From positions 1 through 51,251 of IMG/VR virus record IMGVR_UViG_3300032069_000017: a stretch of DNA of 51,251 bases. One strand, given 5' to 3'. This DNA comes from a virus. Both the position numbers and the translations under genes were made by a program. A model generated the notes under the pieces. That model was not told the origin of the DNA. It saw nothing but the letters and a program-made list of their open reading frames with translations, and ran no database searches. This document shows positions 1-51,251 of this stretch, in pieces; within the stretch, counting starts at the first letter, position 1, and every line of letters begins with the position of its first letter.

Positions 1-127
1 ATCACTACCGAAGGAACAGGCAAATACATACTCATCACTGACAACCGTATCTTTTTAGGTTCAGCATCTCCAGAAGACACACCTGACATCTTTTTTAACG
101 TTGGGGGAAGTCACACAATGACTATGG
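1..127. repeat. 127-bp terminal overlap
   Basis: Bases 1-127 are identical to 51125-51251 and to 10111-10237. A length of exactly 127 is a common assembler k-mer size. The match to 10237 ends at base 128 (G here, T at 10238), so the window begins one k-mer before a branch. It is more likely an assembly overlap than a biological terminal repeat. Confidence 0.9.
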
Positions 128-372
128 GGGGTTTAGGTGGTGGAGCAGCAATTGATTTTAAAGATACTGCTAACAAGAGACGAGTGAGACTTGACATAAA
201 CAGCAGTGCCATCAAAACTTACAAGACAGACGAAACTGAATTGGGCGGAATAGTCGCTGGTTCAGCGCAAGACCGTCCATGCCTCAAATTCTGGGATGTA
301 ACTAAAAGTGCGTTCTATTACGCTTATCTTGACAACGGTGCATGGGTAATTGCTAACGCTCCACCAACATAG
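1..372 (+). CDS. Tail spike, C-terminal part (continues from 50264-51251)
   Basis: The frame is open from base 1 and ends at the TAG at 370-372, so this is the 3' end of a gene. Bases 1-127 repeat 51125-51251, and the gene begun at 50264 runs through that overlap in frame, giving about 410 residues. The C-terminal portion resembles the end of the spike encoded at 9265-10482. The two are identical up to base 127 and then diverge progressively toward the stop. Such variable ends usually face the receptor, but that role is inferred. Which N-terminus it truly belongs to (50264 or 9265) depends on how the repeat is resolved. Confidence 0.8.
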   Translation: MTTEGTGKYILITDNRIFLGSASPEDTPDIFFNVGGSHTMTMGGLGGGAAIDFKDTANKRRVRLDINSSAIKTYKTDETELGGIVAGSAQDRPCLKFWDVTKSAFYYAYLDNGAWVIANAPPT

Positions 373-382
373 GTGATCATTA

Positions 383-1240
383 ATGGATAAGGCTGTCTTA
401 GGCTACTGTCGTCTCGGATACTTTCGCTTAGGAGTCTTCGACAATACTTGGGATGAACTTGTAAGAACAGTGGAAGGCTCTGGCGCAGTAAGTCTTGATG
501 CTACACGCTTTCGTTTGATGCTGTTTGGAAGAGACGCAACAACTGGATGGTATGAAAAAGCGTATGAAGAAACTGCTATTGAAATCATAGTTTTAACTAA
601 AGCATCTCAGCAATTAGCTTTGAAATGTGGAACCTACGTTATAGGAGACGTATTAGGCTTAACCGTTGATGTTCTCAGAGAAGGCGATAGACTTCGTGTG
701 GGCAACAAATATTACGAGGTTAAAACTGTTAATGAACACTATTTAGGCGACAGTTTTTGTCGTAGAGACTGTGAACTGAGACTTTTGCCTCTTGAATACT
801 TAGTTGGTGACACCTATACGGACAGTGTAGTGGAGGATGCACGGTATAGAATGAAAGTGTTTCTTGAAACCTATTTGGACAGTGCTACTTTACCAAATTT
901 CATTGTTGCTTATGAAAACGCTGATTATCCAATGGTTCGAGTGTTCACTGATAAAGTGGTTGACTTAATATTTTGTGTAGGAACACCTGACAGCACAGCT
1001 TTACCGATTGGCGTAGGCTATGAAGAGAAAGTGCCTATCACTATCTGGTGTGTTGACAAAAGCAACATTTCAGGAACCAAACTGCGTTGGAAAGCTGAAA
1101 CAGAGTTAAGACATATTACTGAAACTTATCCTACTGGTTCACTGCGAACTTTTGAACGTTTAAGCGATAATGAAAAGAATTTGGGAAGCACGGTTCTTTA
1201 CTCAGTGAATTATGTCATGCGATATAAGAGGTATGCTTAA
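383..1240 (+). CDS. Putative tail completion/terminator protein (type A)
   Basis: A 285-residue protein directly after the spike gene. The N-terminus has repeated LGxxxLG-like turns. The C-terminal half has the pattern VPITIW, then a Lys-rich helix with KAETELRHI, ending in β-like segments. The counterpart at 10502 (VRITIY, then KVKTEIDRIL) occupies the same position in the type B module. Location between spike and tube, plus this pattern, suggests a tail terminator or neck protein. It is about 100 residues longer than the type B partner, so it may carry an extra N-terminal domain. No catalytic motif is seen. Its stop overlaps the next start (TAATG). Confidence 0.55.
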   Translation: MDKAVLGYCRLGYFRLGVFDNTWDELVRTVEGSGAVSLDATRFRLMLFGRDATTGWYEKAYEETAIEIIVLTKASQQLALKCGTYVIGDVLGLTVDVLREGDRLRVGNKYYEVKTVNEHYLGDSFCRRDCELRLLPLEYLVGDTYTDSVVEDARYRMKVFLETYLDSATLPNFIVAYENADYPMVRVFTDKVVDLIFCVGTPDSTALPIGVGYEEKVPITIWCVDKSNISGTKLRWKAETELRHITETYPTGSLRTFERLSDNEKNLGSTVLYSVNYVMRYKRYA

Positions 1241-1434
1241 TGAAAACAGAAGTTAGAGACGGCAAAACCATAACCGTATTCGACAACGTGGAAGAAATGA
1301 AGTGGCACTATCACGCGAGACTATGCAGAAACTCTGCAGACACTTTAGCTCTGTTTATGGTTAACATTCAAGACGTAAAAGAGGCAAATAAATGGCTAAA
1401 AACATTAGATAACCAGTATGAGGTGAAAACGTGA
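1240..1434 (+). CDS. Small hypothetical protein
   Basis: A 64-residue protein with many charged and aromatic residues and no recognised motif. It starts at the ATG overlapping the previous stop and overlaps the next gene's GTG start (GTGA), so it is probably translationally coupled within the tail operon. The type B module has no counterpart. Confidence 0.6.
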   Translation: MKTEVRDGKTITVFDNVEEMKWHYHARLCRNSADTLALFMVNIQDVKEANKWLKTLDNQYEVKT

Positions 1435-1919
1435 CTTTAACACAAGTTAAAACCGAGAAGGTTCAAGGACGCATCAGCAACGTGCATATTGGTTATGATG
1501 CTACGCATGGAGTTGACATTACAAGCGGAATCCTCAGTTTTGAATACAACCGCATCCATGACGCAATACGCAATAAACCCCCAACCGCTGCAACCTCAGC
1601 AACCATAAATTTGCAGCAACCTAGCTTCTTTAATTGGAAGTTGACGTTTCTAAGCGATTGTAGAATAGCCTTTTTTGCTACTGACGTTCAAGTGGCTGCG
1701 GGCAACCAATATGCACTCGTAGACAATGGCTTTTCTAATAAGATAGAATATTTCAAAGTAATCATGGCTATTGAAGATGGCTCTGGAAATCCTAAAACTC
1801 GGACTTACACGATAACAAACGGTTACTGCTTAAGAAATAATGCACGTATCGGCAATGATGATGATGCTCAATATGTGTATGAAGGCGAAGCAGAATACAT
1901 CAGCTATGCAGATACTTAG
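1431..1919 (+). CDS. Putative tail tube protein (type A)
   Basis: A 162-residue, β-rich, weakly charged protein with a GTG start overlapping the previous stop. The second half has the YFKV segment, a central turn with Gly, then a closing segment rich in Tyr and Glu. The same arrangement occurs in the protein at 11064-11519, which lies at the same place in the second module. Size and position fit a tail tube subunit. There is no decisive motif, so this rests on synteny and fold-like pattern. Head-tail joining protein is the main alternative. Confidence 0.5.
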   Translation: MTLTQVKTEKVQGRISNVHIGYDATHGVDITSGILSFEYNRIHDAIRNKPPTAATSATINLQQPSFFNWKLTFLSDCRIAFFATDVQVAAGNQYALVDNGFSNKIEYFKVIMAIEDGSGNPKTRTYTITNGYCLRNNARIGNDDDAQYVYEGEAEYISYADT

Positions 1920-1933
1920 GGGGATGGTGAAAC

Positions 1934-2290
1934 ATGAGTTTGCGTTATGACAACACCACTGTCAAACAACTTATTGACCTTCCTAAACTGATTGAAACTG
2001 TATCGAAAGAATTGTTAGAGGAAAAGACTGAGGAAATGGTTTTAGTAGCTAAAGGCTTATGCCCGGTTCAAACTGGAACACTTCAGAAAACCATTAGGAA
2101 AGAGAGGTCGGGCAATAACATTCTTGTGAGGGCTGGGGGTTTCTATGTTAATCCCCGTTCAAAACGGATATGTGATTATGCTGTGATAGTGGAAATGAAG
2201 ACGGGGTTCATGCGGAGTGCATGGGCTTATGTTTCAAAGGGAATTGAAGAGGAAATCCAAAACCGTGTAAAGGAGAAATCTGGGCAATGA
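1934..2290 (+). CDS. HK97 gp10-like tail completion protein
   Basis: A 118-residue protein with the hallmark of the HK97 gp10/phage minor tail family: a helical N-terminus, then CPVQTGTLQKTI near residues 44-55, a central RAGG, then YAVIVEMKTGFMRSA and a terminal helix. Family members act at the head-tail junction or as tail terminators. It sits between the putative tube and tape-measure genes and its stop overlaps the next ATG (ATGA). No equivalent is visible in the type B module. Confidence 0.75.
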   Translation: MSLRYDNTTVKQLIDLPKLIETVSKELLEEKTEEMVLVAKGLCPVQTGTLQKTIRKERSGNNILVRAGGFYVNPRSKRICDYAVIVEMKTGFMRSAWAYVSKGIEEEIQNRVKEKSGQ

Positions 2291-2595
2291 GTGAAATGCA
2301 TGATGTCACTTTTAACATTGAATTAGACCTTTCGCAAACTGTGAGTCAGATACGCCAATATGAAATGTTGCTTTATCGTAGTTTAGCTTTAGCGCAACGT
2401 CTCGGGCTTCCAGAAAACATTCAACAACAAATTGCCGAGATTCAACGGTTGACTATGACTATTAGACTGTGCCATACAGCCCTGATATTGCTAGAATCGG
2501 CAAGTGGCCCGGTTGGGTGGGCATTGGCTCTTGTTGCTGCTGGAGGTGCCGCTGTATCAGTCGTTGATTATTTTGATGCGAGCAGGGGAAAATAA
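2287..2595 (+). CDS. Very short tape-measure-like protein (type A)
   Basis: A 102-residue protein: an amphipathic helix-rich N-terminus, then a hydrophobic Gly/Ala-rich C-terminus containing SGPVGWALALVAAGGAA at about residues 72-90. The GP(V/I)GW hydrophobic stretch is typical of the membrane-interacting part of siphophage tape measures, which are normally many hundreds of residues. Position after the tube gene and before the hub supports this. The type B partner at 11524 ends with GPIGWVYLAM. If it is the tape measure, the tail must be very short. Confidence 0.5.
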   Translation: MSEMHDVTFNIELDLSQTVSQIRQYEMLLYRSLALAQRLGLPENIQQQIAEIQRLTMTIRLCHTALILLESASGPVGWALALVAAGGAAVSVVDYFDASRGK

Positions 2596-2596
2596 C

Positions 2597-4381
2597 ATGG
2601 TAACATACATGGCTCTTCCGCAAGCGCAATTAACTATTGGGGGAAACGTGTATAACGTTTTAGTTTCTGCTGATGTGACTAGAAACGAAAACGGTTTTGA
2701 TGTAGCCACAATAATCGTTAATGATGAGTTAAGCCAAAATTATCCAACAAACATTGACGCGGGCAAAACTATACTGCTCGAAGTTAAAGACTCTTCAGAT
2801 GGTTCATGGACTACGCTTTTTAATGGTTTAATCCGTTTTTGTCTTCCAAACATTTCAGAGCAAGGCGAATTTTTAACGTTGAAATGTGACGGCACAGGAT
2901 ATGGACTAACAGAAACAAGTTGTAATGAAGAGTATGGAGTGGAAAGTCGCAATACCAGTTTAGACACAATCACGGAGATTATAACGGATGCAAACAAGGG
3001 AATTGGCCCAAAATATGTGAATGGCATCTTAGGCTCTGGAAGCAGTGGCTACGCTTATGATTATTCAAAAGTCGAAGCCATAGCGGGATCAATAAACTTT
3101 GTTTGCAGCCCATACCAACCATGTGACAAATTGATTAATGATTTATGCGATTTAGTCACGGCAATTAGACAAGATGTAGCATACCATCCTGATCATCAAG
3201 GCCCACACTGGATTGTTGACACAAGCGGCAATTTCAGAATGAAACTGATTGGGGTTACTCAAGCGGGGTGGACTCTCTATTATGGTGACAGTCAAGCAAA
3301 TGCTACATTGACACAAGGCATAGATTTTGACTCTTTCAATTTTGAACATCAAGATTCAGAAGCAAACTACATTTTGTATTATGGCACTTTACGCAAGCCC
3401 GCACGTGATTATTGGACTGAAGGACAGTTTGGTATTTGGGGAAAAACTGCTGCAATGGGTTTAAGTGATGAAGCCACAATAAAGAAGGTAGGCACTTCTA
3501 GTCTTAAATGTCTCAGCACTTTAGCGGATGCACAAGCCTATTATCCTTCAGGCAAAAATGCGGGTTGGGACTTCACTAAAATTGGTTCAGCAAAAAATCC
3601 GCCCACATTCAACTTTTACAGTTATGTAGGCGCACTTACTGGTGGGCAAACTGCACGTATTGGATTATACACGGATGGAAGCAACAACGTTCACATTCAT
3701 GTGCAAAATGACACTATAGGCGAGTGGTATCCTCATTCTCTAATTGTTGGGCCATATTATAAACCGCAAGAATGGCACATGGAAGGCACAATAGACTGGG
3801 CAAACATTAATTATATTCTGATATGGCATGCGTTAGCTCTTGATACGACAACGACTTACTGGGATGACATGCACTTTGAAGGGTTAATTTGCCGAGCAGC
3901 CAAAGACTCCACACTTATCGCAGCTGACAAGTTGAAACTTAAAACTATTGTGGATCAAGTGGGCAAAGATGACGTTATGACATTGGCTGACACTGGAACT
4001 ATGGCGCGTCTTTGCGCTTCAGAACTATTTTCGGCAAGAACAAAACCATTAATCGGACAAATTACAACACCCATGATTAAAGAATTGCTTCCGGGGCAAT
4101 ATCTTCACATCCACGCTAAAACTAACAGCACCCCTTCATTTAACATAAATATGGATATGCGCGTAACCAGTTTAAGGCATCATATTGACATTAAAGGATT
4201 AACAACCTCAAGCAATCTTACGAATGACTATATGAATAGTCGCGCACGTGCATCATACAAAAACTATAACACGGTAGCCAGTGCAGTAAGACCTGACTAT
4301 CAAGACCGAAGTGCCACTAGCATAAAAGCGGGAGTCGTAGATATTGATGTGCCGATTTTAGAGGTTGATTATCCAAGTTGA
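2597..4381 (+). CDS. Baseplate hub-like tail protein with one jelly-roll domain (type A)
   Basis: A 594-residue protein. The ATG at 2597 follows an AGGGG ribosome site. An upstream in-frame GTG at 2504 would overlap the previous gene by 92 nt and is less likely. Residues 1-220 look like a hub β-domain (FNGLI, then LKCDGTGYGLTE), as in gpD/gp27-type baseplate proteins. About 270-440 is an inserted lectin-like β-sandwich starting YWTEGQFGIWGK and ending with TYWDDMHFEGL, a pattern common in carbohydrate-binding modules. The C-terminus returns to hub-like sequence (LPGQYLHIHA). The homologue at 12821 shares these anchors but has two such insertions. Confidence 0.6.
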   Translation: MVTYMALPQAQLTIGGNVYNVLVSADVTRNENGFDVATIIVNDELSQNYPTNIDAGKTILLEVKDSSDGSWTTLFNGLIRFCLPNISEQGEFLTLKCDGTGYGLTETSCNEEYGVESRNTSLDTITEIITDANKGIGPKYVNGILGSGSSGYAYDYSKVEAIAGSINFVCSPYQPCDKLINDLCDLVTAIRQDVAYHPDHQGPHWIVDTSGNFRMKLIGVTQAGWTLYYGDSQANATLTQGIDFDSFNFEHQDSEANYILYYGTLRKPARDYWTEGQFGIWGKTAAMGLSDEATIKKVGTSSLKCLSTLADAQAYYPSGKNAGWDFTKIGSAKNPPTFNFYSYVGALTGGQTARIGLYTDGSNNVHIHVQNDTIGEWYPHSLIVGPYYKPQEWHMEGTIDWANINYILIWHALALDTTTTYWDDMHFEGLICRAAKDSTLIAADKLKLKTIVDQVGKDDVMTLADTGTMARLCASELFSARTKPLIGQITTPMIKELLPGQYLHIHAKTNSTPSFNINMDMRVTSLRHHIDIKGLTTSSNLTNDYMNSRARASYKNYNTVASAVRPDYQDRSATSIKAGVVDIDVPILEVDYPS

Positions 4382-4548
4382 CAAACTTTAAAGTAATTGC
4401 CCTAATTTTGGTTGTGATGGCTTTTCTAATGTATGGCACAGGTTTAACGTGGCTGTATGAGTTGCATCAGCCTCTAATCGCTTTTCTTGTTTTTTTGCCT
4501 TCAGCTTCCATGCTTGCAGTTACAGCTCTAAAGTTTTTGAGCAGTTAG
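4378..4548 (+). CDS. Small two-helix membrane protein, possible holin
   Basis: A TTG start overlaps the hub stop (TTGA), giving 56 residues. Two hydrophobic helices (about residues 5-20 and 32-50) are joined by a short loop with WLYELHQP. It is the last gene of the tail operon before the palindrome cluster. The type B module also ends with a membrane-like protein (15244). A holin role is inferred only from size, topology and place. Confidence 0.5.
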   Translation: MTNFKVIALILVVMAFLMYGTGLTWLYELHQPLIAFLVFLPSASMLAVTALKFLSS

Positions 4549-4581
4549 GCTAGGCTTTTAATGTAATAAAAGGCTACTCTT

Positions 4582-4946
4582 TACGAGATACCTCGTATTC
4601 CCTTATGTATAAGGGAGGGGGGTATCCCCCTACTCTTTCCAGTTGTGCGTGCGCACAACTAACATAGTTACGGCGTAACTATGAACCCCTACTCTCAAAA
4701 GATGAGGAACCTTCAAGTTTTTGAAAGCTTCAATTTTAACTAAGATTCTGAAAAGAAGGTTGCTATAAGCTTAGAAAGTGAGGTTTCAACCTAAAATAAG
4801 CTTCTTTCAACGTTGCCCAAGGGCAACAAATTAGTGTGTTTCAAAGTCTATGCACAGCTTCCACTCTAAATAGGTTCCCCAATATTTTGGGTGAGCTATT
4901 TTGGTTTTAGGCTTAGGCATGGCGACTCATCACAATTAATTGTGAT
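4582..4946. repeat. Cluster of about ten short palindromes in a gene-free region
   Basis: Region 4549-4963 holds no supported gene. I count these inverted repeats: 4582-4597 (TACGAG/CTCGTA), 4599-4616 (TCCCTTAT/ATAAGGGA), 4618-4630 (GGGGG/CCCCC), 4641-4660 (9-bp arms AGTTGTGCG), 4663-4683 (9-bp arms CATAGTTAC), 4712-4725 (TTCAA/TTGAA), 4781-4792 (AGGTT/AACCT), 4812-4827 (GTTGCCC/GGGCAAC), 4878-4891 (CCCAA/TTGGG) and 4929-4946 (perfect, ATCACAATTAATTGTGAT). Arms differ in sequence, so this is not one repeat family. It lies between convergent operons, so bidirectional termination, an origin or a structured RNA are all possible. Confidence 0.75.
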
Positions 4947-4963
4947 ATAGCAAATCTTAAACC

Positions 4964-5203
4964 TTACGATTGCTGAAGGCTACCCCTTCCACGACTATCA
5001 AGCAAAACTTCGCCACGTTCAAACTTAACCGCACACAAAACGACACCGTCAAACTGTTTAGAGAGCTCTTCAACGATTTGTTCACGGGATAAAAGATTAA
5101 TGTTTTCAGCTTGAATGCGATCCCTTCGACTCTGATTAAAAACAAGTTTTCGGACAGCTTGACGCTGAAGGCCCTCAGGGCTTCGTTGTCCTCTGTGAGT
5201 CAT
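4964..5203 (-). CDS. Small basic hypothetical protein
   Basis: A 79-residue protein rich in Arg and Gln in its first half, then a β-like stretch (GVVLCAVKFERGEVLL). Its ATG overlaps the stop of the gene at 5200-5349 (ATGA), which supports a real coupled gene pair. It ends next to the palindrome cluster. No family recognised. Confidence 0.5.
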   Translation of the reverse strand: MTHRGQRSPEGLQRQAVRKLVFNQSRRDRIQAENINLLSREQIVEELSKQFDGVVLCAVKFERGEVLLDSRGRGSLQQS

Positions 5204-5349
5204 GCTCTAAACATAATTGTTATGTCCATATATGCTTTTCTACATAACGAACCAATACCCATGAAGAAACACCATGCCCTTTCGACCACCATACGCTTTT
5301 CCATAGAAAACTCGAAAAAGCCCATGCCCAAAACCGAAATTAACATCAT
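5200..5349 (-). CDS. Short hypothetical protein
   Basis: A 49-residue, Met- and Phe-rich peptide with two weakly hydrophobic segments. It starts at a double ATG and ends in an ATGA overlap with the downstream gene. Its own start overlaps the stop of an even shorter frame (5346-5414, 22 residues, ATGA again), so three tiny frames may be translated in tandem. No family recognised. The overlap pattern is the main support. Confidence 0.4.
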   Translation of the reverse strand: MMLISVLGMGFFEFSMEKRMVVERAWCFFMGIGSLCRKAYMDITIMFRA

Positions 5350-5452
5350 TTTAGAGCTCTAAAGAGCTCTACAAGGCTTCCGCAAATCAGCCTTCTTTCA
5401 CGAAAACAAGCCATAATCGAGTAGAAAAACTCACTCCATAAATGACTGGGGC

Positions 5453-5466
5453 CTCATATAAAAACC
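5453..5466 (-). promoter_or_regulatory. Candidate TATA promoter for the 5414-4964 genes
   Basis: On the minus strand the sequence reads GGGTTTTTATATGAGG, an archaeal-type TATA box about 40 nt before the first short frame. The gap 5415-5550 otherwise holds nothing I can identify. Confidence 0.45.
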
Positions 5467-5550
5467 CTCGAAAATGAACCTTTTAAGGCAAAAGCTTCAC
5501 CAAAACGGTATGTTTAATTATACATCCGATATGTGTTCGATATGTAAATC

Positions 5551-5823
5551 TTACACATTAAGATATGAGGATGGAAAAGCAATTATCAAAACATGTTTAT
5601 TCCGTAAGTATTCAGCTTGGCCCAACGTCATTTCACCTTCAAACAACATGCACCTTTTCCCCGCATACTCGCTGAAGCCACTGGGCAACGAAATTTCTAA
5701 TGTGTCATACTCTCTGTTTTTTGCTTTATGTTTGTGACTTCTAATTTTGCGTATGCCTCTAAGTTGTAGAACAACACTACACTCTTGCAGTGTTGTAGAA
5801 CAACTTTCAGCTTGTTCACTCAT
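5551..5823 (-). CDS. AbrB/SpoVT-like DNA-binding protein (putative)
   Basis: A 90-residue protein. After a Cys/Ser-rich start, residues 24-58 read RKIRSHKHK, then DTLEISLPSGFSEYAGKRC, resembling the swapped-hairpin AbrB pattern (basic strand, then xSLPxxFxxxxGKxxxL). Such proteins are dimeric transcription regulators. Its ATG overlaps the methyltransferase stop (ATGA), so it is the distal gene of the minus operon. Two identical palindromic 13-mers lie inside its 5' end (5763-5804), which could be an autoregulatory site. The fold assignment is by pattern only. Confidence 0.45.
   Translation of the reverse strand: MSEQAESCSTTLQECSVVLQLRGIRKIRSHKHKAKNREYDTLEISLPSGFSEYAGKRCMLFEGEMTLGQAEYLRNKHVLIIAFPSSYLNV
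5763..5804. repeat. Two copies of palindromic GTTGTAGAACAAC
   Basis: Identical 13-bp elements at 5763-5775 and 5792-5804, start-to-start 29 bp, each an inverted repeat (GTTGT/ACAAC around AGA). They lie within the first codons of the AbrB-like gene. Dimeric regulator sites are a reasonable reading. Confidence 0.6.
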
Positions 5824-6311
5824 TCTGATCCATCCTTAGAAATTTTCATAAAACAAAACCAATAAGTCTTAGAAGCATGTTTACGACTTCCTTCATCACC
5901 TTTAGTGATTTGCCCAAAAAGAGGTTTCTGAGGAAAAAGTGATAAGATACTTGAAACCTTCACACATCTCGCGTTCCACTTGAAAATCAAAACGCCCATG
6001 GGCTTTAACACTCTGAAACATTCTCTTGCGCCTTTACTGATGTCTGATGCCCAGGTTTCAGGCTTCAAAAAACCAAAATCTCTTATGAATTTAGAGTTAG
6101 GATCAGAAGCCTTTTTCCTAATCTCATGCGGAGGATCCCAAACGATTAAGGTGAAAGTGTCATTTTCAAACTCTTTTAAATCTCTAAAATCACCAACAAC
6201 ATCAGGATTACATTCTGGGCGGTTATCCAAATAAATCGTGTTAGGCTGCTGCTTATCAAACCACATCATACGATAGCCAGCGGAAGCATCTAAAATAAAT
6301 TTCTCGCTCAT
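5820..6311 (-). CDS. Class I SAM-dependent methyltransferase, probably DNA adenine-type
   Basis: A 163-residue enzyme with a small Rossmann methyltransferase layout. Motif I is ILDASAGYRMMWF near residues 6-18, an acidic end of strand 2 is YLDNRPE, the catalytic motif IV is VWDPPHE at about 57-63, and a later FRVLKPMGVLIFKWN strand follows. DPPH is a variant of the D/N-PP-Y motif of N6-adenine and N4-cytosine methylases, and phage genomes often carry such short stand-alone forms. It probably modifies viral DNA against host nucleases. It overlaps both neighbours by ATGA within the minus operon. RNA methylation cannot be excluded. Confidence 0.7.
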   Translation of the reverse strand: MSEKFILDASAGYRMMWFDKQQPNTIYLDNRPECNPDVVGDFRDLKEFENDTFTLIVWDPPHEIRKKASDPNSKFIRDFGFLKPETWASDISKGARECFRVLKPMGVLIFKWNARCVKVSSILSLFPQKPLFGQITKGDEGSRKHASKTYWFCFMKISKDGSE

Positions 6312-6625
6312 GGAATAATTCCCCTATACTTCAGCCATGCCCTACACAACGCATCAAAATCTTCCACAGCAAAATGCGATTCCACACGATACCAGTCCCG
6401 GCTTTCAGCTTGCCGAAACACGGCCTTAGGTTCTTTAGGTTGAAAAACAATGAGATGCGCCTCTTCACCATATCGATAACTATTAGTCAAATGATCCACA
6501 CAAACCGGGCCATTATACTCAATTTTTAAACTATGGTCAACGGAACAACTGACAGTGATAGGCACTCCACGAAACACATGCTCGATATGTGCGCCTTTAT
6601 AGATTGTAGCCTCAACCATGCCCAT
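6308..6625 (-). CDS. Hypothetical protein
   Basis: A 105-residue protein of mixed composition with β-like first half (HVFRGVPITVSCSVDHSLKI) and an aromatic-rich end (WYRVESHFAVEDFDALCRAWLKYRG). Starts at 6625 or 6619 are equally possible. Its stop overlaps the methyltransferase ATG. It could be an accessory subunit for the methyltransferase, but only adjacency suggests this. Confidence 0.6.
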   Translation of the reverse strand: MGMVEATIYKGAHIEHVFRGVPITVSCSVDHSLKIEYNGPVCVDHLTNSYRYGEEAHLIVFQPKEPKAVFRQAESRDWYRVESHFAVEDFDALCRAWLKYRGIIP

Positions 6626-6731
6626 TCACCTTTTTCGCGTTGCAACTCCTACACCGGGTTGAAGGCTTACCATGCCCCCGGGGCAATGGCACACCACAAT
6701 CTTCGCAAACCCTAAAAGTCTGATGCGCCAT
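6612..6731 (-). CDS. Zinc-ribbon mini-protein
   Basis: A 39-residue frame beginning MAHQTFRVCEDCG with a second pair CRSC, i.e. Cx2C-x15-Cx2C, flanked by basic residues. It starts one base after the upstream gene's stop and overlaps the next start. Conserved spacing of four Cys and tight packing support coding. Likely nucleic-acid binding. Confidence 0.6.
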   Translation of the reverse strand: MAHQTFRVCEDCGVPLPRGHGKPSTRCRSCNAKKVNGHG

Positions 6732-6732
6732 T

Positions 6733-7191
<459 letters not shown>

Positions 7192-7293
7192 AAGTTTTTC
7201 ACCTTTGAGGCACTCGTGCATTTTTCATACAAATCGCATGTTTGGGAGCAGTTTAGGCATGTTGGTTCTAAGTTTGCTTTCACGTTTCAAACT

Positions 7294-7346
7294 TCCTACG
7301 TAGGATATATAGATAGCAAGTGTTATATAACACTTCCTACGTAGGA
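7294..7346. promoter_or_regulatory. Divergent promoter with two identical palindromic operators
   Basis: TCCTACGTAGGA occurs at 7294-7305 and 7335-7346, 41 bp apart. Between them lies AAGTGTTATATAACACTT (7318-7335), a perfect palindrome with a TATA-like core. On the plus strand the core is suitably placed for transcripts of the 7367 gene; on the minus strand CTATATATCC (7312-7303) could serve the 7191 operon. Symmetry and placement suggest a repressor that controls both directions. The rest of 7192-7366 holds no gene. Confidence 0.7.
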
Positions 7347-7366
7347 GTAGCAAGGAACTGATTAAA

Positions 7367-8101
7367 GTGGCTCACAGTTCTAAAGAATATATGCGAGACT
7401 TTCGTAAGAAACAAAGAGAAGAGGATAAGCAAAAAGAACAGTGGATCAACGAAGCCAAAGACGTTTTAACTGAGTCTTCTGTGGAATTGCTCAGAAAGGT
7501 TATTCAAGAACAAGTCGCGAAGGGGAGAAGTTTAGAGGATGCTGAAGAATTTTATAAGGGTTATGTTTCAGCTGGGATGTGGCAAGAATATTTGGATTCT
7601 AAGGGTTTAGTGGCTAACGCGGGATGGGTTAAAGGTGACGCTGAACTATGCCCTAAATTAGATACTACTCAGCTTCTTGAACGTAGCCAAAAACTGATTG
7701 AAATGAAACTTGCAAGAGACAGCGAAAGAAAAACAGATTCTACACCGAAAATAAAGGATCCGTGGCAATCGTTAGCTATGAAAAGAAGAAAAGAAGCACT
7801 CACATATAAAGCGGTTGACGTTTTAGCCAGTGTTGAAGAAACCGTTAAACACAGCAAAATCCAAACAGATCAGAAACTTCGTGATATTGCCCGGTTAATT
7901 GAGGATGTTAAAAAGTCTGATCCTGAAGGATGGGCCAAAATTCACGATAGGGTGGGAAGAAAAGACGAGTATGCTAAATCAACTGCTATGGATTTGACAG
8001 TCGGCAATCTTTACGGTAAGAGTCCTGATGAGCATGGCAAATCACCTGAGGAAATTAAGGCTATGAGAGAACAGAAAAAGAAGGATGCAGGGCATGAGTG
8101 A
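7367..8101 (+). CDS. Hypothetical helical protein
   Basis: A 244-residue, very charged, helical protein with a GTG start. N-terminal 45 residues are Lys/Glu/Arg-rich with coiled-coil character, and the C-terminus ends EQKKKDAGHE. It has a central Trp-rich patch (WQEYLDSKGLVANAGWVKG). No family recognised. It is the first gene under the operator-rich promoter, so it may be an early or regulatory product. Its stop overlaps the next ATG. Confidence 0.7.
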   Translation: MAHSSKEYMRDFRKKQREEDKQKEQWINEAKDVLTESSVELLRKVIQEQVAKGRSLEDAEEFYKGYVSAGMWQEYLDSKGLVANAGWVKGDAELCPKLDTTQLLERSQKLIEMKLARDSERKTDSTPKIKDPWQSLAMKRRKEALTYKAVDVLASVEETVKHSKIQTDQKLRDIARLIEDVKKSDPEGWAKIHDRVGRKDEYAKSTAMDLTVGNLYGKSPDEHGKSPEEIKAMREQKKKDAGHE

Positions 8102-8327
8102 AAAAAAGATTCCGATAAGTGGCCCTGATGATGTTAACATTAGAACGCATCCTTTAACAAGGCCACGAAAAGTAAAGACGGACACATTGACTAACATACC
8201 TCCTTTGTCCCTGAAGGGGTTTTCATACGTGCGTCAAACACGGTGTTTTACCTTGATGATGGGATGCTCTAAGAAAAAACCGAATCGTAGGATTCAAATA
8301 ATGGTTAAAATTAGGGGTATCATATGA
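8094..8327 (+). CDS. Hypothetical basic protein
   Basis: A 77-residue protein, very basic at both ends (RPRKVK and KKKPNRRIQ). It overlaps both neighbours by 8 and 4 nt (ATGAGTGA and ATGA), implying coupled translation. No recognised family. Confidence 0.5.
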   Translation: MSEKKIPISGPDDVNIRTHPLTRPRKVKTDTLTNIPPLSLKGFSYVRQTRCFTLMMGCSKKKPNRRIQIMVKIRGII

Positions 8328-8794
8328 TTCGAGAAACGCTTGAAAGACGCTTAGAAACGAGCAAGCTCTTAGGCCAAGGCTTCAGCAGTGGTGAAGTTGT
8401 TAAGTTTCAAACGGAGAAATGGGATGTTAGCAAGGTTACAATTTACAATGACCTAAAAAGTCTTGGATGGTTAACTCAGCTTTTAGGCTTAAATGATGTT
8501 AAAGTTAACTTCGCAAAAAGCGTGAATAGACATGAATACATGTATAAATCTTCTATGCTGGGTTATTTGACAGCTACAACTGAGAACGGTAAAATAGGCT
8601 TTTTACACATGGCGCATGAAGCACAGAATAGCCTAGATGACCTGTTAGGATTACATGGTTTAGTTGGTAAAGAATTACTTGAACCTGAACCGCCTGGCAC
8701 TCCTAAATATAGTGAAGAGGAAAAACAAGTTCTCGATAAGGCTTGTCGCATAATTAAACAGCATAGATATGAACCGAGGGAGAGTATTCATTAA
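8324..8794 (+). CDS. HTH DNA-binding protein, possibly small-terminase-like
   Basis: A 156-residue protein. Residues 8-55 form a helix-turn-helix (LLGQGFSSGEVVKFQTEKWDVSK..TIYNDLKSLGW), followed by helical regions and a Pro-rich linker (EPEPPGTPKYSEEE). The Vxx-TxYNDL form is found in sigma-like HTH regulators and also in small terminase subunits. No terminase large subunit is nearby in type A sequence, so a regulator is as likely. Confidence 0.55.
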   Translation: MIRETLERRLETSKLLGQGFSSGEVVKFQTEKWDVSKVTIYNDLKSLGWLTQLLGLNDVKVNFAKSVNRHEYMYKSSMLGYLTATTENGKIGFLHMAHEAQNSLDDLLGLHGLVGKELLEPEPPGTPKYSEEEKQVLDKACRIIKQHRYEPRESIH

Positions 8795-9105
8795 TGCAAA
8801 AAGTAAATTACGATCCAATAGTCAGCATGTTTGGAATAGACACTTTCCCGTTAAGCGTAGCTCTCCAATCAATCAACGGAATGAGCAAACCCCAAGACTT
8901 AACAATCCTGGTTAATTTAGATTTGAGAGACGGTAATGGTAAGCCTACAATCGAGTTTTTGCACAAACCTGAATCAGTAAGTTTCACTCGTCAAGTAGGC
9001 GATACAACGACTGAAAACTCAACCCTTCGCATAGTTGTCTTAGCAAATAAGAGAGTTGACAGTTTACCCATTCAACAACAAAGAACAACGAGAACATGTA
9101 GGTGA
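8794..9105 (+). CDS. Hypothetical protein
   Basis: A 103-residue protein with alternating β-like segments (TILVNLDLRDGNGKPTIEFL, STLRIVVLA). It starts at the ATG overlapping the previous stop (TAATG). No recognised motif. It precedes the short gene at 9112 and the spike. Confidence 0.55.
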   Translation: MQKVNYDPIVSMFGIDTFPLSVALQSINGMSKPQDLTILVNLDLRDGNGKPTIEFLHKPESVSFTRQVGDTTTENSTLRIVVLANKRVDSLPIQQQRTTRTCR

Positions 9106-9111
9106 AAAACA

Positions 9112-9264
9112 TTGAGGCAATTTTGGAACAGTAACGGCGAGTTAGAAATTCATTGGGACAGCAAAAACGAAATGATAGAGTATTGGATTAGGCGCAAAAG
9201 CGAATTTGACGTTGGGGGACAACAAACTATTCAGATGTTGATTGATTATCAAAAGGTGAAGTAA
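9112..9264 (+). CDS. Short hypothetical protein before the spike
   Basis: A TTG start six nt after GGTGA yields 50 residues rich in Trp and charged side chains (EIHWDSKNEMIEYWIRRKSE). Its stop touches the spike ATG, and its last codons provide the spike's GGTGA ribosome site. Position suggests a spike-associated protein or chaperone. Confidence 0.5.
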   Translation: MRQFWNSNGELEIHWDSKNEMIEYWIRRKSEFDVGGQQTIQMLIDYQKVK

Positions 9265-10482
9265 ATGCCACAATTTAGTGATGGACAAAAAATATCGGAA
9301 GCACTTGTTTGGGACCGTTTAATACAGAGTGGCCCAGCAAGTTATGTCATTTGGAAAGATGGAACACAAACAAAAGCTGAGTGTTTGCTGAAAGGCGGAA
9401 CCGACTATACTACTGGAACAGATGCAACGGTTATGCAAGCGGCAATAGACGGTTTAACCACTGGAACCATACTTGTTAAAAAAGCCACTTATTCATTATC
9501 AGTAGGCTTAATCAATCTCGCTAAAGAAATAGAAATCGTCTGTGAACCGGGAACAGTTTTTCAACCAACAGCAGCAATAAACATGATTACGTTTGATAGG
9601 GTTACCCACGTGGTTGCGGGCATAAAAAATGCGACATTAGACTTAAACAACACTGCTTCAACTGGTTTACTTTTGCTGGATAGTTGGCACACGATTAATG
9701 ATGGTTTAAAAATAATCAACGTGGGAACCAATGGTGTTGGAGTAAAAATTTATTCAACAAACAACAGTTACCTTTGCCTATCCAATTATGTTCGCTGCAG
9801 ACAAATAAAAGCTTACAGTGCACAAATAGCGGGAAGCATTGGTGTCTTAATTGATTCAGCAGGCGGAATAGCAGCGGGAACAAACAACGTTGTGGATGTT
9901 GGGTATTTAGGAGCACCATCTGTCGAAACTGGCATTAAAAATGTTGTTGGTGGCTCATCTGTTTTTCATGGAATAGTTGAAGGTTGTAAGATTGGAGCAG
10001 ACATTTCTGGAACGGCAACTCTGTTTCTCCACGAAGAAGCCAACACAACATACGGAATAATCGTTAGGACAGGAGCAAAAGTTAAAGGAATCCTTCGCTA
10101 TGCTGAAAACATCACTACCGAAGGAACAGGCAAATACATACTCATCACTGACAACCGTATCTTTTTAGGTTCAGCATCTCCAGAAGACACACCTGACATC
10201 TTTTTTAACGTTGGGGGAAGTCACACAATGACTATGGTGGGTTTAGGTGGTGGAGCAGCAATCGATTTTAAAGATACTGCTAACAAAAAACGCGTGAGAC
10301 TTGACATAAACAGCAGTGCCATCAAAACTTACAAGACAGATGAAACTGAACTTGGCGGGCTAATTGCTGGTTCCGCAGAGAACCGTCCCGTCCTTAAATT
10401 CTGGGACGTAACTGCGAACGCTTTCAAATACGCTTACATTGACAACGGAGCGTGGGTAATATCAGCTACACCGCCGACTTAA
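9265..10482 (+). CDS. Tail spike with right-handed β-helix, receptor binding (complete copy)
   Basis: A 405-residue protein. Residues 1-45 are an attachment domain (EALVWDRLIQSGPASYVIWKDG). TDATVMQAAIDGL followed by GTILVKKATYSLS is the typical entry to a pectin-lyase-type β-helix of phage spikes. A long β-helical core rich in Gly, Asn, Thr and Val runs to about residue 320, followed by a variable C-terminal domain. No catalytic residues are obvious. Bases 9566-10237 are identical to 50580-51251, so two spike genes share their core while their ends differ. The following type B tail genes start 20 bp downstream. Confidence 0.8.
   Translation: MPQFSDGQKISEALVWDRLIQSGPASYVIWKDGTQTKAECLLKGGTDYTTGTDATVMQAAIDGLTTGTILVKKATYSLSVGLINLAKEIEIVCEPGTVFQPTAAINMITFDRVTHVVAGIKNATLDLNNTASTGLLLLDSWHTINDGLKIINVGTNGVGVKIYSTNNSYLCLSNYVRCRQIKAYSAQIAGSIGVLIDSAGGIAAGTNNVVDVGYLGAPSVETGIKNVVGGSSVFHGIVEGCKIGADISGTATLFLHEEANTTYGIIVRTGAKVKGILRYAENITTEGTGKYILITDNRIFLGSASPEDTPDIFFNVGGSHTMTMVGLGGGAAIDFKDTANKKRVRLDINSSAIKTYKTDETELGGLIAGSAENRPVLKFWDVTANAFKYAYIDNGAWVISATPPT
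9566..10237 (+). repeat. 672-bp identical repeat (copy 1) in spike core
   Basis: By eye identical to 50580-51251. The bounding differences are C9565 versus G50579 and T10238 versus G128. Upstream, similarity continues with scattered differences to about 9475. Downstream it decays over the C-terminal codons. Such a profile fits recent homologous exchange. Confidence 0.85.
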
Positions 10483-10501
10483 GTAAAGTAAGTGATATTC
10501 T

Positions 10502-11062
10502 ATGGATGTTGCTCTTGCTGTCTATAATTGCTTAGTTAATGGTTGGAATAAACCACAGATTATTGATATAGCTGATTTTTTATCAGATGATTATACTGAC
10601 CCAGACTTCTTTGTTAATGATGTCTATGAACAACCTGAAAGTGGTTTACCAACTGTAACATGGAGACTAGATGAATTTGACCCTAAAAGCCCTAGCATAC
10701 AAGTGTTAATAGAAAGTTTCCCTATACGTAGTGTGTGGGTTGCTAGAGGAATATACCGGGTAGAACATAAGGTTAGAATCACTATATACCAGAAGCTTGT
10801 CCATTATAATGCTGATAGAATATCAGAGTATAAAACAAACTGGTTTAAGGTTAAGACAGAGATTGATAGAATCTTAGCTATAAATAAGTTTAGTATAACC
10901 AATATTTCTAACCTTAACTTGACTGGTGGCTGGGATGATAAGAATACTATTGCTGTTGGTAGAGGAATAAAGACTACTAAAGAACCTATAGTATGGAAGA
11001 GTGAACAGATTATTACAACGGTATATTATACTAATAAGATATTAGAAGAGGAAGTATCTTAA
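10502..11062 (+). CDS. Putative tail completion/terminator protein (type B)
   Basis: A 186-residue protein with an acidic N-terminus (DFLSDDYTDPDFFVNDVYEQ) and a C-terminal β/α segment with VRITIYQKL, then KVKTEIDRIL. Pattern and position match the C-terminal half of the protein at 383-1240. It is the first AT-rich gene after the spike. A tail terminator is the best guess. Confidence 0.55.
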   Translation: MDVALAVYNCLVNGWNKPQIIDIADFLSDDYTDPDFFVNDVYEQPESGLPTVTWRLDEFDPKSPSIQVLIESFPIRSVWVARGIYRVEHKVRITIYQKLVHYNADRISEYKTNWFKVKTEIDRILAINKFSITNISNLNLTGGWDDKNTIAVGRGIKTTKEPIVWKSEQIITTVYYTNKILEEEVS

Positions 11063-11063
11063 T

Positions 11064-11519
11064 ATGTCTTATGGTAACGTTATTATAAGACCTAAAGATA
11101 TAGAAATAGGCAGTAATGCTAATGAGCATTATCTATGGTTTGGTATAGATTCTATTAATTGGACAGATGTTACTCCTTGGGAGCATATAGAAATACCAGC
11201 AGGTCCAATGGTTCACCAACATCTTCATAGTCCCCATATAAGAGGAGAGATTAGATGCTATGATTTTGATGCTTTGTATAAAGCCTTATTTAGTACTATT
11301 ATAAATGTTAGTAATAAGACAGCTGTTAATCCAGATACTATGGCTAAATATACTGTAGACTATTTTAAAGTTAATATAGTTAATGATAAGAATGAGACTA
11401 TAGAAGTTATAATAGATGGGTTTAAAGTAGAGACTGTAGGAGTAGAAAATATTAAGTTAGGTTCAGAAGCCCTTTGGATAGTAAAGTTTTCTGCTGATAG
11501 AATAGCTTACGGAGTGTAG
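11064..11519 (+). CDS. Putative tail tube protein (type B)
   Basis: A 151-residue β-rich protein that lacks Cys-rich or catalytic motifs. It contains YFKVNIVNDKNETIEVIIDG followed by a closing strand with LWIVKFSADRIAYG, matching the layout of the protein at 1431-1919. The size and the site between completion and tape-measure-like genes fit a tail tube subunit. Confidence 0.5.
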   Translation: MSYGNVIIRPKDIEIGSNANEHYLWFGIDSINWTDVTPWEHIEIPAGPMVHQHLHSPHIRGEIRCYDFDALYKALFSTIINVSNKTAVNPDTMAKYTVDYFKVNIVNDKNETIEVIIDGFKVETVGVENIKLGSEALWIVKFSADRIAYGV

Positions 11520-11523
11520 CCTA

Positions 11524-11970
11524 ATGCCAAATCCGTGGGCAGATTTAATTACTGAATATATTGCTGACTTAAGAGCTAGAGTATATGCATTAGAAGCTAA
11601 ACAACAAGAACTTGAAGCAAGCCTTATGGGTAGACCGGAAGGAGAGAAACTAACAGAAGAAGAAATGGAATCGGAACGTGTAAAGGCTGTTTCTACTATT
11701 AGTATGATTGGCATGGCTAGACGTTCAGTTTATGGCTATGCTATGCTTCTAGATAGTCTGGGACTACCTAAAGACCAGAGAGAAATGATTAGACAAGTAG
11801 AAGCTAGTATTACTGCTATGATGAGGCTTATGCAAGCAGTTAGAGCAACAGAACTTGCTATACAAGCATTTGAAGCTGGTATGGGTCCAATAGGATGGGT
11901 GTACTTAGCTATGTCTGGTGGTATGTATGCTGCTACTATTATGTATGGAAGTAAAACATTAGGGGGTTAA
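11524..11970 (+). CDS. Short tape-measure-like protein (type B)
   Basis: A 148-residue protein: an N-terminal coiled coil (residues about 10-60, rich in Glu/Lys/Gln), a second helical pair, and a hydrophobic end GPIGWVYLAMSGGMYAATIM. It is the counterpart of 2287-2595. Helix plus GP(I/V)GW membrane segment is typical of tape measures, but at a fraction of usual length. Its GGGGGT tail overlaps the ribosome site of the next frame. Confidence 0.5.
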   Translation: MPNPWADLITEYIADLRARVYALEAKQQELEASLMGRPEGEKLTEEEMESERVKAVSTISMIGMARRSVYGYAMLLDSLGLPKDQREMIRQVEASITAMMRLMQAVRATELAIQAFEAGMGPIGWVYLAMSGGMYAATIMYGSKTLGG

Positions 11971-11974
11971 AGCA

Positions 11975-12175
11975 ATAACTGATTACTATAGGACAATAAT
12001 AGATTATATAGGTGAATTAGATAATAGATTAAAAATAGCTAATTTTTATAAAATTTTTACTGAAATAATAGAATTAAAGGATAGAAAGTTTAAGCTATGG
12101 AACTGGTTTAGGCTTCATTTAAAATATAAGTACAAAGAGCATCCTGAAGAATCTACTGGTAAGAGTGGTGGTTAG
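11975..12175 (+). CDS. Two-repeat tail-module protein with apparent ATA start
   Basis: The frame encodes 66 residues (ITDYYRTIIDYIGELDNRL..., ending KYKEHPEESTGKSGG) and is clearly related to the next protein by its IDYIGELD repeat and EHP...KSG ending. There is no ATG, GTG or TTG in frame. The only early codon with a ribosome site is the ATA at 11975, eight bases after GGGGGT. Alternatives are a +1 shift from the previous gene at its run of five G, or a lost base in the assembly. Confidence 0.55.
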   Translation: MTDYYRTIIDYIGELDNRLKIANFYKIFTEIIELKDRKFKLWNWFRLHLKYKYKEHPEESTGKSGG

Positions 12176-12179
12176 TTAA

Positions 12180-12821
12180 ATGCCAGAAACAGTACCAGCA
12201 GACTTTGACTATAATGATTTTGAGCCAGCGGACTTTAAGACTGATGCACAGTTTGAAGAATCACTTATAGATAAAATTGGTAACTTGTATGTTTGGAATA
12301 GAATGGTTACTAGGTATAGACTATTCTTAGATAAGAATGGTTTAACAGATACAAGATTAAGAACTAGTACTCTTTATAGAGTATTTATAGATAAGGTTGG
12401 TAATTTAGATAGTAAAACCACTCTAAGAAGGATATATAGAAGTATAACTGATAGTATAGGCTTATTAGATGCTAGACAGAGAATAGCTAGTATGCATAGG
12501 AGTTTTATAGATAAGATAGGTGAATATGATGTTTTTAATACAGTACTAGGTACGGTTACTCATTTCTTTAGAACCATATATGAATTCTTAGGGTGCTTAG
12601 ATGCACGTAGTAGAATAAGTAGTTTACATAGATTATTTACTGAAGAAGTGGAGTTAAAAGATACTAAATTAAAAACCGTTACCCTTTATAGAATATTCAT
12701 AGAGAAACTTAGCAGTATTACTGTACTTAGCTTTATATATCGCCATTCAATATTATATTATATATACAAGTACTTGCATAAAGAACATCCTAAACAGAAG
12801 ATACAGAAGAGTGGTATTTAA
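12180..12821 (+). CDS. Tandem-repeat tail-module protein
   Basis: A 213-residue protein made of about seven imperfect repeats of roughly 28-30 residues with the pattern LYRxFIDKxGNLDxRxR, followed by a hydrophobic, Tyr-rich end and KEHPKQKIQKSG. Helical repeats of this kind often form elongated tail or scaffold parts. It is a longer paralogue of the 66-residue protein just upstream. No repeat counterpart is present in the type A module. Its stop overlaps the next start (TAATG). Confidence 0.7.
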   Translation: MPETVPADFDYNDFEPADFKTDAQFEESLIDKIGNLYVWNRMVTRYRLFLDKNGLTDTRLRTSTLYRVFIDKVGNLDSKTTLRRIYRSITDSIGLLDARQRIASMHRSFIDKIGEYDVFNTVLGTVTHFFRTIYEFLGCLDARSRISSLHRLFTEEVELKDTKLKTVTLYRIFIEKLSSITVLSFIYRHSILYYIYKYLHKEHPKQKIQKSGI

Positions 12822-15196
12822 TGGATAGTAGAATATTAAGACAAGTAAAGATAGGGGAAGACCCAGATATTACAGATGACAGTATAAGTACGTTAGTTAC
12901 TTTACCAGAGAATGGTATTAGTACTTGTATCATAACTGCTAATAATGATGCTGGTAAGAACTATCTAGCCCACTTTAAACTGCTTGATGAAGTAACTGTT
13001 AAATATGCTTATGAAGAAGATAATCCAGTATGGGATAATATAAACCCGGTATTTAGAGGCAATATTATAGAACTTACTCCTTCTATGACTAGAACTGGAG
13101 AAGTAGTTTCAGTTATAGCTATAAATATTGGTTACTGCCTTAAACAAATGAGAGTAGCTACTGAATACGGAACTCAAGCTATTATTACTGATATTAATCC
13201 TATACATGATGCATGGACTGATAGTTTAACACCTACTGATGGTGTATGGGATAAAGGGAGTGCAGACAATGTTCTTAGTCTAGATTCAGGTATTAAAGTT
13301 TATGGTCAGTATAGTATTAAGACTATAGCTGGAGCAGATGGTACTCCGTATCCATACTTTACATTAAATAGTGGTAAAGAAGTTAATGCTAATAATTATT
13401 CTTATTTAGACTTCTACTGTAGATTTACTGAAGCATCTAATGATTTAAGGGTTATCCTATCAGATATAAATAATAAACAAGCTTCTATTTGGGTATTTGG
13501 TGCTACTCCCCAGAATGGTGCTTGGTATGCTAAATCATTAGATATAACTTTAACAGGGAGAGCTAGTTGGACTGTTGATGCTGGATTTGACTGGACAAAG
13601 ATTAAGAAGATATGGTTTAATGCTTTTACTGCTAGTACTGGTGCATTATGGATTGATGTAGTTTACTTTGACACTATGCCGTTAATCCCAGAAACTTTAA
13701 GACAGATACTACTTAATTCTAATAATGGTTTAATAAATAGATATATAGAGAAGATACTTAATACTGAAATTAATTCTGGTTACAGTTTAGACACGAACTA
13801 TGTGTATAATGACTTAAGTACATATTCTTACTTAAACTTTCCTTACCAAGATGCTTTTATGTGTTTACAAGACCTTATAAGGTTAGGTTCTAGTTTACAT
13901 TATGTAGCTAGTCCAAGTAGTTGGAAAGGTCTACACTGGATAATAACTCAAGATGGTAAACTAGTAATTGCTCCCGTAGGAGACCATCATGTTGAAGGTG
14001 CAACTGGTAAATGGATAGATAGTATATGGGCTATTAGAGTATCTAATGAACCTTTAGTAGTTAGAGAGGATATGATTACACAGAACTTTAAGACTGAAAT
14101 ACCATTAGCTAATTACATATTAGTAGCTGGTAAGTTTATTTATCCAATAAATGAATATTGGACTGAAGGACATAGTGAATTATGGTCAAAGACCAATCCT
14201 AATAATTGGGTAAATGGTACTATAACAAATGATTACGTAAATAAGGTTGGTGGCAATTCTTCCCTTAAAGTAGATTCTGGTGGTGATGTTGGTACTACAG
14301 TAATAGGTATTATTCACGAGAATGAAGATATAGACATAGCAAAGACAAGTACTAAGAATAGCATACCTAAACTTCTAGTGTCTATTCGTAAGGAAGCTTT
14401 AGGCAATTTCTTAAAGATTAGACTATGTACCACTGACACTAATAACTACTTTGAACTGGATATAACTAATAAACTAAAAACTGATGATGAGTGGGCTATA
14501 TTAGAAATAGAACTTAGTGATTATGCAAAGACTGATATATGGACTAAAGTTGGAAACCCCGGTTGGAATCATATAAACAAAATATGGTTCTATATGCAGA
14601 CTCCAGCAATTGGTCATCTTATTATTTGGTTTGATGGTTTAGAAATTGCTAATAACTGTATTAGAGGGGCATACATATCTGACTGTGGACAACCCACCAT
14701 TGATACTTGTACTAAAGGATGTATTAAACATTATAACTGTAGATTCTTAACTATTAAGGATAGTCTAGCTAGTACAGATAATTTAGACCCAGCTAATGAT
14801 AGTAGCCCTTTAGCACAATTAGCGTTATATGAACTACTACGTAACCGTATAATAAGAACTACTGGACAGATAACTATACCATTAGACCCTAGCATAACGC
14901 CCGGTCAGTTAATACACATTCATGCTTGCTATGATGAAGCAAATAGTATGTATAGAATAGATAGGGACTTTAGAATTACAGAAGTACAACATAACTTTAT
15001 TATTAGTGGAACTGTAACCTTATTGAAACTAGTAGATGATTTACTTAATAGTATTCCTATAGATACCATGGACCCGTATAGTATAACTATGAGAGCTATT
15101 AATCCAGACTTCCAAACCAGAACCTATGCTAGCCTTAAAACTGGTGGAGACTTTATAACCTCACAGAAACCCATAAGCAAAGACTACACTAATTAG
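12821..15196 (+). CDS. Baseplate hub-like tail protein with two jelly-roll domains (type B)
   Basis: A 791-residue protein, the largest tail protein. The hub-like N-terminus (about 1-120) ends near IAINIGYCLKQMRV. About 130-285 is one lectin-like β-sandwich ending LWIDVVYFDTMPL. A hub segment follows (LICLQDLIRLGS-like, then LHWIITQDGKL). About 445-620 is a second β-sandwich starting YWTEGHSELWSK and ending LIIWFDGLEIANN. The end has LDPSITPGQLIHIHACYD, matching LLPGQYLHIHA in the type A homologue. Sugar binding at the cell surface is inferred. Confidence 0.6.
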   Translation: MDSRILRQVKIGEDPDITDDSISTLVTLPENGISTCIITANNDAGKNYLAHFKLLDEVTVKYAYEEDNPVWDNINPVFRGNIIELTPSMTRTGEVVSVIAINIGYCLKQMRVATEYGTQAIITDINPIHDAWTDSLTPTDGVWDKGSADNVLSLDSGIKVYGQYSIKTIAGADGTPYPYFTLNSGKEVNANNYSYLDFYCRFTEASNDLRVILSDINNKQASIWVFGATPQNGAWYAKSLDITLTGRASWTVDAGFDWTKIKKIWFNAFTASTGALWIDVVYFDTMPLIPETLRQILLNSNNGLINRYIEKILNTEINSGYSLDTNYVYNDLSTYSYLNFPYQDAFMCLQDLIRLGSSLHYVASPSSWKGLHWIITQDGKLVIAPVGDHHVEGATGKWIDSIWAIRVSNEPLVVREDMITQNFKTEIPLANYILVAGKFIYPINEYWTEGHSELWSKTNPNNWVNGTITNDYVNKVGGNSSLKVDSGGDVGTTVIGIIHENEDIDIAKTSTKNSIPKLLVSIRKEALGNFLKIRLCTTDTNNYFELDITNKLKTDDEWAILEIELSDYAKTDIWTKVGNPGWNHINKIWFYMQTPAIGHLIIWFDGLEIANNCIRGAYISDCGQPTIDTCTKGCIKHYNCRFLTIKDSLASTDNLDPANDSSPLAQLALYELLRNRIIRTTGQITIPLDPSITPGQLIHIHACYDEANSMYRIDRDFRITEVQHNFIISGTVTLLKLVDDLLNSIPIDTMDPYSITMRAINPDFQTRTYASLKTGGDFITSQKPISKDYTN

Positions 15197-15200
15197 TAAG

Positions 15201-15210
15201 CTTTAAATAG
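15201..15210 (+). promoter_or_regulatory. BRE/TATA-like promoter
   Basis: AGCTTTAAATAG lies 33 nt before the 15244 start. The same AAG-C-TTAAATA form precedes 16270 and 36156, so it looks like a shared viral promoter. Confidence 0.55.
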
Positions 15211-15243
15211 TTTATTATACACTATTATTAGTAGGTAAATAAT

Positions 15244-15609
15244 ATGTATGAAGATATAATTAAAGGAATAGCATTAGGAGCATTCTATGGTGCGCAAGCA
15301 GCTCTGATTGGTTACTTAAAGTCTGATGAACTAGAACAAAGCTGGAGAGTGGTTCTTACTAAGAAGTTCTGGGAATCCTTTGAACCAACTAAAGCCATAA
15401 AGACTATTGTTGTTGGTGCGGCAATGGGCGGTTTTACACAAGGACAAATCTATGGTATAATACCAGCAGACCCAATAGTTAGTAACTTTGGATATGATAT
15501 TATAGTAATGGGTGTTGACCAGTTTGTTAAGTTCATTGTACGTAGAACACCGCTTGTACGATTATGGAACGCGCTTAAAGAGAAAGTCTTAAAGCTACCG
15601 GTACAGTAA
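15244..15609 (+). CDS. Putative membrane protein, possible holin
   Basis: A 121-residue protein with three hydrophobic Gly/Ala-rich stretches (about residues 6-24, 56-72 and 78-98), an intervening charged segment, and a basic end. It closes the tail module as the 56-residue membrane protein does in the type A module. It has its own TATA-like promoter. Holin function is inferred from context only. Confidence 0.5.
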   Translation: MYEDIIKGIALGAFYGAQAALIGYLKSDELEQSWRVVLTKKFWESFEPTKAIKTIVVGAAMGGFTQGQIYGIIPADPIVSNFGYDIIVMGVDQFVKFIVRRTPLVRLWNALKEKVLKLPVQ

Positions 15610-16269
15610 AGGGTACCTTCTAGGGGTATGCTACTAATATTCTATCTATATCCCATTTTATTATACTATCTTATTTTTATTACTACTAATGAGTGTAACT
15701 GCAGGTGCCATTTTCAGCATTAACTTAGGATAAAATTAGAAAACCAACTAGCAGTACCAACCAGCGGTTTAACTTTGGGGGCACGACCAACCGCCAGTGA
15801 CAACTGATAGTACAATAGATAGTTCTGCTCTAATAAATTGTAGTTTAACTGGTAGGTATAACTGGTAGTTTAAAACGATGGTAAATGATACTGATAGTTA
15901 AACCGGTAATAGAACTACAATATTCTATAGTTAAACTTTGTATGGTCCTCACCGGTTGGTCCCTATGATATAATTATACTGCTGGTTTAACCGGTACTTA
16001 AGGCTAGGCTTATAAGCTGATTCTACCTATAGTTTAACTAGTATATTAGTATTCTATTACTGGTTAGTGGCACTGCCGAAGGAACTGGGGGAGGGACTGA
16101 GGGAGTGTCCTTGTATATGCTTTTGTATATAGATACTAGATTGTATAGGTAAGTCTATTACTTTAAATACTTTACCTATATAGGCGGTTTAACTTTTTAG
16201 TATATAAGGCTTTTAAAAGCTTAAATACTAGACCTACTATAGGCTAGGCTAGGTAAGAAGGTTAGAAGA
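15610..16269. other. Gene-free region with GTTTAAC iterons, candidate replication origin
   Basis: No supported gene lies in these 660 bp. Eight copies of the core (G/A)GTTTAAC occur in either orientation: 15766-15773, 15842-15852, 15867-15874 (variant), 15896-15906, 15928-15936, 15984-15994 (GGTTTAACCGG), 16031-16041 and 16186-16193. Several extend with CCGG or CTGG. The region separates the late tail genes from the early genes, the usual place for an origin or an early control region. It is AT-rich with short GC-rich patches near 16080-16110. Confidence 0.65.
16217..16228 (+). promoter_or_regulatory. Early promoter (TATA-like)
   Basis: AAAGCTTAAATAC is about 42 nt before the 16270 start. 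A second TTTAAATA box is at 16162-16169. Together they probably drive the early run of small genes. Confidence 0.55.
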
Positions 16270-16599
16270 ATGGTAAGTAAACTTTACTTAGAAAAGCTTA
16301 AAGAAGAATTAGTAAGTAAGCTTAAGCTATCTAGTAAGAAGATAGTAGTAAGTTCTTCTAGTTCTAAGAAGGTTATAGCCTATTATTCTAAGCTTAATTC
16401 TACCTTAGGAAAAGCTAAGTATAAAGAACTAGAAGTTAAACTAACAAAAGAAGAACTAGAAGAATTAGAAGAATACTTTGATGAATACCTAGAAGGTTGT
16501 ACAGATTTTTGTAATAGTAAGTTTTATTATCTTAATAGTCTTTTAGGAATCTTAGAAACTTTATTAGATACTAGTTTTAATATAGAATTTACTAATTAA
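16270..16599 (+). CDS. Hypothetical protein
   Basis: A 109-residue protein, Lys/Ser/Glu-rich: helix, then a run of Ser (SSSSS), a Glu-rich helix (KEELEELEEYFDEYLEG) and a hydrophobic end. It is the first gene after the candidate origin. No family recognised. Confidence 0.65.
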   Translation: MVSKLYLEKLKEELVSKLKLSSKKIVVSSSSSKKVIAYYSKLNSTLGKAKYKELEVKLTKEELEELEEYFDEYLEGCTDFCNSKFYYLNSLLGILETLLDTSFNIEFTN

Positions 16600-16613
16600 A
16601 GAAGGTTAGAAAA

Positions 16614-16784
16614 ATGAAAATAGGAGATTATAAAGATAGAATAGCTATAGAAACTAAATCTAGAATACTAAGATTATACTGTACTATGAAAGAAGAATAT
16701 AATCCTCATGATAGTATAACAGATATAGGAACTAGAAAACAGAGAAAAGGCTTTAAAAGAAATAGGAGAATTAAAGTAAAATGA
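16614..16784 (+). CDS. Short basic protein
   Basis: A 56-residue protein with a basic tail (RKQRKGFKRNRRIKVK), preceded by GAAGGTTAG, the ribosome-site form used before several neighbours. It overlaps the next start by ATGA. Possibly nucleic-acid binding. Confidence 0.55.
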   Translation: MKIGDYKDRIAIETKSRILRLYCTMKEEYNPHDSITDIGTRKQRKGFKRNRRIKVK

Positions 16785-17212
16785 ATAAACTAACTAAGCT
16801 AAGTAAAGTAGAACTTAGTAGAAAACCCTTAGAATGCTGTTCTATTTGTAAAAAATTCTTTACTAAAGATAAACTAGAAAAGTGGGGAGACTATTACTTC
16901 TGTGAATCCTGTATTAAACTAATAAAAATGTTCTATGGAAAACCAAAAGATAGAATAGATATAGTAATTCCAAGAATATCTTATAGTCCCTTTCGTAATA
17001 CCGGTTGGGTACCGGAAGGTATAAAACTTTATGGTTTTAAGGAAGAAGACTTTAACTATACTTTAGTTTGTATTAGCCATGAAACCCTCCATTATGTTAT
17101 TAATAAAATAGAAGGTTTAAGGGCTAGTTATAATTTTGATAGTCTAGCCCACAATAAGATTTATGGTACTCCTTTAGCTGATGGTATATTTCTAGAAGGT
17201 AAAGAAGAATGA
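16781..17212 (+). CDS. Zinc-ribbon plus HExxH metallopeptidase-like protein
   Basis: A 143-residue protein. The N-terminus has a Cx2C pair (CSIC) and a second pair (CESC), a zinc ribbon. The C-terminal half contains ISHETLHYVI at about residues 98-107, a perfect HExxH zinc-peptidase motif followed by a helix. It is one of three small HExxH proteins here (also 29260 and 35463). A third ligand is not obvious. It may cleave host or virion proteins, but activity is only inferred. Confidence 0.65.
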   Translation: MNKLTKLSKVELSRKPLECCSICKKFFTKDKLEKWGDYYFCESCIKLIKMFYGKPKDRIDIVIPRISYSPFRNTGWVPEGIKLYGFKEEDFNYTLVCISHETLHYVINKIEGLRASYNFDSLAHNKIYGTPLADGIFLEGKEE

Positions 17213-17298
17213 AAGTTAAAACAGCCTTAAGTATAGTAGGAATAAGCTTAACTATTCTGGGTTGGCTTATCTACTGGCTTAAACTAATGGGATGGTAA
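17209..17298 (+). CDS. Single-helix membrane peptide
   Basis: A 29-residue peptide with a start in ATGA overlap, two Lys near the N-terminus and one transmembrane helix (IVGISLTILGWLIYWL). Overlap and composition support translation. Confidence 0.5.
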   Translation: MKVKTALSIVGISLTILGWLIYWLKLMGW

Positions 17299-17300
17299 GA

Positions 17301-17423
17301 ATGATAAACTTAGCTAATAGTGAAACTTTAATAATAATCTTACTAATCTTAGCTAGTTTAGGAATAATGTTAATGGAATACTTAGAATATTTAGATAAGA
17401 AGGTGGAAACTAATGAAAGTTAA
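17301..17423 (+). CDS. Single-helix membrane peptide
   Basis: A 40-residue peptide with one hydrophobic helix (TLIIILLILASLGIMLM) and an acidic/basic tail. It overlaps the next frame by 11 nt. Confidence 0.5.
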   Translation: MINLANSETLIIILLILASLGIMLMEYLEYLDKKVETNES

Positions 17424-17523
17424 ACTGAAGGATAGAACTATAGGTAGTCACAAACTGCCTAAAGACTTATATACTAAGCCGTTATCTTATAGTAATCGTA
17501 AAAGAAAAATGGAAGTAAAATAA
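17413..17523 (+). CDS. Short basic protein
   Basis: A 36-residue Lys/Arg-rich peptide preceded by GGTGG and overlapping the previous gene. It ends one base before the next ATG. Function unknown. Confidence 0.4.
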   Translation: MKVKLKDRTIGSHKLPKDLYTKPLSYSNRKRKMEVK

Positions 17524-17524
17524 A

Positions 17525-17758
17525 ATGAGAATAAATAGAAAAGATTTGGAAGTAGTAATACAAAGATTAAATAAAATGAGTAAACAGAAATATAGACTAG
17601 ATGGAGCTTATGGTGGCTGGCAATTAGTTTATGAAATTGAAGACACTACAGCTATTAACCAAGTAACCTATGGCTTTAAACCGGCTAGAGAACTATATGA
17701 TATAATCTATGCTATAATAAGATATATAGAAATAGAATCTAAAAAGAATGTGGAATAA
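17525..17758 (+). CDS. Conserved small virus protein (LDGAYGGWQL type)
   Basis: A 77-residue α/β protein with YRLDGAYGGWQLVYE, then a segment with GFKPARELYDIIYAI. This layout resembles short proteins found in many tailed phages, in which a LxGAYGGxxL strand pair precedes a helix. Their role is unknown. Confidence 0.6.
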   Translation: MRINRKDLEVVIQRLNKMSKQKYRLDGAYGGWQLVYEIEDTTAINQVTYGFKPARELYDIIYAIIRYIEIESKKNVE

Positions 17759-17920
17759 ATGAATAAAAATAAATGGTCTAAGGAACTAAAGGAAAAGGTA
17801 ATGAAGTACTATCTTAAAGGAAACTTAGAGGATTTAATAGAACTTATTAATTGGGCTAAGGAAGAACAACAAATAGAAGATTATGAAGAATGTGAATATT
17901 GTGGGGAGTCTGTAGAATGA
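17759..17920 (+). CDS. Small acidic protein with CxxC
   Basis: A 53-residue helical protein ending ECEYCGESVE. It starts at ATG 17759 right after the previous stop and overlaps the next start by ATGA. Confidence 0.5.
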   Translation: MNKNKWSKELKEKVMKYYLKGNLEDLIELINWAKEEQQIEDYEECEYCGESVE

Positions 17921-18186
17921 TAGTAAAAATAGGAAGATACTGTTTCGTAAATAAGGAAGCCTTAGAATCTTTACTAAAAACTGGATTAGTAAAGGAATAT
18001 GACTTTAGCCCAGAAGCTAGAGAAAAGCATGATGAAGAAGCTATATTTAATAAGGATAAAATAAAGATTAAAGTTACAGATAAGGAAATAAAGGAATACT
18101 GGAGTAAGAAACTTAGAGAAACTAAGGAACAGAAGCATATTGAAGTAGGTAAAGAAAAGGTAGCTAATCCTTGGATGGGAAATTAA
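17917..18186 (+). CDS. Hypothetical charged protein
   Basis: An 89-residue protein from the ATG in ATGA overlap (a start 18 nt upstream is possible). A short β N-terminus is followed by a long Lys/Glu-rich helical region. No family recognised. Confidence 0.55.
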   Translation: MIVKIGRYCFVNKEALESLLKTGLVKEYDFSPEAREKHDEEAIFNKDKIKIKVTDKEIKEYWSKKLRETKEQKHIEVGKEKVANPWMGN

Positions 18187-18393
18187 ATGGCTAAAGCTTA
18201 TAATCATAAATTAGTTTGTTCTAAGTGCGGTCATTTAGGATGTTTTCATTATTGGGCTGGTAAAGGTCATTGTAGTATTAAGGAATGTAAATGTGATGGT
18301 GGAAAATATAGTAAGAAAACTAAGCAAACTAACTTAGTAGAAGATTATAAGTTTCCAGATACTAAGAATAGGTTTAAACTTGGAGAAAAATAG
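18187..18393 (+). CDS. Cys/His-rich zinc-binding protein
   Basis: A 68-residue protein with CSKCGHLGCFHYWAGKGHCS and CKC, giving six Cys and several His for one or two zinc sites. The end is basic. Probable nucleic-acid or protein binding. Confidence 0.6.
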   Translation: MAKAYNHKLVCSKCGHLGCFHYWAGKGHCSIKECKCDGGKYSKKTKQTNLVEDYKFPDTKNRFKLGEK

Positions 18394-18395
18394 GT

Positions 18396-18569
18396 ATGGA
18401 TATAAAAGAAGAAGTTAAGAAAAGTTTAAAAGAGGAAAACTTAGGTTTCTGCTTAGGATACTTAGAGAATATACTTATAGATGGTTTAGTATGGAAGTAT
18501 GGATTCAGTGAAGAGGAGGCAAAAGAACTAATAGAAATAGTAATGCAGAAATATATTAAGGGAGAATAA
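18396..18569 (+). CDS. Short acidic helical protein
   Basis: A 57-residue protein of two predicted helices (DIKEEVKKSLKEEN and SEEEAKELIEIVMQKYI). It sits two bases after the preceding stop. Function unknown. Confidence 0.5.
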   Translation: MDIKEEVKKSLKEENLGFCLGYLENILIDGLVWKYGFSEEEAKELIEIVMQKYIKGE

Positions 18570-18571
18570 AT

Positions 18572-18982
18572 ATGAATACAATAAGATATGAAGGTAAGAT
18601 GACAGATTGTTTTCCATCATGGGTTTGGGAAGTAGCTACTGATTACCTACAGAATCCATTTGACTATACTAAAATAATAGATTACCTAAAGAATAAACAT
18701 GGTAAGAAAAGACCTAAGATTATATGGACTACTATAGAAGAAATAACTACTGCACCGGCTATAAGTAAACCTAAGCTTCAGCTATTTCAGTTAGATACTG
18801 GTAAAAATAGTAATAATGGAAAAACTTACTATACTAAGCTACAGACTATATTCACTATAGAAAATACTAACTATCATATAGACCAAGAAGTACTAATATA
18901 CGTTAGTGAATTACTAAGTCAAGTACTAGAAAGAAAGGTTTATCTTTATGAAGATGATAATTTAGTAGTAGAGGTTGAATAA
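18572..18982 (+). CDS. Hypothetical protein
   Basis: A 136-residue α/β protein with Trp-rich start (FPSWVWEVATDYL) and a β-rich middle (LQTIFTIENTNYHI). It has no Cys motif or Walker motif. Family not recognised. Confidence 0.6.
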   Translation: MNTIRYEGKMTDCFPSWVWEVATDYLQNPFDYTKIIDYLKNKHGKKRPKIIWTTIEEITTAPAISKPKLQLFQLDTGKNSNNGKTYYTKLQTIFTIENTNYHIDQEVLIYVSELLSQVLERKVYLYEDDNLVVEVE

Positions 18983-19132
18983 ATGAAGTGTCCTAAATGT
19001 GGTTATCCTAGAATAAAATATAATACTAAGAAACAAATTACTAAGTCTAGAGAAGGAAAGAAAATATCTAATAAAATAGACTTTAAGGCAAAATGTAAAA
19101 GGTGTGGATGGGAAGGAATTATTAATGGCTAA
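18983..19132 (+). CDS. Zinc-ribbon protein
   Basis: A 49-residue protein with MKCPKCGYP and CKRCGWEG pairs around a Lys-rich loop, a classic zinc ribbon as in transcription factors. It overlaps the next frame by 8 nt. Confidence 0.65.
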   Translation: MKCPKCGYPRIKYNTKKQITKSREGKKISNKIDFKAKCKRCGWEGIING

Positions 19133-19235
19133 ACTGAATTTACAGAAACTTAGGAAAGAATGCTCTAATATTCCTATACTACATCATCATAATATTGAAT
19201 TCAGTCATGGTAAGAATAAGCATAAGGAGAAATAA
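19125..19235 (+). CDS. Short basic His-rich peptide
   Basis: A 36-residue frame rich in Lys and His (LHHHNIEFSHGKNKHKEK). Coding is suggested only by the tight overlap with neighbours. Confidence 0.35.
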   Translation: MAKLNLQKLRKECSNIPILHHHNIEFSHGKNKHKEK

Positions 19236-19236
19236 A

Positions 19237-19323
19237 ATGACTAAGTTTCTATATGATTTAGTTATAGAAGGATGTATAAGCTTTAATGAATATAAAAGAA
19301 TAAAGGGGGAAAAGAGTAAATGA
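19237..19323 (+). CDS. Short peptide
   Basis: A 28-residue frame with an ATG right after the preceding stop and an ATGA overlap with the next membrane peptide. No recognisable feature. Confidence 0.35.
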   Translation: MTKFLYDLVIEGCISFNEYKRIKGEKSK

Positions 19324-19397
19324 TAGCTATTATTATCTTTATACTATTATGCTTAATACTATTAGGATTAGCAATATATGCTACTATAGAATGGTGA
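19320..19397 (+). CDS. Single-helix membrane peptide
   Basis: A 25-residue peptide that is almost wholly one hydrophobic helix (AIIIFILLCLILLGLAIY). ATGA overlap with the preceding frame. Confidence 0.45.
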   Translation: MIAIIIFILLCLILLGLAIYATIEW

Positions 19398-19401
19398 AAT
19401 A

Positions 19402-19647
19402 ATGAACTACATAGTATTATATATTTTACTGGGTTGGGCTTTATTTCTTATGGTAGGATTCTTCTATAGCTTACTTATTAAGCCTAAGAAACCTATTAGT
19501 ACTAAGAAACTTAATAATAAACCTTTAAAGAAGAACTATAATAAAGAATATAATGCTTATGCTATCTGTAGGGCTATGCAAAAGAAGTATAGATGGACAG
19601 AAGAAAAGTATAAAAGGTGTGTTAAGAAAGTATTAAGTAGAAGATAA
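19402..19647 (+). CDS. Membrane-anchored small protein
   Basis: An 81-residue protein: an N-terminal transmembrane helix (about 3-25), a Lys-rich linker, and a conserved-looking tail with CRAMQKKYRWTEEKYKRCV, in which two Cys flank a helix. It probably sits in the membrane with the tail in the cytoplasm. Confidence 0.6.
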   Translation: MNYIVLYILLGWALFLMVGFFYSLLIKPKKPISTKKLNNKPLKKNYNKEYNAYAICRAMQKKYRWTEEKYKRCVKKVLSRR

Positions 19648-19652
19648 TAAGT

Positions 19653-19886
19653 ATGATGTTTAAGACTCCGGATGGCACTTATTCTTATCCAGAAATAGTT
19701 GCTTTAAGATGTATAATAACTTATTCACAGTATATAGTCTTTAATGGATATGAAGTACTAGAACATGAAAAGAGGGATACGGTAGTAGAAGAATGGCTTG
19801 CTGGAATAATTAAACTAGCTATGAATACTAAAGAAGCTGAGAATATGTTAAGAAAATATAAAGAGAGGGATGACTATGTTAGATAG
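19653..19886 (+). CDS. Hypothetical protein
   Basis: A 77-residue helical protein with an aromatic N-terminus (FKTPDGTYSYPEIVAL) and two later helices. It overlaps the next membrane peptide by 11 nt. Confidence 0.55.
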   Translation: MMFKTPDGTYSYPEIVALRCIITYSQYIVFNGYEVLEHEKRDTVVEEWLAGIIKLAMNTKEAENMLRKYKERDDYVR

Positions 19887-19983
19887 TTTATTTTGGAATA
19901 TTATACTTCTATTCTGGTTATTAATAGCCTTCATAGTAATGGCAGGAATAGTTTTAAGTTGGCTAACTAAGAAGGGATATTAA
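19876..19983 (+). CDS. Single-helix membrane peptide
   Basis: A 35-residue peptide with one long hydrophobic helix (NIILLFWLLIAFIVMAGIVL) and a basic end. Its stop abuts the apparent ATA start of the glycosylase gene. Confidence 0.5.
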   Translation: MLDSLFWNIILLFWLLIAFIVMAGIVLSWLTKKGY

Positions 19984-20583
19984 ATAGAAAAGTATATAGA
20001 TAAGACTGATAGGCTTACTAAACTAAAAGAACAAGTAGAACAGTGTACTAAATGTAGAAACTTAGTAGAAAGTAGAAAACTATATCCTTATGGGAAGCCA
20101 ACATTTGGTTATGGTAATCCTAATAGTAAGATAATACTTATAGGAGAAGCACCCGGACATCTAGGTTGTGGAAGAACCGGTAAACCGTTTATGGGTGATA
20201 GAAGTGGTGATATATACCTTAGAGCCTTAAGAGAATCTAGATTAGAATATGACCAAGTTTATACTACTAATGTTGTTAAGTGCTGTCCATTAGCTAATAG
20301 AACACCTACTAAGGAAGAAATAGAAAACTGTAGAATTTGGCTAAAGAAGGAAATAGAAATAGTTAATCCCAGAATAATAGTTTGTCTTGGAAGAACTGCG
20401 GCTAACTGGTTTGGTATAAGGGATAACCTTAATAAAGCACTAGTTACTAATTATAAATATGGAGAACAGCTTGTTAAGGTTTTATACCATCCCGCGTATC
20501 CATTGCGTTGTGGAAGCCAAGCTGTTCTCCAGTGGCTATCAATATTTAGATTAACTATAAAGGAGATTAATAAAATTGTCTAA
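19984..20583 (+). CDS. Family 4-type uracil-DNA glycosylase, apparent ATA start
   Basis: A 199-residue enzyme that removes uracil from DNA. Visible motifs: CTKC (residues 21-24), the active-site motif GEAPG (about 54-58), CC in VKCCP plus a later C in IENCRIWL for the 4Fe-4S cluster, and HPAYPLR near 168. The first in-frame ATG is at 20191, which would delete the catalytic motif and two cluster Cys. The frame opens right after the preceding stop at ATA 19984, preceded by AAGGGAT. The start is therefore probably ATA, giving IEKYIDKTDRL. It may protect AT-rich viral DNA from deaminated cytosine. Confidence 0.85.
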   Translation: MEKYIDKTDRLTKLKEQVEQCTKCRNLVESRKLYPYGKPTFGYGNPNSKIILIGEAPGHLGCGRTGKPFMGDRSGDIYLRALRESRLEYDQVYTTNVVKCCPLANRTPTKEEIENCRIWLKKEIEIVNPRIIVCLGRTAANWFGIRDNLNKALVTNYKYGEQLVKVLYHPAYPLRCGSQAVLQWLSIFRLTIKEINKIV

Positions 20584-20613
20584 GTTTCCAATAACCGTTT
20601 ATGGGGTTAAAAG

Positions 20614-21186
20614 ATGACAGGAAAGCTTATTATAGTTTGTGGTGTAGATGGTTCAGGGAAAACTACATTAATTGAAGGGCTTAGACGTTTAGGAATACCA
20701 GACTATATATTTAACTATTCATATCCAAAGATGTGGAGTATAGATACTAATGGAGCATTTGCTATGGGTGAATATATAGCTAGTTTAAGAATATTTCAAC
20801 AGCTAATAATTAGGGATAAAGTAATAGTTACAGATAGATTCCATTTAGGTGAATATGTGTATGGTATAGTTATGAGACACTATCCTAAATGGTTTGCAGA
20901 GAAAATAGTAGAAGACGTAGAAGATTATATGCTTAATGATGATTTAATACTAAAGTTTCCTATATATATTATAATACTACATAGTTCACCTTCTACTATA
21001 TTAAAAAGGAAAGGAAGCTTAAAGGGTGAATATCCAACAACAGAAGAAGAACTTTATGATATAGATAAATACTATACTATTGTTCCTACTAGGATTAAGT
21101 GTCTCCATATAACTACTGATTCTTTAAAGTATAATAATCACCAAGATTTAGTATTAAAAGAAGTAGTGAAGTGGTTAAGTGGTTAA
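20614..21186 (+). CDS. Thymidylate kinase-like deoxynucleotide kinase
   Basis: A 190-residue P-loop kinase: Walker A GVDGSGKTT at residues 10-18, a TDRFHLGEYVYG segment at about 71-82 corresponding to the DR(Y/F) motif of dNMP kinases, and a lid-like basic region (LKRKGSLKGEYP). It should phosphorylate a deoxynucleoside monophosphate. With the synthase homologue at 22335, dTMP or a modified dCMP is a likely substrate. It precedes the split phosphoesterase gene. Confidence 0.75.
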   Translation: MTGKLIIVCGVDGSGKTTLIEGLRRLGIPDYIFNYSYPKMWSIDTNGAFAMGEYIASLRIFQQLIIRDKVIVTDRFHLGEYVYGIVMRHYPKWFAEKIVEDVEDYMLNDDLILKFPIYIIILHSSPSTILKRKGSLKGEYPTTEEELYDIDKYYTIVPTRIKCLHITTDSLKYNNHQDLVLKEVVKWLSG

Positions 21187-21232
21187 TTACTGGTTTACTG
21201 CTGATACACATTTTGGACATGCTAACAGTTAA
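21179..21232 (+). pseudogene. Orphan 5' end of a metallophosphoesterase gene
   Basis: From GTG 21179 the frame reads VNYWFTADTHFGHAN, then Ser-stop. This is the first metal-binding motif of the phosphoesterase whose body lies at 21854-22348. The natural next residues (IIKYTKRPF) appear only after the HNH gene. The insertion therefore separates this fragment from the rest of its gene. Confidence 0.75.
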
Positions 21233-21271
21233 ATAGTAGGGGACTCCTTTATTATAATATAGGTGAGAAAT

Positions 21272-21823
21272 TTGGTGAAGCTAGGAAAAGAAAATCCAAA
21301 TTATAAACATGGAAGATATATTAAAAATAACTGTAAAACTTGTAATAAACCAATTGACCCAAGGAGTACTTTTTGTCATAAATGTAGACCAAATAGAGGT
21401 CATCCATTATCTCTTGAAGTTAAGAAAAAAATAGGTCTAGCATCCAAATCTAAGTTTACTAATGAATATAAAGAAAAGCATTATAGAAGTAAATTTAGAA
21501 ATACAAAACACCGAGCAATTAATGGATATATTTTAGTTAAAAATTATGACCACCCAAATAGAGATTCACATAATAATATTCTTGAACATGTTCTTATTAT
21601 GAGCCAGTCTCTTAGAAGACCTTTAATTAAAGGAGAAGTTATTCACCATATTAATTTTGATAGAGCAGATAATAATATTCTAAATCTTTATTTATATAAA
21701 AATCGTTCTGAACATATTCATAAAGCACAAGGTTCTTTATTTTCTCTTGTAAAAGAATTATTAAGGAGAAATATAATTTCCTTTGAGGATGGTAAATATA
21801 AAATTAGGAGGAGAAGTCCTTGA
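21272..21823 (+). CDS. HNH homing endonuclease inserted in the phosphoesterase gene
   Basis: About 183 residues from TTG 21272, five bases after GGTGA (an in-frame GTG at 21263 overlaps that site). An N-terminal zinc ribbon (CKTC, then CHKC) and a basic stretch are followed by an HNH_3-type domain: GYILVKNYDHPN, EHVLIM, EVIHHINFDRADNNILNL. A helical C-terminus follows. This is the usual layout of phage homing enzymes. Its stop overlaps the TTG that restarts the phosphoesterase (TTGA). Confidence 0.8.
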   Translation: MVKLGKENPNYKHGRYIKNNCKTCNKPIDPRSTFCHKCRPNRGHPLSLEVKKKIGLASKSKFTNEYKEKHYRSKFRNTKHRAINGYILVKNYDHPNRDSHNNILEHVLIMSQSLRRPLIKGEVIHHINFDRADNNILNLYLYKNRSEHIHKAQGSLFSLVKELLRRNIISFEDGKYKIRRRSP

Positions 21824-22348
21824 ACTATTGGTTTACGGCGGACACCCACTTTCGGACATAGTAATATAATAAAATATACTAAGCGTCCCTTTAAGAATGT
21901 AGGAGAAATGGATTACCAATTAATACAAAACTGGAATAGTAGAGTAAAGCTAGAAGATATAGTATTTCACTTAGGAGACTTCTGTTTTAAACAATTAGAA
22001 AATAAGACTGTTAAATACTATACTGACCTATTAAATGGACAAATAATATTTATTAGGGGTAATCATGATTCTAATAATGGTATAAAAACTTGTATAGAAA
22101 GTATTGAAATTTATCTAGGTGGAAAGCACCTTTTATTAGTTCATAGACCAGAACAATCTGCTAAAGGATATGATTTATGTTTAGTAGGACATGTTCATGA
22201 TGCTTGGAAATTCCAGACTATATCCTTTAGGAAATGGGGAAAGTGGGATGTTTGTAATGTAGGAGTAGATGTTTGGGATTTTAAACCGGTTAATATTAAT
22301 GAAATACTAGATGCATACAAGGAGTGGAAGAAGAATGTATCTGTTTAA
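21820..22348 (+). pseudogene. Metallophosphoesterase, frameshifted near its start
   Basis: From TTG 21820, after AGGAGGAG, the frame reads NYWFTADTHF, then meets CGG ACA TAG. Dropping C21853 restores GHSNIIKYTKRPF and runs open to 22348, giving about 175 residues. Calcineurin-like motifs: D-x-H (TADTHFGH), HLGDF, IRGNHDS, LLVHRP, VGHVHDAW. The 5' codons repeat the fragment at 21179 with mostly different synonymous codons. The extra base is an assembly error, a disabling mutation, or a +1 shift site (TTT then rare CGG, allowing re-pairing on TTC). Confidence 0.75.
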
Positions 22349-23300
22349 AGGAGATTGTGTCCCTTCATTATACGCTAAGATTCTAGAAACCGTATTAAAT
22401 GAAGGTATTAATATAGGTCCACGTGGGTTATTAACAAAAGAATTAAGTCCAGTATGTATAGAAATTACTAATCCTAGACAAAGGCTTTTTGGTCATCCGC
22501 ATAGAAAAGAAGTTAGTATATTTACGTATATAGAAGGATTATGGATATTATTAAAGGAAGCTTCAGTAGATAGACTAGTTCACTATGTACCAGCTATGGC
22601 TAACTTTACACATGAAAATACTAAGTTTCTAGATGGGGCTTATGGACCAGCTATAGGTAATCAATTAGAGGAAGTATATAATAGACTAAAGGCTGACACA
22701 GATACTAGGCAAGCTATAGTAATAATAAACCAACCACAACTTCACCATTTACCTACTAAGGATTATCCATGCACACTAAGTTTCCAGTTCCTAATAAGAA
22801 ATAAGAAGCTAGATATGATAGCTACTATGCGTAGTCAAGATGCATGGTTAGGATTAGTATACGATACAGGTGAATTTCAATGGTTCCAGTCTATCTTAGC
22901 TGGATGGCTAGGAGTAGAAGTAGGAAGGTATATTCATATTGATGGTTCTCTTCATTTATATGAGAAGGATTTTGTTAAAGCTAAAGAAGTAATAGACAAT
23001 GATGGTTCTTTTAATCTATATGATAAAGCTGAAGTTCTAGATGAAAGAGTACCCAAGGAGGACTTTGATATAATGCTGAAGAATCTAGCTTTGTGGGAAG
23101 AATGTTGGAGAATAGATAAGCTTATACCAACTGATATTGATATATACTTTAAAAATAAGTTCTACCATAATTTAGCTAGTATAATAATGGCGTATAATCT
23201 TAGATTACAAGGAAAAAAGAATGAAGCTTATTGGATAGTTCAAGGTGGTAAAAGTGATTTAGCTATTATTTATGAGCAACGTTGGAGACAGAATAAATGA
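22335..23300 (+). CDS. Thymidylate synthase family enzyme, possibly dCMP hydroxymethylase
   Basis: A 321-residue protein of normal family length, starting at ATG 22335 within the end of the preceding gene. Catalytic Cys lies in YPCTLSFQF at residue 146. RSQDAWLGLVYD spans about 167-177 and HIDGSLHLYEKD about 201-212. In thymidylate synthases the residue at position 177 is Asn (LGLPFN), which selects dUMP; here it is Asp, as in T4-type dCMP hydroxymethylases. I infer 5-hydroxymethyl-dCMP as the product, using methylene-tetrahydrofolate. Family assignment is firm, substrate is not. Confidence 0.8.
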   Translation: MYLFKGDCVPSLYAKILETVLNEGINIGPRGLLTKELSPVCIEITNPRQRLFGHPHRKEVSIFTYIEGLWILLKEASVDRLVHYVPAMANFTHENTKFLDGAYGPAIGNQLEEVYNRLKADTDTRQAIVIINQPQLHHLPTKDYPCTLSFQFLIRNKKLDMIATMRSQDAWLGLVYDTGEFQWFQSILAGWLGVEVGRYIHIDGSLHLYEKDFVKAKEVIDNDGSFNLYDKAEVLDERVPKEDFDIMLKNLALWEECWRIDKLIPTDIDIYFKNKFYHNLASIIMAYNLRLQGKKNEAYWIVQGGKSDLAIIYEQRWRQNK

Positions 23301-23572
23301 CTCAAAGTGGAAATTATTATTATAAACATGCTGGTGTTTTGTCTTCGTGGCGCATACCTGTATGTGTAATATGTAAAAGATTCTTAAATAAGTTCCAAGA
23401 TAAATATTGTAATCGATGCGCTAAGGAAGTTTATAGAAAAGAAGCAAATAAAGCTAACAGAAAATATTTAAAGAAACGTTATAGAATTGATAGTGAATAT
23501 AGAAAATTATGTTTACTTAAGTTAGAAGTTCTAACAAATCCTAATAGATTTAATGTTGGAGATACAGTATAA
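23297..23572 (+). CDS. Zinc-ribbon basic protein
   Basis: A 91-residue protein starting in ATGA overlap. CVICKRFLNKFQDKYCNRC gives a Cx2C-x12-Cx2C ribbon, then a Lys/Arg-rich helix. It is a paralogue of the protein at 34295-34501 (CISCGRFLSKYQTKYCSVC). Probably binds nucleic acid. Confidence 0.65.
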   Translation: MTQSGNYYYKHAGVLSSWRIPVCVICKRFLNKFQDKYCNRCAKEVYRKEANKANRKYLKKRYRIDSEYRKLCLLKLEVLTNPNRFNVGDTV

Positions 23573-23596
23573 AATGCTATCTGGGTGGAGAAATAA

Positions 23597-23791
23597 GTGA
23601 AGTTATTTAATAGAGAACATAACCTATATCATAAAGGTGAAGTCCCAGAAAATATAAAGAAATCTAATGATAAGGTTGGTGGAATATTTTATAGAGGAAA
23701 CTATTATGAAGTTCACTTTGCTAATAGGGTGGAATTTAGAACCTTAAATAATAGGATTATAGGATGGAGTGAAATAGAAGTTGTTAAGTGA
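23597..23791 (+). CDS. Hypothetical small protein
   Basis: A 64-residue β-rich protein with a GTG start. Tyr/Phe-rich strands (GGIFYRGNYYEVHFANRVEF) look like a small SH3-like barrel, but no family is recognised. It overlaps the deaminase-like gene by 11 nt. Confidence 0.55.
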   Translation: MKLFNREHNLYHKGEVPENIKKSNDKVGGIFYRGNYYEVHFANRVEFRTLNNRIIGWSEIEVVK

Positions 23792-24200
23792 CAAAGAAGT
23801 ATTAGAAGCAATTAAGTGGAACAAAATAGTAATAGAACCATTTAATAGAGAACGGCTTGGACCATGTAGTTATGATATTACTACCAGAATAGTAAAAGAA
23901 GATGAAGAAAGCTTATACTTAGTAAGTGAAGAAACTATTACTATAGGTAAAGATATAGTAGGTATAGGAATACTAAGAAGCAATGCAAGCAAAAGAGTTA
24001 GTCCAGTAATAGCTAGTTATAGTCAGTTAATAGACCCCGGTTATAGTGGTAAACTAATATTTAGAATATTAAAACTGAAGTTTCCTATTGGTGATATAGC
24101 TAATCTATTTCAGATAGTATTTTTTAGATTAAGGAATAAAGTAGAGGTTGGATACAACGAACGTAGTAAAAGTACTGCGATGGGTAGACAAGGCTTTTAA
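23781..24200 (+). CDS. dCTP deaminase/dUTPase-fold protein
   Basis: A 139-residue protein with a TTG start (MLSDKEVLEAIK). Family landmarks: PFNRERLGPCSYDI, LRSNASKR (the RSxxxR of the active site) and IDPGYSGKL. In typical dCTP deaminases IDPGxxG is followed by a strand with the catalytic Glu (VLEF); here the strand reads LIFRI, so that Glu seems absent by eye. It is also shorter than the usual 170-200 residues. It may be a dUTPase-like or regulatory member. Confidence 0.7.
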   Translation: MLSDKEVLEAIKWNKIVIEPFNRERLGPCSYDITTRIVKEDEESLYLVSEETITIGKDIVGIGILRSNASKRVSPVIASYSQLIDPGYSGKLIFRILKLKFPIGDIANLFQIVFFRLRNKVEVGYNERSKSTAMGRQGF

Positions 24201-24366
24201 AGATAAAGCTTTACGAAAGACGATAGTCTATAGAACATTAGGAATAGCTACTGGGTTCCTTATAAGCTATGGTATATTTAGAACTGTTGAAGTTTGTTTA
24301 GAATTGACAATAGCTATAGAACTTGCTCATTCTGTATTATATTATATAATGGAGAAATTCTACTAA
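24148..24366 (+). CDS. DUF2061-like membrane protein
   Basis: A 72-residue protein with the DUF2061 layout: basic start (ALRKTIVYRTLGIATGFLISYGIF), a second helix, and an end with AHSVLYYIMEKFY, where family members have a (Y)YxHERxW-like terminus. Two membrane helices. It starts at TTG 24148 inside the previous gene, a 53-nt overlap. Function in the family is unknown. Confidence 0.6.
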   Translation: MDTTNVVKVLRWVDKAFKDKALRKTIVYRTLGIATGFLISYGIFRTVEVCLELTIAIELAHSVLYYIMEKFY

Positions 24367-24369
24367 TGG

Positions 24370-24400
24370 AAAGGTTTATTAATAAGATTAAGTATAGTAT
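24370..24400 (+). promoter_or_regulatory. Promoter of the predicted RNA gene
   Basis: These 31 bases match the methyltransferase promoter at 25050-25080 in 26 positions, including AAAGGTTTATTAA (BRE/TATA) and GTATAGTAT at the expected start-site distance. Here there is no fitting protein start downstream; a GC-rich folded segment follows. Confidence 0.65.
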
Positions 24401-24535
24401 TATAATGCCGGTCCTAAGTCTAAAGGACTGGTACTTTATACGTCCTGAGAAACTGGGCGTCCACTCAACGTACCATGGCTCAGGCGGTGGCAGAAGAGCT
24501 TCGACGGGAGCTAGAACGAGCCTGCTACCGTATTT
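24400..24535 (+). ncRNA. Predicted structured RNA
   Basis: A GC-rich segment in very AT-rich surroundings with several strong stems: 24407-24414 with 24425-24432 (8 bp with GU pairs), 24440-24445 with 24455-24460 (6 bp), 24485-24493 with 24522-24530 (9 bp, one GU), which encloses 24497-24502 with 24507-24512 (6 bp, loop GACG). An alternative GGCTC/GAGCC pairing (24477-24481 with 24518-24522) could form a switch or pseudoknot. Frames through it have unusual composition and no proper start. It is not a tRNA and matches no RNA class I can recall. Confidence 0.55.
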
Positions 24536-24572
24536 ATATTCTATAAGTAATAAATATAAAGGAAGTGAAATC

Positions 24573-24821
24573 ATGAAACCACAAAAAAGGCTTGAATTAA
24601 CAGAACAAGAATTTGAGGAACTTGTGAATGAATTGTCAGAAAGAATCAAAGACGTGATATACATGAACCTTAAAGGTAGGCTTCGGAATGAAGTAAAGAA
24701 GATATTTAAAGCAGAACTTGAAACTAATAGTTCAATAGAACTCACATGGGCACTGCACCTTGTTTTTGGGGATATAGAACAAATAGTTGGAAGATTAAGA
24801 AGGAAGGAAGCGAAACCGTGA
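24573..24821 (+). CDS. Hypothetical helical protein
   Basis: An 82-residue, charged helical protein from ATG 24573 after GGAAGTG. Its codon use is less AT-rich than neighbours and closer to the type A genes, so it may have come in with the RNA segment. Its stop overlaps the next GTG start. No family recognised. Confidence 0.6.
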   Translation: MKPQKRLELTEQEFEELVNELSERIKDVIYMNLKGRLRNEVKKIFKAELETNSSIELTWALHLVFGDIEQIVGRLRRKEAKP

Positions 24822-25009
24822 AAGTAAGACAAAATTGTAATATGTGTAATAGACCTTTCTGGGTGAATGAGAAGGAAACAGACACTAATAAAAGGGAATA
24901 CTGCCAGAAGTGTAGGAATTTAATGAATATGATTAACCAGAAGCAAGTTAAATTTACTAAAAGAAAAGTATCTATTAATGATGTGTTTAAGAACGCTGAA
25001 CATACATAA
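24818..25009 (+). CDS. Zinc-ribbon protein
   Basis: A 63-residue protein from GTG 24818 (GTGA overlap). CNMCNRPFWVNEKE and CQKC form a Cx2C...Cx2C ribbon, followed by a Lys-rich end. It immediately precedes the shared operator. Confidence 0.6.
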   Translation: MKVRQNCNMCNRPFWVNEKETDTNKREYCQKCRNLMNMINQKQVKFTKRKVSINDVFKNAEHT

Positions 25010-25016
25010 GTAAAGT

Positions 25017-25080
25017 GAACACGTGTTCGTTAAAATGAACAGTATAAAGAAAGGTTTATTAAGAATAAAAGGTATAGTAT
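25017..25080 (+). promoter_or_regulatory. Operator and promoter of the cytosine methyltransferase gene
   Basis: GAACACGTGTTC (25017-25028) is a perfect 12-bp palindrome. A half-site TGAACA begins at 25036, so the GAAC elements are 20 bp apart. The same pair with the same 20-bp spacing lies before polB (31716-31747). The TATA-like TTTATTAA at 25055-25062 follows, then GTATAGTAT, 15 nt before the start codon. Confidence 0.65.
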
Positions 25081-25094
25081 AAAGGTAGAAGTTT

Positions 25095-26054
25095 ATGAAA
25101 GCCTATGTTTTTTATTCTACATACCATCATTGGGTTCAATCTTTATTAGATGCTAATTATACAATTATAGGATGTTATCAACCAGATGTCACTATTGACC
25201 CAGATAAGTATATGGAACAAGATAGGCTTTCTAATTTAGTATTACAAATGAATTTTCCTAAGATACAAGTTATGGGACCAATGTGTATAAAGGAGCATTT
25301 TAATGATATAGACCTTATAGTAGGTAGTCCACCGTGTGTAGGTTTTAGTAAAGCTAGTCCGGTTAGTAGGTTAGACCATCCTTGGAATAAGCATACTCTT
25401 AATTTTGCTAAGTGGATAGCTAAGATTCTACCTGAGCATTTTCTAATGGAAATGGTACCAGAACTGCTTACTAAGGGTGAGGAATTATGGGTTAGATATA
25501 TAGAAACTATTAATACTGATTACCTATTTACTTATAAGATTATGGATGCTGCTGATTATGGTGCGGCTCAAAGACGTAAACGGTTACTTGTATGGGGTTG
25601 TAGAAGGGACCAAGAATGGATTGACCCGCTAGAAACTTTGCCTAAGATTCCAGCTAAGACTATAGGGGAGGTAATACCAGAAAATGTATCTAGATATTGG
25701 GATATGTATAAACCAGATACTAAATATATAATGCCTGTAGAAAGGATAGATGGTAAACTTAGAAAGGGACCATTTAGTTTATTAGCTACTCCAGAAAGGA
25801 GGAATAAAAGAACTTTAACTAGGAATGATGTATCGTTCACTTTAGTTAAGTTTTCTACTCATAATATGTTATACCAAAGAGAAGAAAGGAGACGGTTCTT
25901 TAGTATAGAAGAACTTAAACTTATAATGGGATTTCCAATAGACTATAAGTTTCCTAATAAGAATGTTCAAGAAGTATCTAGATGTATAGCAAGTGGGATT
26001 GATATTAGGTTTGCTACCCATTTACTAAAACATATTAAGGGCGTGTTAGAATGA
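25095..26054 (+). CDS. C5-cytosine DNA methyltransferase, divergent N-terminus
   Basis: A 319-residue protein. The catalytic motif IV is GSPPCVGFSKASPV at about residues 77-90. Motif VI is the variant FLMEMVPEL (normally ENV), motif VIII is AAQRRKRLLVWG, and the end has EELKLIMGFP, as in Dcm/HhaI enzymes. The first 60 residues (KAYVFYSTYHHWVQSLL) lack the usual FxGxG SAM-binding motif I. It could modify viral DNA or bind SAM in an unusual way. Target sequence cannot be read. Confidence 0.75.
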   Translation: MKAYVFYSTYHHWVQSLLDANYTIIGCYQPDVTIDPDKYMEQDRLSNLVLQMNFPKIQVMGPMCIKEHFNDIDLIVGSPPCVGFSKASPVSRLDHPWNKHTLNFAKWIAKILPEHFLMEMVPELLTKGEELWVRYIETINTDYLFTYKIMDAADYGAAQRRKRLLVWGCRRDQEWIDPLETLPKIPAKTIGEVIPENVSRYWDMYKPDTKYIMPVERIDGKLRKGPFSLLATPERRNKRTLTRNDVSFTLVKFSTHNMLYQREERRRFFSIEELKLIMGFPIDYKFPNKNVQEVSRCIASGIDIRFATHLLKHIKGVLE

Positions 26055-26194
26055 GTTGTGGAACATATAAAGGGGATACTAGAATAAATTGTGAAGGATG
26101 TTATTACTTAAAGTATAAAATTTTAGAATCGTGTTTAGATTGTCTCCAGAAGTATTGGGAAGAAAGGAAAGGAAAGGGAAGGAAGTTAAACTAA
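26051..26194 (+). CDS. Cys-rich small protein
   Basis: A 47-residue protein in ATGA overlap with five Cys (CEGC, CLDC and one more near the N-terminus) and a basic tail. Probable zinc binding. It bridges the methyltransferase and phosphoesterase genes. Confidence 0.5.
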   Translation: MSCGTYKGDTRINCEGCYYLKYKILESCLDCLQKYWEERKGKGRKLN

Positions 26195-27097
26195 ATGAGT
26201 GAAAAGTTTAGGTGTAAATACTGCAATAGTGATAATGTGGGTATACATGTAAAGCCTAATAGGTATAAATGTTTTAACTGTGGAAGAACCTTTACGATAA
26301 ATGTAGCTATAGATAATGAAATAACGACTAAGATTTCAGAGGGAGTTACTAGGCTAGAAGTAAACTTAAAGACTGACGAAGATAGAATAAGACTAGTTCC
26401 TATAGGAGATATACATATTGGAGCGCCGAAGGGACAATGCGATTGGGCTAAAGTTAAAAGGGAACTTAATTATATACTGAATACTCCTAATACCTATATG
26501 TATGGTATGGGAGACTATATGGACTGTGCGCAGAAGATGACGGGCGGGCATGGTGGACCAAACCTATTCCAGAGTAGCTTAAGTCCCATGGAACAGTATA
26601 ACGTTATAGAAGATGCCTTTAAACCTTTAGCTAAGAAGGGTAAAATAATAGGTCTGCACGCTGGTAATCATGAGGACTGGATTATGCAGCAGAACGGAAT
26701 ACAAATAATAGACTTACTATGCAGAAGCTTAGGTGTACCGTTTTTAGGACCGGGTTGTGATACTATATTAACCGTTAATAAACAGAAGTATAGTATCTAT
26801 AGTCAACATGGTTCTAGTAATGCTAAGCTTAAATATACTAAGCTTGGGGCATTAATAAACGCTACTAGAGATATATTTAGTGAAATATTCTTATACGGTC
26901 ATGTTCATCAGCTAGGGGTACAGAAGGGAGGTAAACGATTAGGAAATAACCAAATGAAGACCTATTATATATTAACTGGGCATTTCTTAAACTGGGAAGG
27001 TTCATATGCCCAAGCGTTTGGTTTAGATGTATGTCCATCAGGCTGTGCACAAATAAAACTATTTAGTGATAGAAAGGATATTCATGTGTCCATCTAA
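26195..27097 (+). CDS. Calcineurin-like phosphoesterase with N-terminal zinc ribbon
   Basis: A 300-residue protein. Residues 6-32 form a zinc ribbon (CKYC, CFNC). The phosphoesterase core shows GDIHIGAP (about 70), GMGDYMD (about 104), HAGNHEDW (about 153), SQHG and LYGHVHQLG (about 234). The metal ligands look complete, so it is probably an Mre11-like nuclease or phosphatase. No Rad50-like ATPase lies nearby. Place among recombination genes favours a DNA nuclease role. Confidence 0.75.
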   Translation: MSEKFRCKYCNSDNVGIHVKPNRYKCFNCGRTFTINVAIDNEITTKISEGVTRLEVNLKTDEDRIRLVPIGDIHIGAPKGQCDWAKVKRELNYILNTPNTYMYGMGDYMDCAQKMTGGHGGPNLFQSSLSPMEQYNVIEDAFKPLAKKGKIIGLHAGNHEDWIMQQNGIQIIDLLCRSLGVPFLGPGCDTILTVNKQKYSIYSQHGSSNAKLKYTKLGALINATRDIFSEIFLYGHVHQLGVQKGGKRLGNNQMKTYYILTGHFLNWEGSYAQAFGLDVCPSGCAQIKLFSDRKDIHVSI

Positions 27098-27293
27098 GAA
27101 ACTTAATGAAATAAAAGGTTGGTTAGAAGTAGATGAGAAACTTAAACAGGATATACCGAATATATGTCCCAAGTGCGGGGGAAAACTTAATCATGTGGAC
27201 GCACTACAAACTTGTAATATGTACTTTATATACTGTATGAATTTAGAATGTCGTTATGCGGAAATATATAGAGAATATGAGGTATATAAATGA
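27084..27293 (+). CDS. Zinc-ribbon protein
   Basis: A 69-residue protein from ATG 27084 with CPKCGGKL and a second Cys set (C..YCMNLEC), followed by an acidic/Tyr-rich end. It overlaps the previous gene by 14 nt and the next by ATGA. Confidence 0.6.
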   Translation: MCPSKKLNEIKGWLEVDEKLKQDIPNICPKCGGKLNHVDALQTCNMYFIYCMNLECRYAEIYREYEVYK

Positions 27294-27439
27294 TTAATAA
27301 AATAACTATAAGAATAAGCTTTCCAGCTACAATAGGATTAATACTTTATATTAGCTATCTATTAAAGGTTTGTTCTTATGAATTTATGGTAATAACATTA
27401 TTACTATTAATATTATGGGAAGCAACCGTGAAGGAATAA
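27290..27439 (+). CDS. Small membrane protein
   Basis: A 49-residue protein with two hydrophobic helices (SFPATIGLILYISYLL and FMVITLLLLILW). ATGA overlap with the previous gene. Confidence 0.5.
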   Translation: MINKITIRISFPATIGLILYISYLLKVCSYEFMVITLLLLILWEATVKE

Positions 27440-27441
27440 AT

Positions 27442-27600
27442 ATGAATAGAATAGATGAAATAAAAATAGTATGTAAGAAATGCCACTATTATAAGAATAT
27501 CTGCCACTATGACTATGGAGATTCTATGACTAAGATTCCGTGTGAAGCATTAAGAATATTAATGAAGATAGAATTGATGCTACAAGGTGTAGATGTATGA
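27442..27600 (+). CDS. Small Cys-rich protein
   Basis: A 52-residue protein with CKKCHYYKNICHYDYG and a further C near residue 34, consistent with one zinc site. It overlaps the HNH gene by ATGA. Confidence 0.5.
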   Translation: MNRIDEIKIVCKKCHYYKNICHYDYGDSMTKIPCEALRILMKIELMLQGVDV

Positions 27601-28118
27601 GTAAAAGAAAAGATTTTGAGCAATGGAAGATTGAAGTGGTCTATAAACAACAAGATGGTATATGTGTTAAGTGCGGTAATCCACTAATAGCTGGATTCCA
27701 TAGACACCATAAGGACGGAGATAATACTAATAATTCTATAGAAAACCTAGAACTACTTTGTATGACTTGCCACGGTTCAGAACAGTGGAAAACTTTGCAG
27801 CAACAGAAAGAGAAGCATATAGGAGAACTTAATACTCTTATACAGAAGGGAATAGAAGGTGGAGTAGCTGGAGCAGTACTAGATAAACTATTAGATGCTA
27901 TTAAACTAGCTCTTAGTCTAGAAAGGCAAGTTAATGGTTTAGAAGTAGAAGAAGCTCCAGCGTCAGTAAAGACAGAGTATTCACAGGTTATAGTAGAATG
28001 GAATCTTAAGGAATGGGAACGTGGAATAAAAGAAGGATTGCTTAAAGGTCTGGATATTAGTCTATCTAAAATTAATGAGGATATGGATAGTAAGGTAACT
28101 AAAAAGAAGGTTAAATAA
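27597..28118 (+). CDS. HNH nuclease with C-terminal helical extension
   Basis: A 173-residue protein. Residues 24-62 hold the HNH fold: CVKCGNPL, GFHRHHKDGDNTNNSIENLELLC, CHG. A long Leu/Lys/Glu helix-rich extension makes it unlike simple homing enzymes. Placed within the recombination operon, it may act in viral DNA processing instead of homing. Its stop overlaps the radA start (TAATG). Confidence 0.7.
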   Translation: MSKRKDFEQWKIEVVYKQQDGICVKCGNPLIAGFHRHHKDGDNTNNSIENLELLCMTCHGSEQWKTLQQQKEKHIGELNTLIQKGIEGGVAGAVLDKLLDAIKLALSLERQVNGLEVEEAPASVKTEYSQVIVEWNLKEWERGIKEGLLKGLDISLSKINEDMDSKVTKKKVK

Positions 28119-29242
28119 TGGGGAGACCTAAAGGTTCTAAAAATAAGGACACTGAAAACTTAGAGAATAAACCTGTAGAGGTTAAGTTAGATATGGAACA
28201 TTTAAAAGAAGAGAAGCCAACTGATGAGAAGACTATAGTCAATCATGAAGAAGATGTTGTTGATAGTAATGCAGAAGTGCATAGGCTAGAAGACTTACAA
28301 GGTATTGGTCCTAAGACAGCAGAGAAACTTAGAGAATTGGGATATACTTTAGTTGGTATAGCTACTGGTAGAGCAGATGAAATAGCAGCAGAAATGAAGA
28401 TTAGCTTTGTACAGGCTAAGACATGGGTAATGGCTGCACAGGAAGCTTTACTAAAGACTATGAAGATGAAGACAGCTAATGAAAGCGATAAGGATAAGAA
28501 GATTAAGCAACAGTTTATTAAAACTGGAAGCAATAGCTTTAACACTCTAATAGGTGGTGGCTTTCCAACTATGGCTACTACTGGATTAAGCGGTAGGTTC
28601 AGTACCGGTAAAACACAAGCATGCTTTGATGCTACAGTAGATTGCATAGGAAGGTTAAAGAGAAAAGTTGTATACATAGAGACTGAACCTAATACCTTTA
28701 GTCTAGATAGGCTTAAGCAGATAGCTAAAGCTAGAAAGCTAGACTGTAACTGGGATATGCTATATATATGTGAAGCGGACCAGATACCAACGGCTAAAGC
28801 ACAGTTCTTACAGTATAAGCTAGTGCAGAAAACACTAGAAGCTGGTGAAGATATAGGCTTAGTAATAGTGGATAGTTTTACTGCTAAGTTTAGACCCGGC
28901 TATAGTAGAAGGGAAATGCTACCGGTGAGGACTAGAGAGTTTACTGAACACTTCTTACTGATAGACTATCTGGCTAGTAAGTATAATGTGGCTTGGATAT
29001 TAACCTGCCAAGTAATAGGAGCACCAGACCCCGGTCAAAGCTTAGGTATTAAAATGAAGACTGGTGATAGTTTCTATCCCGTTGGTGGAGAATACCTACT
29101 ACATTCAGTAAATACTTGGGTAAGCCTGTTGCAAATAAAGACTGATTTATACGAAGCTATACTCTATGATAGTAGCTATCTACCAAGAAGTAAATGTGAA
29201 TTTATACTAACTTCAAATGGTCTAATGGACGGGGTAAAATAG
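28118..29242 (+). CDS. radA: RadA/Rad51-type recombinase
   Basis: A 374-residue ATPase for strand exchange. A charged leader is followed by a helix-hairpin-helix domain at about residues 56-110 (LQGIGPKTAEKLRELGY), Walker A in GRFSTGKTQ (about 158-166) and Walker B in GLVIVDSFTA (about 247-256). The N-terminal DNA-binding domain is typical of archaeal RadA and Rad51. Length is near the family's usual 320-350 plus the extra leader. It lies with HNH, XPF-like and phosphoesterase genes in one recombination cluster. Confidence 0.85.
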   Translation: MGRPKGSKNKDTENLENKPVEVKLDMEHLKEEKPTDEKTIVNHEEDVVDSNAEVHRLEDLQGIGPKTAEKLRELGYTLVGIATGRADEIAAEMKISFVQAKTWVMAAQEALLKTMKMKTANESDKDKKIKQQFIKTGSNSFNTLIGGGFPTMATTGLSGRFSTGKTQACFDATVDCIGRLKRKVVYIETEPNTFSLDRLKQIAKARKLDCNWDMLYICEADQIPTAKAQFLQYKLVQKTLEAGEDIGLVIVDSFTAKFRPGYSRREMLPVRTREFTEHFLLIDYLASKYNVAWILTCQVIGAPDPGQSLGIKMKTGDSFYPVGGEYLLHSVNTWVSLLQIKTDLYEAILYDSSYLPRSKCEFILTSNGLMDGVK

Positions 29243-29259
29243 TAAAAGGAGAAAATTAA

Positions 29260-29541
29260 ATGCCTAAAGTTTTTTGGTTTGATAACAAGGATATGGATAA
29301 GATGTATGGTAAATTTAGAATACTTAAAGGTAGTTATGTACAAGGTGCTTGCACGAAATGGAACGGTATGATTGTTATACATCTTAATACTGCAATAAGG
29401 ATATTAAGACATAGAACTTTAGGGACTATAGAAATATTAGGACATGAATATATACATTACTTAGCTGAAATAACTAGAGCTACAATAGTAGATAGGATAT
29501 TAGACTATATAAGTTATGGGTGGAAAAAAAGAAAAGAATAG
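29260..29541 (+). CDS. Small HExxH protein
   Basis: A 93-residue protein with EILGHEYIHYLAEI at about residues 57-70, an HExxH motif in the middle of a hydrophobic helix as in zincins. A Lys-rich C-terminus. It is the second of three mini metallopeptidase-like proteins. Acting partners are unknown. Confidence 0.6.
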   Translation: MPKVFWFDNKDMDKMYGKFRILKGSYVQGACTKWNGMIVIHLNTAIRILRHRTLGTIEILGHEYIHYLAEITRATIVDRILDYISYGWKKRKE

Positions 29542-29548
29542 TATAAAG

Positions 29549-30184
29549 GTGATTATAATTCCTCTTTATATTGATTCAAGAGAACCAGATGATATAGTAC
29601 GGTTACTTAAAAGAGAAAACTTAGCTATAGAAGTAAAAACTATACCTAGCGGGGACTACGTTTTTGGCGAAGTGGCTGTGGAGAGGAAAGCAATATTAGA
29701 CCTTATTAGTTCAGTAACTACTGGTGATAGGCATTTCTGGAACCAGTTAGAAACTATGAGAAACACCTATACTATACCAATACTACTCATAGAAGGACCA
29801 ATAAACCATAGGGACCGTATAGTTATGGGAATATTAACGACTGTAATTCTATTCTGTAAATACCAGACTATATTTAGCAAGGATAAAGAAGATACTGCCA
29901 AATGGATAGCAGACTTATTTACTAAGTATGGAGTAGGTAAGACTGGTAGGATTCCGCCACCAGCGGTTATTAGAGCAGCTACACCTAAACAAATAAAATG
30001 GGCTATGCTCCAGTGTATAAAGGGTATTGGTCCTAAAACTGCTAATAAGATACTAGAGGAAATACCAGATATATTTTCAGCATCTTATGACTATCATACT
30101 ATTAAAGCTAAATTAAGAAAAGTAAAAGGTTTAAGCCATATAGCAAGAGAACTATTAGTTGGAGTAAAAGCTAATGATATTTAA
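29549..30184 (+). CDS. XPF/ERCC4-family nuclease with HhH end
   Basis: About 211 residues. The nuclease motif runs YIDSREPDD, then SGDYVFGEVAVERKAILD (the ERKxxxD core) at about residues 25-50. The C-terminus has a helix-hairpin-helix pair (CIKGIGPKTANKIL and KVKGLSHIARELL). This is the architecture of archaeal XPF and Mus81-type enzymes without helicase. The start is uncertain: GTG 29549 is in frame but forms part of the GGTGA site at 29548-29552, and ATT 29558 has better spacing. Confidence 0.8.
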   Translation: MIIIPLYIDSREPDDIVRLLKRENLAIEVKTIPSGDYVFGEVAVERKAILDLISSVTTGDRHFWNQLETMRNTYTIPILLIEGPINHRDRIVMGILTTVILFCKYQTIFSKDKEDTAKWIADLFTKYGVGKTGRIPPPAVIRAATPKQIKWAMLQCIKGIGPKTANKILEEIPDIFSASYDYHTIKAKLRKVKGLSHIARELLVGVKANDI

Positions 30185-30185
30185 T

Positions 30186-30257
30186 ATGGGGAATATCAAA
30201 ATAGATATACATATATATAGAAATAGTAAATTAATACTGTATGGTGAAGGTGAATAG
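30186..30257 (+). CDS. Possible micro-protein
   Basis: A 23-residue frame from ATG 30186 between two genes, ending next to the GGTGA site of the 30261 gene. No motif. Weak. Confidence 0.25.
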   Translation: MGNIKIDIHIYRNSKLILYGEGE

Positions 30258-30260
30258 AAA

Positions 30261-30518
30261 ATGGTAACTGTGAATGAAGAACTTAGAGAACGATACATGG
30301 AACTGGCTGGAATATTAAAAGAGACAAAATTTGGGACTTCCAAAAGTTTGAAAAAAATACTGCATAAGTTTGCTCTTCAGGAAGGTGTGAAGATGATTAA
30401 TGTTAAAGAATACTTAGACGTTCTTAAAGGTGCTGGGTTAGTAGTTTTTGATAAAGGTAAGAAGAACTGGAAATATGTTCCCGAAGAAGAATGGGATTTG
30501 TTTAGTATTAATATTTAA
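30261..30518 (+). CDS. Small winged-helix-like protein
   Basis: An 85-residue protein: helix (NEELRERYMELAGILKE), then KSLKKILHKFALQEG and a wing-like hairpin (GLVVFDKGKKNWKYVPEE). It may be a DNA-binding regulator or a replication accessory factor. Pattern-based call only. Confidence 0.5.
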   Translation: MVTVNEELRERYMELAGILKETKFGTSKSLKKILHKFALQEGVKMINVKEYLDVLKGAGLVVFDKGKKNWKYVPEEEWDLFSINI

Positions 30519-30530
30519 GGTGGTGATAAA

Positions 30531-31652
30531 GTGGTTAAGAAAAATAAGATAGATAAACCGGTATTCTCTGATGCTAGGTTAGAAATACTATCTAAGAAGA
30601 ATAATGTATCTATAGAGAAACTATCAAAACAATGCCAAGAAGAACTAGAGAAGTTAAAGGTTCAAGGAGTTACTGTTAACTTAGAACGCCTAGCTGTTAA
30701 TGCAGTAATGAATATTTACCGTAGACAAAAGGCTTTCCAGAATATTAATAGGAAGAAAAGAGAAACTACTATAGTTTATGGCTTCATTAGCGGCGATAGA
30801 GGTATATGGGATAAAGCTGACCAAGTGCGTAGGGAAGTAAAGAAGTTCATAGATAAGAATGGTCTGCAAGCCGCATTAGAAGCTCAAAAGATTGATGGTG
30901 ACAATAATATACTAGACCAACGAGCAAAGATATACGGTAGGGATAATCCTAACTATCTAAAACCTCTAAACCCTAATCTACATGTGCTGGACCGAATACT
31001 GTTTGGGTTCTTTAGGAAGAACGGGGATAAAAACTATAAGTATGGTTCTATACAGACTAGTGATAATAGACTGGCTAGGGGATGGAATAAAGTAAAGTTC
31101 TATGTACCCTGTCAAGTGCCAGCAATAATCAAGGAAGAGATGGACGACTTTATTACTTTATCAGCAAGCACCGCAGAAGATACTTTAAGCGTATTCAAAG
31201 CTATCAAGGAAGACATAGACATTAAGGCTGTAATAGACGAAACGTTAAAGGACCAGTGGACAGAAATTAGTAAAGTAGAAGAATTCCATGAGAAGTTTAA
31301 GGATGCTTGGGACCGTAGAATATTTGTTAAGGGAATAGTAGCTTGGATAAACACTGATAGACCTACATCTTATGGAGCAGTAAAAATGGGACTAATGAAT
31401 CCAGATAATGAAGATGAACAGGTAATAGTAGAAATACCAGAGCAGATAGGAATAGACTTTGGAGAACTTAGTGAGGTTTATGTCTTTGGTAAAACTAGAA
31501 GAAGTATGTACTATGATGAAGAACATAAGCTAGTAGAAGGTGATGTTAATATACAAGCTACTGGAATCTTTGTAGTAATACCAACACCGAGAGAAGGACA
31601 AGGATACGAAGGAATAAAAGAGGATGAACCGGTTACCGGTTGGGTAGACTAA
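30531..31652 (+). CDS. Hypothetical replication-associated protein, possibly ssDNA-binding
   Basis: A 373-residue protein with a GTG start after GGTGGTGA. Charged helical N-terminus (about 1-75), a middle region with YGFISGDRGIWDKADQ, and a β-rich C-terminal half (KGIVAWINTDRPTSYGAVKMGL, EVYVFGKTRRSM) that looks OB-like. No catalytic motif. Just before polB, a single-strand DNA-binding role is reasonable but unproven. It may end the operon, as polB has its own promoter. Confidence 0.5.
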   Translation: MVKKNKIDKPVFSDARLEILSKKNNVSIEKLSKQCQEELEKLKVQGVTVNLERLAVNAVMNIYRRQKAFQNINRKKRETTIVYGFISGDRGIWDKADQVRREVKKFIDKNGLQAALEAQKIDGDNNILDQRAKIYGRDNPNYLKPLNPNLHVLDRILFGFFRKNGDKNYKYGSIQTSDNRLARGWNKVKFYVPCQVPAIIKEEMDDFITLSASTAEDTLSVFKAIKEDIDIKAVIDETLKDQWTEISKVEEFHEKFKDAWDRRIFVKGIVAWINTDRPTSYGAVKMGLMNPDNEDEQVIVEIPEQIGIDFGELSEVYVFGKTRRSMYYDEEHKLVEGDVNIQATGIFVVIPTPREGQGYEGIKEDEPVTGWVD

Positions 31653-31676
31653 TAAGTCTATCCTTTTTATCCTATA

Positions 31677-31747
31677 TCATATTATATAAATAGTATTTAA
31701 GGGGTTCGGTTTAATGAACACTAGTTCAAAATAATGAACATATGGTC
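31677..31747 (+). promoter_or_regulatory. Promoter and paired operator of polB
   Basis: A TATA-rich stretch (ATTATATAAATAG, then TATTTAAGG) at 31681-31701 is followed by GAACACTAGTTC (31716-31727) and GAACATATGGTC (31736-31747), start-to-start exactly 20 bp. The first set and the spacing match the methyltransferase operator at 25017. The sites lie at or after the expected transcription start, a good position for repression. Confidence 0.65.
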
Positions 31748-31767
31748 AAAATAATAGGTAGATAAAA

Positions 31768-34302
31768 ATGGTTAAGCTTGGTATAGTGTCTGCGGAAACT
31801 TTAATGTACAAGAACAAAGATGGATTTGAAATTCCTACAGTAGTCCTTATAGGGCGTACTGAAAAGGGAGAGAAGAAGGTATGGAGAACCGTATTCTATC
31901 CCTATCTATATTTAACTGAAGAAGATTATATAGATATTAAGGAACAAGATAAAGATACTTTTACTAGGTATATTAAGGAAGTTAAAGGTGTAAAGGCTAG
32001 AACGTTAACTAAGAAGGTTATAACCAAGCTTATTCTTAAGGATAGTAGATATGTTACTGATTTTGTACGGTTCTTAAATAAGTATAATAAGGTTGTTTTA
32101 GATAAGCCTATATTCACGTATGAAGCTGATTTGTCTATTCCAACCATGCTACCTATAAGGTTCTTAATAGATAATAAGATTAAGTCTGGAGTAGATATTA
32201 CTAGTAAAGGTAAGCTTATACCGGTAGATATGGATATTAAACTTAGAAAGTGGTATATAGACTTTGAGGCATTATCTTCTAAGCAAGCCGGTCATGGTCC
32301 TAGAAAGGATGAACCTATACCTATAGTAAGCTACTACGATAATTACTTAGATACTCTATATACTCTCTATGTTATTAATCCTAAGTGGAAGGAAATGCCT
32401 AAGTTTCCTAAGGTTATAGATAAACATATTATACTAGGATTTAAGTTTGAAGCTTTAGTTTTAGATGCTTTAACTAGTATGGTAAAAGATTATAATCCAG
32501 ACATATTTACTGCATGGAACTTAGATAGGTATGATATAGTAAAGTGGACACAAAGAATGATGGTTAATAATCTAGACCCTAAAGCCTTAAGTCCATTTCA
32601 TAGTTTTAGTTGGAAGAGGCTTCCTTATAGGATTAAAGGTAGAATACTATTTGACTTAATGAAAGCCTTTAAGAGGTTTACAGATGCAGAACTAAGGTCT
32701 TATAGTTTAGGACCGGTAGCTGAAGAAGAAAACTTAGGTATAGAAAAAGTACCACTTAAGAAACCTACGCAGTGGATATGGGACAACGAACCAGAAACAT
32801 TGTTTAAGAGGAACGTTAACGATGTTCTTATTATTAAGGCATTAGATGAAAAGTATGACTTAGTAGAAATGTTTAATGACTTAAGGAAAGAATTTGGAGT
32901 ATTGTTCCAAGAAGTATTGCTTAATTATAGGGTATTGGACACAGCATTAATGAGGTTCATAAATGACAAGGTAGTATTAAGAACTAGTTTTAAAGCTGCA
33001 AAGAATAAAGAATCGTATTTAGGTGCTGTAGTAATAGAACCAAAACCGGGACAGTACCATAATATAGTACAGTTTGACTTTAACAGAGAATATCCTAGTA
33101 TAATAAAAGCCTTTAATATTGGACCAGAAACTTATAGAGAATCAGATTATACTGGACCATGCTATACTATAAAGTATAAGGATAAGATTTACAAGTTTGC
33201 TAAGAAACCTAGAAGTTTACTAGCGCAGTTAATAGACTTCTTCTTTAGTAAAAGGAATGAATATGAGAAGGAATACCAGAAGGCTATAGAAAATAAGGAT
33301 GAAGTTAAGATTAAGTCTTGGTATAGGAAAGTATTTAACATTAAGAAAATGACTAATGCTATCTATGGTGTAATGGACTTTCCTAGCTTCAGATTGTATA
33401 AACAAGAATGTTCAGCGGCGACAGCGGCATTAGGAAGAATAGGTATAGAACAGATTAAAAGTGCATTAGATAGTATAGGATATGAAATTATATACGGTGA
33501 TACCGATTCAACTTTTATACAATTGAAGAGTAAGTTAGGTCCAGAAGGTTGTCTATCAGAAGCTAAGGAAATAGTAGAAGTTTTAAATACAGAATTAAGT
33601 AAGTTCTTTAGTAAAGAATATAGTATTTCTAAAGCACCAGCGGAACTAGGCATTAAGAAGATATATAGTGATTACCTATTGTTTGCTAAGAAGAACTATG
33701 CTGGTAAATCTATATGGGATGAAAAGAAAGGCTTTAAAGAGGATTTAGATATGAAGGGTCTTGAAGCAATACGGTCTGATAGTAGTGATATAGAAAAAAG
33801 AGCTGTAGAGAATATAGTTAAGTTGGTATTAGATGGCGAGAAGGAAGATGCTGAAGCTATAAGTAAGGAATACCTAAAATTTATAAAATTGAAGAAGCTT
33901 ACTCCTATAGATGTATCTTATCCACTACAGTTAAAAGCAGACTTTAAGGAATACTTAAGACCTAATAAAAATGATAAAGTTTCTATACCATCGCATGTAA
34001 GAGCAGCAATCTATAGTAATATGTTCTTAGATACAGACTATACTAAGGAAGACAAACCTAGAAGATTACCTATAATAGTTAAAGAGAAAATATATAAGCA
34101 GCAGCAAACATTATTTAATGATGATATATATCCTACGGAGTGGGAATGGGAAGGACAGAAGTTCCATCTTAATGGTATAAGCATTACTGAAGATACGGAT
34201 ATACCAGAATGGTTTATAGAGAAGATAGACTGGCAGCATATTTACGATAGACTAGAAGGAAAACTTAGTAAAATATTAAGCTTGGTGAAGAAGAACGAAT
34301 AG
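31768..34302 (+). CDS. polB: Family B DNA polymerase with proofreading exonuclease
   Basis: An 844-residue replicative polymerase. Exonuclease motifs: Exo I in WYIDFEAL (about residue 163), Exo II in TAWNLDRYD (about 252), Exo III region near NVNDVLIIKALDEKY. Polymerase motifs: A in DFNREYPSII (about 437), B in KKMTNAIYG (about 527), C in YGDTDST (about 577). All key Asp residues are present. The sequence favours an RNA/DNA-primed archaeal-type enzyme; I do not see the extra TPR regions of protein-primed forms. It has its own promoter with the shared operator. Confidence 0.95.
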   Translation: MVKLGIVSAETLMYKNKDGFEIPTVVLIGRTEKGEKKVWRTVFYPYLYLTEEDYIDIKEQDKDTFTRYIKEVKGVKARTLTKKVITKLILKDSRYVTDFVRFLNKYNKVVLDKPIFTYEADLSIPTMLPIRFLIDNKIKSGVDITSKGKLIPVDMDIKLRKWYIDFEALSSKQAGHGPRKDEPIPIVSYYDNYLDTLYTLYVINPKWKEMPKFPKVIDKHIILGFKFEALVLDALTSMVKDYNPDIFTAWNLDRYDIVKWTQRMMVNNLDPKALSPFHSFSWKRLPYRIKGRILFDLMKAFKRFTDAELRSYSLGPVAEEENLGIEKVPLKKPTQWIWDNEPETLFKRNVNDVLIIKALDEKYDLVEMFNDLRKEFGVLFQEVLLNYRVLDTALMRFINDKVVLRTSFKAAKNKESYLGAVVIEPKPGQYHNIVQFDFNREYPSIIKAFNIGPETYRESDYTGPCYTIKYKDKIYKFAKKPRSLLAQLIDFFFSKRNEYEKEYQKAIENKDEVKIKSWYRKVFNIKKMTNAIYGVMDFPSFRLYKQECSAATAALGRIGIEQIKSALDSIGYEIIYGDTDSTFIQLKSKLGPEGCLSEAKEIVEVLNTELSKFFSKEYSISKAPAELGIKKIYSDYLLFAKKNYAGKSIWDEKKGFKEDLDMKGLEAIRSDSSDIEKRAVENIVKLVLDGEKEDAEAISKEYLKFIKLKKLTPIDVSYPLQLKADFKEYLRPNKNDKVSIPSHVRAAIYSNMFLDTDYTKEDKPRRLPIIVKEKIYKQQQTLFNDDIYPTEWEWEGQKFHLNGISITEDTDIPEWFIEKIDWQHIYDRLEGKLSKILSLVKKNE

Positions 34303-34501
34303 AAAATATAGTAATAATAAACTTATAGCTTGGGTTCAGAATAAATGTATTTCTTGTGGTAGATTTCTTAGTAAATACCAAACTAAATATTGTTCTGTAT
34401 GTGGTAGTAATAATAGATATATGAAAAGGTATCGTAGAAGTTCTAAGCAAAGGGAATATCATAAATTATATATGAGAAAATGGGTGATAAAAAATAAATA
34501 A
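34295..34501 (+). CDS. Zinc-ribbon protein with apparent ACG start
   Basis: The frame gives NRKYSNNKLIAWVQNKC and CISCGRFLSKYQTKYCSVC, then a basic helix, clearly a paralogue of 23297-23572. It opens at a stop inside polB and has no ATG, GTG or TTG before the zinc ribbon. The ACG at 34295 is six nt after GGTGA (34284-34288), the spacing used by other genes. About 68 residues. A +1 fusion to polB is the other option. Confidence 0.5.
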   Translation, partial: TNRKYSNNKLIAWVQNKCISCGRFLSKYQTKYCSVCGSNNRYMKRYRRSSKQREYHKLYMRKWVIKNK

Positions 34502-34874
34502 AAGACCTGTTTTAGCTTATCTTTCATATCCATATTCAAGTGACCCTAAGGGTAACCAGTTGAAGGGTCGTAAACTAGCAATAGAAATTATGAAGAAGTA
34601 TCCTAATATATTTATTATATTACCACATACGGCAGTAGATACTACTCTATTTGGAGACTTTGAAGAGAGGACCGGTGAACATACTACAGAAGACCATGAA
34701 TTAGCACAAAGGCTTGAATATATAATATTAAGTAAAATAGACCTCTTTATTATTGGAGTAGAATATAAGGATATGAGTAGTGGTATGACATGGGAACATT
34801 CATATTGTAAGTGGCTTAATGAAACTAGAAAGAAGCAGATAGAAATTAAGTTTATTAGGGAGTTACTACCATGA
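34494..34874 (+). CDS. Nucleoside 2-deoxyribosyltransferase-like protein, apparent ATA start
   Basis: A 126-residue protein. ATA 34494 lies six nt after GGTGA (34483-34487) and gives INKRPVLAYLSYPYSSDPKGN, the typical first strand and loop of this fold; the first ATG (34560) would remove it. The end has IGVEYKDMSSGMTWEHSYC, matching the SSG-x-x-x-E element. Such proteins act on nucleosides or are uncharacterised DUF4406 members. Next to a DUF1599-like gene, a role in nucleotide modification is possible. Confidence 0.65.
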   Translation: MNKRPVLAYLSYPYSSDPKGNQLKGRKLAIEIMKKYPNIFIILPHTAVDTTLFGDFEERTGEHTTEDHELAQRLEYIILSKIDLFIIGVEYKDMSSGMTWEHSYCKWLNETRKKQIEIKFIRELLP

Positions 34875-35212
34875 AGACTAGTGAAATGGCTATAGAAATG
34901 AAGAAGACCTTAGAAAACTTAGTAAATCTATTCTTAGATAGGAATAGTCAATATGCTGGAGAAGAAGAATGGGCTGCTAACTTTATTAGGAATGCTAAGA
35001 TTATAGAAGCTATGAGAGTAGATAAGATTATGACTAAGCCTTATGGTAAGTCTATAGCTATGGTAGTAGATAAAGTGGATAGGTTAGTTAATGGAATCTT
35101 AGTAAAAGAACAAGGAATAAAAATTACTCACTTAGAAGATAGTATAGACGATGCTATAGTTTATTTATTTATTACTAAGATGTTACTTAAAGAGGTTGAT
35201 ATAATTGAATAG
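34871..35212 (+). CDS. DUF1599/nucleotide-modification-associated-like protein
   Basis: A 113-residue helical protein with FLDRNSQYAGEEEWAANFIRNAKIIE, then KPYGKSIAMVVDKVDRLVNG and HLEDSIDDAIVYLFI. The pattern R...Y...NF....K..R......D...D...Y is that of the all-α domain named nucleotide modification associated domain 1. It starts in an ATGA overlap. This fits the idea of modified nucleotides raised by the synthase homologue. Confidence 0.6.
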   Translation: MKTSEMAIEMKKTLENLVNLFLDRNSQYAGEEEWAANFIRNAKIIEAMRVDKIMTKPYGKSIAMVVDKVDRLVNGILVKEQGIKITHLEDSIDDAIVYLFITKMLLKEVDIIE

Positions 35213-35363
35213 GAAAAAAGTTATAGAACTGCTTAAGGATATTCAGAGATACTATTGTAGAATGTGTGAAATAATGATTGGTGGAAAGGATATAGATGTA
35301 TGCTTTAAATGCCCTTACCATAAAAAGTTTAATGATATATTAAAGGAATTGAATGATATATGA
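35205..35363 (+). CDS. Small zinc-finger protein
   Basis: A 52-residue protein from TTG 35205 with CRMC and CFKCPYH, a Cx2C...Cx2C site. It overlaps both neighbours (TTGAATAG, ATGA). Confidence 0.5.
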   Translation: MNRKKVIELLKDIQRYYCRMCEIMIGGKDIDVCFKCPYHKKFNDILKELNDI

Positions 35364-35461
35364 TAGATGAAGTTTGGGTTGCAATATTTGTAGTATGGTT
35401 AATAGTAGACGTTATATCTACTATTATAGATATATACCTTAGGGTAAAGAAGGGAAAGTAG
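35360..35461 (+). CDS. Single-helix membrane peptide
   Basis: A 33-residue peptide, one hydrophobic helix (VWVAIFVVWLIVDVIST) and a basic end. ATGA overlap. Confidence 0.45.
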   Translation: MIDEVWVAIFVVWLIVDVISTIIDIYLRVKKGK

Positions 35462-35462
35462 A

Positions 35463-35825
35463 ATGTTTCCAAAAGTAACAACAGATTATAAGGAATATTA
35501 TAGGTTATGTAATGGAAAATGTTTAGGTATAAGAGAATATCCTACTCCTACAGCTAAAGGATACTATAGTAACAGTATTATCTGGGTTAGACAGTTAAAG
35601 CCTATAACTTTATTCCATGAGTTTATACACCATGTCCTTCATAGTATAGGAAATAGGGATGGTGGAACTAGACTATTCTTTGACTTAATAGATGATATAC
35701 AAGATACATTCTATCATAGTATTAGGTATAAGGGTTGGAGAAGTAAACGAGTTAAGTGGATAGTTAAGGATATTATTAAGACTTCTTGGAACGATTGGCT
35801 TGATTGGATGTTGTGTCGAAGTTGA
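35463..35825 (+). CDS. Small HExxH protein
   Basis: A 120-residue protein with TLFHEFIHHVLHSIG at about residues 49-63, an HExxH motif, followed by a Trp-rich basic C-terminus. Upstream, a hairpin with IIWVRQLKP resembles the edge strand of zincins. It is the third mini metallopeptidase-like protein. Its stop overlaps the next TTG (TTGA). Confidence 0.6.
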   Translation: MFPKVTTDYKEYYRLCNGKCLGIREYPTPTAKGYYSNSIIWVRQLKPITLFHEFIHHVLHSIGNRDGGTRLFFDLIDDIQDTFYHSIRYKGWRSKRVKWIVKDIIKTSWNDWLDWMLCRS

Positions 35826-36103
35826 AAGATAAGTATCTTATTGAACGTTATATTCTGCTTAAGGTTATAAGAAATAATCCTAAGTCTACACGTTATTGGC
35901 TGAGAAGTAGATTAAGTAAGCTAGGATGGAATATGTATGACCAGTTGTTTAGAAACATATTAGAAAGGCTATCTAAAGACGGTTTAGTTAAATTAGACTT
36001 AGAGAAAGATTATTCCTATTCTATAAGTATAACAGAAGCTGGTATAAAGGAAATTAGTAATTTAGAAATGAAGATTAAAACAATACTATTCATAAGTGGG
36101 TAA
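35822..36103 (+). CDS. Winged-helix DNA-binding protein
   Basis: A 93-residue protein from TTG 35822 (an ATG at 35804 is also in frame). Helices LKVIRNNPKSTRYWLRSRLSKLGW and LFRNILERLSKDGLV are followed by a wing (YSYSISITEAGIKEI), the typical archaeal wHTH. It could regulate the late genes that begin just downstream. Confidence 0.65.
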   Translation: MKDKYLIERYILLKVIRNNPKSTRYWLRSRLSKLGWNMYDQLFRNILERLSKDGLVKLDLEKDYSYSISITEAGIKEISNLEMKIKTILFISG

Positions 36104-36110
36104 TTAGTAA

Positions 36111-36121
36111 GCCTTAAATAA
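36111..36121 (+). promoter_or_regulatory. Late promoter before the protease gene
   Basis: AAGCCTTAAATAA, 35 nt before ATG 36156, has the same form as the boxes before 15244 and 16270. Confidence 0.55.
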
Positions 36122-36155
36122 GTAAGTTTACTCTTATATTAAGTAGGTAATTATT

Positions 36156-37025
36156 ATGTATGAAGTAAAAGATATAGAGAAAATGCATAAAGAGATGCTT
36201 TGGACTACTGTAAGAATAAAGGCAGAAAAGGCTTGGGGCAGCGGGACTGCAATATATTCTGGACAAGACAAAAATGGTGATTGGCATGTTTATATAATAA
36301 CCTGCTACCATGTTATAGCAGATAATATTAAGGTAGAGACTAAGTTTGATGCTAGAGTAGGCTATGATATTAAGAAGGAAACAAGGATACCAGCAGAAAT
36401 TGAATTTTTCTATTATGATAAGTTTAGTATATGTCAAGGAGTAAGCGGTAGTACAAAAGCTGATATTGTAGCCTATGATGCAGATGCTGATATTGCTGTA
36501 TTAAAGCTTAGAAAGAATGCCCCGGTAGAATGGATAGCTAGTATGTTCCCTAAAGGTAAAGAGTCTGAAGTACATGTATTTGATAACGTATGGGCTTGCG
36601 GCGCAGCTCTAGGACATGAACCAATAGCTACATACGGTATAATAAACTTTATGAATGAACTAATGATGGAAGAAGGTGGAGTAGAATACTGGATGTCCAG
36701 TGCGCAGATTATCTTTGGTAATAGTGGTGGAGCTATATTTAGGTATTCTAAAGAAAGAGATAGATATGAATACTTAGGTATTCCAGCTAGGATAAGCGTT
36801 AGCATAGCTGGGTTTATGCCTGACCCTATTACGCACATGGGATTCTTTGTACCTATAACTAGAGTGTATAAACTATTAGATGATAACTTCTATCAGTTTA
36901 TATATGATAAGGAATATACTATAGAACAATGTGAGAAACTTAGAGAAGAATATAAGAAGGAACAAGAAAAACTATTAATGGCACGGTTCGGTGGTACTCC
37001 TAAAAGGGAACAGAAAACACGCTAA
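36156..37025 (+). CDS. Trypsin-like serine protease
   Basis: A 289-residue protein with a complete triad pattern: His in ITCYHVIA (about residue 52), Asp in DADIAVLKL (about 111) and Ser in FGNSGGAIF (about 190). The C-terminus is a long charged helix (YKKEQEKLLMARF). No signal peptide. It sits at the head of the structural region and faces the capsid gene, so it may process capsid proteins or host factors; the fused protease at 43210 is the more usual maturation enzyme. Confidence 0.8.
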   Translation: MYEVKDIEKMHKEMLWTTVRIKAEKAWGSGTAIYSGQDKNGDWHVYIITCYHVIADNIKVETKFDARVGYDIKKETRIPAEIEFFYYDKFSICQGVSGSTKADIVAYDADADIAVLKLRKNAPVEWIASMFPKGKESEVHVFDNVWACGAALGHEPIATYGIINFMNELMMEEGGVEYWMSSAQIIFGNSGGAIFRYSKERDRYEYLGIPARISVSIAGFMPDPITHMGFFVPITRVYKLLDDNFYQFIYDKEYTIEQCEKLREEYKKEQEKLLMARFGGTPKREQKTR

Positions 37026-37064
37026 GTTTCCTATTTTTATAATAAACAGTTAGAGGTATATAAT

Positions 37065-37286
37065 ATGGGGCTCTCCGATAACAAATGCGATTCGTGTAGT
37101 GAAGAAGTAGGTTACTTATTTCCTATAGCTATAATTGATGAACTACCTAGTGGCGGTATGAAGATGGTTATTAAATACTACTGTTGGGATTGTTATGATA
37201 TTATAACAGATACAGCTAAAAGTGAATTAGATGAGAAAGATGATGAAGAAGATGAAGATGAAGATAAAGACCAAGAAGATGAGTAA
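37065..37286 (+). CDS. Small zinc-binding protein with acidic tail
   Basis: A 73-residue protein with CDSCSEEVG and CWDC pairs and a tail of about 20 Asp/Glu residues. Acidic tails mimic DNA or bind basic proteins, but the role is unknown. The upstream gap holds a T-rich stretch and a TTTTTATAATAA box. Confidence 0.6.
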   Translation: MGLSDNKCDSCSEEVGYLFPIAIIDELPSGGMKMVIKYYCWDCYDIITDTAKSELDEKDDEEDEDEDKDQEDE

Positions 37287-37331
37287 CCATTCTTAGTTTA
37301 TTAGTTTAAATATAAAGAACTATAAACACTA

Positions 37332-37340
37332 TTTATATAT
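37332..37340 (+). promoter_or_regulatory. Major capsid gene promoter
   Basis: TTTATATAT is close to the archaeal TATA consensus, 87 nt before the capsid ATG, leaving a leader of roughly 60 nt. TTTAAATA at 37305-37312 is a second candidate. The gap 37287-37426 holds no gene. Confidence 0.5.
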
Positions 37341-37426
37341 CTCTTTTAACATATTACTTATTAGATTAGTATGAAATCTACATCTGAACTGGGTGGAGTA
37401 AATTTAAAGTATAGGGAGATTAAATT

Positions 37427-38608
37427 ATGCAATTTAATAAGAAGCTCCTAGAAGCTAAACCAGAGAGTGAAGAAGTAAAGGAATTTATAAAGCGTACTAG
37501 TACAGAGTATCATCCATTTGTTGACAAGTGGATAAAGAACTATGACAAAGCACTAAAGGAAGGCGAAATTGAAATAGGTGCTTTACGTGGTCAGACTGTG
37601 GCTGATGCTGTTGCCGCTGGCGGTGGAATGCAGGTTTATGCTACACTAGAAATCTTTAACGCTGTCATTAGAGGTTTTACTAGATATATGGATGACAGTT
37701 TCGTACGTAAGTATGTAACTGATTCCGTTATCTTTAAGATACCTAAGACAGAATATAGAGAACTAGTTGGTAGTATAAGTGCTGGAGAACTACCACATAC
37801 AGAGAAAATGATTGACTATGCTACTGTTGATTTGTCTACTCCAGAATCAGAACGTGGTGGCAAGGTAACTTGGACACGTTCATTGCTAGAGGATGTAACC
37901 TTTGACGTTCAGGCAGAAATGGCTGAAGGTCTAGGTCATGCTATAGCATATAAGATTACGAATGATATACTTACTGCTTTACTAGCAGTTCCAGTTTTGG
38001 CTATGCCTAAGAATGCTAAGGTAACTATTAGTTCTCCAATTACATGGGACCAGTTCCTAGATGTGATTGGGGCAGTAGATACCGGTGTAACAGACTATAC
38101 TATTACTATGACTGCTGGTGCTGACAATGCGGTTCCAAGCGACATTGGCAAGATGGTTAAGGACGACGGTGTTGAAATTGGTCCACTAGTATCATTTACT
38201 CGTGGGTCAAATCCAGCGGTATGGGTGGTTGCAACTAGAGCAACAGTAGCTAATGCTAGTGCTATGACTATTACTGGTGGAACAGGTTCAGGTACTTCCG
38301 CCTCAAGTGTAAAGAACGCCGGTGTGAGGACTTATGGTCCGGCTGACTTCTGTTTGGTAAGTCCAGATGTTTACTGGCAACTGTTGAACATCATACAGAT
38401 GACTAACGTCCTATATGAAGGTTCTACAGACCCAGTAAATAAAGGAGTTATTAAACTAGCTTTAGGCACAAGTATTGTTAAGCAGTCATTGCTTCCAGCA
38501 GGAACTGTAATTGCTCTTAACAGTGAAAAGGCTATAGCTCTGGTTACTAGACGAGCATTAAAGATAGAACCAGTATTATTCCCAGTAAATAGAGGTTATA
38601 TAGTATGA
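37427..38608 (+). CDS. Major capsid protein, HK97 fold (main part)
   Basis: A 393-residue protein. The N-terminal arm is charged and helical, then β/α core (FKIPKTEYRELVGSISAGEL, VTWTRSLLEDVTFDVQ, a spine-like helix with LGHAIAYKITNDIL). A β-rich insertion at about 215-290 (TITMTAGADNAVP ... AMTITGGTGSGTS) looks like an added surface domain. The end LVTRRALKIEPVLFPVNRG normally continues into a last strand pair; that part is found after the HNH gene at 38975-39079. Order with terminase, portal and protease confirms the identity. Confidence 0.8.
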   Translation: MQFNKKLLEAKPESEEVKEFIKRTSTEYHPFVDKWIKNYDKALKEGEIEIGALRGQTVADAVAAGGGMQVYATLEIFNAVIRGFTRYMDDSFVRKYVTDSVIFKIPKTEYRELVGSISAGELPHTEKMIDYATVDLSTPESERGGKVTWTRSLLEDVTFDVQAEMAEGLGHAIAYKITNDILTALLAVPVLAMPKNAKVTISSPITWDQFLDVIGAVDTGVTDYTITMTAGADNAVPSDIGKMVKDDGVEIGPLVSFTRGSNPAVWVVATRATVANASAMTITGGTGSGTSASSVKNAGVRTYGPADFCLVSPDVYWQLLNIIQMTNVLYEGSTDPVNKGVIKLALGTSIVKQSLLPAGTVIALNSEKAIALVTRRALKIEPVLFPVNRGYIV

Positions 38609-38976
38609 TATGTCCAGTATGTAAGAAGAATTTTATTCCAGACAAATATCATCCTTATGCTACAAGATGTTCTGCTAAATGCAGTAATATCTTTAATAGG
38701 TTAATTCATAATTATCAATTAGAACGTAGGCATAAGGTTAAGAAAGAGATATTTGAGTTACTCGGTAATAAATGTGTTAAATGCGGATATACCGGTGTAG
38801 CTCTTCAAGTGGACCACATTAATGGTGGTGGAAAGAAGGAAATTACTGAATACCGAATTAAACAAAGTTCTCTTGTGTATTGGATTCATATCTTGGCAAA
38901 GATTAAGGCTGGTAGTAAGGACTACCAACTTCTTTGTGCAAACCATAATTGGGAGAAATATTATGGCAATATATAA
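38605..38976 (+). CDS. HNH endonuclease inside the capsid gene
   Basis: A 123-residue protein starting in ATGA overlap. N-terminal zinc ribbon (CPVC, CSAKC), then LLGNKCVKCGYTGVALQVDHINGGG and YQLLCANHNWEK, an HNH with zinc-binding Cys. A close paralogue lies before the terminase (40171). A 9-bp inverted repeat (AGAGGTTAT at 38591, ATAACTTCT at 38976) brackets it. It is small, so no self-splicing intron core fits with it. Confidence 0.75.
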   Translation: MICPVCKKNFIPDKYHPYATRCSAKCSNIFNRLIHNYQLERRHKVKKEIFELLGNKCVKCGYTGVALQVDHINGGGKKEITEYRIKQSSLVYWIHILAKIKAGSKDYQLLCANHNWEKYYGNI

Positions 38977-39079
38977 TAACTTCTATCTGGAATGGAATGA
39001 ATATGGTTTTATTGGAACTGTTCGTTATGGTGTAACAGCCATATATCCGGGAGCTATTCAACTAGGACAAATAGCATAG
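38963..39079 (+). CDS. Detached C-terminal segment of the major capsid protein
   Basis: The frame reads NNFYLEWNEYGFIGTVRYG, then TAIYPGAIQLGQIA-stop. This is the usual last strand pair of HK97-type capsid proteins (a GFxxxxRxG-x-x-x...AI pattern). Removing 38600-38974 (375 nt) would join it in frame after NRGY. It could be made as a separate 38-residue peptide from ATG 38963 or joined by RNA splicing. Confidence 0.6.
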   Translation: MAIYNNFYLEWNEYGFIGTVRYGVTAIYPGAIQLGQIA

Positions 39080-39090
39080 GTTGGCTAATA

Positions 39091-39810
39091 GTGGAATCAA
39101 CCACTCAACCTTCTCCTTTTTTATACTATTTTTCCGTCAGCAAACTCGCTCATTTTGATTTTTGTAATAAGCGTTGTAAGTTAGAAGTATTTAACCAAGT
39201 TGCTGAACCTAAGGTTGGTATGGGTTCTGTAGCTAAAGGTAATAAAATGCATTGGTTATATAGTTATTCATATAAGGACTTTGATAGGATAAGAGTAAGG
39301 TATGAACTTAGAAACTTAGCTACTTTATATAGAGGAAGATTAGGATTTGAGAAGAAGATAGAAGTAGGAAATAAAATAGTAATTATAGTTAGGGGAATGT
39401 ATGATGACCTACGAATTTTAAGGGACACTAAGACTAACAGTAAATATACTAGTTTAGTAGAAGTAAAGACCACTAGTAAAAAGTATATGTGGACCAGAGA
39501 AGTTAAGGCAGCAGTAAGACAGCTTCAATTGTATATGTGGTTACTAAAAGAAATATTAGAAAAACTTAATTATCCTTTATGGAAACGGTCTTATGTAGAA
39601 GTCTATAGTCAGAAGGGTGGTTCACTATTAAGGGTTATACCAGTAAAGTATAACTATGACATAGAAGATTGGATACGATATGTAGTAAAGGTATTCCAAG
39701 GATTAGAACCAGCATCTATACCACCATATAAGTTCTGTAAGTTGTGTCCGGTAAACGTTAAAACAAACTGTGATTGGTATAGGATAAGAAAGGGATATTA
39801 TGATAAGTAA
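39091..39810 (+). CDS. Cas4-like PD-(D/E)XK nuclease with Fe-S Cys
   Basis: A 239-residue protein with a GTG start. N-terminal FCNKRC, a His in GNKMHWLYS (about 52), Asp in RGMYDD (about 110), LVEVKTTSK (about 125-133) and QLQLYMWLL, then C-terminal CKLC and C. This matches Cas4/RecB-type nucleases whose four Cys hold a 4Fe-4S cluster. There is no CRISPR here. Archaeal viruses often carry such nucleases for replication or recombination. Confidence 0.75.
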   Translation: MESTTQPSPFLYYFSVSKLAHFDFCNKRCKLEVFNQVAEPKVGMGSVAKGNKMHWLYSYSYKDFDRIRVRYELRNLATLYRGRLGFEKKIEVGNKIVIIVRGMYDDLRILRDTKTNSKYTSLVEVKTTSKKYMWTREVKAAVRQLQLYMWLLKEILEKLNYPLWKRSYVEVYSQKGGSLLRVIPVKYNYDIEDWIRYVVKVFQGLEPASIPPYKFCKLCPVNVKTNCDWYRIRKGYYDK

Positions 39811-40171
39811 AAAGAGAAAGTATAGGGATATAAAGTTTACTAGATTAGTAGTTAATATAGATATTATTGGTTGTTCCGCCCATTTAAGAAATAATAATAA
39901 GACTATAGGTTCTTGTAAATGGGAGATTCAGAATAAAGGGGATATGTATATATCAGATTTTGGTATAGAAGATAAGTATCAAGGTAAAGGTTATGGTAAT
40001 TTCTTAGCTAGAATAGTAATAGACTTAGCTAAGTTATATCATCTTAAGACTATCTATTTAATAGATGGGGCTATTCCAGAAGGGTTCTGGCAACAACTAG
40101 GATTTAAGACTAAGTTTCTATATAAGAATAAGGTTAAAGTTGATACCGGTAATGTGGAACTGAAGTTATAA
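39800..40171 (+). CDS. GNAT-family acetyltransferase
   Basis: A 123-residue protein. The acetyl-CoA motif is DKYQGKGYGNFLARIVIDLA (about residues 55-74) after strand YISDFGI, and GFWQQLGFK follows, the standard GNAT end. Substrate unknown. It overlaps the nuclease by 11 nt and its stop overlaps the HNH start. Confidence 0.75.
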   Translation: MISKKRKYRDIKFTRLVVNIDIIGCSAHLRNNNKTIGSCKWEIQNKGDMYISDFGIEDKYQGKGYGNFLARIVIDLAKLYHLKTIYLIDGAIPEGFWQQLGFKTKFLYKNKVKVDTGNVELKL

Positions 40172-40521
40172 TGAACAAAAAAGAAAGAAAGAAAGAGTAT
40201 GAACGGTTATACTATTTAAAGAATAAAAAAGAAATTGATATTTATAGAAAAGATTGGTTAAAGAATATTAAGAAACAGAGGAGAAACGAAATTATTAGAT
40301 TACTTGGTAATAAGTGTATTATATGTGGGTATAAAGGACTAGCACTTCAGATAGACCATATAAATGGTGGTGGTCGTAGAGAATTTCTTAAATGTAGTAA
40401 ACGACCAGCGAGATATTATAAGAAAATTCTGGAAAGTATAAAAAGAAATGAAGGTAAGTATCAACTTTTATGTGCTAATTGTAATTGGGAGAAGAGGTAT
40501 AAGAATAATGAATATAATTGA
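40171..40521 (+). CDS. HNH endonuclease next to the terminase gene
   Basis: A 116-residue protein with LLGNKCIICGYKGLALQ, then DHINGGGRREFL and YQLLCANCNWEKR, clearly paralogous to the HNH in the capsid gene. N-terminus basic, without the extra ribbon. HNH proteins beside terminases often aid cos or headful cleavage; homing is the alternative. It overlaps the terminase start by 14 nt. Confidence 0.7.
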   Translation: MNKKERKKEYERLYYLKNKKEIDIYRKDWLKNIKKQRRNEIIRLLGNKCIICGYKGLALQIDHINGGGRREFLKCSKRPARYYKKILESIKRNEGKYQLLCANCNWEKRYKNNEYN

Positions 40522-41785
40522 ATTTTTTAAATATCTAACAAAGTTAGAACCAACACCAGACCAATGTAAATTTCTTCTTGATTGTGTAGATATAGATATT
40601 CATAAATTGCTTATATCAGCAGGCCGTCAATCGGGAAAAACACTATGTTCTGCAATAGCTGTCTTGTGGTATGTGTTTGAATATGATAAGCCTATTAAGA
40701 TAATATTAATATCAGCCCAGCAGAATATTCTATACCTTCACATGCTAGATATATTTAGGAAGTGTGGTGATGCTAGGTTTAAGAATATTAAACAGGGTGG
40801 ACAGATATTAGAAGAAACACCTTGGAATATAGTACCATTAAAGGGATTTACTACACAAAGAGGAACTATAGTATATGTTAGAGGGTCTACGGATAAACAG
40901 ATTAGGGGAATACCAGCAGATATAGTAGTATTAGATGAATGCTGTGAAATAAAGAATGATATAATCCTTACTTCTATGGGTAATATTACCGGTCCAATAT
41001 CTAAGTTTATTGTTCTATCAACACCGCATGTAGATACTAGTCTATTTGTTAAGTGGGCGACAACGCCAGAGGATAAGTTTAAGATTCATTTATGGAACTC
41101 TGAAGGTTTACCTTGGCATTCTAAAGTAATAGATGATACTAAGAAGAAGGAATATAGTAGAGAGAAGTATGCAGTAGAAATGCTGGGTAGACCACCTACA
41201 AAAGCTGAAAGGGCATTCTTTCCTAGTAAGCATATTGAGAAGTGCGTATTACCAGTAGAACCTATAAGGGAAGGTGGTCCTCATAGTAGATTAGAAATAG
41301 GTATAGATTGGGGATTTGAAGCTCCAACATTCCTTATAGTTACAGAGAGGATAGGAACTACACAGAGAAAGATACTGTTTACTAAGAAGTGGACTGGTAA
41401 ACCTATAGAGACTATAGGACCAGAAATACTTAATATTATAGCAGACTTTAAGCCTTACCTAGTTAAAGCTGATAGTAAACCACCAGAATATAAACAATGG
41501 TTTGAGAACCATGCTAGACATGTAGTTATATTTATTGACTGCGCGTTAGGGCATAAGGAGCAAATGCTTGGTCAATTACAGAGAATGATAAGGGAACATA
41601 GACTAATAATACCGCAGACATTACCAAATGTTGTAGATATAATAATGGCATTAAGGAAGTACAGAAGGAAGATGATTAAAGGTGATGACCCGGTAGATGC
41701 TCTTTCTCTTAGTATTTATGAGCCAAGCAGTCCTCTAGAAGGGGGTTCATATGGGCGGGTTTATTTCCCAGAGAATAAAGAATAA
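40508..41785 (+). CDS. terL: Terminase large subunit
   Basis: A 425-residue packaging motor from ATG 40508 (an upstream ATG at 40448 overlaps the HNH gene and gives atypical sequence). Q-motif TPDQCKF, Walker A SAGRQSGKT (about 37-45), Walker B DIVVLDECCE (about 137-146), a coupling segment ending STP, and the RNase H-like nuclease with GIDWGFE (about 264) and DDPVDALSLS near the end. Complete, typical length. Confidence 0.9.
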   Translation: MNIIEFFKYLTKLEPTPDQCKFLLDCVDIDIHKLLISAGRQSGKTLCSAIAVLWYVFEYDKPIKIILISAQQNILYLHMLDIFRKCGDARFKNIKQGGQILEETPWNIVPLKGFTTQRGTIVYVRGSTDKQIRGIPADIVVLDECCEIKNDIILTSMGNITGPISKFIVLSTPHVDTSLFVKWATTPEDKFKIHLWNSEGLPWHSKVIDDTKKKEYSREKYAVEMLGRPPTKAERAFFPSKHIEKCVLPVEPIREGGPHSRLEIGIDWGFEAPTFLIVTERIGTTQRKILFTKKWTGKPIETIGPEILNIIADFKPYLVKADSKPPEYKQWFENHARHVVIFIDCALGHKEQMLGQLQRMIREHRLIIPQTLPNVVDIIMALRKYRRKMIKGDDPVDALSLSIYEPSSPLEGGSYGRVYFPENKE

Positions 41786-41791
41786 CTAACC

Positions 41792-41800
41792 TTTATATAA
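41792..41800 (+). promoter_or_regulatory. Promoter of the 41834 structural gene
   Basis: CCTTTATATAATA, a near-perfect BRE/TATA, 34 nt before the gene, with TATATAGTAGG near the expected start site. Confidence 0.6.
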
Positions 41801-41833
41801 TAAAAATGACTACCTATATAGTAGGAATAGAAT

Positions 41834-42292
41834 ATGACTAAAGTAAATTGTGCTCTCTGTAGAGATACTCACTTAGTATCTAAACCATCAGAGAATCTAA
41901 AATATAGTGATGATACAGAAGTTACTGAAACTGCAACTAGTTATACTAAGAAGAAAGAAAAGGCTATACCAGAATATGCTGTTGTTGCAATTGGATTTAC
42001 TGGTAGTGGTAAGTTCCGTATAAAGTTTGATTTAAAGAGTAGTGCTGCTTTTAGTGCTTATGGGCGGATTTATAAGAATGGGGTTGCTGTAGGAACTGAA
42101 AGAATAAATGCTACTACTGGTTACATAACCTATACTGAAGATATAGAATTTAAAGCCGGAGACTTAGTACAAATTTATGCAAAGGCTACTAGCACTTATA
42201 CTGCTTATGTCCGTAACTTTAGAATATACTGTGATGGTGTATGCTTAAGCTGTGGGTATGATGATAGTATGCTACAAAAGCATATATGGTAG
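41834..42292 (+). CDS. Putative β-sandwich capsid decoration or fibre protein
   Basis: A 152-residue protein: N-terminal CALC, a β-rich middle (KFRIKFDLKSS, YGRIYKNGVAVGTERI, DIEFKAGDLVQIYAK) and C-terminal CDGVCLSC. The NGVAVG and AGDxVxIYA pattern is common in small phage fibre and decoration proteins. The Cys ends may bind zinc or pair. Confidence 0.5.
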   Translation: MTKVNCALCRDTHLVSKPSENLKYSDDTEVTETATSYTKKKEKAIPEYAVVAIGFTGSGKFRIKFDLKSSAAFSAYGRIYKNGVAVGTERINATTGYITYTEDIEFKAGDLVQIYAKATSTYTAYVRNFRIYCDGVCLSCGYDDSMLQKHIW

Positions 42293-42302
42293 GTGAATTA
42301 AA

Positions 42303-42626
42303 ATGCCACGTTTAGTATTATTAAATGAAGATTTAGCAAATACGTATAAACCAGTAAAGAAATTACCAATTGAAGAAACAGTTAATAAGATAACAATAAC
42401 AATACAGAATAAACATGCTACTAATTCATTAAAGTATCAAATATTAGCTTATCCAGATAAAGAAGATGATTCGACAACGGTAACACTTTTTCCTGAAACT
42501 ACATTACCCGCTAATAGTATAATAGTTCAAACTTTAACAGATGCTTGGGATGCTATCTTAATTCAAGCAAAAAATGCTACTGCTGATGTAATTTCAACAG
42601 CAAAAATAGTAGTAAATTGGGTTTAG
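42303..42626 (+). CDS. Putative structural protein
   Basis: A 107-residue β-rich protein (ITITIQNKHATNSLKYQILAY, TLPANSIIVQTL). The pattern resembles capsid-associated Ig-like proteins. The composition is between types A and B. It immediately precedes the type A island. Confidence 0.5.
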   Translation: MPRLVLLNEDLANTYKPVKKLPIEETVNKITITIQNKHATNSLKYQILAYPDKEDDSTTVTLFPETTLPANSIIVQTLTDAWDAILIQAKNATADVISTAKIVVNWV

Positions 42627-42637
42627 GGGACAAAAAC

Positions 42638-43021
42638 ATGAGTTTAAACAAAAGCGGCGTCGGCTCACTAGACAAGCAGAAACTAACCGTGTTTGTTCCA
42701 TACAATTCCAAAATAGCCGACATTACAGAGGCGGATACGAATAAGCATTATTTGACTTTGGCGAATAGTGCGGGGACGGGTGCGATTGCGGGTGAAACAA
42801 GAAAAATCATAGCTGTTCTACTTGATGATGTGAGAAATAGTGGCACAGGGTTTCTAAAAGTGTATCCAAATGAGGGGGTTGCGAATATAGCTCTAAGAAA
42901 TTATTTGGATTGTATTGATGATGTAGTGATTGCTGATGGAACTCAGAGACTTCAATACGCCCAAAGCGTTGCCAACGATGATTTCGACTTGTACTGTCTC
43001 GGCTACGTTGTTGAAGCGTGA
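42638..43021 (+). CDS. Putative structural protein in a type A island
   Basis: A 127-residue protein from ATG 42638 after GGGGAC. β-rich, with Gly-rich turns (GTGAIAGETRKIIAVLLDD) and a Tyr/Val end. Codon use (GGC, GCG, CTC) is unlike the flanking genes and like 1-10482, so it was probably exchanged from a type A virus. Confidence 0.55.
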   Translation: MSLNKSGVGSLDKQKLTVFVPYNSKIADITEADTNKHYLTLANSAGTGAIAGETRKIIAVLLDDVRNSGTGFLKVYPNEGVANIALRNYLDCIDDVVIADGTQRLQYAQSVANDDFDLYCLGYVVEA

Positions 43022-43042
43022 GAACATGGAGGCTTAAAAGAA

Positions 43043-43207
43043 ATGAAGTTTTACAAGCACGGAAAAGACCGAGAAAGTTTGCCTTGCGTTGAACTTGATG
43101 ATGGAACTTTGATTACTGAACCAGAAATACTGTTAGCTTTGATTAAGGCTCTCATCAAAAAAGGCGTGATAACTCAAGCAGACATCAAAACAATGTTAGG
43201 TGTTTAA
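43043..43207 (+). CDS. Small protein in a type A island
   Basis: A 54-residue protein (MKFYKHGKDRESLPC start, LITEPEILLALIKALIKKGVIT helix pair). It shares type A codon use with the gene before it. It resembles short XkdX-like or assembly-factor proteins often found near tail and head genes, but this is only a similarity in size and style. Confidence 0.5.
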   Translation: MKFYKHGKDRESLPCVELDDGTLITEPEILLALIKALIKKGVITQADIKTMLGV

Positions 43208-43209
43208 AA

Positions 43210-44844
43210 ATGGATAATAAAAAAGTATTATACTGTTCGTATGAATGGGCAAAGATACCTACAGATTTAAATAGGAAAAACTTAGTATTAGTTACTGTTA
43301 AGACGCCTAAGACTACTATACATCCAGAAGACCCTGAATATAATATTAGAATATTTAAACCAGAAGAACTTAGGGAAGCTGCAAGAAGCCTAGCTCAAAG
43401 ACCAGTGGGGCTTAACCATGGTCCTATAATAGTAGGCGCTTTCACTGTAGATGCTAATTGGAATGAGAAAGAACAAGCAGTAGAAGCATTGTTATATGTA
43501 CCAGACCCTTACATTGATAGAATAAGGTCTGGAGAAATCAATAAAGTTTCTGTAGAATTTACTTGGCGTGATGAGAAGAAGACTGATAAGGGAATAGAAT
43601 TTGAAGGCTTTGTATTTAATAGAGTAGACCTCTTAAGCGGTATGAATCCGGGTGATAGTAATACACAAGTTAAATTAGTAGAAGGTAAAAGAGGATTAAT
43701 GGAAGGAATGATACAGCAAGACAATATTCAAGCTAGTATAGATAAGCCTAATGAAAGTTTCTTTAAAGAATTAGAAGAAGCGGCGGATGCTTTTCTTAAG
43801 ACTTTGGGTGAACCATTTGCTGGGTATAAGGATTTTGCTGACTGTGTAGCTAAGAATAAAGATAAGAGTAACCCAGATGCGTATTGCGGTTACATTAAGC
43901 ATAAGGTAGAAGACCCTAAAAAAGAAAGTAAACCAGCAATATGTGATACGTTAATAGAGGCTAAATACGAACCACCTGAAGCTGGCACTTTACCAGCACA
44001 TGGTAAGGAAATATTAGCTTCAGCTTATGCATCATGTAGAGCAGATAAAGAACATTCTCCTTATGGTGATAAAGAACGTTGTTCTAAAATTGCTTGGGCT
44101 GCGGTTAAGAATGCAGGTTATGTTAAAGAAGATGATAAGTGGATTAAAAAGGAAGCTGAACCACAAATACCAGAACAACCAGTTAGTTCAATGGCTAGTG
44201 AACCAGCGCCTATGACACCTAGTCCATTACCGCAGCAAGTAGAACCAGTACAAGTTACTTCTGTAGGTGCTGTATCTGATAGTAAAGGACCACTTGGCAG
44301 AGAACCAGAGAAAGGTAATCCAGATAAGAACTTGGGTATGGAACCGGTTAAAGAAGAACAGTTAGGAGATAAAGATAAAGTAAAGATTGGTAAACAACCA
44401 GAAGTTGGTATAGGAACACCTTTAGTAGAATCTACTGCAGATAAGCCTAAAGAAGAACCTAAAAAGGAAGAACCGGTTAAGAAGGAAGAATCTAAGGTTG
44501 TAGATAAATCGGTAACACCACCACTACCACCTAGTATATCAACCTCCGCTAAAGAACCTAATAAGTTAGTTGAACCTAAACCAGCAGAACAGCCTAAACC
44601 AGAGGATAGGATTAAGGAATTAGAAGGTGTAGTTACTAAGTTACAAGAGAATGTTAAGAAACTAGAAGCTGATAAGAATAAGGTTATTAAGGAAGCTATA
44701 GAAAAGACTAAGAAGGAATTAATAGATAAGATAAAGGAAGCTTTACCGTCAGAGAATATTATAAGTAACTTTAACCGTGGTGGACGTATATTAGCTACAG
44801 ATATTAAAAAGGTTATTTATGAAGCTGAGGCGACTAAAGAGTGA
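43210..44844 (+). CDS. Fused prohead protease and scaffold
   Basis: A 544-residue protein. Residues 1-165 look like a prohead protease: His in VGLNHG, then IRSGEINKVSVEFTWR with the catalytic-type Ser. About 200-320 has paired Cys modules (FADCVAKNKDKSNPDAYCGY and CRADKEHSPYGDKERCSKIAWAAVK) seen in other phage maturation proteins. A Pro/Lys/Glu-rich linker follows, and a C-terminal coiled coil (about 460-525) typical of scaffolds. It would cleave itself and the capsid proteins during assembly. Confidence 0.7.
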   Translation: MDNKKVLYCSYEWAKIPTDLNRKNLVLVTVKTPKTTIHPEDPEYNIRIFKPEELREAARSLAQRPVGLNHGPIIVGAFTVDANWNEKEQAVEALLYVPDPYIDRIRSGEINKVSVEFTWRDEKKTDKGIEFEGFVFNRVDLLSGMNPGDSNTQVKLVEGKRGLMEGMIQQDNIQASIDKPNESFFKELEEAADAFLKTLGEPFAGYKDFADCVAKNKDKSNPDAYCGYIKHKVEDPKKESKPAICDTLIEAKYEPPEAGTLPAHGKEILASAYASCRADKEHSPYGDKERCSKIAWAAVKNAGYVKEDDKWIKKEAEPQIPEQPVSSMASEPAPMTPSPLPQQVEPVQVTSVGAVSDSKGPLGREPEKGNPDKNLGMEPVKEEQLGDKDKVKIGKQPEVGIGTPLVESTADKPKEEPKKEEPVKKEESKVVDKSVTPPLPPSISTSAKEPNKLVEPKPAEQPKPEDRIKELEGVVTKLQENVKKLEADKNKVIKEAIEKTKKELIDKIKEALPSENIISNFNRGGRILATDIKKVIYEAEATKE

Positions 44845-45086
44845 GTACTATACTAGAAAGACGTAATAGTATAGAAAGGCATAAGTTTTGTGACCATTGT
44901 GGTAGATTACTTACCATTGATGAGTCTTTAACTTATATTACTGAAAATAATGTAAAACGTTATCTATGTACTTGGGACCGTAGCTTCATTAATGATGCTG
45001 AAGCTGATAAGCAGAGACTTAACTATATAATATGGGCTATTAATCCTGAACTTAGTGAATATATTTATAACTATCCTTGGGTTTAA
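44841..45086 (+). CDS. Small zinc-finger protein
   Basis: An 81-residue protein with a GTG start overlapping the previous stop. FCDHCGRLL and a single later Cys in YLCTWDR give a possible C3 or CCHC site. The C-terminus is Tyr/Trp-rich. Function unknown. Confidence 0.6.
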   Translation: MSTILERRNSIERHKFCDHCGRLLTIDESLTYITENNVKRYLCTWDRSFINDAEADKQRLNYIIWAINPELSEYIYNYPWV

Positions 45087-45103
45087 TAGTGGGGATATAA
45101 ACT

Positions 45104-45349
45104 ATGGATAAAGAAATAAGTATGCAGGAGAAGCTTTTAACTATGATTGTATTCCAGTTAATAGAATTGAATAGACTGTTAAAGAAACTTAATTATATAA
45201 GTGGAACTACTGATACTATTAGTCTAGAGGAAATAGCTGAAGAGATGACGTTTTTAGGTAAGTATATAGACTGTGTTACAGAGAAGGGGAAGGCTTGTCC
45301 CATTAGAGGATTAGTTAGGAAGATTAAAGATAAAGAGGAAGAAACTTAA
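45104..45349 (+). CDS. Small helical protein
   Basis: An 81-residue protein of two helices (KLLTMIVFQLIELNRLLKKLNYI, LEEIAEEMTFLGKYI) and CPIRG. It abuts the portal gene and may be a head-assembly factor. No family recognised. Confidence 0.55.
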   Translation: MDKEISMQEKLLTMIVFQLIELNRLLKKLNYISGTTDTISLEEIAEEMTFLGKYIDCVTEKGKACPIRGLVRKIKDKEEET

Positions 45350-46846
45350 ATGGTTAATTCACGTTGGCAAGCATTAAAGGAAGCAATACTTGGAGTTCCA
45401 AAAGCACCTGAAATAGTAAAACCTACTGATGTAGCTGTTTTAGGTGCGGTAGAACAAAGCTATGGTATCTATCAAGTTCCTAGCTTTAGGGAAATGGTTA
45501 CTTGCTTCTGGGATGACCCGCTACTTAAAGAAGCTGTTACTATGTTTGCTGAACAGGTTGTGGCTACAGGAGTATTCTATACGTCTAATCCTAAATATAA
45601 ACTAGTACTTAATGGTAAGACAGCTTTAGATATAATTAAAGAATGGGCTGATGATAATAATATAGATACTAAGCTATTAGAGATAGCTATAGAACTTAAG
45701 GCTTTTGGTAACAGTTTATGGAGACTAGACCCAGAACTTGGTTTTATTAAAATACCAATAGAAGCTATATGGCACGCTGTAAGGGTAGACTCAGAGACCC
45801 CATTACAAGAGAAGTATAATATACAGTTGGTTCCTATCTATGGTGGTAAGGTTATACCTTGGAGTGAGTTTATACACTTTAGAGTAGGAGTAACTGGTTA
45901 TCATGCTCCGTTTGGTCAAGGAGTAGTTTATAGCTTATTATCTAAGCCTATAGATAGTAAAGGTAATATTGCTCCTAGCATATACGATATTAGGCTTAGT
46001 ACAAGGAGCAGTCTTAATGAAGGCTTTAGGAAGTTCAGCTTTGGTAATGAACTATGGGTATTTGAAGGAATGAGCAATGAAGACTTTGAGACTAGTCAAA
46101 TAGGTGCAAAGATAGCTGGAATGTCCAGTACTGGAAATAGAATAGCTACCAATGCAAAGGGACAGATACACCTAGCAGTTCCAGAACGTACACAGTCTTA
46201 TGATGAATTTATTAAGCACATGAGGGATGAATTCTTTATGGCTTTAGCTGACCCTAGTCTTAAATTGGGGTTAGAAGAAGGGTTTACTAAGGCTACATCT
46301 GTTACTGCTAGTGAAGTTTATAAGTATAAAATAGCTACTATGAGAAGGACTATTAAGCAGCACTTTGAAGACTTATTTAAGCAGATACTAGATAAACTAG
46401 GATATGATGGTAGAGAAGCTAGGGTAGAAATGAACTTTGGACCAGAAGAGACACCAGAATATGCTGTAAAAGATATATTTGATGCTGTTAAGACTGGTAT
46501 TATACTTAAGAATGAAGCTAGGAAACTATTATCTAGATACCACAAGTGGGATATTGAAGGTGATATTAAAGGTGGAGAAGAACCGCTATTGGCTCCAGTA
46601 TCATTATTGCCTACAAGAACGCATCCATCACCAAGCGGGATTGTGGCAGAACCAGAAACACCAGCAGATATTAAAGCAATACAGAAAGGTACGGAACCAC
46701 AGCCTAAGATTGCTCAAGAAGGTATAAAGGATAACTTAGAAGAAATCCAAGAAAAGCGTAAAGAAGCGCTTATTGACCTTGAACTTAAAGAGAAAAGGAA
46801 GAAACTATTAGATAGGTTGTTAAAAGATGAAGATACTACAAAATAA
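45350..46846 (+). CDS. Portal protein
   Basis: A 498-residue protein of normal portal length. SFREMVTCFWDDPLLKEAV and the following α/β core, IEAIWHAVRVD, then GKVIPWSEFIHFRVG, the crown-stem part GFTKATSVTASEVYKYKIATMRR, and a charged C-terminus with DLEEIQEKRKEALI. The stem pattern and its place between scaffold and connector genes support the call. It forms the dodecameric DNA gate. Confidence 0.8.
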   Translation: MVNSRWQALKEAILGVPKAPEIVKPTDVAVLGAVEQSYGIYQVPSFREMVTCFWDDPLLKEAVTMFAEQVVATGVFYTSNPKYKLVLNGKTALDIIKEWADDNNIDTKLLEIAIELKAFGNSLWRLDPELGFIKIPIEAIWHAVRVDSETPLQEKYNIQLVPIYGGKVIPWSEFIHFRVGVTGYHAPFGQGVVYSLLSKPIDSKGNIAPSIYDIRLSTRSSLNEGFRKFSFGNELWVFEGMSNEDFETSQIGAKIAGMSSTGNRIATNAKGQIHLAVPERTQSYDEFIKHMRDEFFMALADPSLKLGLEEGFTKATSVTASEVYKYKIATMRRTIKQHFEDLFKQILDKLGYDGREARVEMNFGPEETPEYAVKDIFDAVKTGIILKNEARKLLSRYHKWDIEGDIKGGEEPLLAPVSLLPTRTHPSPSGIVAEPETPADIKAIQKGTEPQPKIAQEGIKDNLEEIQEKRKEALIDLELKEKRKKLLDRLLKDEDTTK

Positions 46847-47105
46847 TAACAAAATTAGTTTTATTGACTTTGGTATTGTAGAAGTTGGTGAGTCTAAAGA
46901 AGTGGCTATTACTGTAGAGAATGATAGTACCGCTTACTTAGAAAACTTAGTATTTAAATGTGAAGGTGTTAAGGTCTTAGAAGCTCCTGTAAGATTAGAC
47001 CCTAATACTTCTGGTATAGTGAAGCTATTATGGGTCCCTTCAATTAGTCTAAAGAAACCGTTAAAAGCGGAATTAAAAGTTGAAGGAATAGAAGTATATA
47101 AATAA
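46827..47105 (+). CDS. Ig-like domain protein
   Basis: A 92-residue protein overlapping the portal end by 20 nt. SFIDFGIVEVGESKEVAITVEND follows the ASH/abnormal-spindle type Ig-like pattern, and the rest is β-rich. Probably a virion surface or connector accessory protein. Confidence 0.6.
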   Translation: MKILQNNNKISFIDFGIVEVGESKEVAITVENDSTAYLENLVFKCEGVKVLEAPVRLDPNTSGIVKLLWVPSISLKKPLKAELKVEGIEVYK

Positions 47106-47122
47106 AGGAGGTATAAAAAACT

Positions 47123-47620
47123 ATGAGTTTTGGAGAAAAAGCAAAAGGATGCCTAGTTTGGAAGGTTGAAAAGTTCAAGGCTAAAGACAGCAAGGAAATC
47201 TTAGAGAAAAATGTTAAGCCGTACGAAACGGTTGAAGGTGAACATCACTGCCTGTTGAATGAGGGAATCACCAACTTGATAAACCTCATTTGTGGGCTTG
47301 GCAGTCCAACAGCGTGGAACAATGCTAACGCTAGGGTAGGCGTGGGCAACGATGGGACGGCTCCAGCGGCTACTCAAACGGGACTTCTGGGAGCTTCAAA
47401 ATTGTACAAGGGTATGAATGCTGGTTATCCGCAGATTAGTGGTCAGCAAAGCATTTTCCAAGCGGACTTTGTGAGTGGAGAAGCGGAGTGGGCTTGGCTT
47501 GAAGAAGCAATAGATAATGGTGCTACTGCGGCAATTGACTTGTGCAGGCAGAACACGAGTTTAGGCACGAAACCTGCTGGGCAAACTTGGCGTTTGACGG
47601 GCACTATAACGTGGAGTTAA
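47123..47620 (+). CDS. Virion surface or fibre-like protein in a type A island
   Basis: A 165-residue protein after GGAGG. LLNEGITNLINLICGL, then ARVGVGNDGTAPAATQTGL and ITWS at the end. This resembles the protein at 49657 (VNAGLWNRLLCKLGL, LGIGTGTVAASPTDIGLG), so the two are probably paralogues. Family members in phages are tail or fibre subunits. Codon use is type A. Confidence 0.55.
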   Translation: MSFGEKAKGCLVWKVEKFKAKDSKEILEKNVKPYETVEGEHHCLLNEGITNLINLICGLGSPTAWNNANARVGVGNDGTAPAATQTGLLGASKLYKGMNAGYPQISGQQSIFQADFVSGEAEWAWLEEAIDNGATAAIDLCRQNTSLGTKPAGQTWRLTGTITWS

Positions 47621-47687
47621 GAAGACATCATTTCTCTCATTATTTCCTATATTTCTTTCAGTTAGAGTAAACGGAGTAAGAAAAAGA

Positions 47688-48797
47688 ATGGCACATACTT
47701 TCGATGCAAAGAACAGAGTAACTGGCACAGGCAATCCTTTGTTGGTTTCGCATACTTGTGGTTCTGGAGCAACGCTTTTAGTTCTTAGCCTAGTCGTTGC
47801 GGGGGCTACTGCAAGAACAGGCGGTGCTCCAACTTACAATGGAGTTGCCATGACGCAAGTTGAAACAACAAAGATAGCTACTGAAACAAACTGTGAAATG
47901 TGGTATCTGGTAAATCCAAGCATCGGCACATATAATGTTTCAATTCCGAACAGTGGTGGCTTAACCCTTTATGCAATCACTTCCAGTTATAAGGCGGCAA
48001 GTGGCTACACTTCGGCACTTGACGTGAGCACGTCAGGCACGGGAGTAAGTGCTGACCCTTCACTTACTGTTACAACTTCAGCAAGCGGGGAAGCACTGGT
48101 TGATGTTTTAGGTGACGGATACAATACACCACCAACTGAAAACGGATATGTTTTGCTTTACTCAACTGATGATGGATTATATAGTGATAATGCTCAATAT
48201 TGGTGTTCTGCCTATGCTGGGAGTATAACTTTCGACTGGACTGTTGCGTCAGACGACTGGTGCATGATTCTTGCAGCTTTCAAGGAAGTAGTCGGTATTA
48301 CTTCAAAAAGTTTCGGTGATATTGGTGGAGGCTCTGATGCTTTCATAAATCCTTACCGTGCAATGGGCTTCAGCGAGGTTGGCTTAGGCAGCGAAAGTTT
48401 CGGCACACCATTCAAAGCAATGCCCTTCAGTGATGCTGGTTATGGAACAGATGCTTTTTATGCTTTAAAGGGCGGTATGGGTGGACATGGTAAAAAACGT
48501 AAAGTAAGCGGTCTGCTTTCTATTAATATTCCTATTAGAGGATTCTTTATAAAACCTTTTACGGAGAATTACTTAGTTAGTAGAAGTTTAAAGAAGTTTC
48601 TAGTAGTTAAAAATTCTGTACAAGGAATACTAATAAATAGTATAAAGGAATCTTTACAAGTAACAGGTAGTTCTGAATGGAAACTTAGAGAATCTCTGCT
48701 TATTACCGGAAGTCCATCATATAAACTAAATAAACCTATAATGCTTATAGGTAAGAGAGGATATAAGTTATTATTAGAGATGCTAGAGGAAGAATAA
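47688..48797 (+). CDS. Chimeric adhesin-like protein
   Basis: A 369-residue protein. About 1-200 is a β-sandwich domain (GNPLLVSHTCGSGATLLVLSL, APTYNGVAMTQV, WYLVNP) common in surface adhesins. About 205-265 has three short repeats of the kind FG-x-x-G-x-GSDAF. From about residue 268 to the end the codon use switches to the very AT-rich type B and the sequence becomes basic repeats (SLKKFLVV, SLQVTGSSEWKLRESLLITGS). The join lies near 48490, within one open frame, so a recombination event built the gene. Confidence 0.6.
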   Translation: MAHTFDAKNRVTGTGNPLLVSHTCGSGATLLVLSLVVAGATARTGGAPTYNGVAMTQVETTKIATETNCEMWYLVNPSIGTYNVSIPNSGGLTLYAITSSYKAASGYTSALDVSTSGTGVSADPSLTVTTSASGEALVDVLGDGYNTPPTENGYVLLYSTDDGLYSDNAQYWCSAYAGSITFDWTVASDDWCMILAAFKEVVGITSKSFGDIGGGSDAFINPYRAMGFSEVGLGSESFGTPFKAMPFSDAGYGTDAFYALKGGMGGHGKKRKVSGLLSINIPIRGFFIKPFTENYLVSRSLKKFLVVKNSVQGILINSIKESLQVTGSSEWKLRESLLITGSPSYKLNKPIMLIGKRGYKLLLEMLEEE

Positions 48798-48798
48798 A

Positions 48799-49413
48799 AT
48801 GAGCTATTGTCTTAAGGATGCAGTCAAAGATAGAATGTTAATAGCAACAGCAGACACTAGTTATGATACTGCTTTAGATACAGCAATAACAGAAGCTAGT
48901 AGGTTAGTAGATATATTCCTTAAGCCTTATACTACTGTACCATTAACTAGTCCATATCCAGACCAAATATCAGCAATAACAGCAGACTTTAGTGCTAGTA
49001 TATTTAGACGCAGAATGATGCCTGATGATGTTAAAGTTAGAGGCACTTTACGACCAGACCAGATGGGTGAAATGGATGCTGTTGGTTGGTTTGCTCAAGG
49101 AATAAAGAAGATAGAAGAATATATTAAGTCATACTATACTTTACAAGTAACAGTAATAGGAAATATTGTACATAATCCAGATATATATATTACGTTATTT
49201 GAGAAAGGGATTATTACCGCTAAAGAAGCAAGAACCTTTCTCAGTACCGACTTTGCTATAGCCAATAAAAGGGTAGACGATATAACAAAGACGGAGACAA
49301 TAACGACTACACAAACTACGCATATAATTGAAGACGAATACCGTACTAAGAAACAAAAATCATTTGCTTTTATTCAATCAGACGAAGATGGTGGATATGA
49401 ACAGCAAACATAA
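48799..49413 (+). CDS. Head-tail connector (adaptor) protein
   Basis: A 204-residue protein. TAITEASRLVDIFLKPY and ITADFSASIFRRRM match the helical pattern of gp6/gp15-like adaptor proteins. A β and Thr-rich extension (TETITTTQTTHII) makes it longer than usual. Its position after portal fits. It would close the portal ring. Confidence 0.6.
   Translation: MSYCLKDAVKDRMLIATADTSYDTALDTAITEASRLVDIFLKPYTTVPLTSPYPDQISAITADFSASIFRRRMMPDDVKVRGTLRPDQMGEMDAVGWFAQGIKKIEEYIKSYYTLQVTVIGNIVHNPDIYITLFEKGIITAKEARTFLSTDFAIANKRVDDITKTETITTTQTTHIIEDEYRTKKQKSFAFIQSDEDGGYEQQT

Positions 49414-51251: not shown

What the first reader, a model, noticed from the sequence alone, without database searches (positions are those of the whole stretch)
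128..10237. Possible 10-kb satellite that encodes its own tail and spike but no capsid
If circle A is real, it carries a complete spike, completion protein, gp10-like protein, tube, mini tape measure, hub and membrane protein, a methyltransferase, regulators and a palindrome-rich gene-free segment, but no capsid, portal, terminase or polymerase. Known capsid-forming satellites borrow tails; this would be the reverse, an element that dresses a helper's capsid with its own tail and so sets host range. Shared spike core with virus B and type A islands in B show the two exchange DNA.
Basis: inference. Interest (0 to 1): 0.85.

Follow-up and report, generated by a model that had tools for sequence, protein, structure and literature searches.

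The report
Capsid-less satellite with its own tail
The first 10 kb of this record is most likely a separate small circular element of archaea that carries the genes for a viral spike, neck and tail but no shell, so it probably has to borrow a virus's capsid; a second, independent circle and chromosomal relatives support this, but packaging has not been observed.

Summary
The 51,251-bp record is an assembly-graph walk through two different replicons that share a 672-bp identical stretch of a spike gene: circle A (10,110 bp) and virus B (41,014 bp). The 127-nt terminal repeat is the assembler's k-mer. A and B have unrelated oligonucleotide signatures (r about 0.1). A matches complete tailed viruses G001 (27.5 kb) and G002 (about 34 kb), which carry A's tail block next to capsid, portal and terminase genes; the shared stretch looks A-derived. 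A itself has no room for portal, major capsid protein or large terminase.
Is A a fragment? A second, independently assembled circle (L009, 11,139 bp, Bathyarchaeota MAG) carries the same spike-neck-tail block, two A-type accessory genes and no head genes. Two integrated Bathyarchaeia elements of 10.2 and 11.5 kb carry spike plus neck with no recognisable capsid gene. A's tube gene is under strong purifying selection. A also encodes a probable small terminase.
The helper is more likely a G001/G002-type virus than B. That A dresses a borrowed capsid with its own tail is inference. Closest known kind: capsid-forming PICIs, of which this would be the mirror image.

The parts
1..127 (.). Terminal 127-mer: last 127 nt of the shared repeat R; assembler k-mer overlap, not a biological terminal repeat
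   Evidence: Exact copies at 10111-10237 and 51125-51251; divergence starts exactly at 128/10238
9566..10237 (+). R: 672-nt stretch of the spike gene identical in A and B (B copy 50580-51251); A-type oligonucleotide signature
9265..10482 (+). Spike ORF as printed: chimera of A 5' (9265-10237) and B 3' (10238-10482). A's own spike = 9265-10237 followed by 128-372
   Evidence: Sequence. N-terminus homologous to the G002 spike (33% over 108 aa, 1.7e-6)
383..1240 (+). Neck protein: stopper domain fused to tail-terminator domain
   Evidence: Homologous to separate genes in G001 and G002 and to the fused protein of L049 (39%, 2e-62); low-confidence model matches T1 stopper/terminator, phage necks and lambda gpU
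1240..1434 (+). Small conserved tail-block gene (64 aa)
   Evidence: 70% to G001, 54% to G002
1431..1919 (+). Tail tube protein
   Evidence: 86-88% aa identity to G001/G002, 82% to L009; omega 0.10-0.13; low-confidence model matches Hcp and tail tubes, including HFTV1
1934..2290 (+). Tail completion / Neck1 protein
   Evidence: PHROG_5 5.7e-5; 37% to G002
2287..2595 (+). Very short tape-measure-like protein (102 aa)
   Evidence: Homologs at the same place in G001, G002, L009 and B
2594..4381 (+). Tail hub (595 aa)
   Evidence: 75% to G001 hub; profile match to B hub 99.5%
4378..4548 (+). Small putative membrane protein
   Evidence: Hydrophobic 56-aa ORF; not tested further
4540..4960 (.). Palindrome-rich segment, candidate origin or packaging region
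   Evidence: 4 perfect hairpins against 0.08 expected; function inferred
4964..5203 (-). Small conserved protein ending ...DSRGRG...; in A and L009 it lies antisense directly after the hub, in complete viruses it stands on the late strand
5820..6311 (-). DNA methyltransferase
   Evidence: PHROG_954 1.5e-45
6612..6773 (-). Zinc-finger-like small protein found also in L009 (78% over 37 aa), not found in G001/G002
7222..7366 (.). Divergent control region with two copies of the palindrome TCCTACGTAGGA (7294, 7335), found nowhere else in the window
7367..8101 (+). Highly charged 244-aa protein (39% K/R/E/D), first gene of the rightward operon; possible counterpart of L009 2744-3583
   Evidence: homology weak
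8324..8794 (+). Probable small terminase (HTH protein); no large terminase in A
   Evidence: 31% to L049 8925-9356, which lies directly upstream of a TerL; related genes directly precede TerL also in L059 and L061
10238..51251 (+). Virus B: separate 41,014-bp circle with polymerase B, TerL (40448-41785), portal (45350-46846), MCP (37427-38608) and its own tail

Best explanation
A is a real ~10.1-kb circular replicon, separate from B, belonging to a loose group of ~10-11.5-kb satellites of Bathyarchaeia that lack capsid and portal genes but carry their own receptor-binding spike and neck and, in A and L009, a complete short tail. Proposed mechanism: (1) A replicates as a small circle (circularity inferred from the assembly and from L009). 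(2) During co-infection with a tailed virus of the G001/G002 kind, helper procapsid, portal, adaptor and large terminase are used, and A's own small-terminase-like protein steers packaging to A's DNA (inferred; SaPI-like logic). (3) A's stopper-terminator, tube, mini tape measure, hub and spike close and equip the filled head, so the particle has the satellite's host-recognition parts (inferred). (4) Spike and tail genes are swapped with co-resident viruses; B's 672-bp spike core came recently from an A-type source (identity shown; direction from oligonucleotide signature). The 51-kb record fuses A and B only because the assembler could not resolve the shared 672 bp.
For: Record ends lie exactly on the branching k-mer. 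Every 2-kb slice of A up to the start of R resembles G001+G002 (r 0.53-0.71) and not B (r -0.04 to 0.18); R itself r 0.56 versus 0.12. Because both ends of A run into R, A can only be a circle or sit inside B. Independent circle L009 (141-nt overlap, 11,139 bp) with the same block spike-neck-tube-TMP-hub, the antisense DSRGRG gene and the A-type zinc finger, without head genes. PHROGs detects MCP (8.6e-16) and TerL (1.4e-38) in G001, so the method finds heads in this group. Integrated L049: 20-bp direct repeats 10,176 bp apart, integrase, spike, fused stopper-terminator, probable TerS, TerL and a protease-like protein, no recognisable MCP or portal. L050: 11.5 kb between 15-bp repeats, integrase, spike-stopper-terminator fusion, no recognisable head genes. 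A tube omega 0.10-0.13, similar to that between complete viruses (0.07). Probable TerS without TerL in A. The tail block works with unrelated heads: G001 and G002 share the tube at 86% but no BLASTP match in MCP, TerL or portal, while their adaptors are related.
Against: No reads, coverage or virion data, so A as a free circle is not directly shown; a cointegrate with B would give the same record. Only one other full-tail capsid-less circle is known (L009); no IMG/VR contig near 10 kb was found, although near relatives of the window may be hidden from that search. L009 lacks the TerS-like gene and A lacks L009's helicase-like gene. The TerS assignment rests on weak homology and gene position; in most other loci the family is not next to a recognised TerL. 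Structure models were low confidence (pLDDT 43-53). MCPs too divergent for PHROGs could be missed, mainly in L049 and L050.
Confidence: 0.62

Rival explanations
1. Cointegrate: A exists only inserted in B, as one 51,124-bp circular virus with two spike and two tail sets, formed by crossover at R.
For: The record as written; both chimeric spike ORFs stay open across R.
Against: A and B have unrelated oligonucleotide signatures with a sharp switch at R. Record ends lie exactly on the graph branch point, so the join carries no linkage information. L009 shows the same kind of element free of any B.
Confidence: 0.12
2. A (and L009) is one segment of a bipartite virus whose head genes sit on another circle.
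For: A has a complete tail set and nothing of the head; a separate head segment would complement it.
Against: Complete relatives G001 and G002 are single molecules with heads. No head-only circle was seen, but it was not searched for systematically. The MAG that holds L009 carries an ordinary head-tailed provirus instead.
Confidence: 0.08
3. Plasmid-borne archaeal tailocin: a headless tail particle used as a weapon.
For: Tail without head, tube and hub kept under selection.
Against: A keeps neck pieces for joining a head (stopper, terminator, completion) and a probable small terminase; the tape measure of ~100 aa implies a very short tube; integrated relative L049 has TerL and a protease-like protein but no tube or hub.
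Confidence: 0.07
4. Defective deletion derivative of a G001/G002-type virus, a transient by-product.
For: Tube and hub 75-88% identical at protein level to those viruses; same signature.
Against: A's other genes (zinc finger, TerS-like, methyltransferase, 7367-8101) are not in G001/G002 but partly in L009 and L049; gene order after the hub is shared with L009; no decay of reading frames.
Confidence: 0.08

Closest known systems
Capsid-forming PICIs (cf-PICIs)
   Same: Small element carrying part of a virion and probably depending on a helper for the rest.
   Different: cf-PICIs encode MCP, protease, portal, connectors and both terminases and depend on the helper only for tails (described in PMC10690885); A encodes spike, neck and tail and lacks MCP, portal and TerL: the mirror image. 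A and L009 have no integrase.
SaPIs / classical PICIs
   Same: About 10-15 kb, capsid-less; SaPIs code their own TerS and use the helper's TerL (own knowledge); integrated relatives L049 and L050 have an integrase and flanking repeats.
   Different: No PICI known to me carries a spike, neck and tail set; no PICI regulators were recognised; archaeal setting.
Mulch/Flayer satellite phages of Streptomyces
   Same: Satellites carrying structural genes; MiniFlayer has its own tail fibre module (PMC10690885).
   Different: They encode capsid, portal and both terminases; A encodes none of these except a probable TerS.
Satellite AH14b of Pseudomonas
   Same: Packaged in a helper's capsid.
   Different: AH14b has no recognised structural genes apart from a tail-assembly-protein-I homolog (PMC4936722).
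G001/G002-type tailed archaeal viruses
   Same: Same spike-neck-tube-TMP-hub block, same oligonucleotide signature.
   Different: They have TerL, portal, MCP and adaptor in one 27.5- or ~34-kb genome.

Membership tests
Phage/virus satellite (general) | Lacks genes essential for making a complete virion | tested here: met
   No MCP, portal or TerL in A or L009; only hub and spike (A) or hub, spike and helicase-like protein (L009) exceed 300 aa
Phage/virus satellite (general) | Is a discrete element of its own | tested here: inconclusive
   L009 is a closed circle, L049 has 20-bp flanking repeats 10,176 bp apart; A itself is a circle only by graph logic
Phage/virus satellite (general) | Mobilised by a helper virus | not testable with these tools
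   No virion or co-infection data
cf-PICI | Encodes capsid, portal and terminase; lacks tail | tested here: not met
   Opposite gene set
SaPI/PICI | Integrase and att sites | tested here: not met
   None in A or L009; present in related L049, L050
SaPI/PICI | Own TerS redirecting the helper's TerL | tested here: inconclusive
   8324-8794 related to a protein directly upstream of TerL in L049; no functional test
Complete tailed virus (Caudoviricetes) | HK97-type MCP, portal, TerL | tested here: not met
   positive control in G001
Tailocin | Tail set without head and without DNA packaging genes | tested here: inconclusive
   Head absent, but neck proteins and a probable TerS are present

The most novel reading that the evidence does not exclude
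A lineage of archaeal satellites that pseudotype: they supply their own TerS, neck, tail and spike to filled heads of a helper virus, so the satellite, not the helper, determines which cell is entered.
Probability: 0.4. Interest if true: 0.88.

Novelty: new variant of a known kind. Interest (0 to 1): 0.74.

Why it matters
Known satellites steal whole particles, or steal tails and make heads. An element that keeps the tail, neck and spike and borrows the head would put host range under the satellite's control and would be a direct route for viruses to acquire new spikes (B carries a 672-bp spike core identical to A's). It also shows that a 51-kb 'complete circular' database virus is most likely two replicons joined by an assembler, a warning for collections that treat k-mer-length terminal repeats as proof of completeness.

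Tried and rejected
the DNA scan used a mistyped pattern that does not occur in the window and is uninformative; it was repeated correctly (no hit). Scans with A 7367-8101, A 8324-8794 and B TerL found no IMG/VR relatives. Tblastn of the A hub against phages and of the L009 helicase-like protein against phages and plasmids gave nothing. PDB sequence searches gave only chance hits or none. AlphaFold models were low confidence and serve only as support; no Foldseek match passed E 0.001. A profile test of A 8324-8794 against the G001 and G002 small terminases failed; the TerS assignment rests on L049, L059 and L061. Considered and dropped: A as a simple fragment of a larger virus (both its ends run into R, so it can only be a circle or sit in B). 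PHROG_2 as a test for TerL absence was unreliable, because G002-type TerL belongs to PHROG_38. No tRNA in the window and no Rfam match in 1-12000.
Full report
WHAT THE RECORD IS. The window is an IMG/VR virus record of 51,251 bp. A 127-nt sequence stands at 1-127, 10111-10237 and 51125-51251. Extending it shows a repeat of 672 nt that is 100% identical (9566-10237 = 50580-51251), with homology tapering over about 140 nt on the left and 245 nt on the right. The first base after the repeat differs between the copies (G128, T10238), so the record starts and ends precisely on the last 127-mer of the shared stretch. That is how a de Bruijn assembler with k=127 writes a path A-R-B-R through a figure-of-eight graph; a separate complete virus, G001, shows the same 127-nt end overlap. 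The join of A to B therefore carries no linkage information. As printed, the two spike genes are crossed.

A AND B LOOK LIKE DIFFERENT REPLICONS. Composition-normalised tetranucleotide usage of A correlates 0.07-0.26 with parts of B but 0.70-0.81 with two other viruses, G001 and G002. In 2-kb steps the signature is A-type up to R and then flips to B-type. R itself is A-type (0.56 against 0.12), so B probably received its spike core from an A-type source, recently enough that no base differs. B has not one GATC in 41,014 bp (about 116 expected in its 40.3-kb unique part) whereas A has 16.

A's TAIL BLOCK IN COMPLETE VIRUSES. Relatives of A's hub and tube lie in G001 (27,676 bp, circular, 27,549 bp net) and G002 (34,293 bp; nearly matching ends, about 34.0 kb), with the order spike (G002), stopper, terminator, small gene, tube, completion or MuF-like gene, mini tape measure, hub. 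G001 has TerL (PHROG_2 1.4e-38), portal, head protease (1.6e-14) and MCP (8.6e-16). G001 and G002 share the tube at 86% but show no BLASTP similarity in MCP, TerL or portal, while their adaptors are related: the tail block works with different heads.

A CAPSID-LESS CIRCLE IS NOT A ONE-OFF. A scan of 84,980 genomes with the tube profile found one more locus: L009, an 11,280-bp contig of a Bathyarchaeota MAG with a 141-nt exact end overlap (probably another assembler's k), i.e. a circle of 11,139 bp. It has the same block, the small DSRGRG protein antisense directly after the hub as in A, and A's zinc-finger-like protein (78%), which is not in G001/G002. It has no recognisable head gene; its other large gene is a helicase-like protein. 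The two circles have different hub types and different genes between tube and tape measure (A with G001-type hub and G002-type completion protein; L009 the reverse), so the tail block is being shuffled between elements and viruses. Tube omega between A and complete viruses is 0.10-0.13, close to that between complete viruses (0.07); the hub is 0.26. The tail is kept functional.

INTEGRATED RELATIVES. In 257 Bathyarchaeia genomes the neck (terminator) profile finds more loci. L049 is an integrated element between perfect 20-bp repeats 10,176 bp apart: integrase, fused stopper-terminator (39% to A over its length), spike, TerL (73% to G002), and upstream of TerL a protein homologous to A 8324-8794 (31%, 1e-14), plus a protease-like protein; no tube, hub, recognisable MCP or portal. 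L050 is about 11.5 kb between 15-bp repeats with integrase and a spike-stopper-terminator fusion. L048 is an integrase next to a stopper-terminator gene in a 1.72-Mb chromosome contig. Proviruses of related type with heads also exist (L051, L053, C181); C181 is in the same MAG as L009. The HTH family of A 8324-8794 occurs in 19 of 257 genomes and directly precedes TerL in L049, L059 and L061: a probable small terminase, in A without a large one.

MECHANISM. Shown: A is capsid-less, has a constrained tail and neck set, shares spike DNA with B, and has capsid-less relatives. Inferred: A is a satellite that uses a helper's head, portal, adaptor and TerL, steers packaging with its own TerS, and finishes the head with its own neck, tail and spike. 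The cut between what is missing (up to the adaptor) and what is kept (from spike and stopper on) falls at the head-tail joint. In L009 and L050 the spike is fused to the stopper, which suggests the spike sits at the neck. The likely helper is a G001/G002-type virus, since A's neck matches those and not B, and its TerS relative goes with a G002-type TerL.

KNOWN KINDS. cf-PICIs make heads and borrow tails (PMC10690885); A would be the reverse. SaPIs supply a TerS but no tail (own knowledge). AH14b has no recognised structural genes beyond a tail-assembly-protein homolog (PMC4936722). Literature searches for satellites carrying their own tail found none, within the open-access library searched. 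A is not a PICI by defining features (no integrase) and not a complete virus. Filed as a new variant of the satellite kind.

LIMITS. No reads, no virions, one independent full-tail circle, low-confidence structure models, TerS by weak homology and position. One search was wasted on a mistyped pattern.

Noticed in passing
window 10238-51251: Virus B contains no GATC at all in 41,014 bp (about 116 expected in the 40.3-kb unique part), one GGCC (28.6 expected), and excess CCGG and CTAG: extreme restriction-site avoidance or a modification signature.
   Followed up: partly
window 46128-49127: Island in B with an A/G001-type oligonucleotide signature (r up to 0.56), upstream of the spike gene, covering the genes at 46827-48797.
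   Followed up: partly
L049 3258-13453: 10,176-bp integrated Bathyarchaeia element with perfect 20-bp flanking repeats: integrase, TerS-like, TerL, protease-like protein, spike, neck, but no recognisable MCP, portal, tube or hub; looks like a second satellite type.
   Followed up: partly
G003:C181 9400-40600 (L020, L017, L018): Head-tailed provirus in the same Bathyarchaeota MAG as the capsid-less circle L009; candidate helper.
   Followed up: partly
L009 4988-6730; L050 9037-10917: Spike fused to stopper (and terminator) in one protein, suggesting the receptor-binding spike is mounted at the neck.
   Followed up: no
L053 4838-5737 and 8963-9709: Two ORFs both resembling the G001 major capsid protein, on opposite strands of one provirus-like contig.
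   Followed up: no
window 7106-7137: Run of about ten ATT units inside the minus-strand ORF 6733-7221, read as poly-asparagine; possible phase-variable tract.
   Followed up: no
window 1-51251: The record's end repeat equals an assembler k-mer; its look of a complete 51-kb circular genome is an artefact of two loops sharing 672 bp.
   Followed up: yes

Follow-up and report, generated by a model that had tools for sequence, protein, structure and literature searches.

Phage T4 makes two small stable RNAs, C and D, which are structured, have an unclear role and are encoded in the tRNA cluster of this bacterial phage, and the packaging RNA of phi29 has a length of about 120-174 nucleotides. Capture of host RNA genes by viruses occurs as well. 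Racr are RNA anti-CRISPRs of phages, each of them mimicking one CRISPR repeat (PMC10651486), and GOLLD and ROOL are large structured RNAs from bacterial settings, phages being among the hosts of such RNAs (PMC12286853). Our literature searches found few structured RNAs of archaeal viruses and none with the anatomy of the RNA considered here, which lies in a 51-kb IMG/VR virus record (51,251 nucleotides, analysed as a whole and called the window). This RNA resembles Racr in being small, virus-encoded, non-coding and apparently accessory, and differs from it in that it comprises three hairpin domains without similarity to repeats in Rfam, instead of mimicking a single repeat. GOLLD and ROOL are also structured, non-coding and known from phages among other places; they are far larger and bacterial, whereas the window RNA has about 140 nucleotides and belongs to a virus of a probable archaeal host. 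The T4 RNAs C and D share with it that they are small, stable and structured, and we know of no relation in sequence between them. The reading that we prefer, with a probability of roughly 0.6, is that of a stand-alone RNA gene of about 140 nucleotides, with its own promoter and three hairpins, the product of which would act in trans and serve as accessory cargo in counter-defence or in taking over the host.

The window encodes a large terminase, a capsid protein, a family B DNA polymerase (PolB), a thymidylate synthase (ThyA), a dCTP deaminase-like protein and a cytosine methyltransferase (Dcm), and the best full-length matches of its polymerase are halovirus polymerases. Its replication genes and TATA-type promoters point most likely to a head-tail virus with an archaeal host. 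Twelve relatives were drawn by a search with the window ThyA; searches with ThyA, Dcm, PolB and a fourth protein led to the same few relatives and to no additional RNA-bearing genome, and the Dcm sequence used alone as query retrieved 0 relatives. Two of these relatives are equally close to the window, with 69% PolB identity each, namely L003 (contig IMGVR_UViG_3300035660_000081), which carries a homologue of the RNA, and L018, in which the RNA was not found. This distribution bears on the packaging role that the preliminary description had suggested and for which we see no support. An RNA partnering the terminase like that of phi29 would also be viral and of comparable size; however, the large terminase of the window is of the T4-like type (PF03237), another type than that of phi29 and one not known to us to require an RNA, the RNA was not found in the near relative, and its loops AAGUCUAA, CCACUCA and GACG lack, by eye, a conserved complementarity for ring formation. 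We consider a packaging RNA highly improbable.

With 56% GC, the stretch 24406-24530 (125 bases) stands out from its surroundings of about 33%; past base 11,000, no more than 6 of 40,126 positions attain as much, and among those listed, the positions near this peak lie at the RNA locus or at about 47,250-47,295 and nowhere else. The comparison with shuffled sequence that had been proposed as a check bears out an unusual fold: the plus strand of 24390-24545 reaches -54 kcal/mol, whereas dinucleotide shuffles average -40.7 +/- 4.1 (z -3.2, 1/200). The minus strand of the same stretch is ordinary (z -1.0). The three nested or adjacent stems noted earlier are recovered as a 5' hairpin (H1), a second stem-loop (P2 with P2a) and a long 3' hairpin with an inner hairpin (P3 with P3a), the coordinates of which are listed in Table 1. 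In the P2 region GAAAC and ACUCAA are unpaired and conserved, and P3 contains the inner hairpin P3a (AGCUUC-GACG-GGAGCU) and a bulged, conserved AAYGAGC. Elsewhere in the window, a non-coding gap at 5204-5473 also folds well on the minus strand (z -4.7, 40 shuffles).

Table 1. Features of the candidate RNA gene and its surroundings in the window.
Feature	Position	Strand	Basis or remark
DUF2061-like membrane protein, 72 aa (upstream neighbour)	24148..24366	+	just under Pfam cut-off
BRE/TATA element GAAAGGTTTATTAA of RNA promoter	24369..24382	+	exact 14-mer elsewhere in window only at 25049
Initiator-like TATAGTAT	24393..24400	+	24 nt past start of BRE/TATA element
Predicted structured non-coding RNA, ~140 nt	24400..24540	+	fold z -3.2, L003 homologue, covariation
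Hairpin H1, 8-bp stem, 8-nt loop AAGUCUAA	24408..24431	+	8/8 pairs kept in L003
Stem P2, CCUGAG/CUCAGG	24444..24484	+	independent folds of window and L003 RNAs
Inner helix P2a, within P2	24454-24459/24469-24475	+	independent folds of window and L003 RNAs
3' hairpin P3, CGGUGGCAG/CUGCUACCG	24485..24530	+	independent folds of window and L003 RNAs
U-rich tail UAUUUAUAUUC, probable 3' end	24531..24541	+	UAUUUA after P3 in window and L003
82-aa ORF (downstream neighbour)	24573..24821	+	no homology to gene after RNA in L003
Methyltransferase promoter, same class as RNA promoter	25049..25080	+	sequence match to 24369-24400
C5 cytosine DNA methyltransferase (Dcm) gene	25095..26054	+	Pfam PF00145, E 6e-30

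The homologue in L003 extends over 6545-6745, 6646-6742 being matched by blastn (74% over 98 nt, E 4e-10). As in the window, it lies downstream of genes for dCTP deaminase-like and DUF2061-like proteins and upstream of both a related ORF rich in cysteine and the methyltransferase gene. Its 5' hairpin likewise has an 8-bp stem and an 8-nt loop, AAGGCCAA, and an extra hairpin is present between H1 and P2. Single-sequence folds of the two RNAs recover H1, P2/P2a and P3/P3a independently. In the comparison of window and L003, the full set of 34 helix pairs survives without a broken pair, and in 12 pairs both sides have changed; these compensatory changes, which the preliminary description had proposed as a test, strongly support its claim of a functional RNA gene. 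The core without H1 accounts for 26 common pairs, none of them broken, with double compensatory changes in 7 and single ones in 2, and H1 for 8 kept pairs with 5 double changes and 1 single change. On an alignment built from sequence only, the consensus energy of the core for the two sequences is -34.9 kcal/mol, compared with -11.4 +/- 3.0 for column shuffles (0/2000), and with H1, which was aligned by hand, it is -58.4 compared with -15.5 +/- 3.4 (0/1000). Control alignment blocks of window and L003 (80 in number) have a mean z of -0.4, and one of them, at 20455, reaches z -7.7, a value comparable to that of the RNA. In this block (20455-20558), GGAGAACAGCTT ... AAGCTGTTCTCC form a long inverted repeat inside a uracil-DNA glycosylase-like ORF and hence a structured element in coding sequence; its predicted fold keeps 31 pairs relative to L003, including 5 in which both bases differ. 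As the fold stays while the letters change between window and L003, the RNA, judged from this one pairwise comparison of two sequences, is real and its fold is maintained by selection.

The search for homologues covered IMG/VR and one GTDB pattern scan, possibly apart from records very close to the window genome. Model-filtered pattern scans of IMG/VR viral contigs returned the L003 contig only, the RNA model matched none of the other relatives, and phage records gave no more than chance-level matches at the nucleotide level. The two matches of the GTDB scan lack the 3' hairpin and were judged to be due to chance.

High GC content and an open reading frame might also be expected of imported protein-coding sequence, and in the window ORF 24294-24821 (or its shorter version, 24366-24821) indeed stays open through the RNA stretch. 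The preliminary description had named a conserved protein frame across 24400-24535 as an argument against an RNA gene; we looked for one, and no frame is conserved between window and L003, the alignment containing a 1-nt indel and the L003 frames being interrupted by stops. Substitutions in the ungapped block are distributed 7:3:6 over the codon positions and are not concentrated in one, and the helix pairs are compensated. An origin as coding sequence is already contradicted by the L003 frames and is, in our opinion, of almost negligible probability.

The similarity between 24370-24400 and 25050-25080, upstream of the RNA and of the methyltransferase gene, amounts to 26/31 bases exactly as first claimed (within-genome BLAST E = 1.9e-4), and the next best 31-mer of the window reaches 22 matches. 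A module that combines GAAA-G-TTTAwwAA with TATAGTAT at a distance of 24 nt precedes both genes in the window and, in altered form, in L003, where GAAAGACTTATAAA at position 6510 is the counterpart of the BRE/TATA element and TATAGTAT with the same spacing again stands before both RNA and Dcm. We take these elements to resemble an archaeal BRE, TATA box and initiator, and RNA transcription is predicted to start at about 24400. The idea that the promoter had been copied from, or to, the methyltransferase gene does not hold up well against L003, where the module stands before both genes and the two copies are alike at only 17/32 bases (counted by eye). These agree mainly in the core elements, which a shared promoter class explains more readily than a single recent copying would.

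The genes that follow the RNA are of interest with regard to a cis-acting role, i.e., a structured leader of the riboswitch or attenuator type in the 5' UTR of the next gene and on one mRNA with it. In the window the next ORF begins 43 nt past P3 and is preceded by the ribosome-binding-like AAGGAAG, in L003 the distance is about 25 nt, and there is no strong or recognised terminator in between, so that co-transcription is possible; we infer termination at the U-rich tail. Against a leader speaks that the downstream genes of window and L003 are unrelated, that the downstream gene of L003 stands in L018 (52% identical) without the RNA and that Rfam gives no riboswitch match; the conserved association with a controlled gene that such a leader requires was not found. 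A leader therefore appears improbable to us. The same two observations, the differing downstream gene and the L018 copy without RNA, suggest that the stand-alone RNA acts in trans. For antisense targets of at least 12 nt in its own genome, the search found none in the window and one 12-mer in L003.

The DUF2061-like neighbour, which has homologues in L003, L018 and L020, marks the slot in which the RNA resides. In L018 this slot, between homologues of the two ORFs flanking the RNA in L003, holds a 171-aa ORF, HNH-like as read by eye, behind GAAAGGTTTAAATA, a promoter similar to that of the RNA. From this arrangement the RNA looks like an exchangeable accessory gene.

A second slot is found in more distant relatives between a protein of about 500 aa without a Pfam family and a trypsin-like protease. 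It holds unrelated structured RNAs in L012, L005 and L007, which are homologous to each other, in L020 and L013 and perhaps in L014, and small ORFs in L010 and L008. L012 and L010 differ by the presence and absence of an RNA unit of about 178 nt between flanks that are about 95-97.5% identical, a clean case that concerns another RNA than that of the window and viruses more distant from it. Neither blastn nor the RNA model relates the window RNA to any of the structured RNAs seen in the relatives of the second-slot kind, and this slot thus offers an analogy of setting, not of common descent. The RNA of L012 (9360-9515; 4617-4770 in L005 and 7864-8018 in L007) lies upstream of the trypsin-like gene and is branched, with a closing stem followed by CTATTTTTT; 2 of its 50 predicted pairs are compensated and 1 is broken in L007. 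That of L020 (16800-17000, corresponding to 10058-10258 in L013) is GC-rich (z -3.5), carries the promoter element GAAAGGTTTATTAA and has a closing stem GTGTCTC/GGGACAC followed by CTATTTTT. In L014, 9290-9450 is non-coding, follows the gene for the protein of about 500 aa as do the RNAs of L012 and L020 and folds well (z -2.8). Two further candidate RNA genes with a similar promoter element occur in L020, at 4104-4330, which folds well (z -3.8), and at 619-840, with unremarkable folded stretches. A GC-rich stretch behind GAAAGGTTTATAAG in L026 (16265-16510, corresponding to 6518-6770 in L024) is 98% identical in the two contigs and is crossed by an ORF, and its single-sequence fold is no better than shuffles (z -0.6).

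Among known families, a diverged viral relative of a host RNA (RNase P, SRP, tRNA, a box C/D or H/ACA guide or a self-cleaving ribozyme) might be considered because viruses are generally known to capture such genes. Yet the window RNA matches none of the 4227 families of Rfam 15 at the gathering score, permissive thresholds give nothing credible for either homologue, a tRNA search found none, and neither a K-turn nor an ACA box is seen by eye in the RNA. We regard a host-derived RNA as very unlikely. More attention is due to an inhibitor RNA directed against a specific host defence in the manner of Racr, for example as a decoy for a CRISPR or RNA-binding effector, which would be a narrower form of our preferred explanation. 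The RNA seems to be accessory and exchangeable, it has its promoter class in common with a DNA methyltransferase, a typical anti-restriction gene, and phage RNAs with such a role exist (PMC10651486). However, neither the window RNA nor that of L003 matches the CRISPR-DR families of Rfam, the set of repeats compared, and three hairpins exceed a solitary repeat unit. In this specific form the proposal is conceivable and rather unlikely.

Our preferred explanation, a stand-alone RNA gene, can be put as a sequence of steps. Host TBP and TFB would be recruited to the BRE/TATA and initiator elements, and an RNA of about 140 nt would be transcribed from about 24400 and end at about 24540 in the U-rich stretch past P3. 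The transcript would fold into the three domains H1, P2/P2a and P3/P3a and act in trans, with the conserved loops AAGNCNAA, GAAAC, ACUCAA and AAYGAGC as probable contact sites for a protein or RNA of the host (or of the virus), and it might be expressed jointly with the methyltransferase as accessory cargo. Counter-defence or host takeover through binding of a host protein or RNA is the role that we favour, tentatively, and a packaging RNA, a cis-acting leader and a diverged host RNA rank lower as less likely rivals. In a wider sense, it is possible, if speculative, that head-tail viruses of uncultured archaea possess slots in which small protein genes and unrelated structured RNAs are swapped behind similar promoters, such RNAs, that of the window among them, forming an undescribed class of counter-defence or takeover factors. 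The two homologues, the fold model and the conserved loops provide concrete targets for tests of binding partners. A folded RNA in a variable slot, together with the exchange of RNAs and small proteins among relatives, suggests that archaeal viruses may use RNA for jobs that are otherwise done by small accessory proteins.
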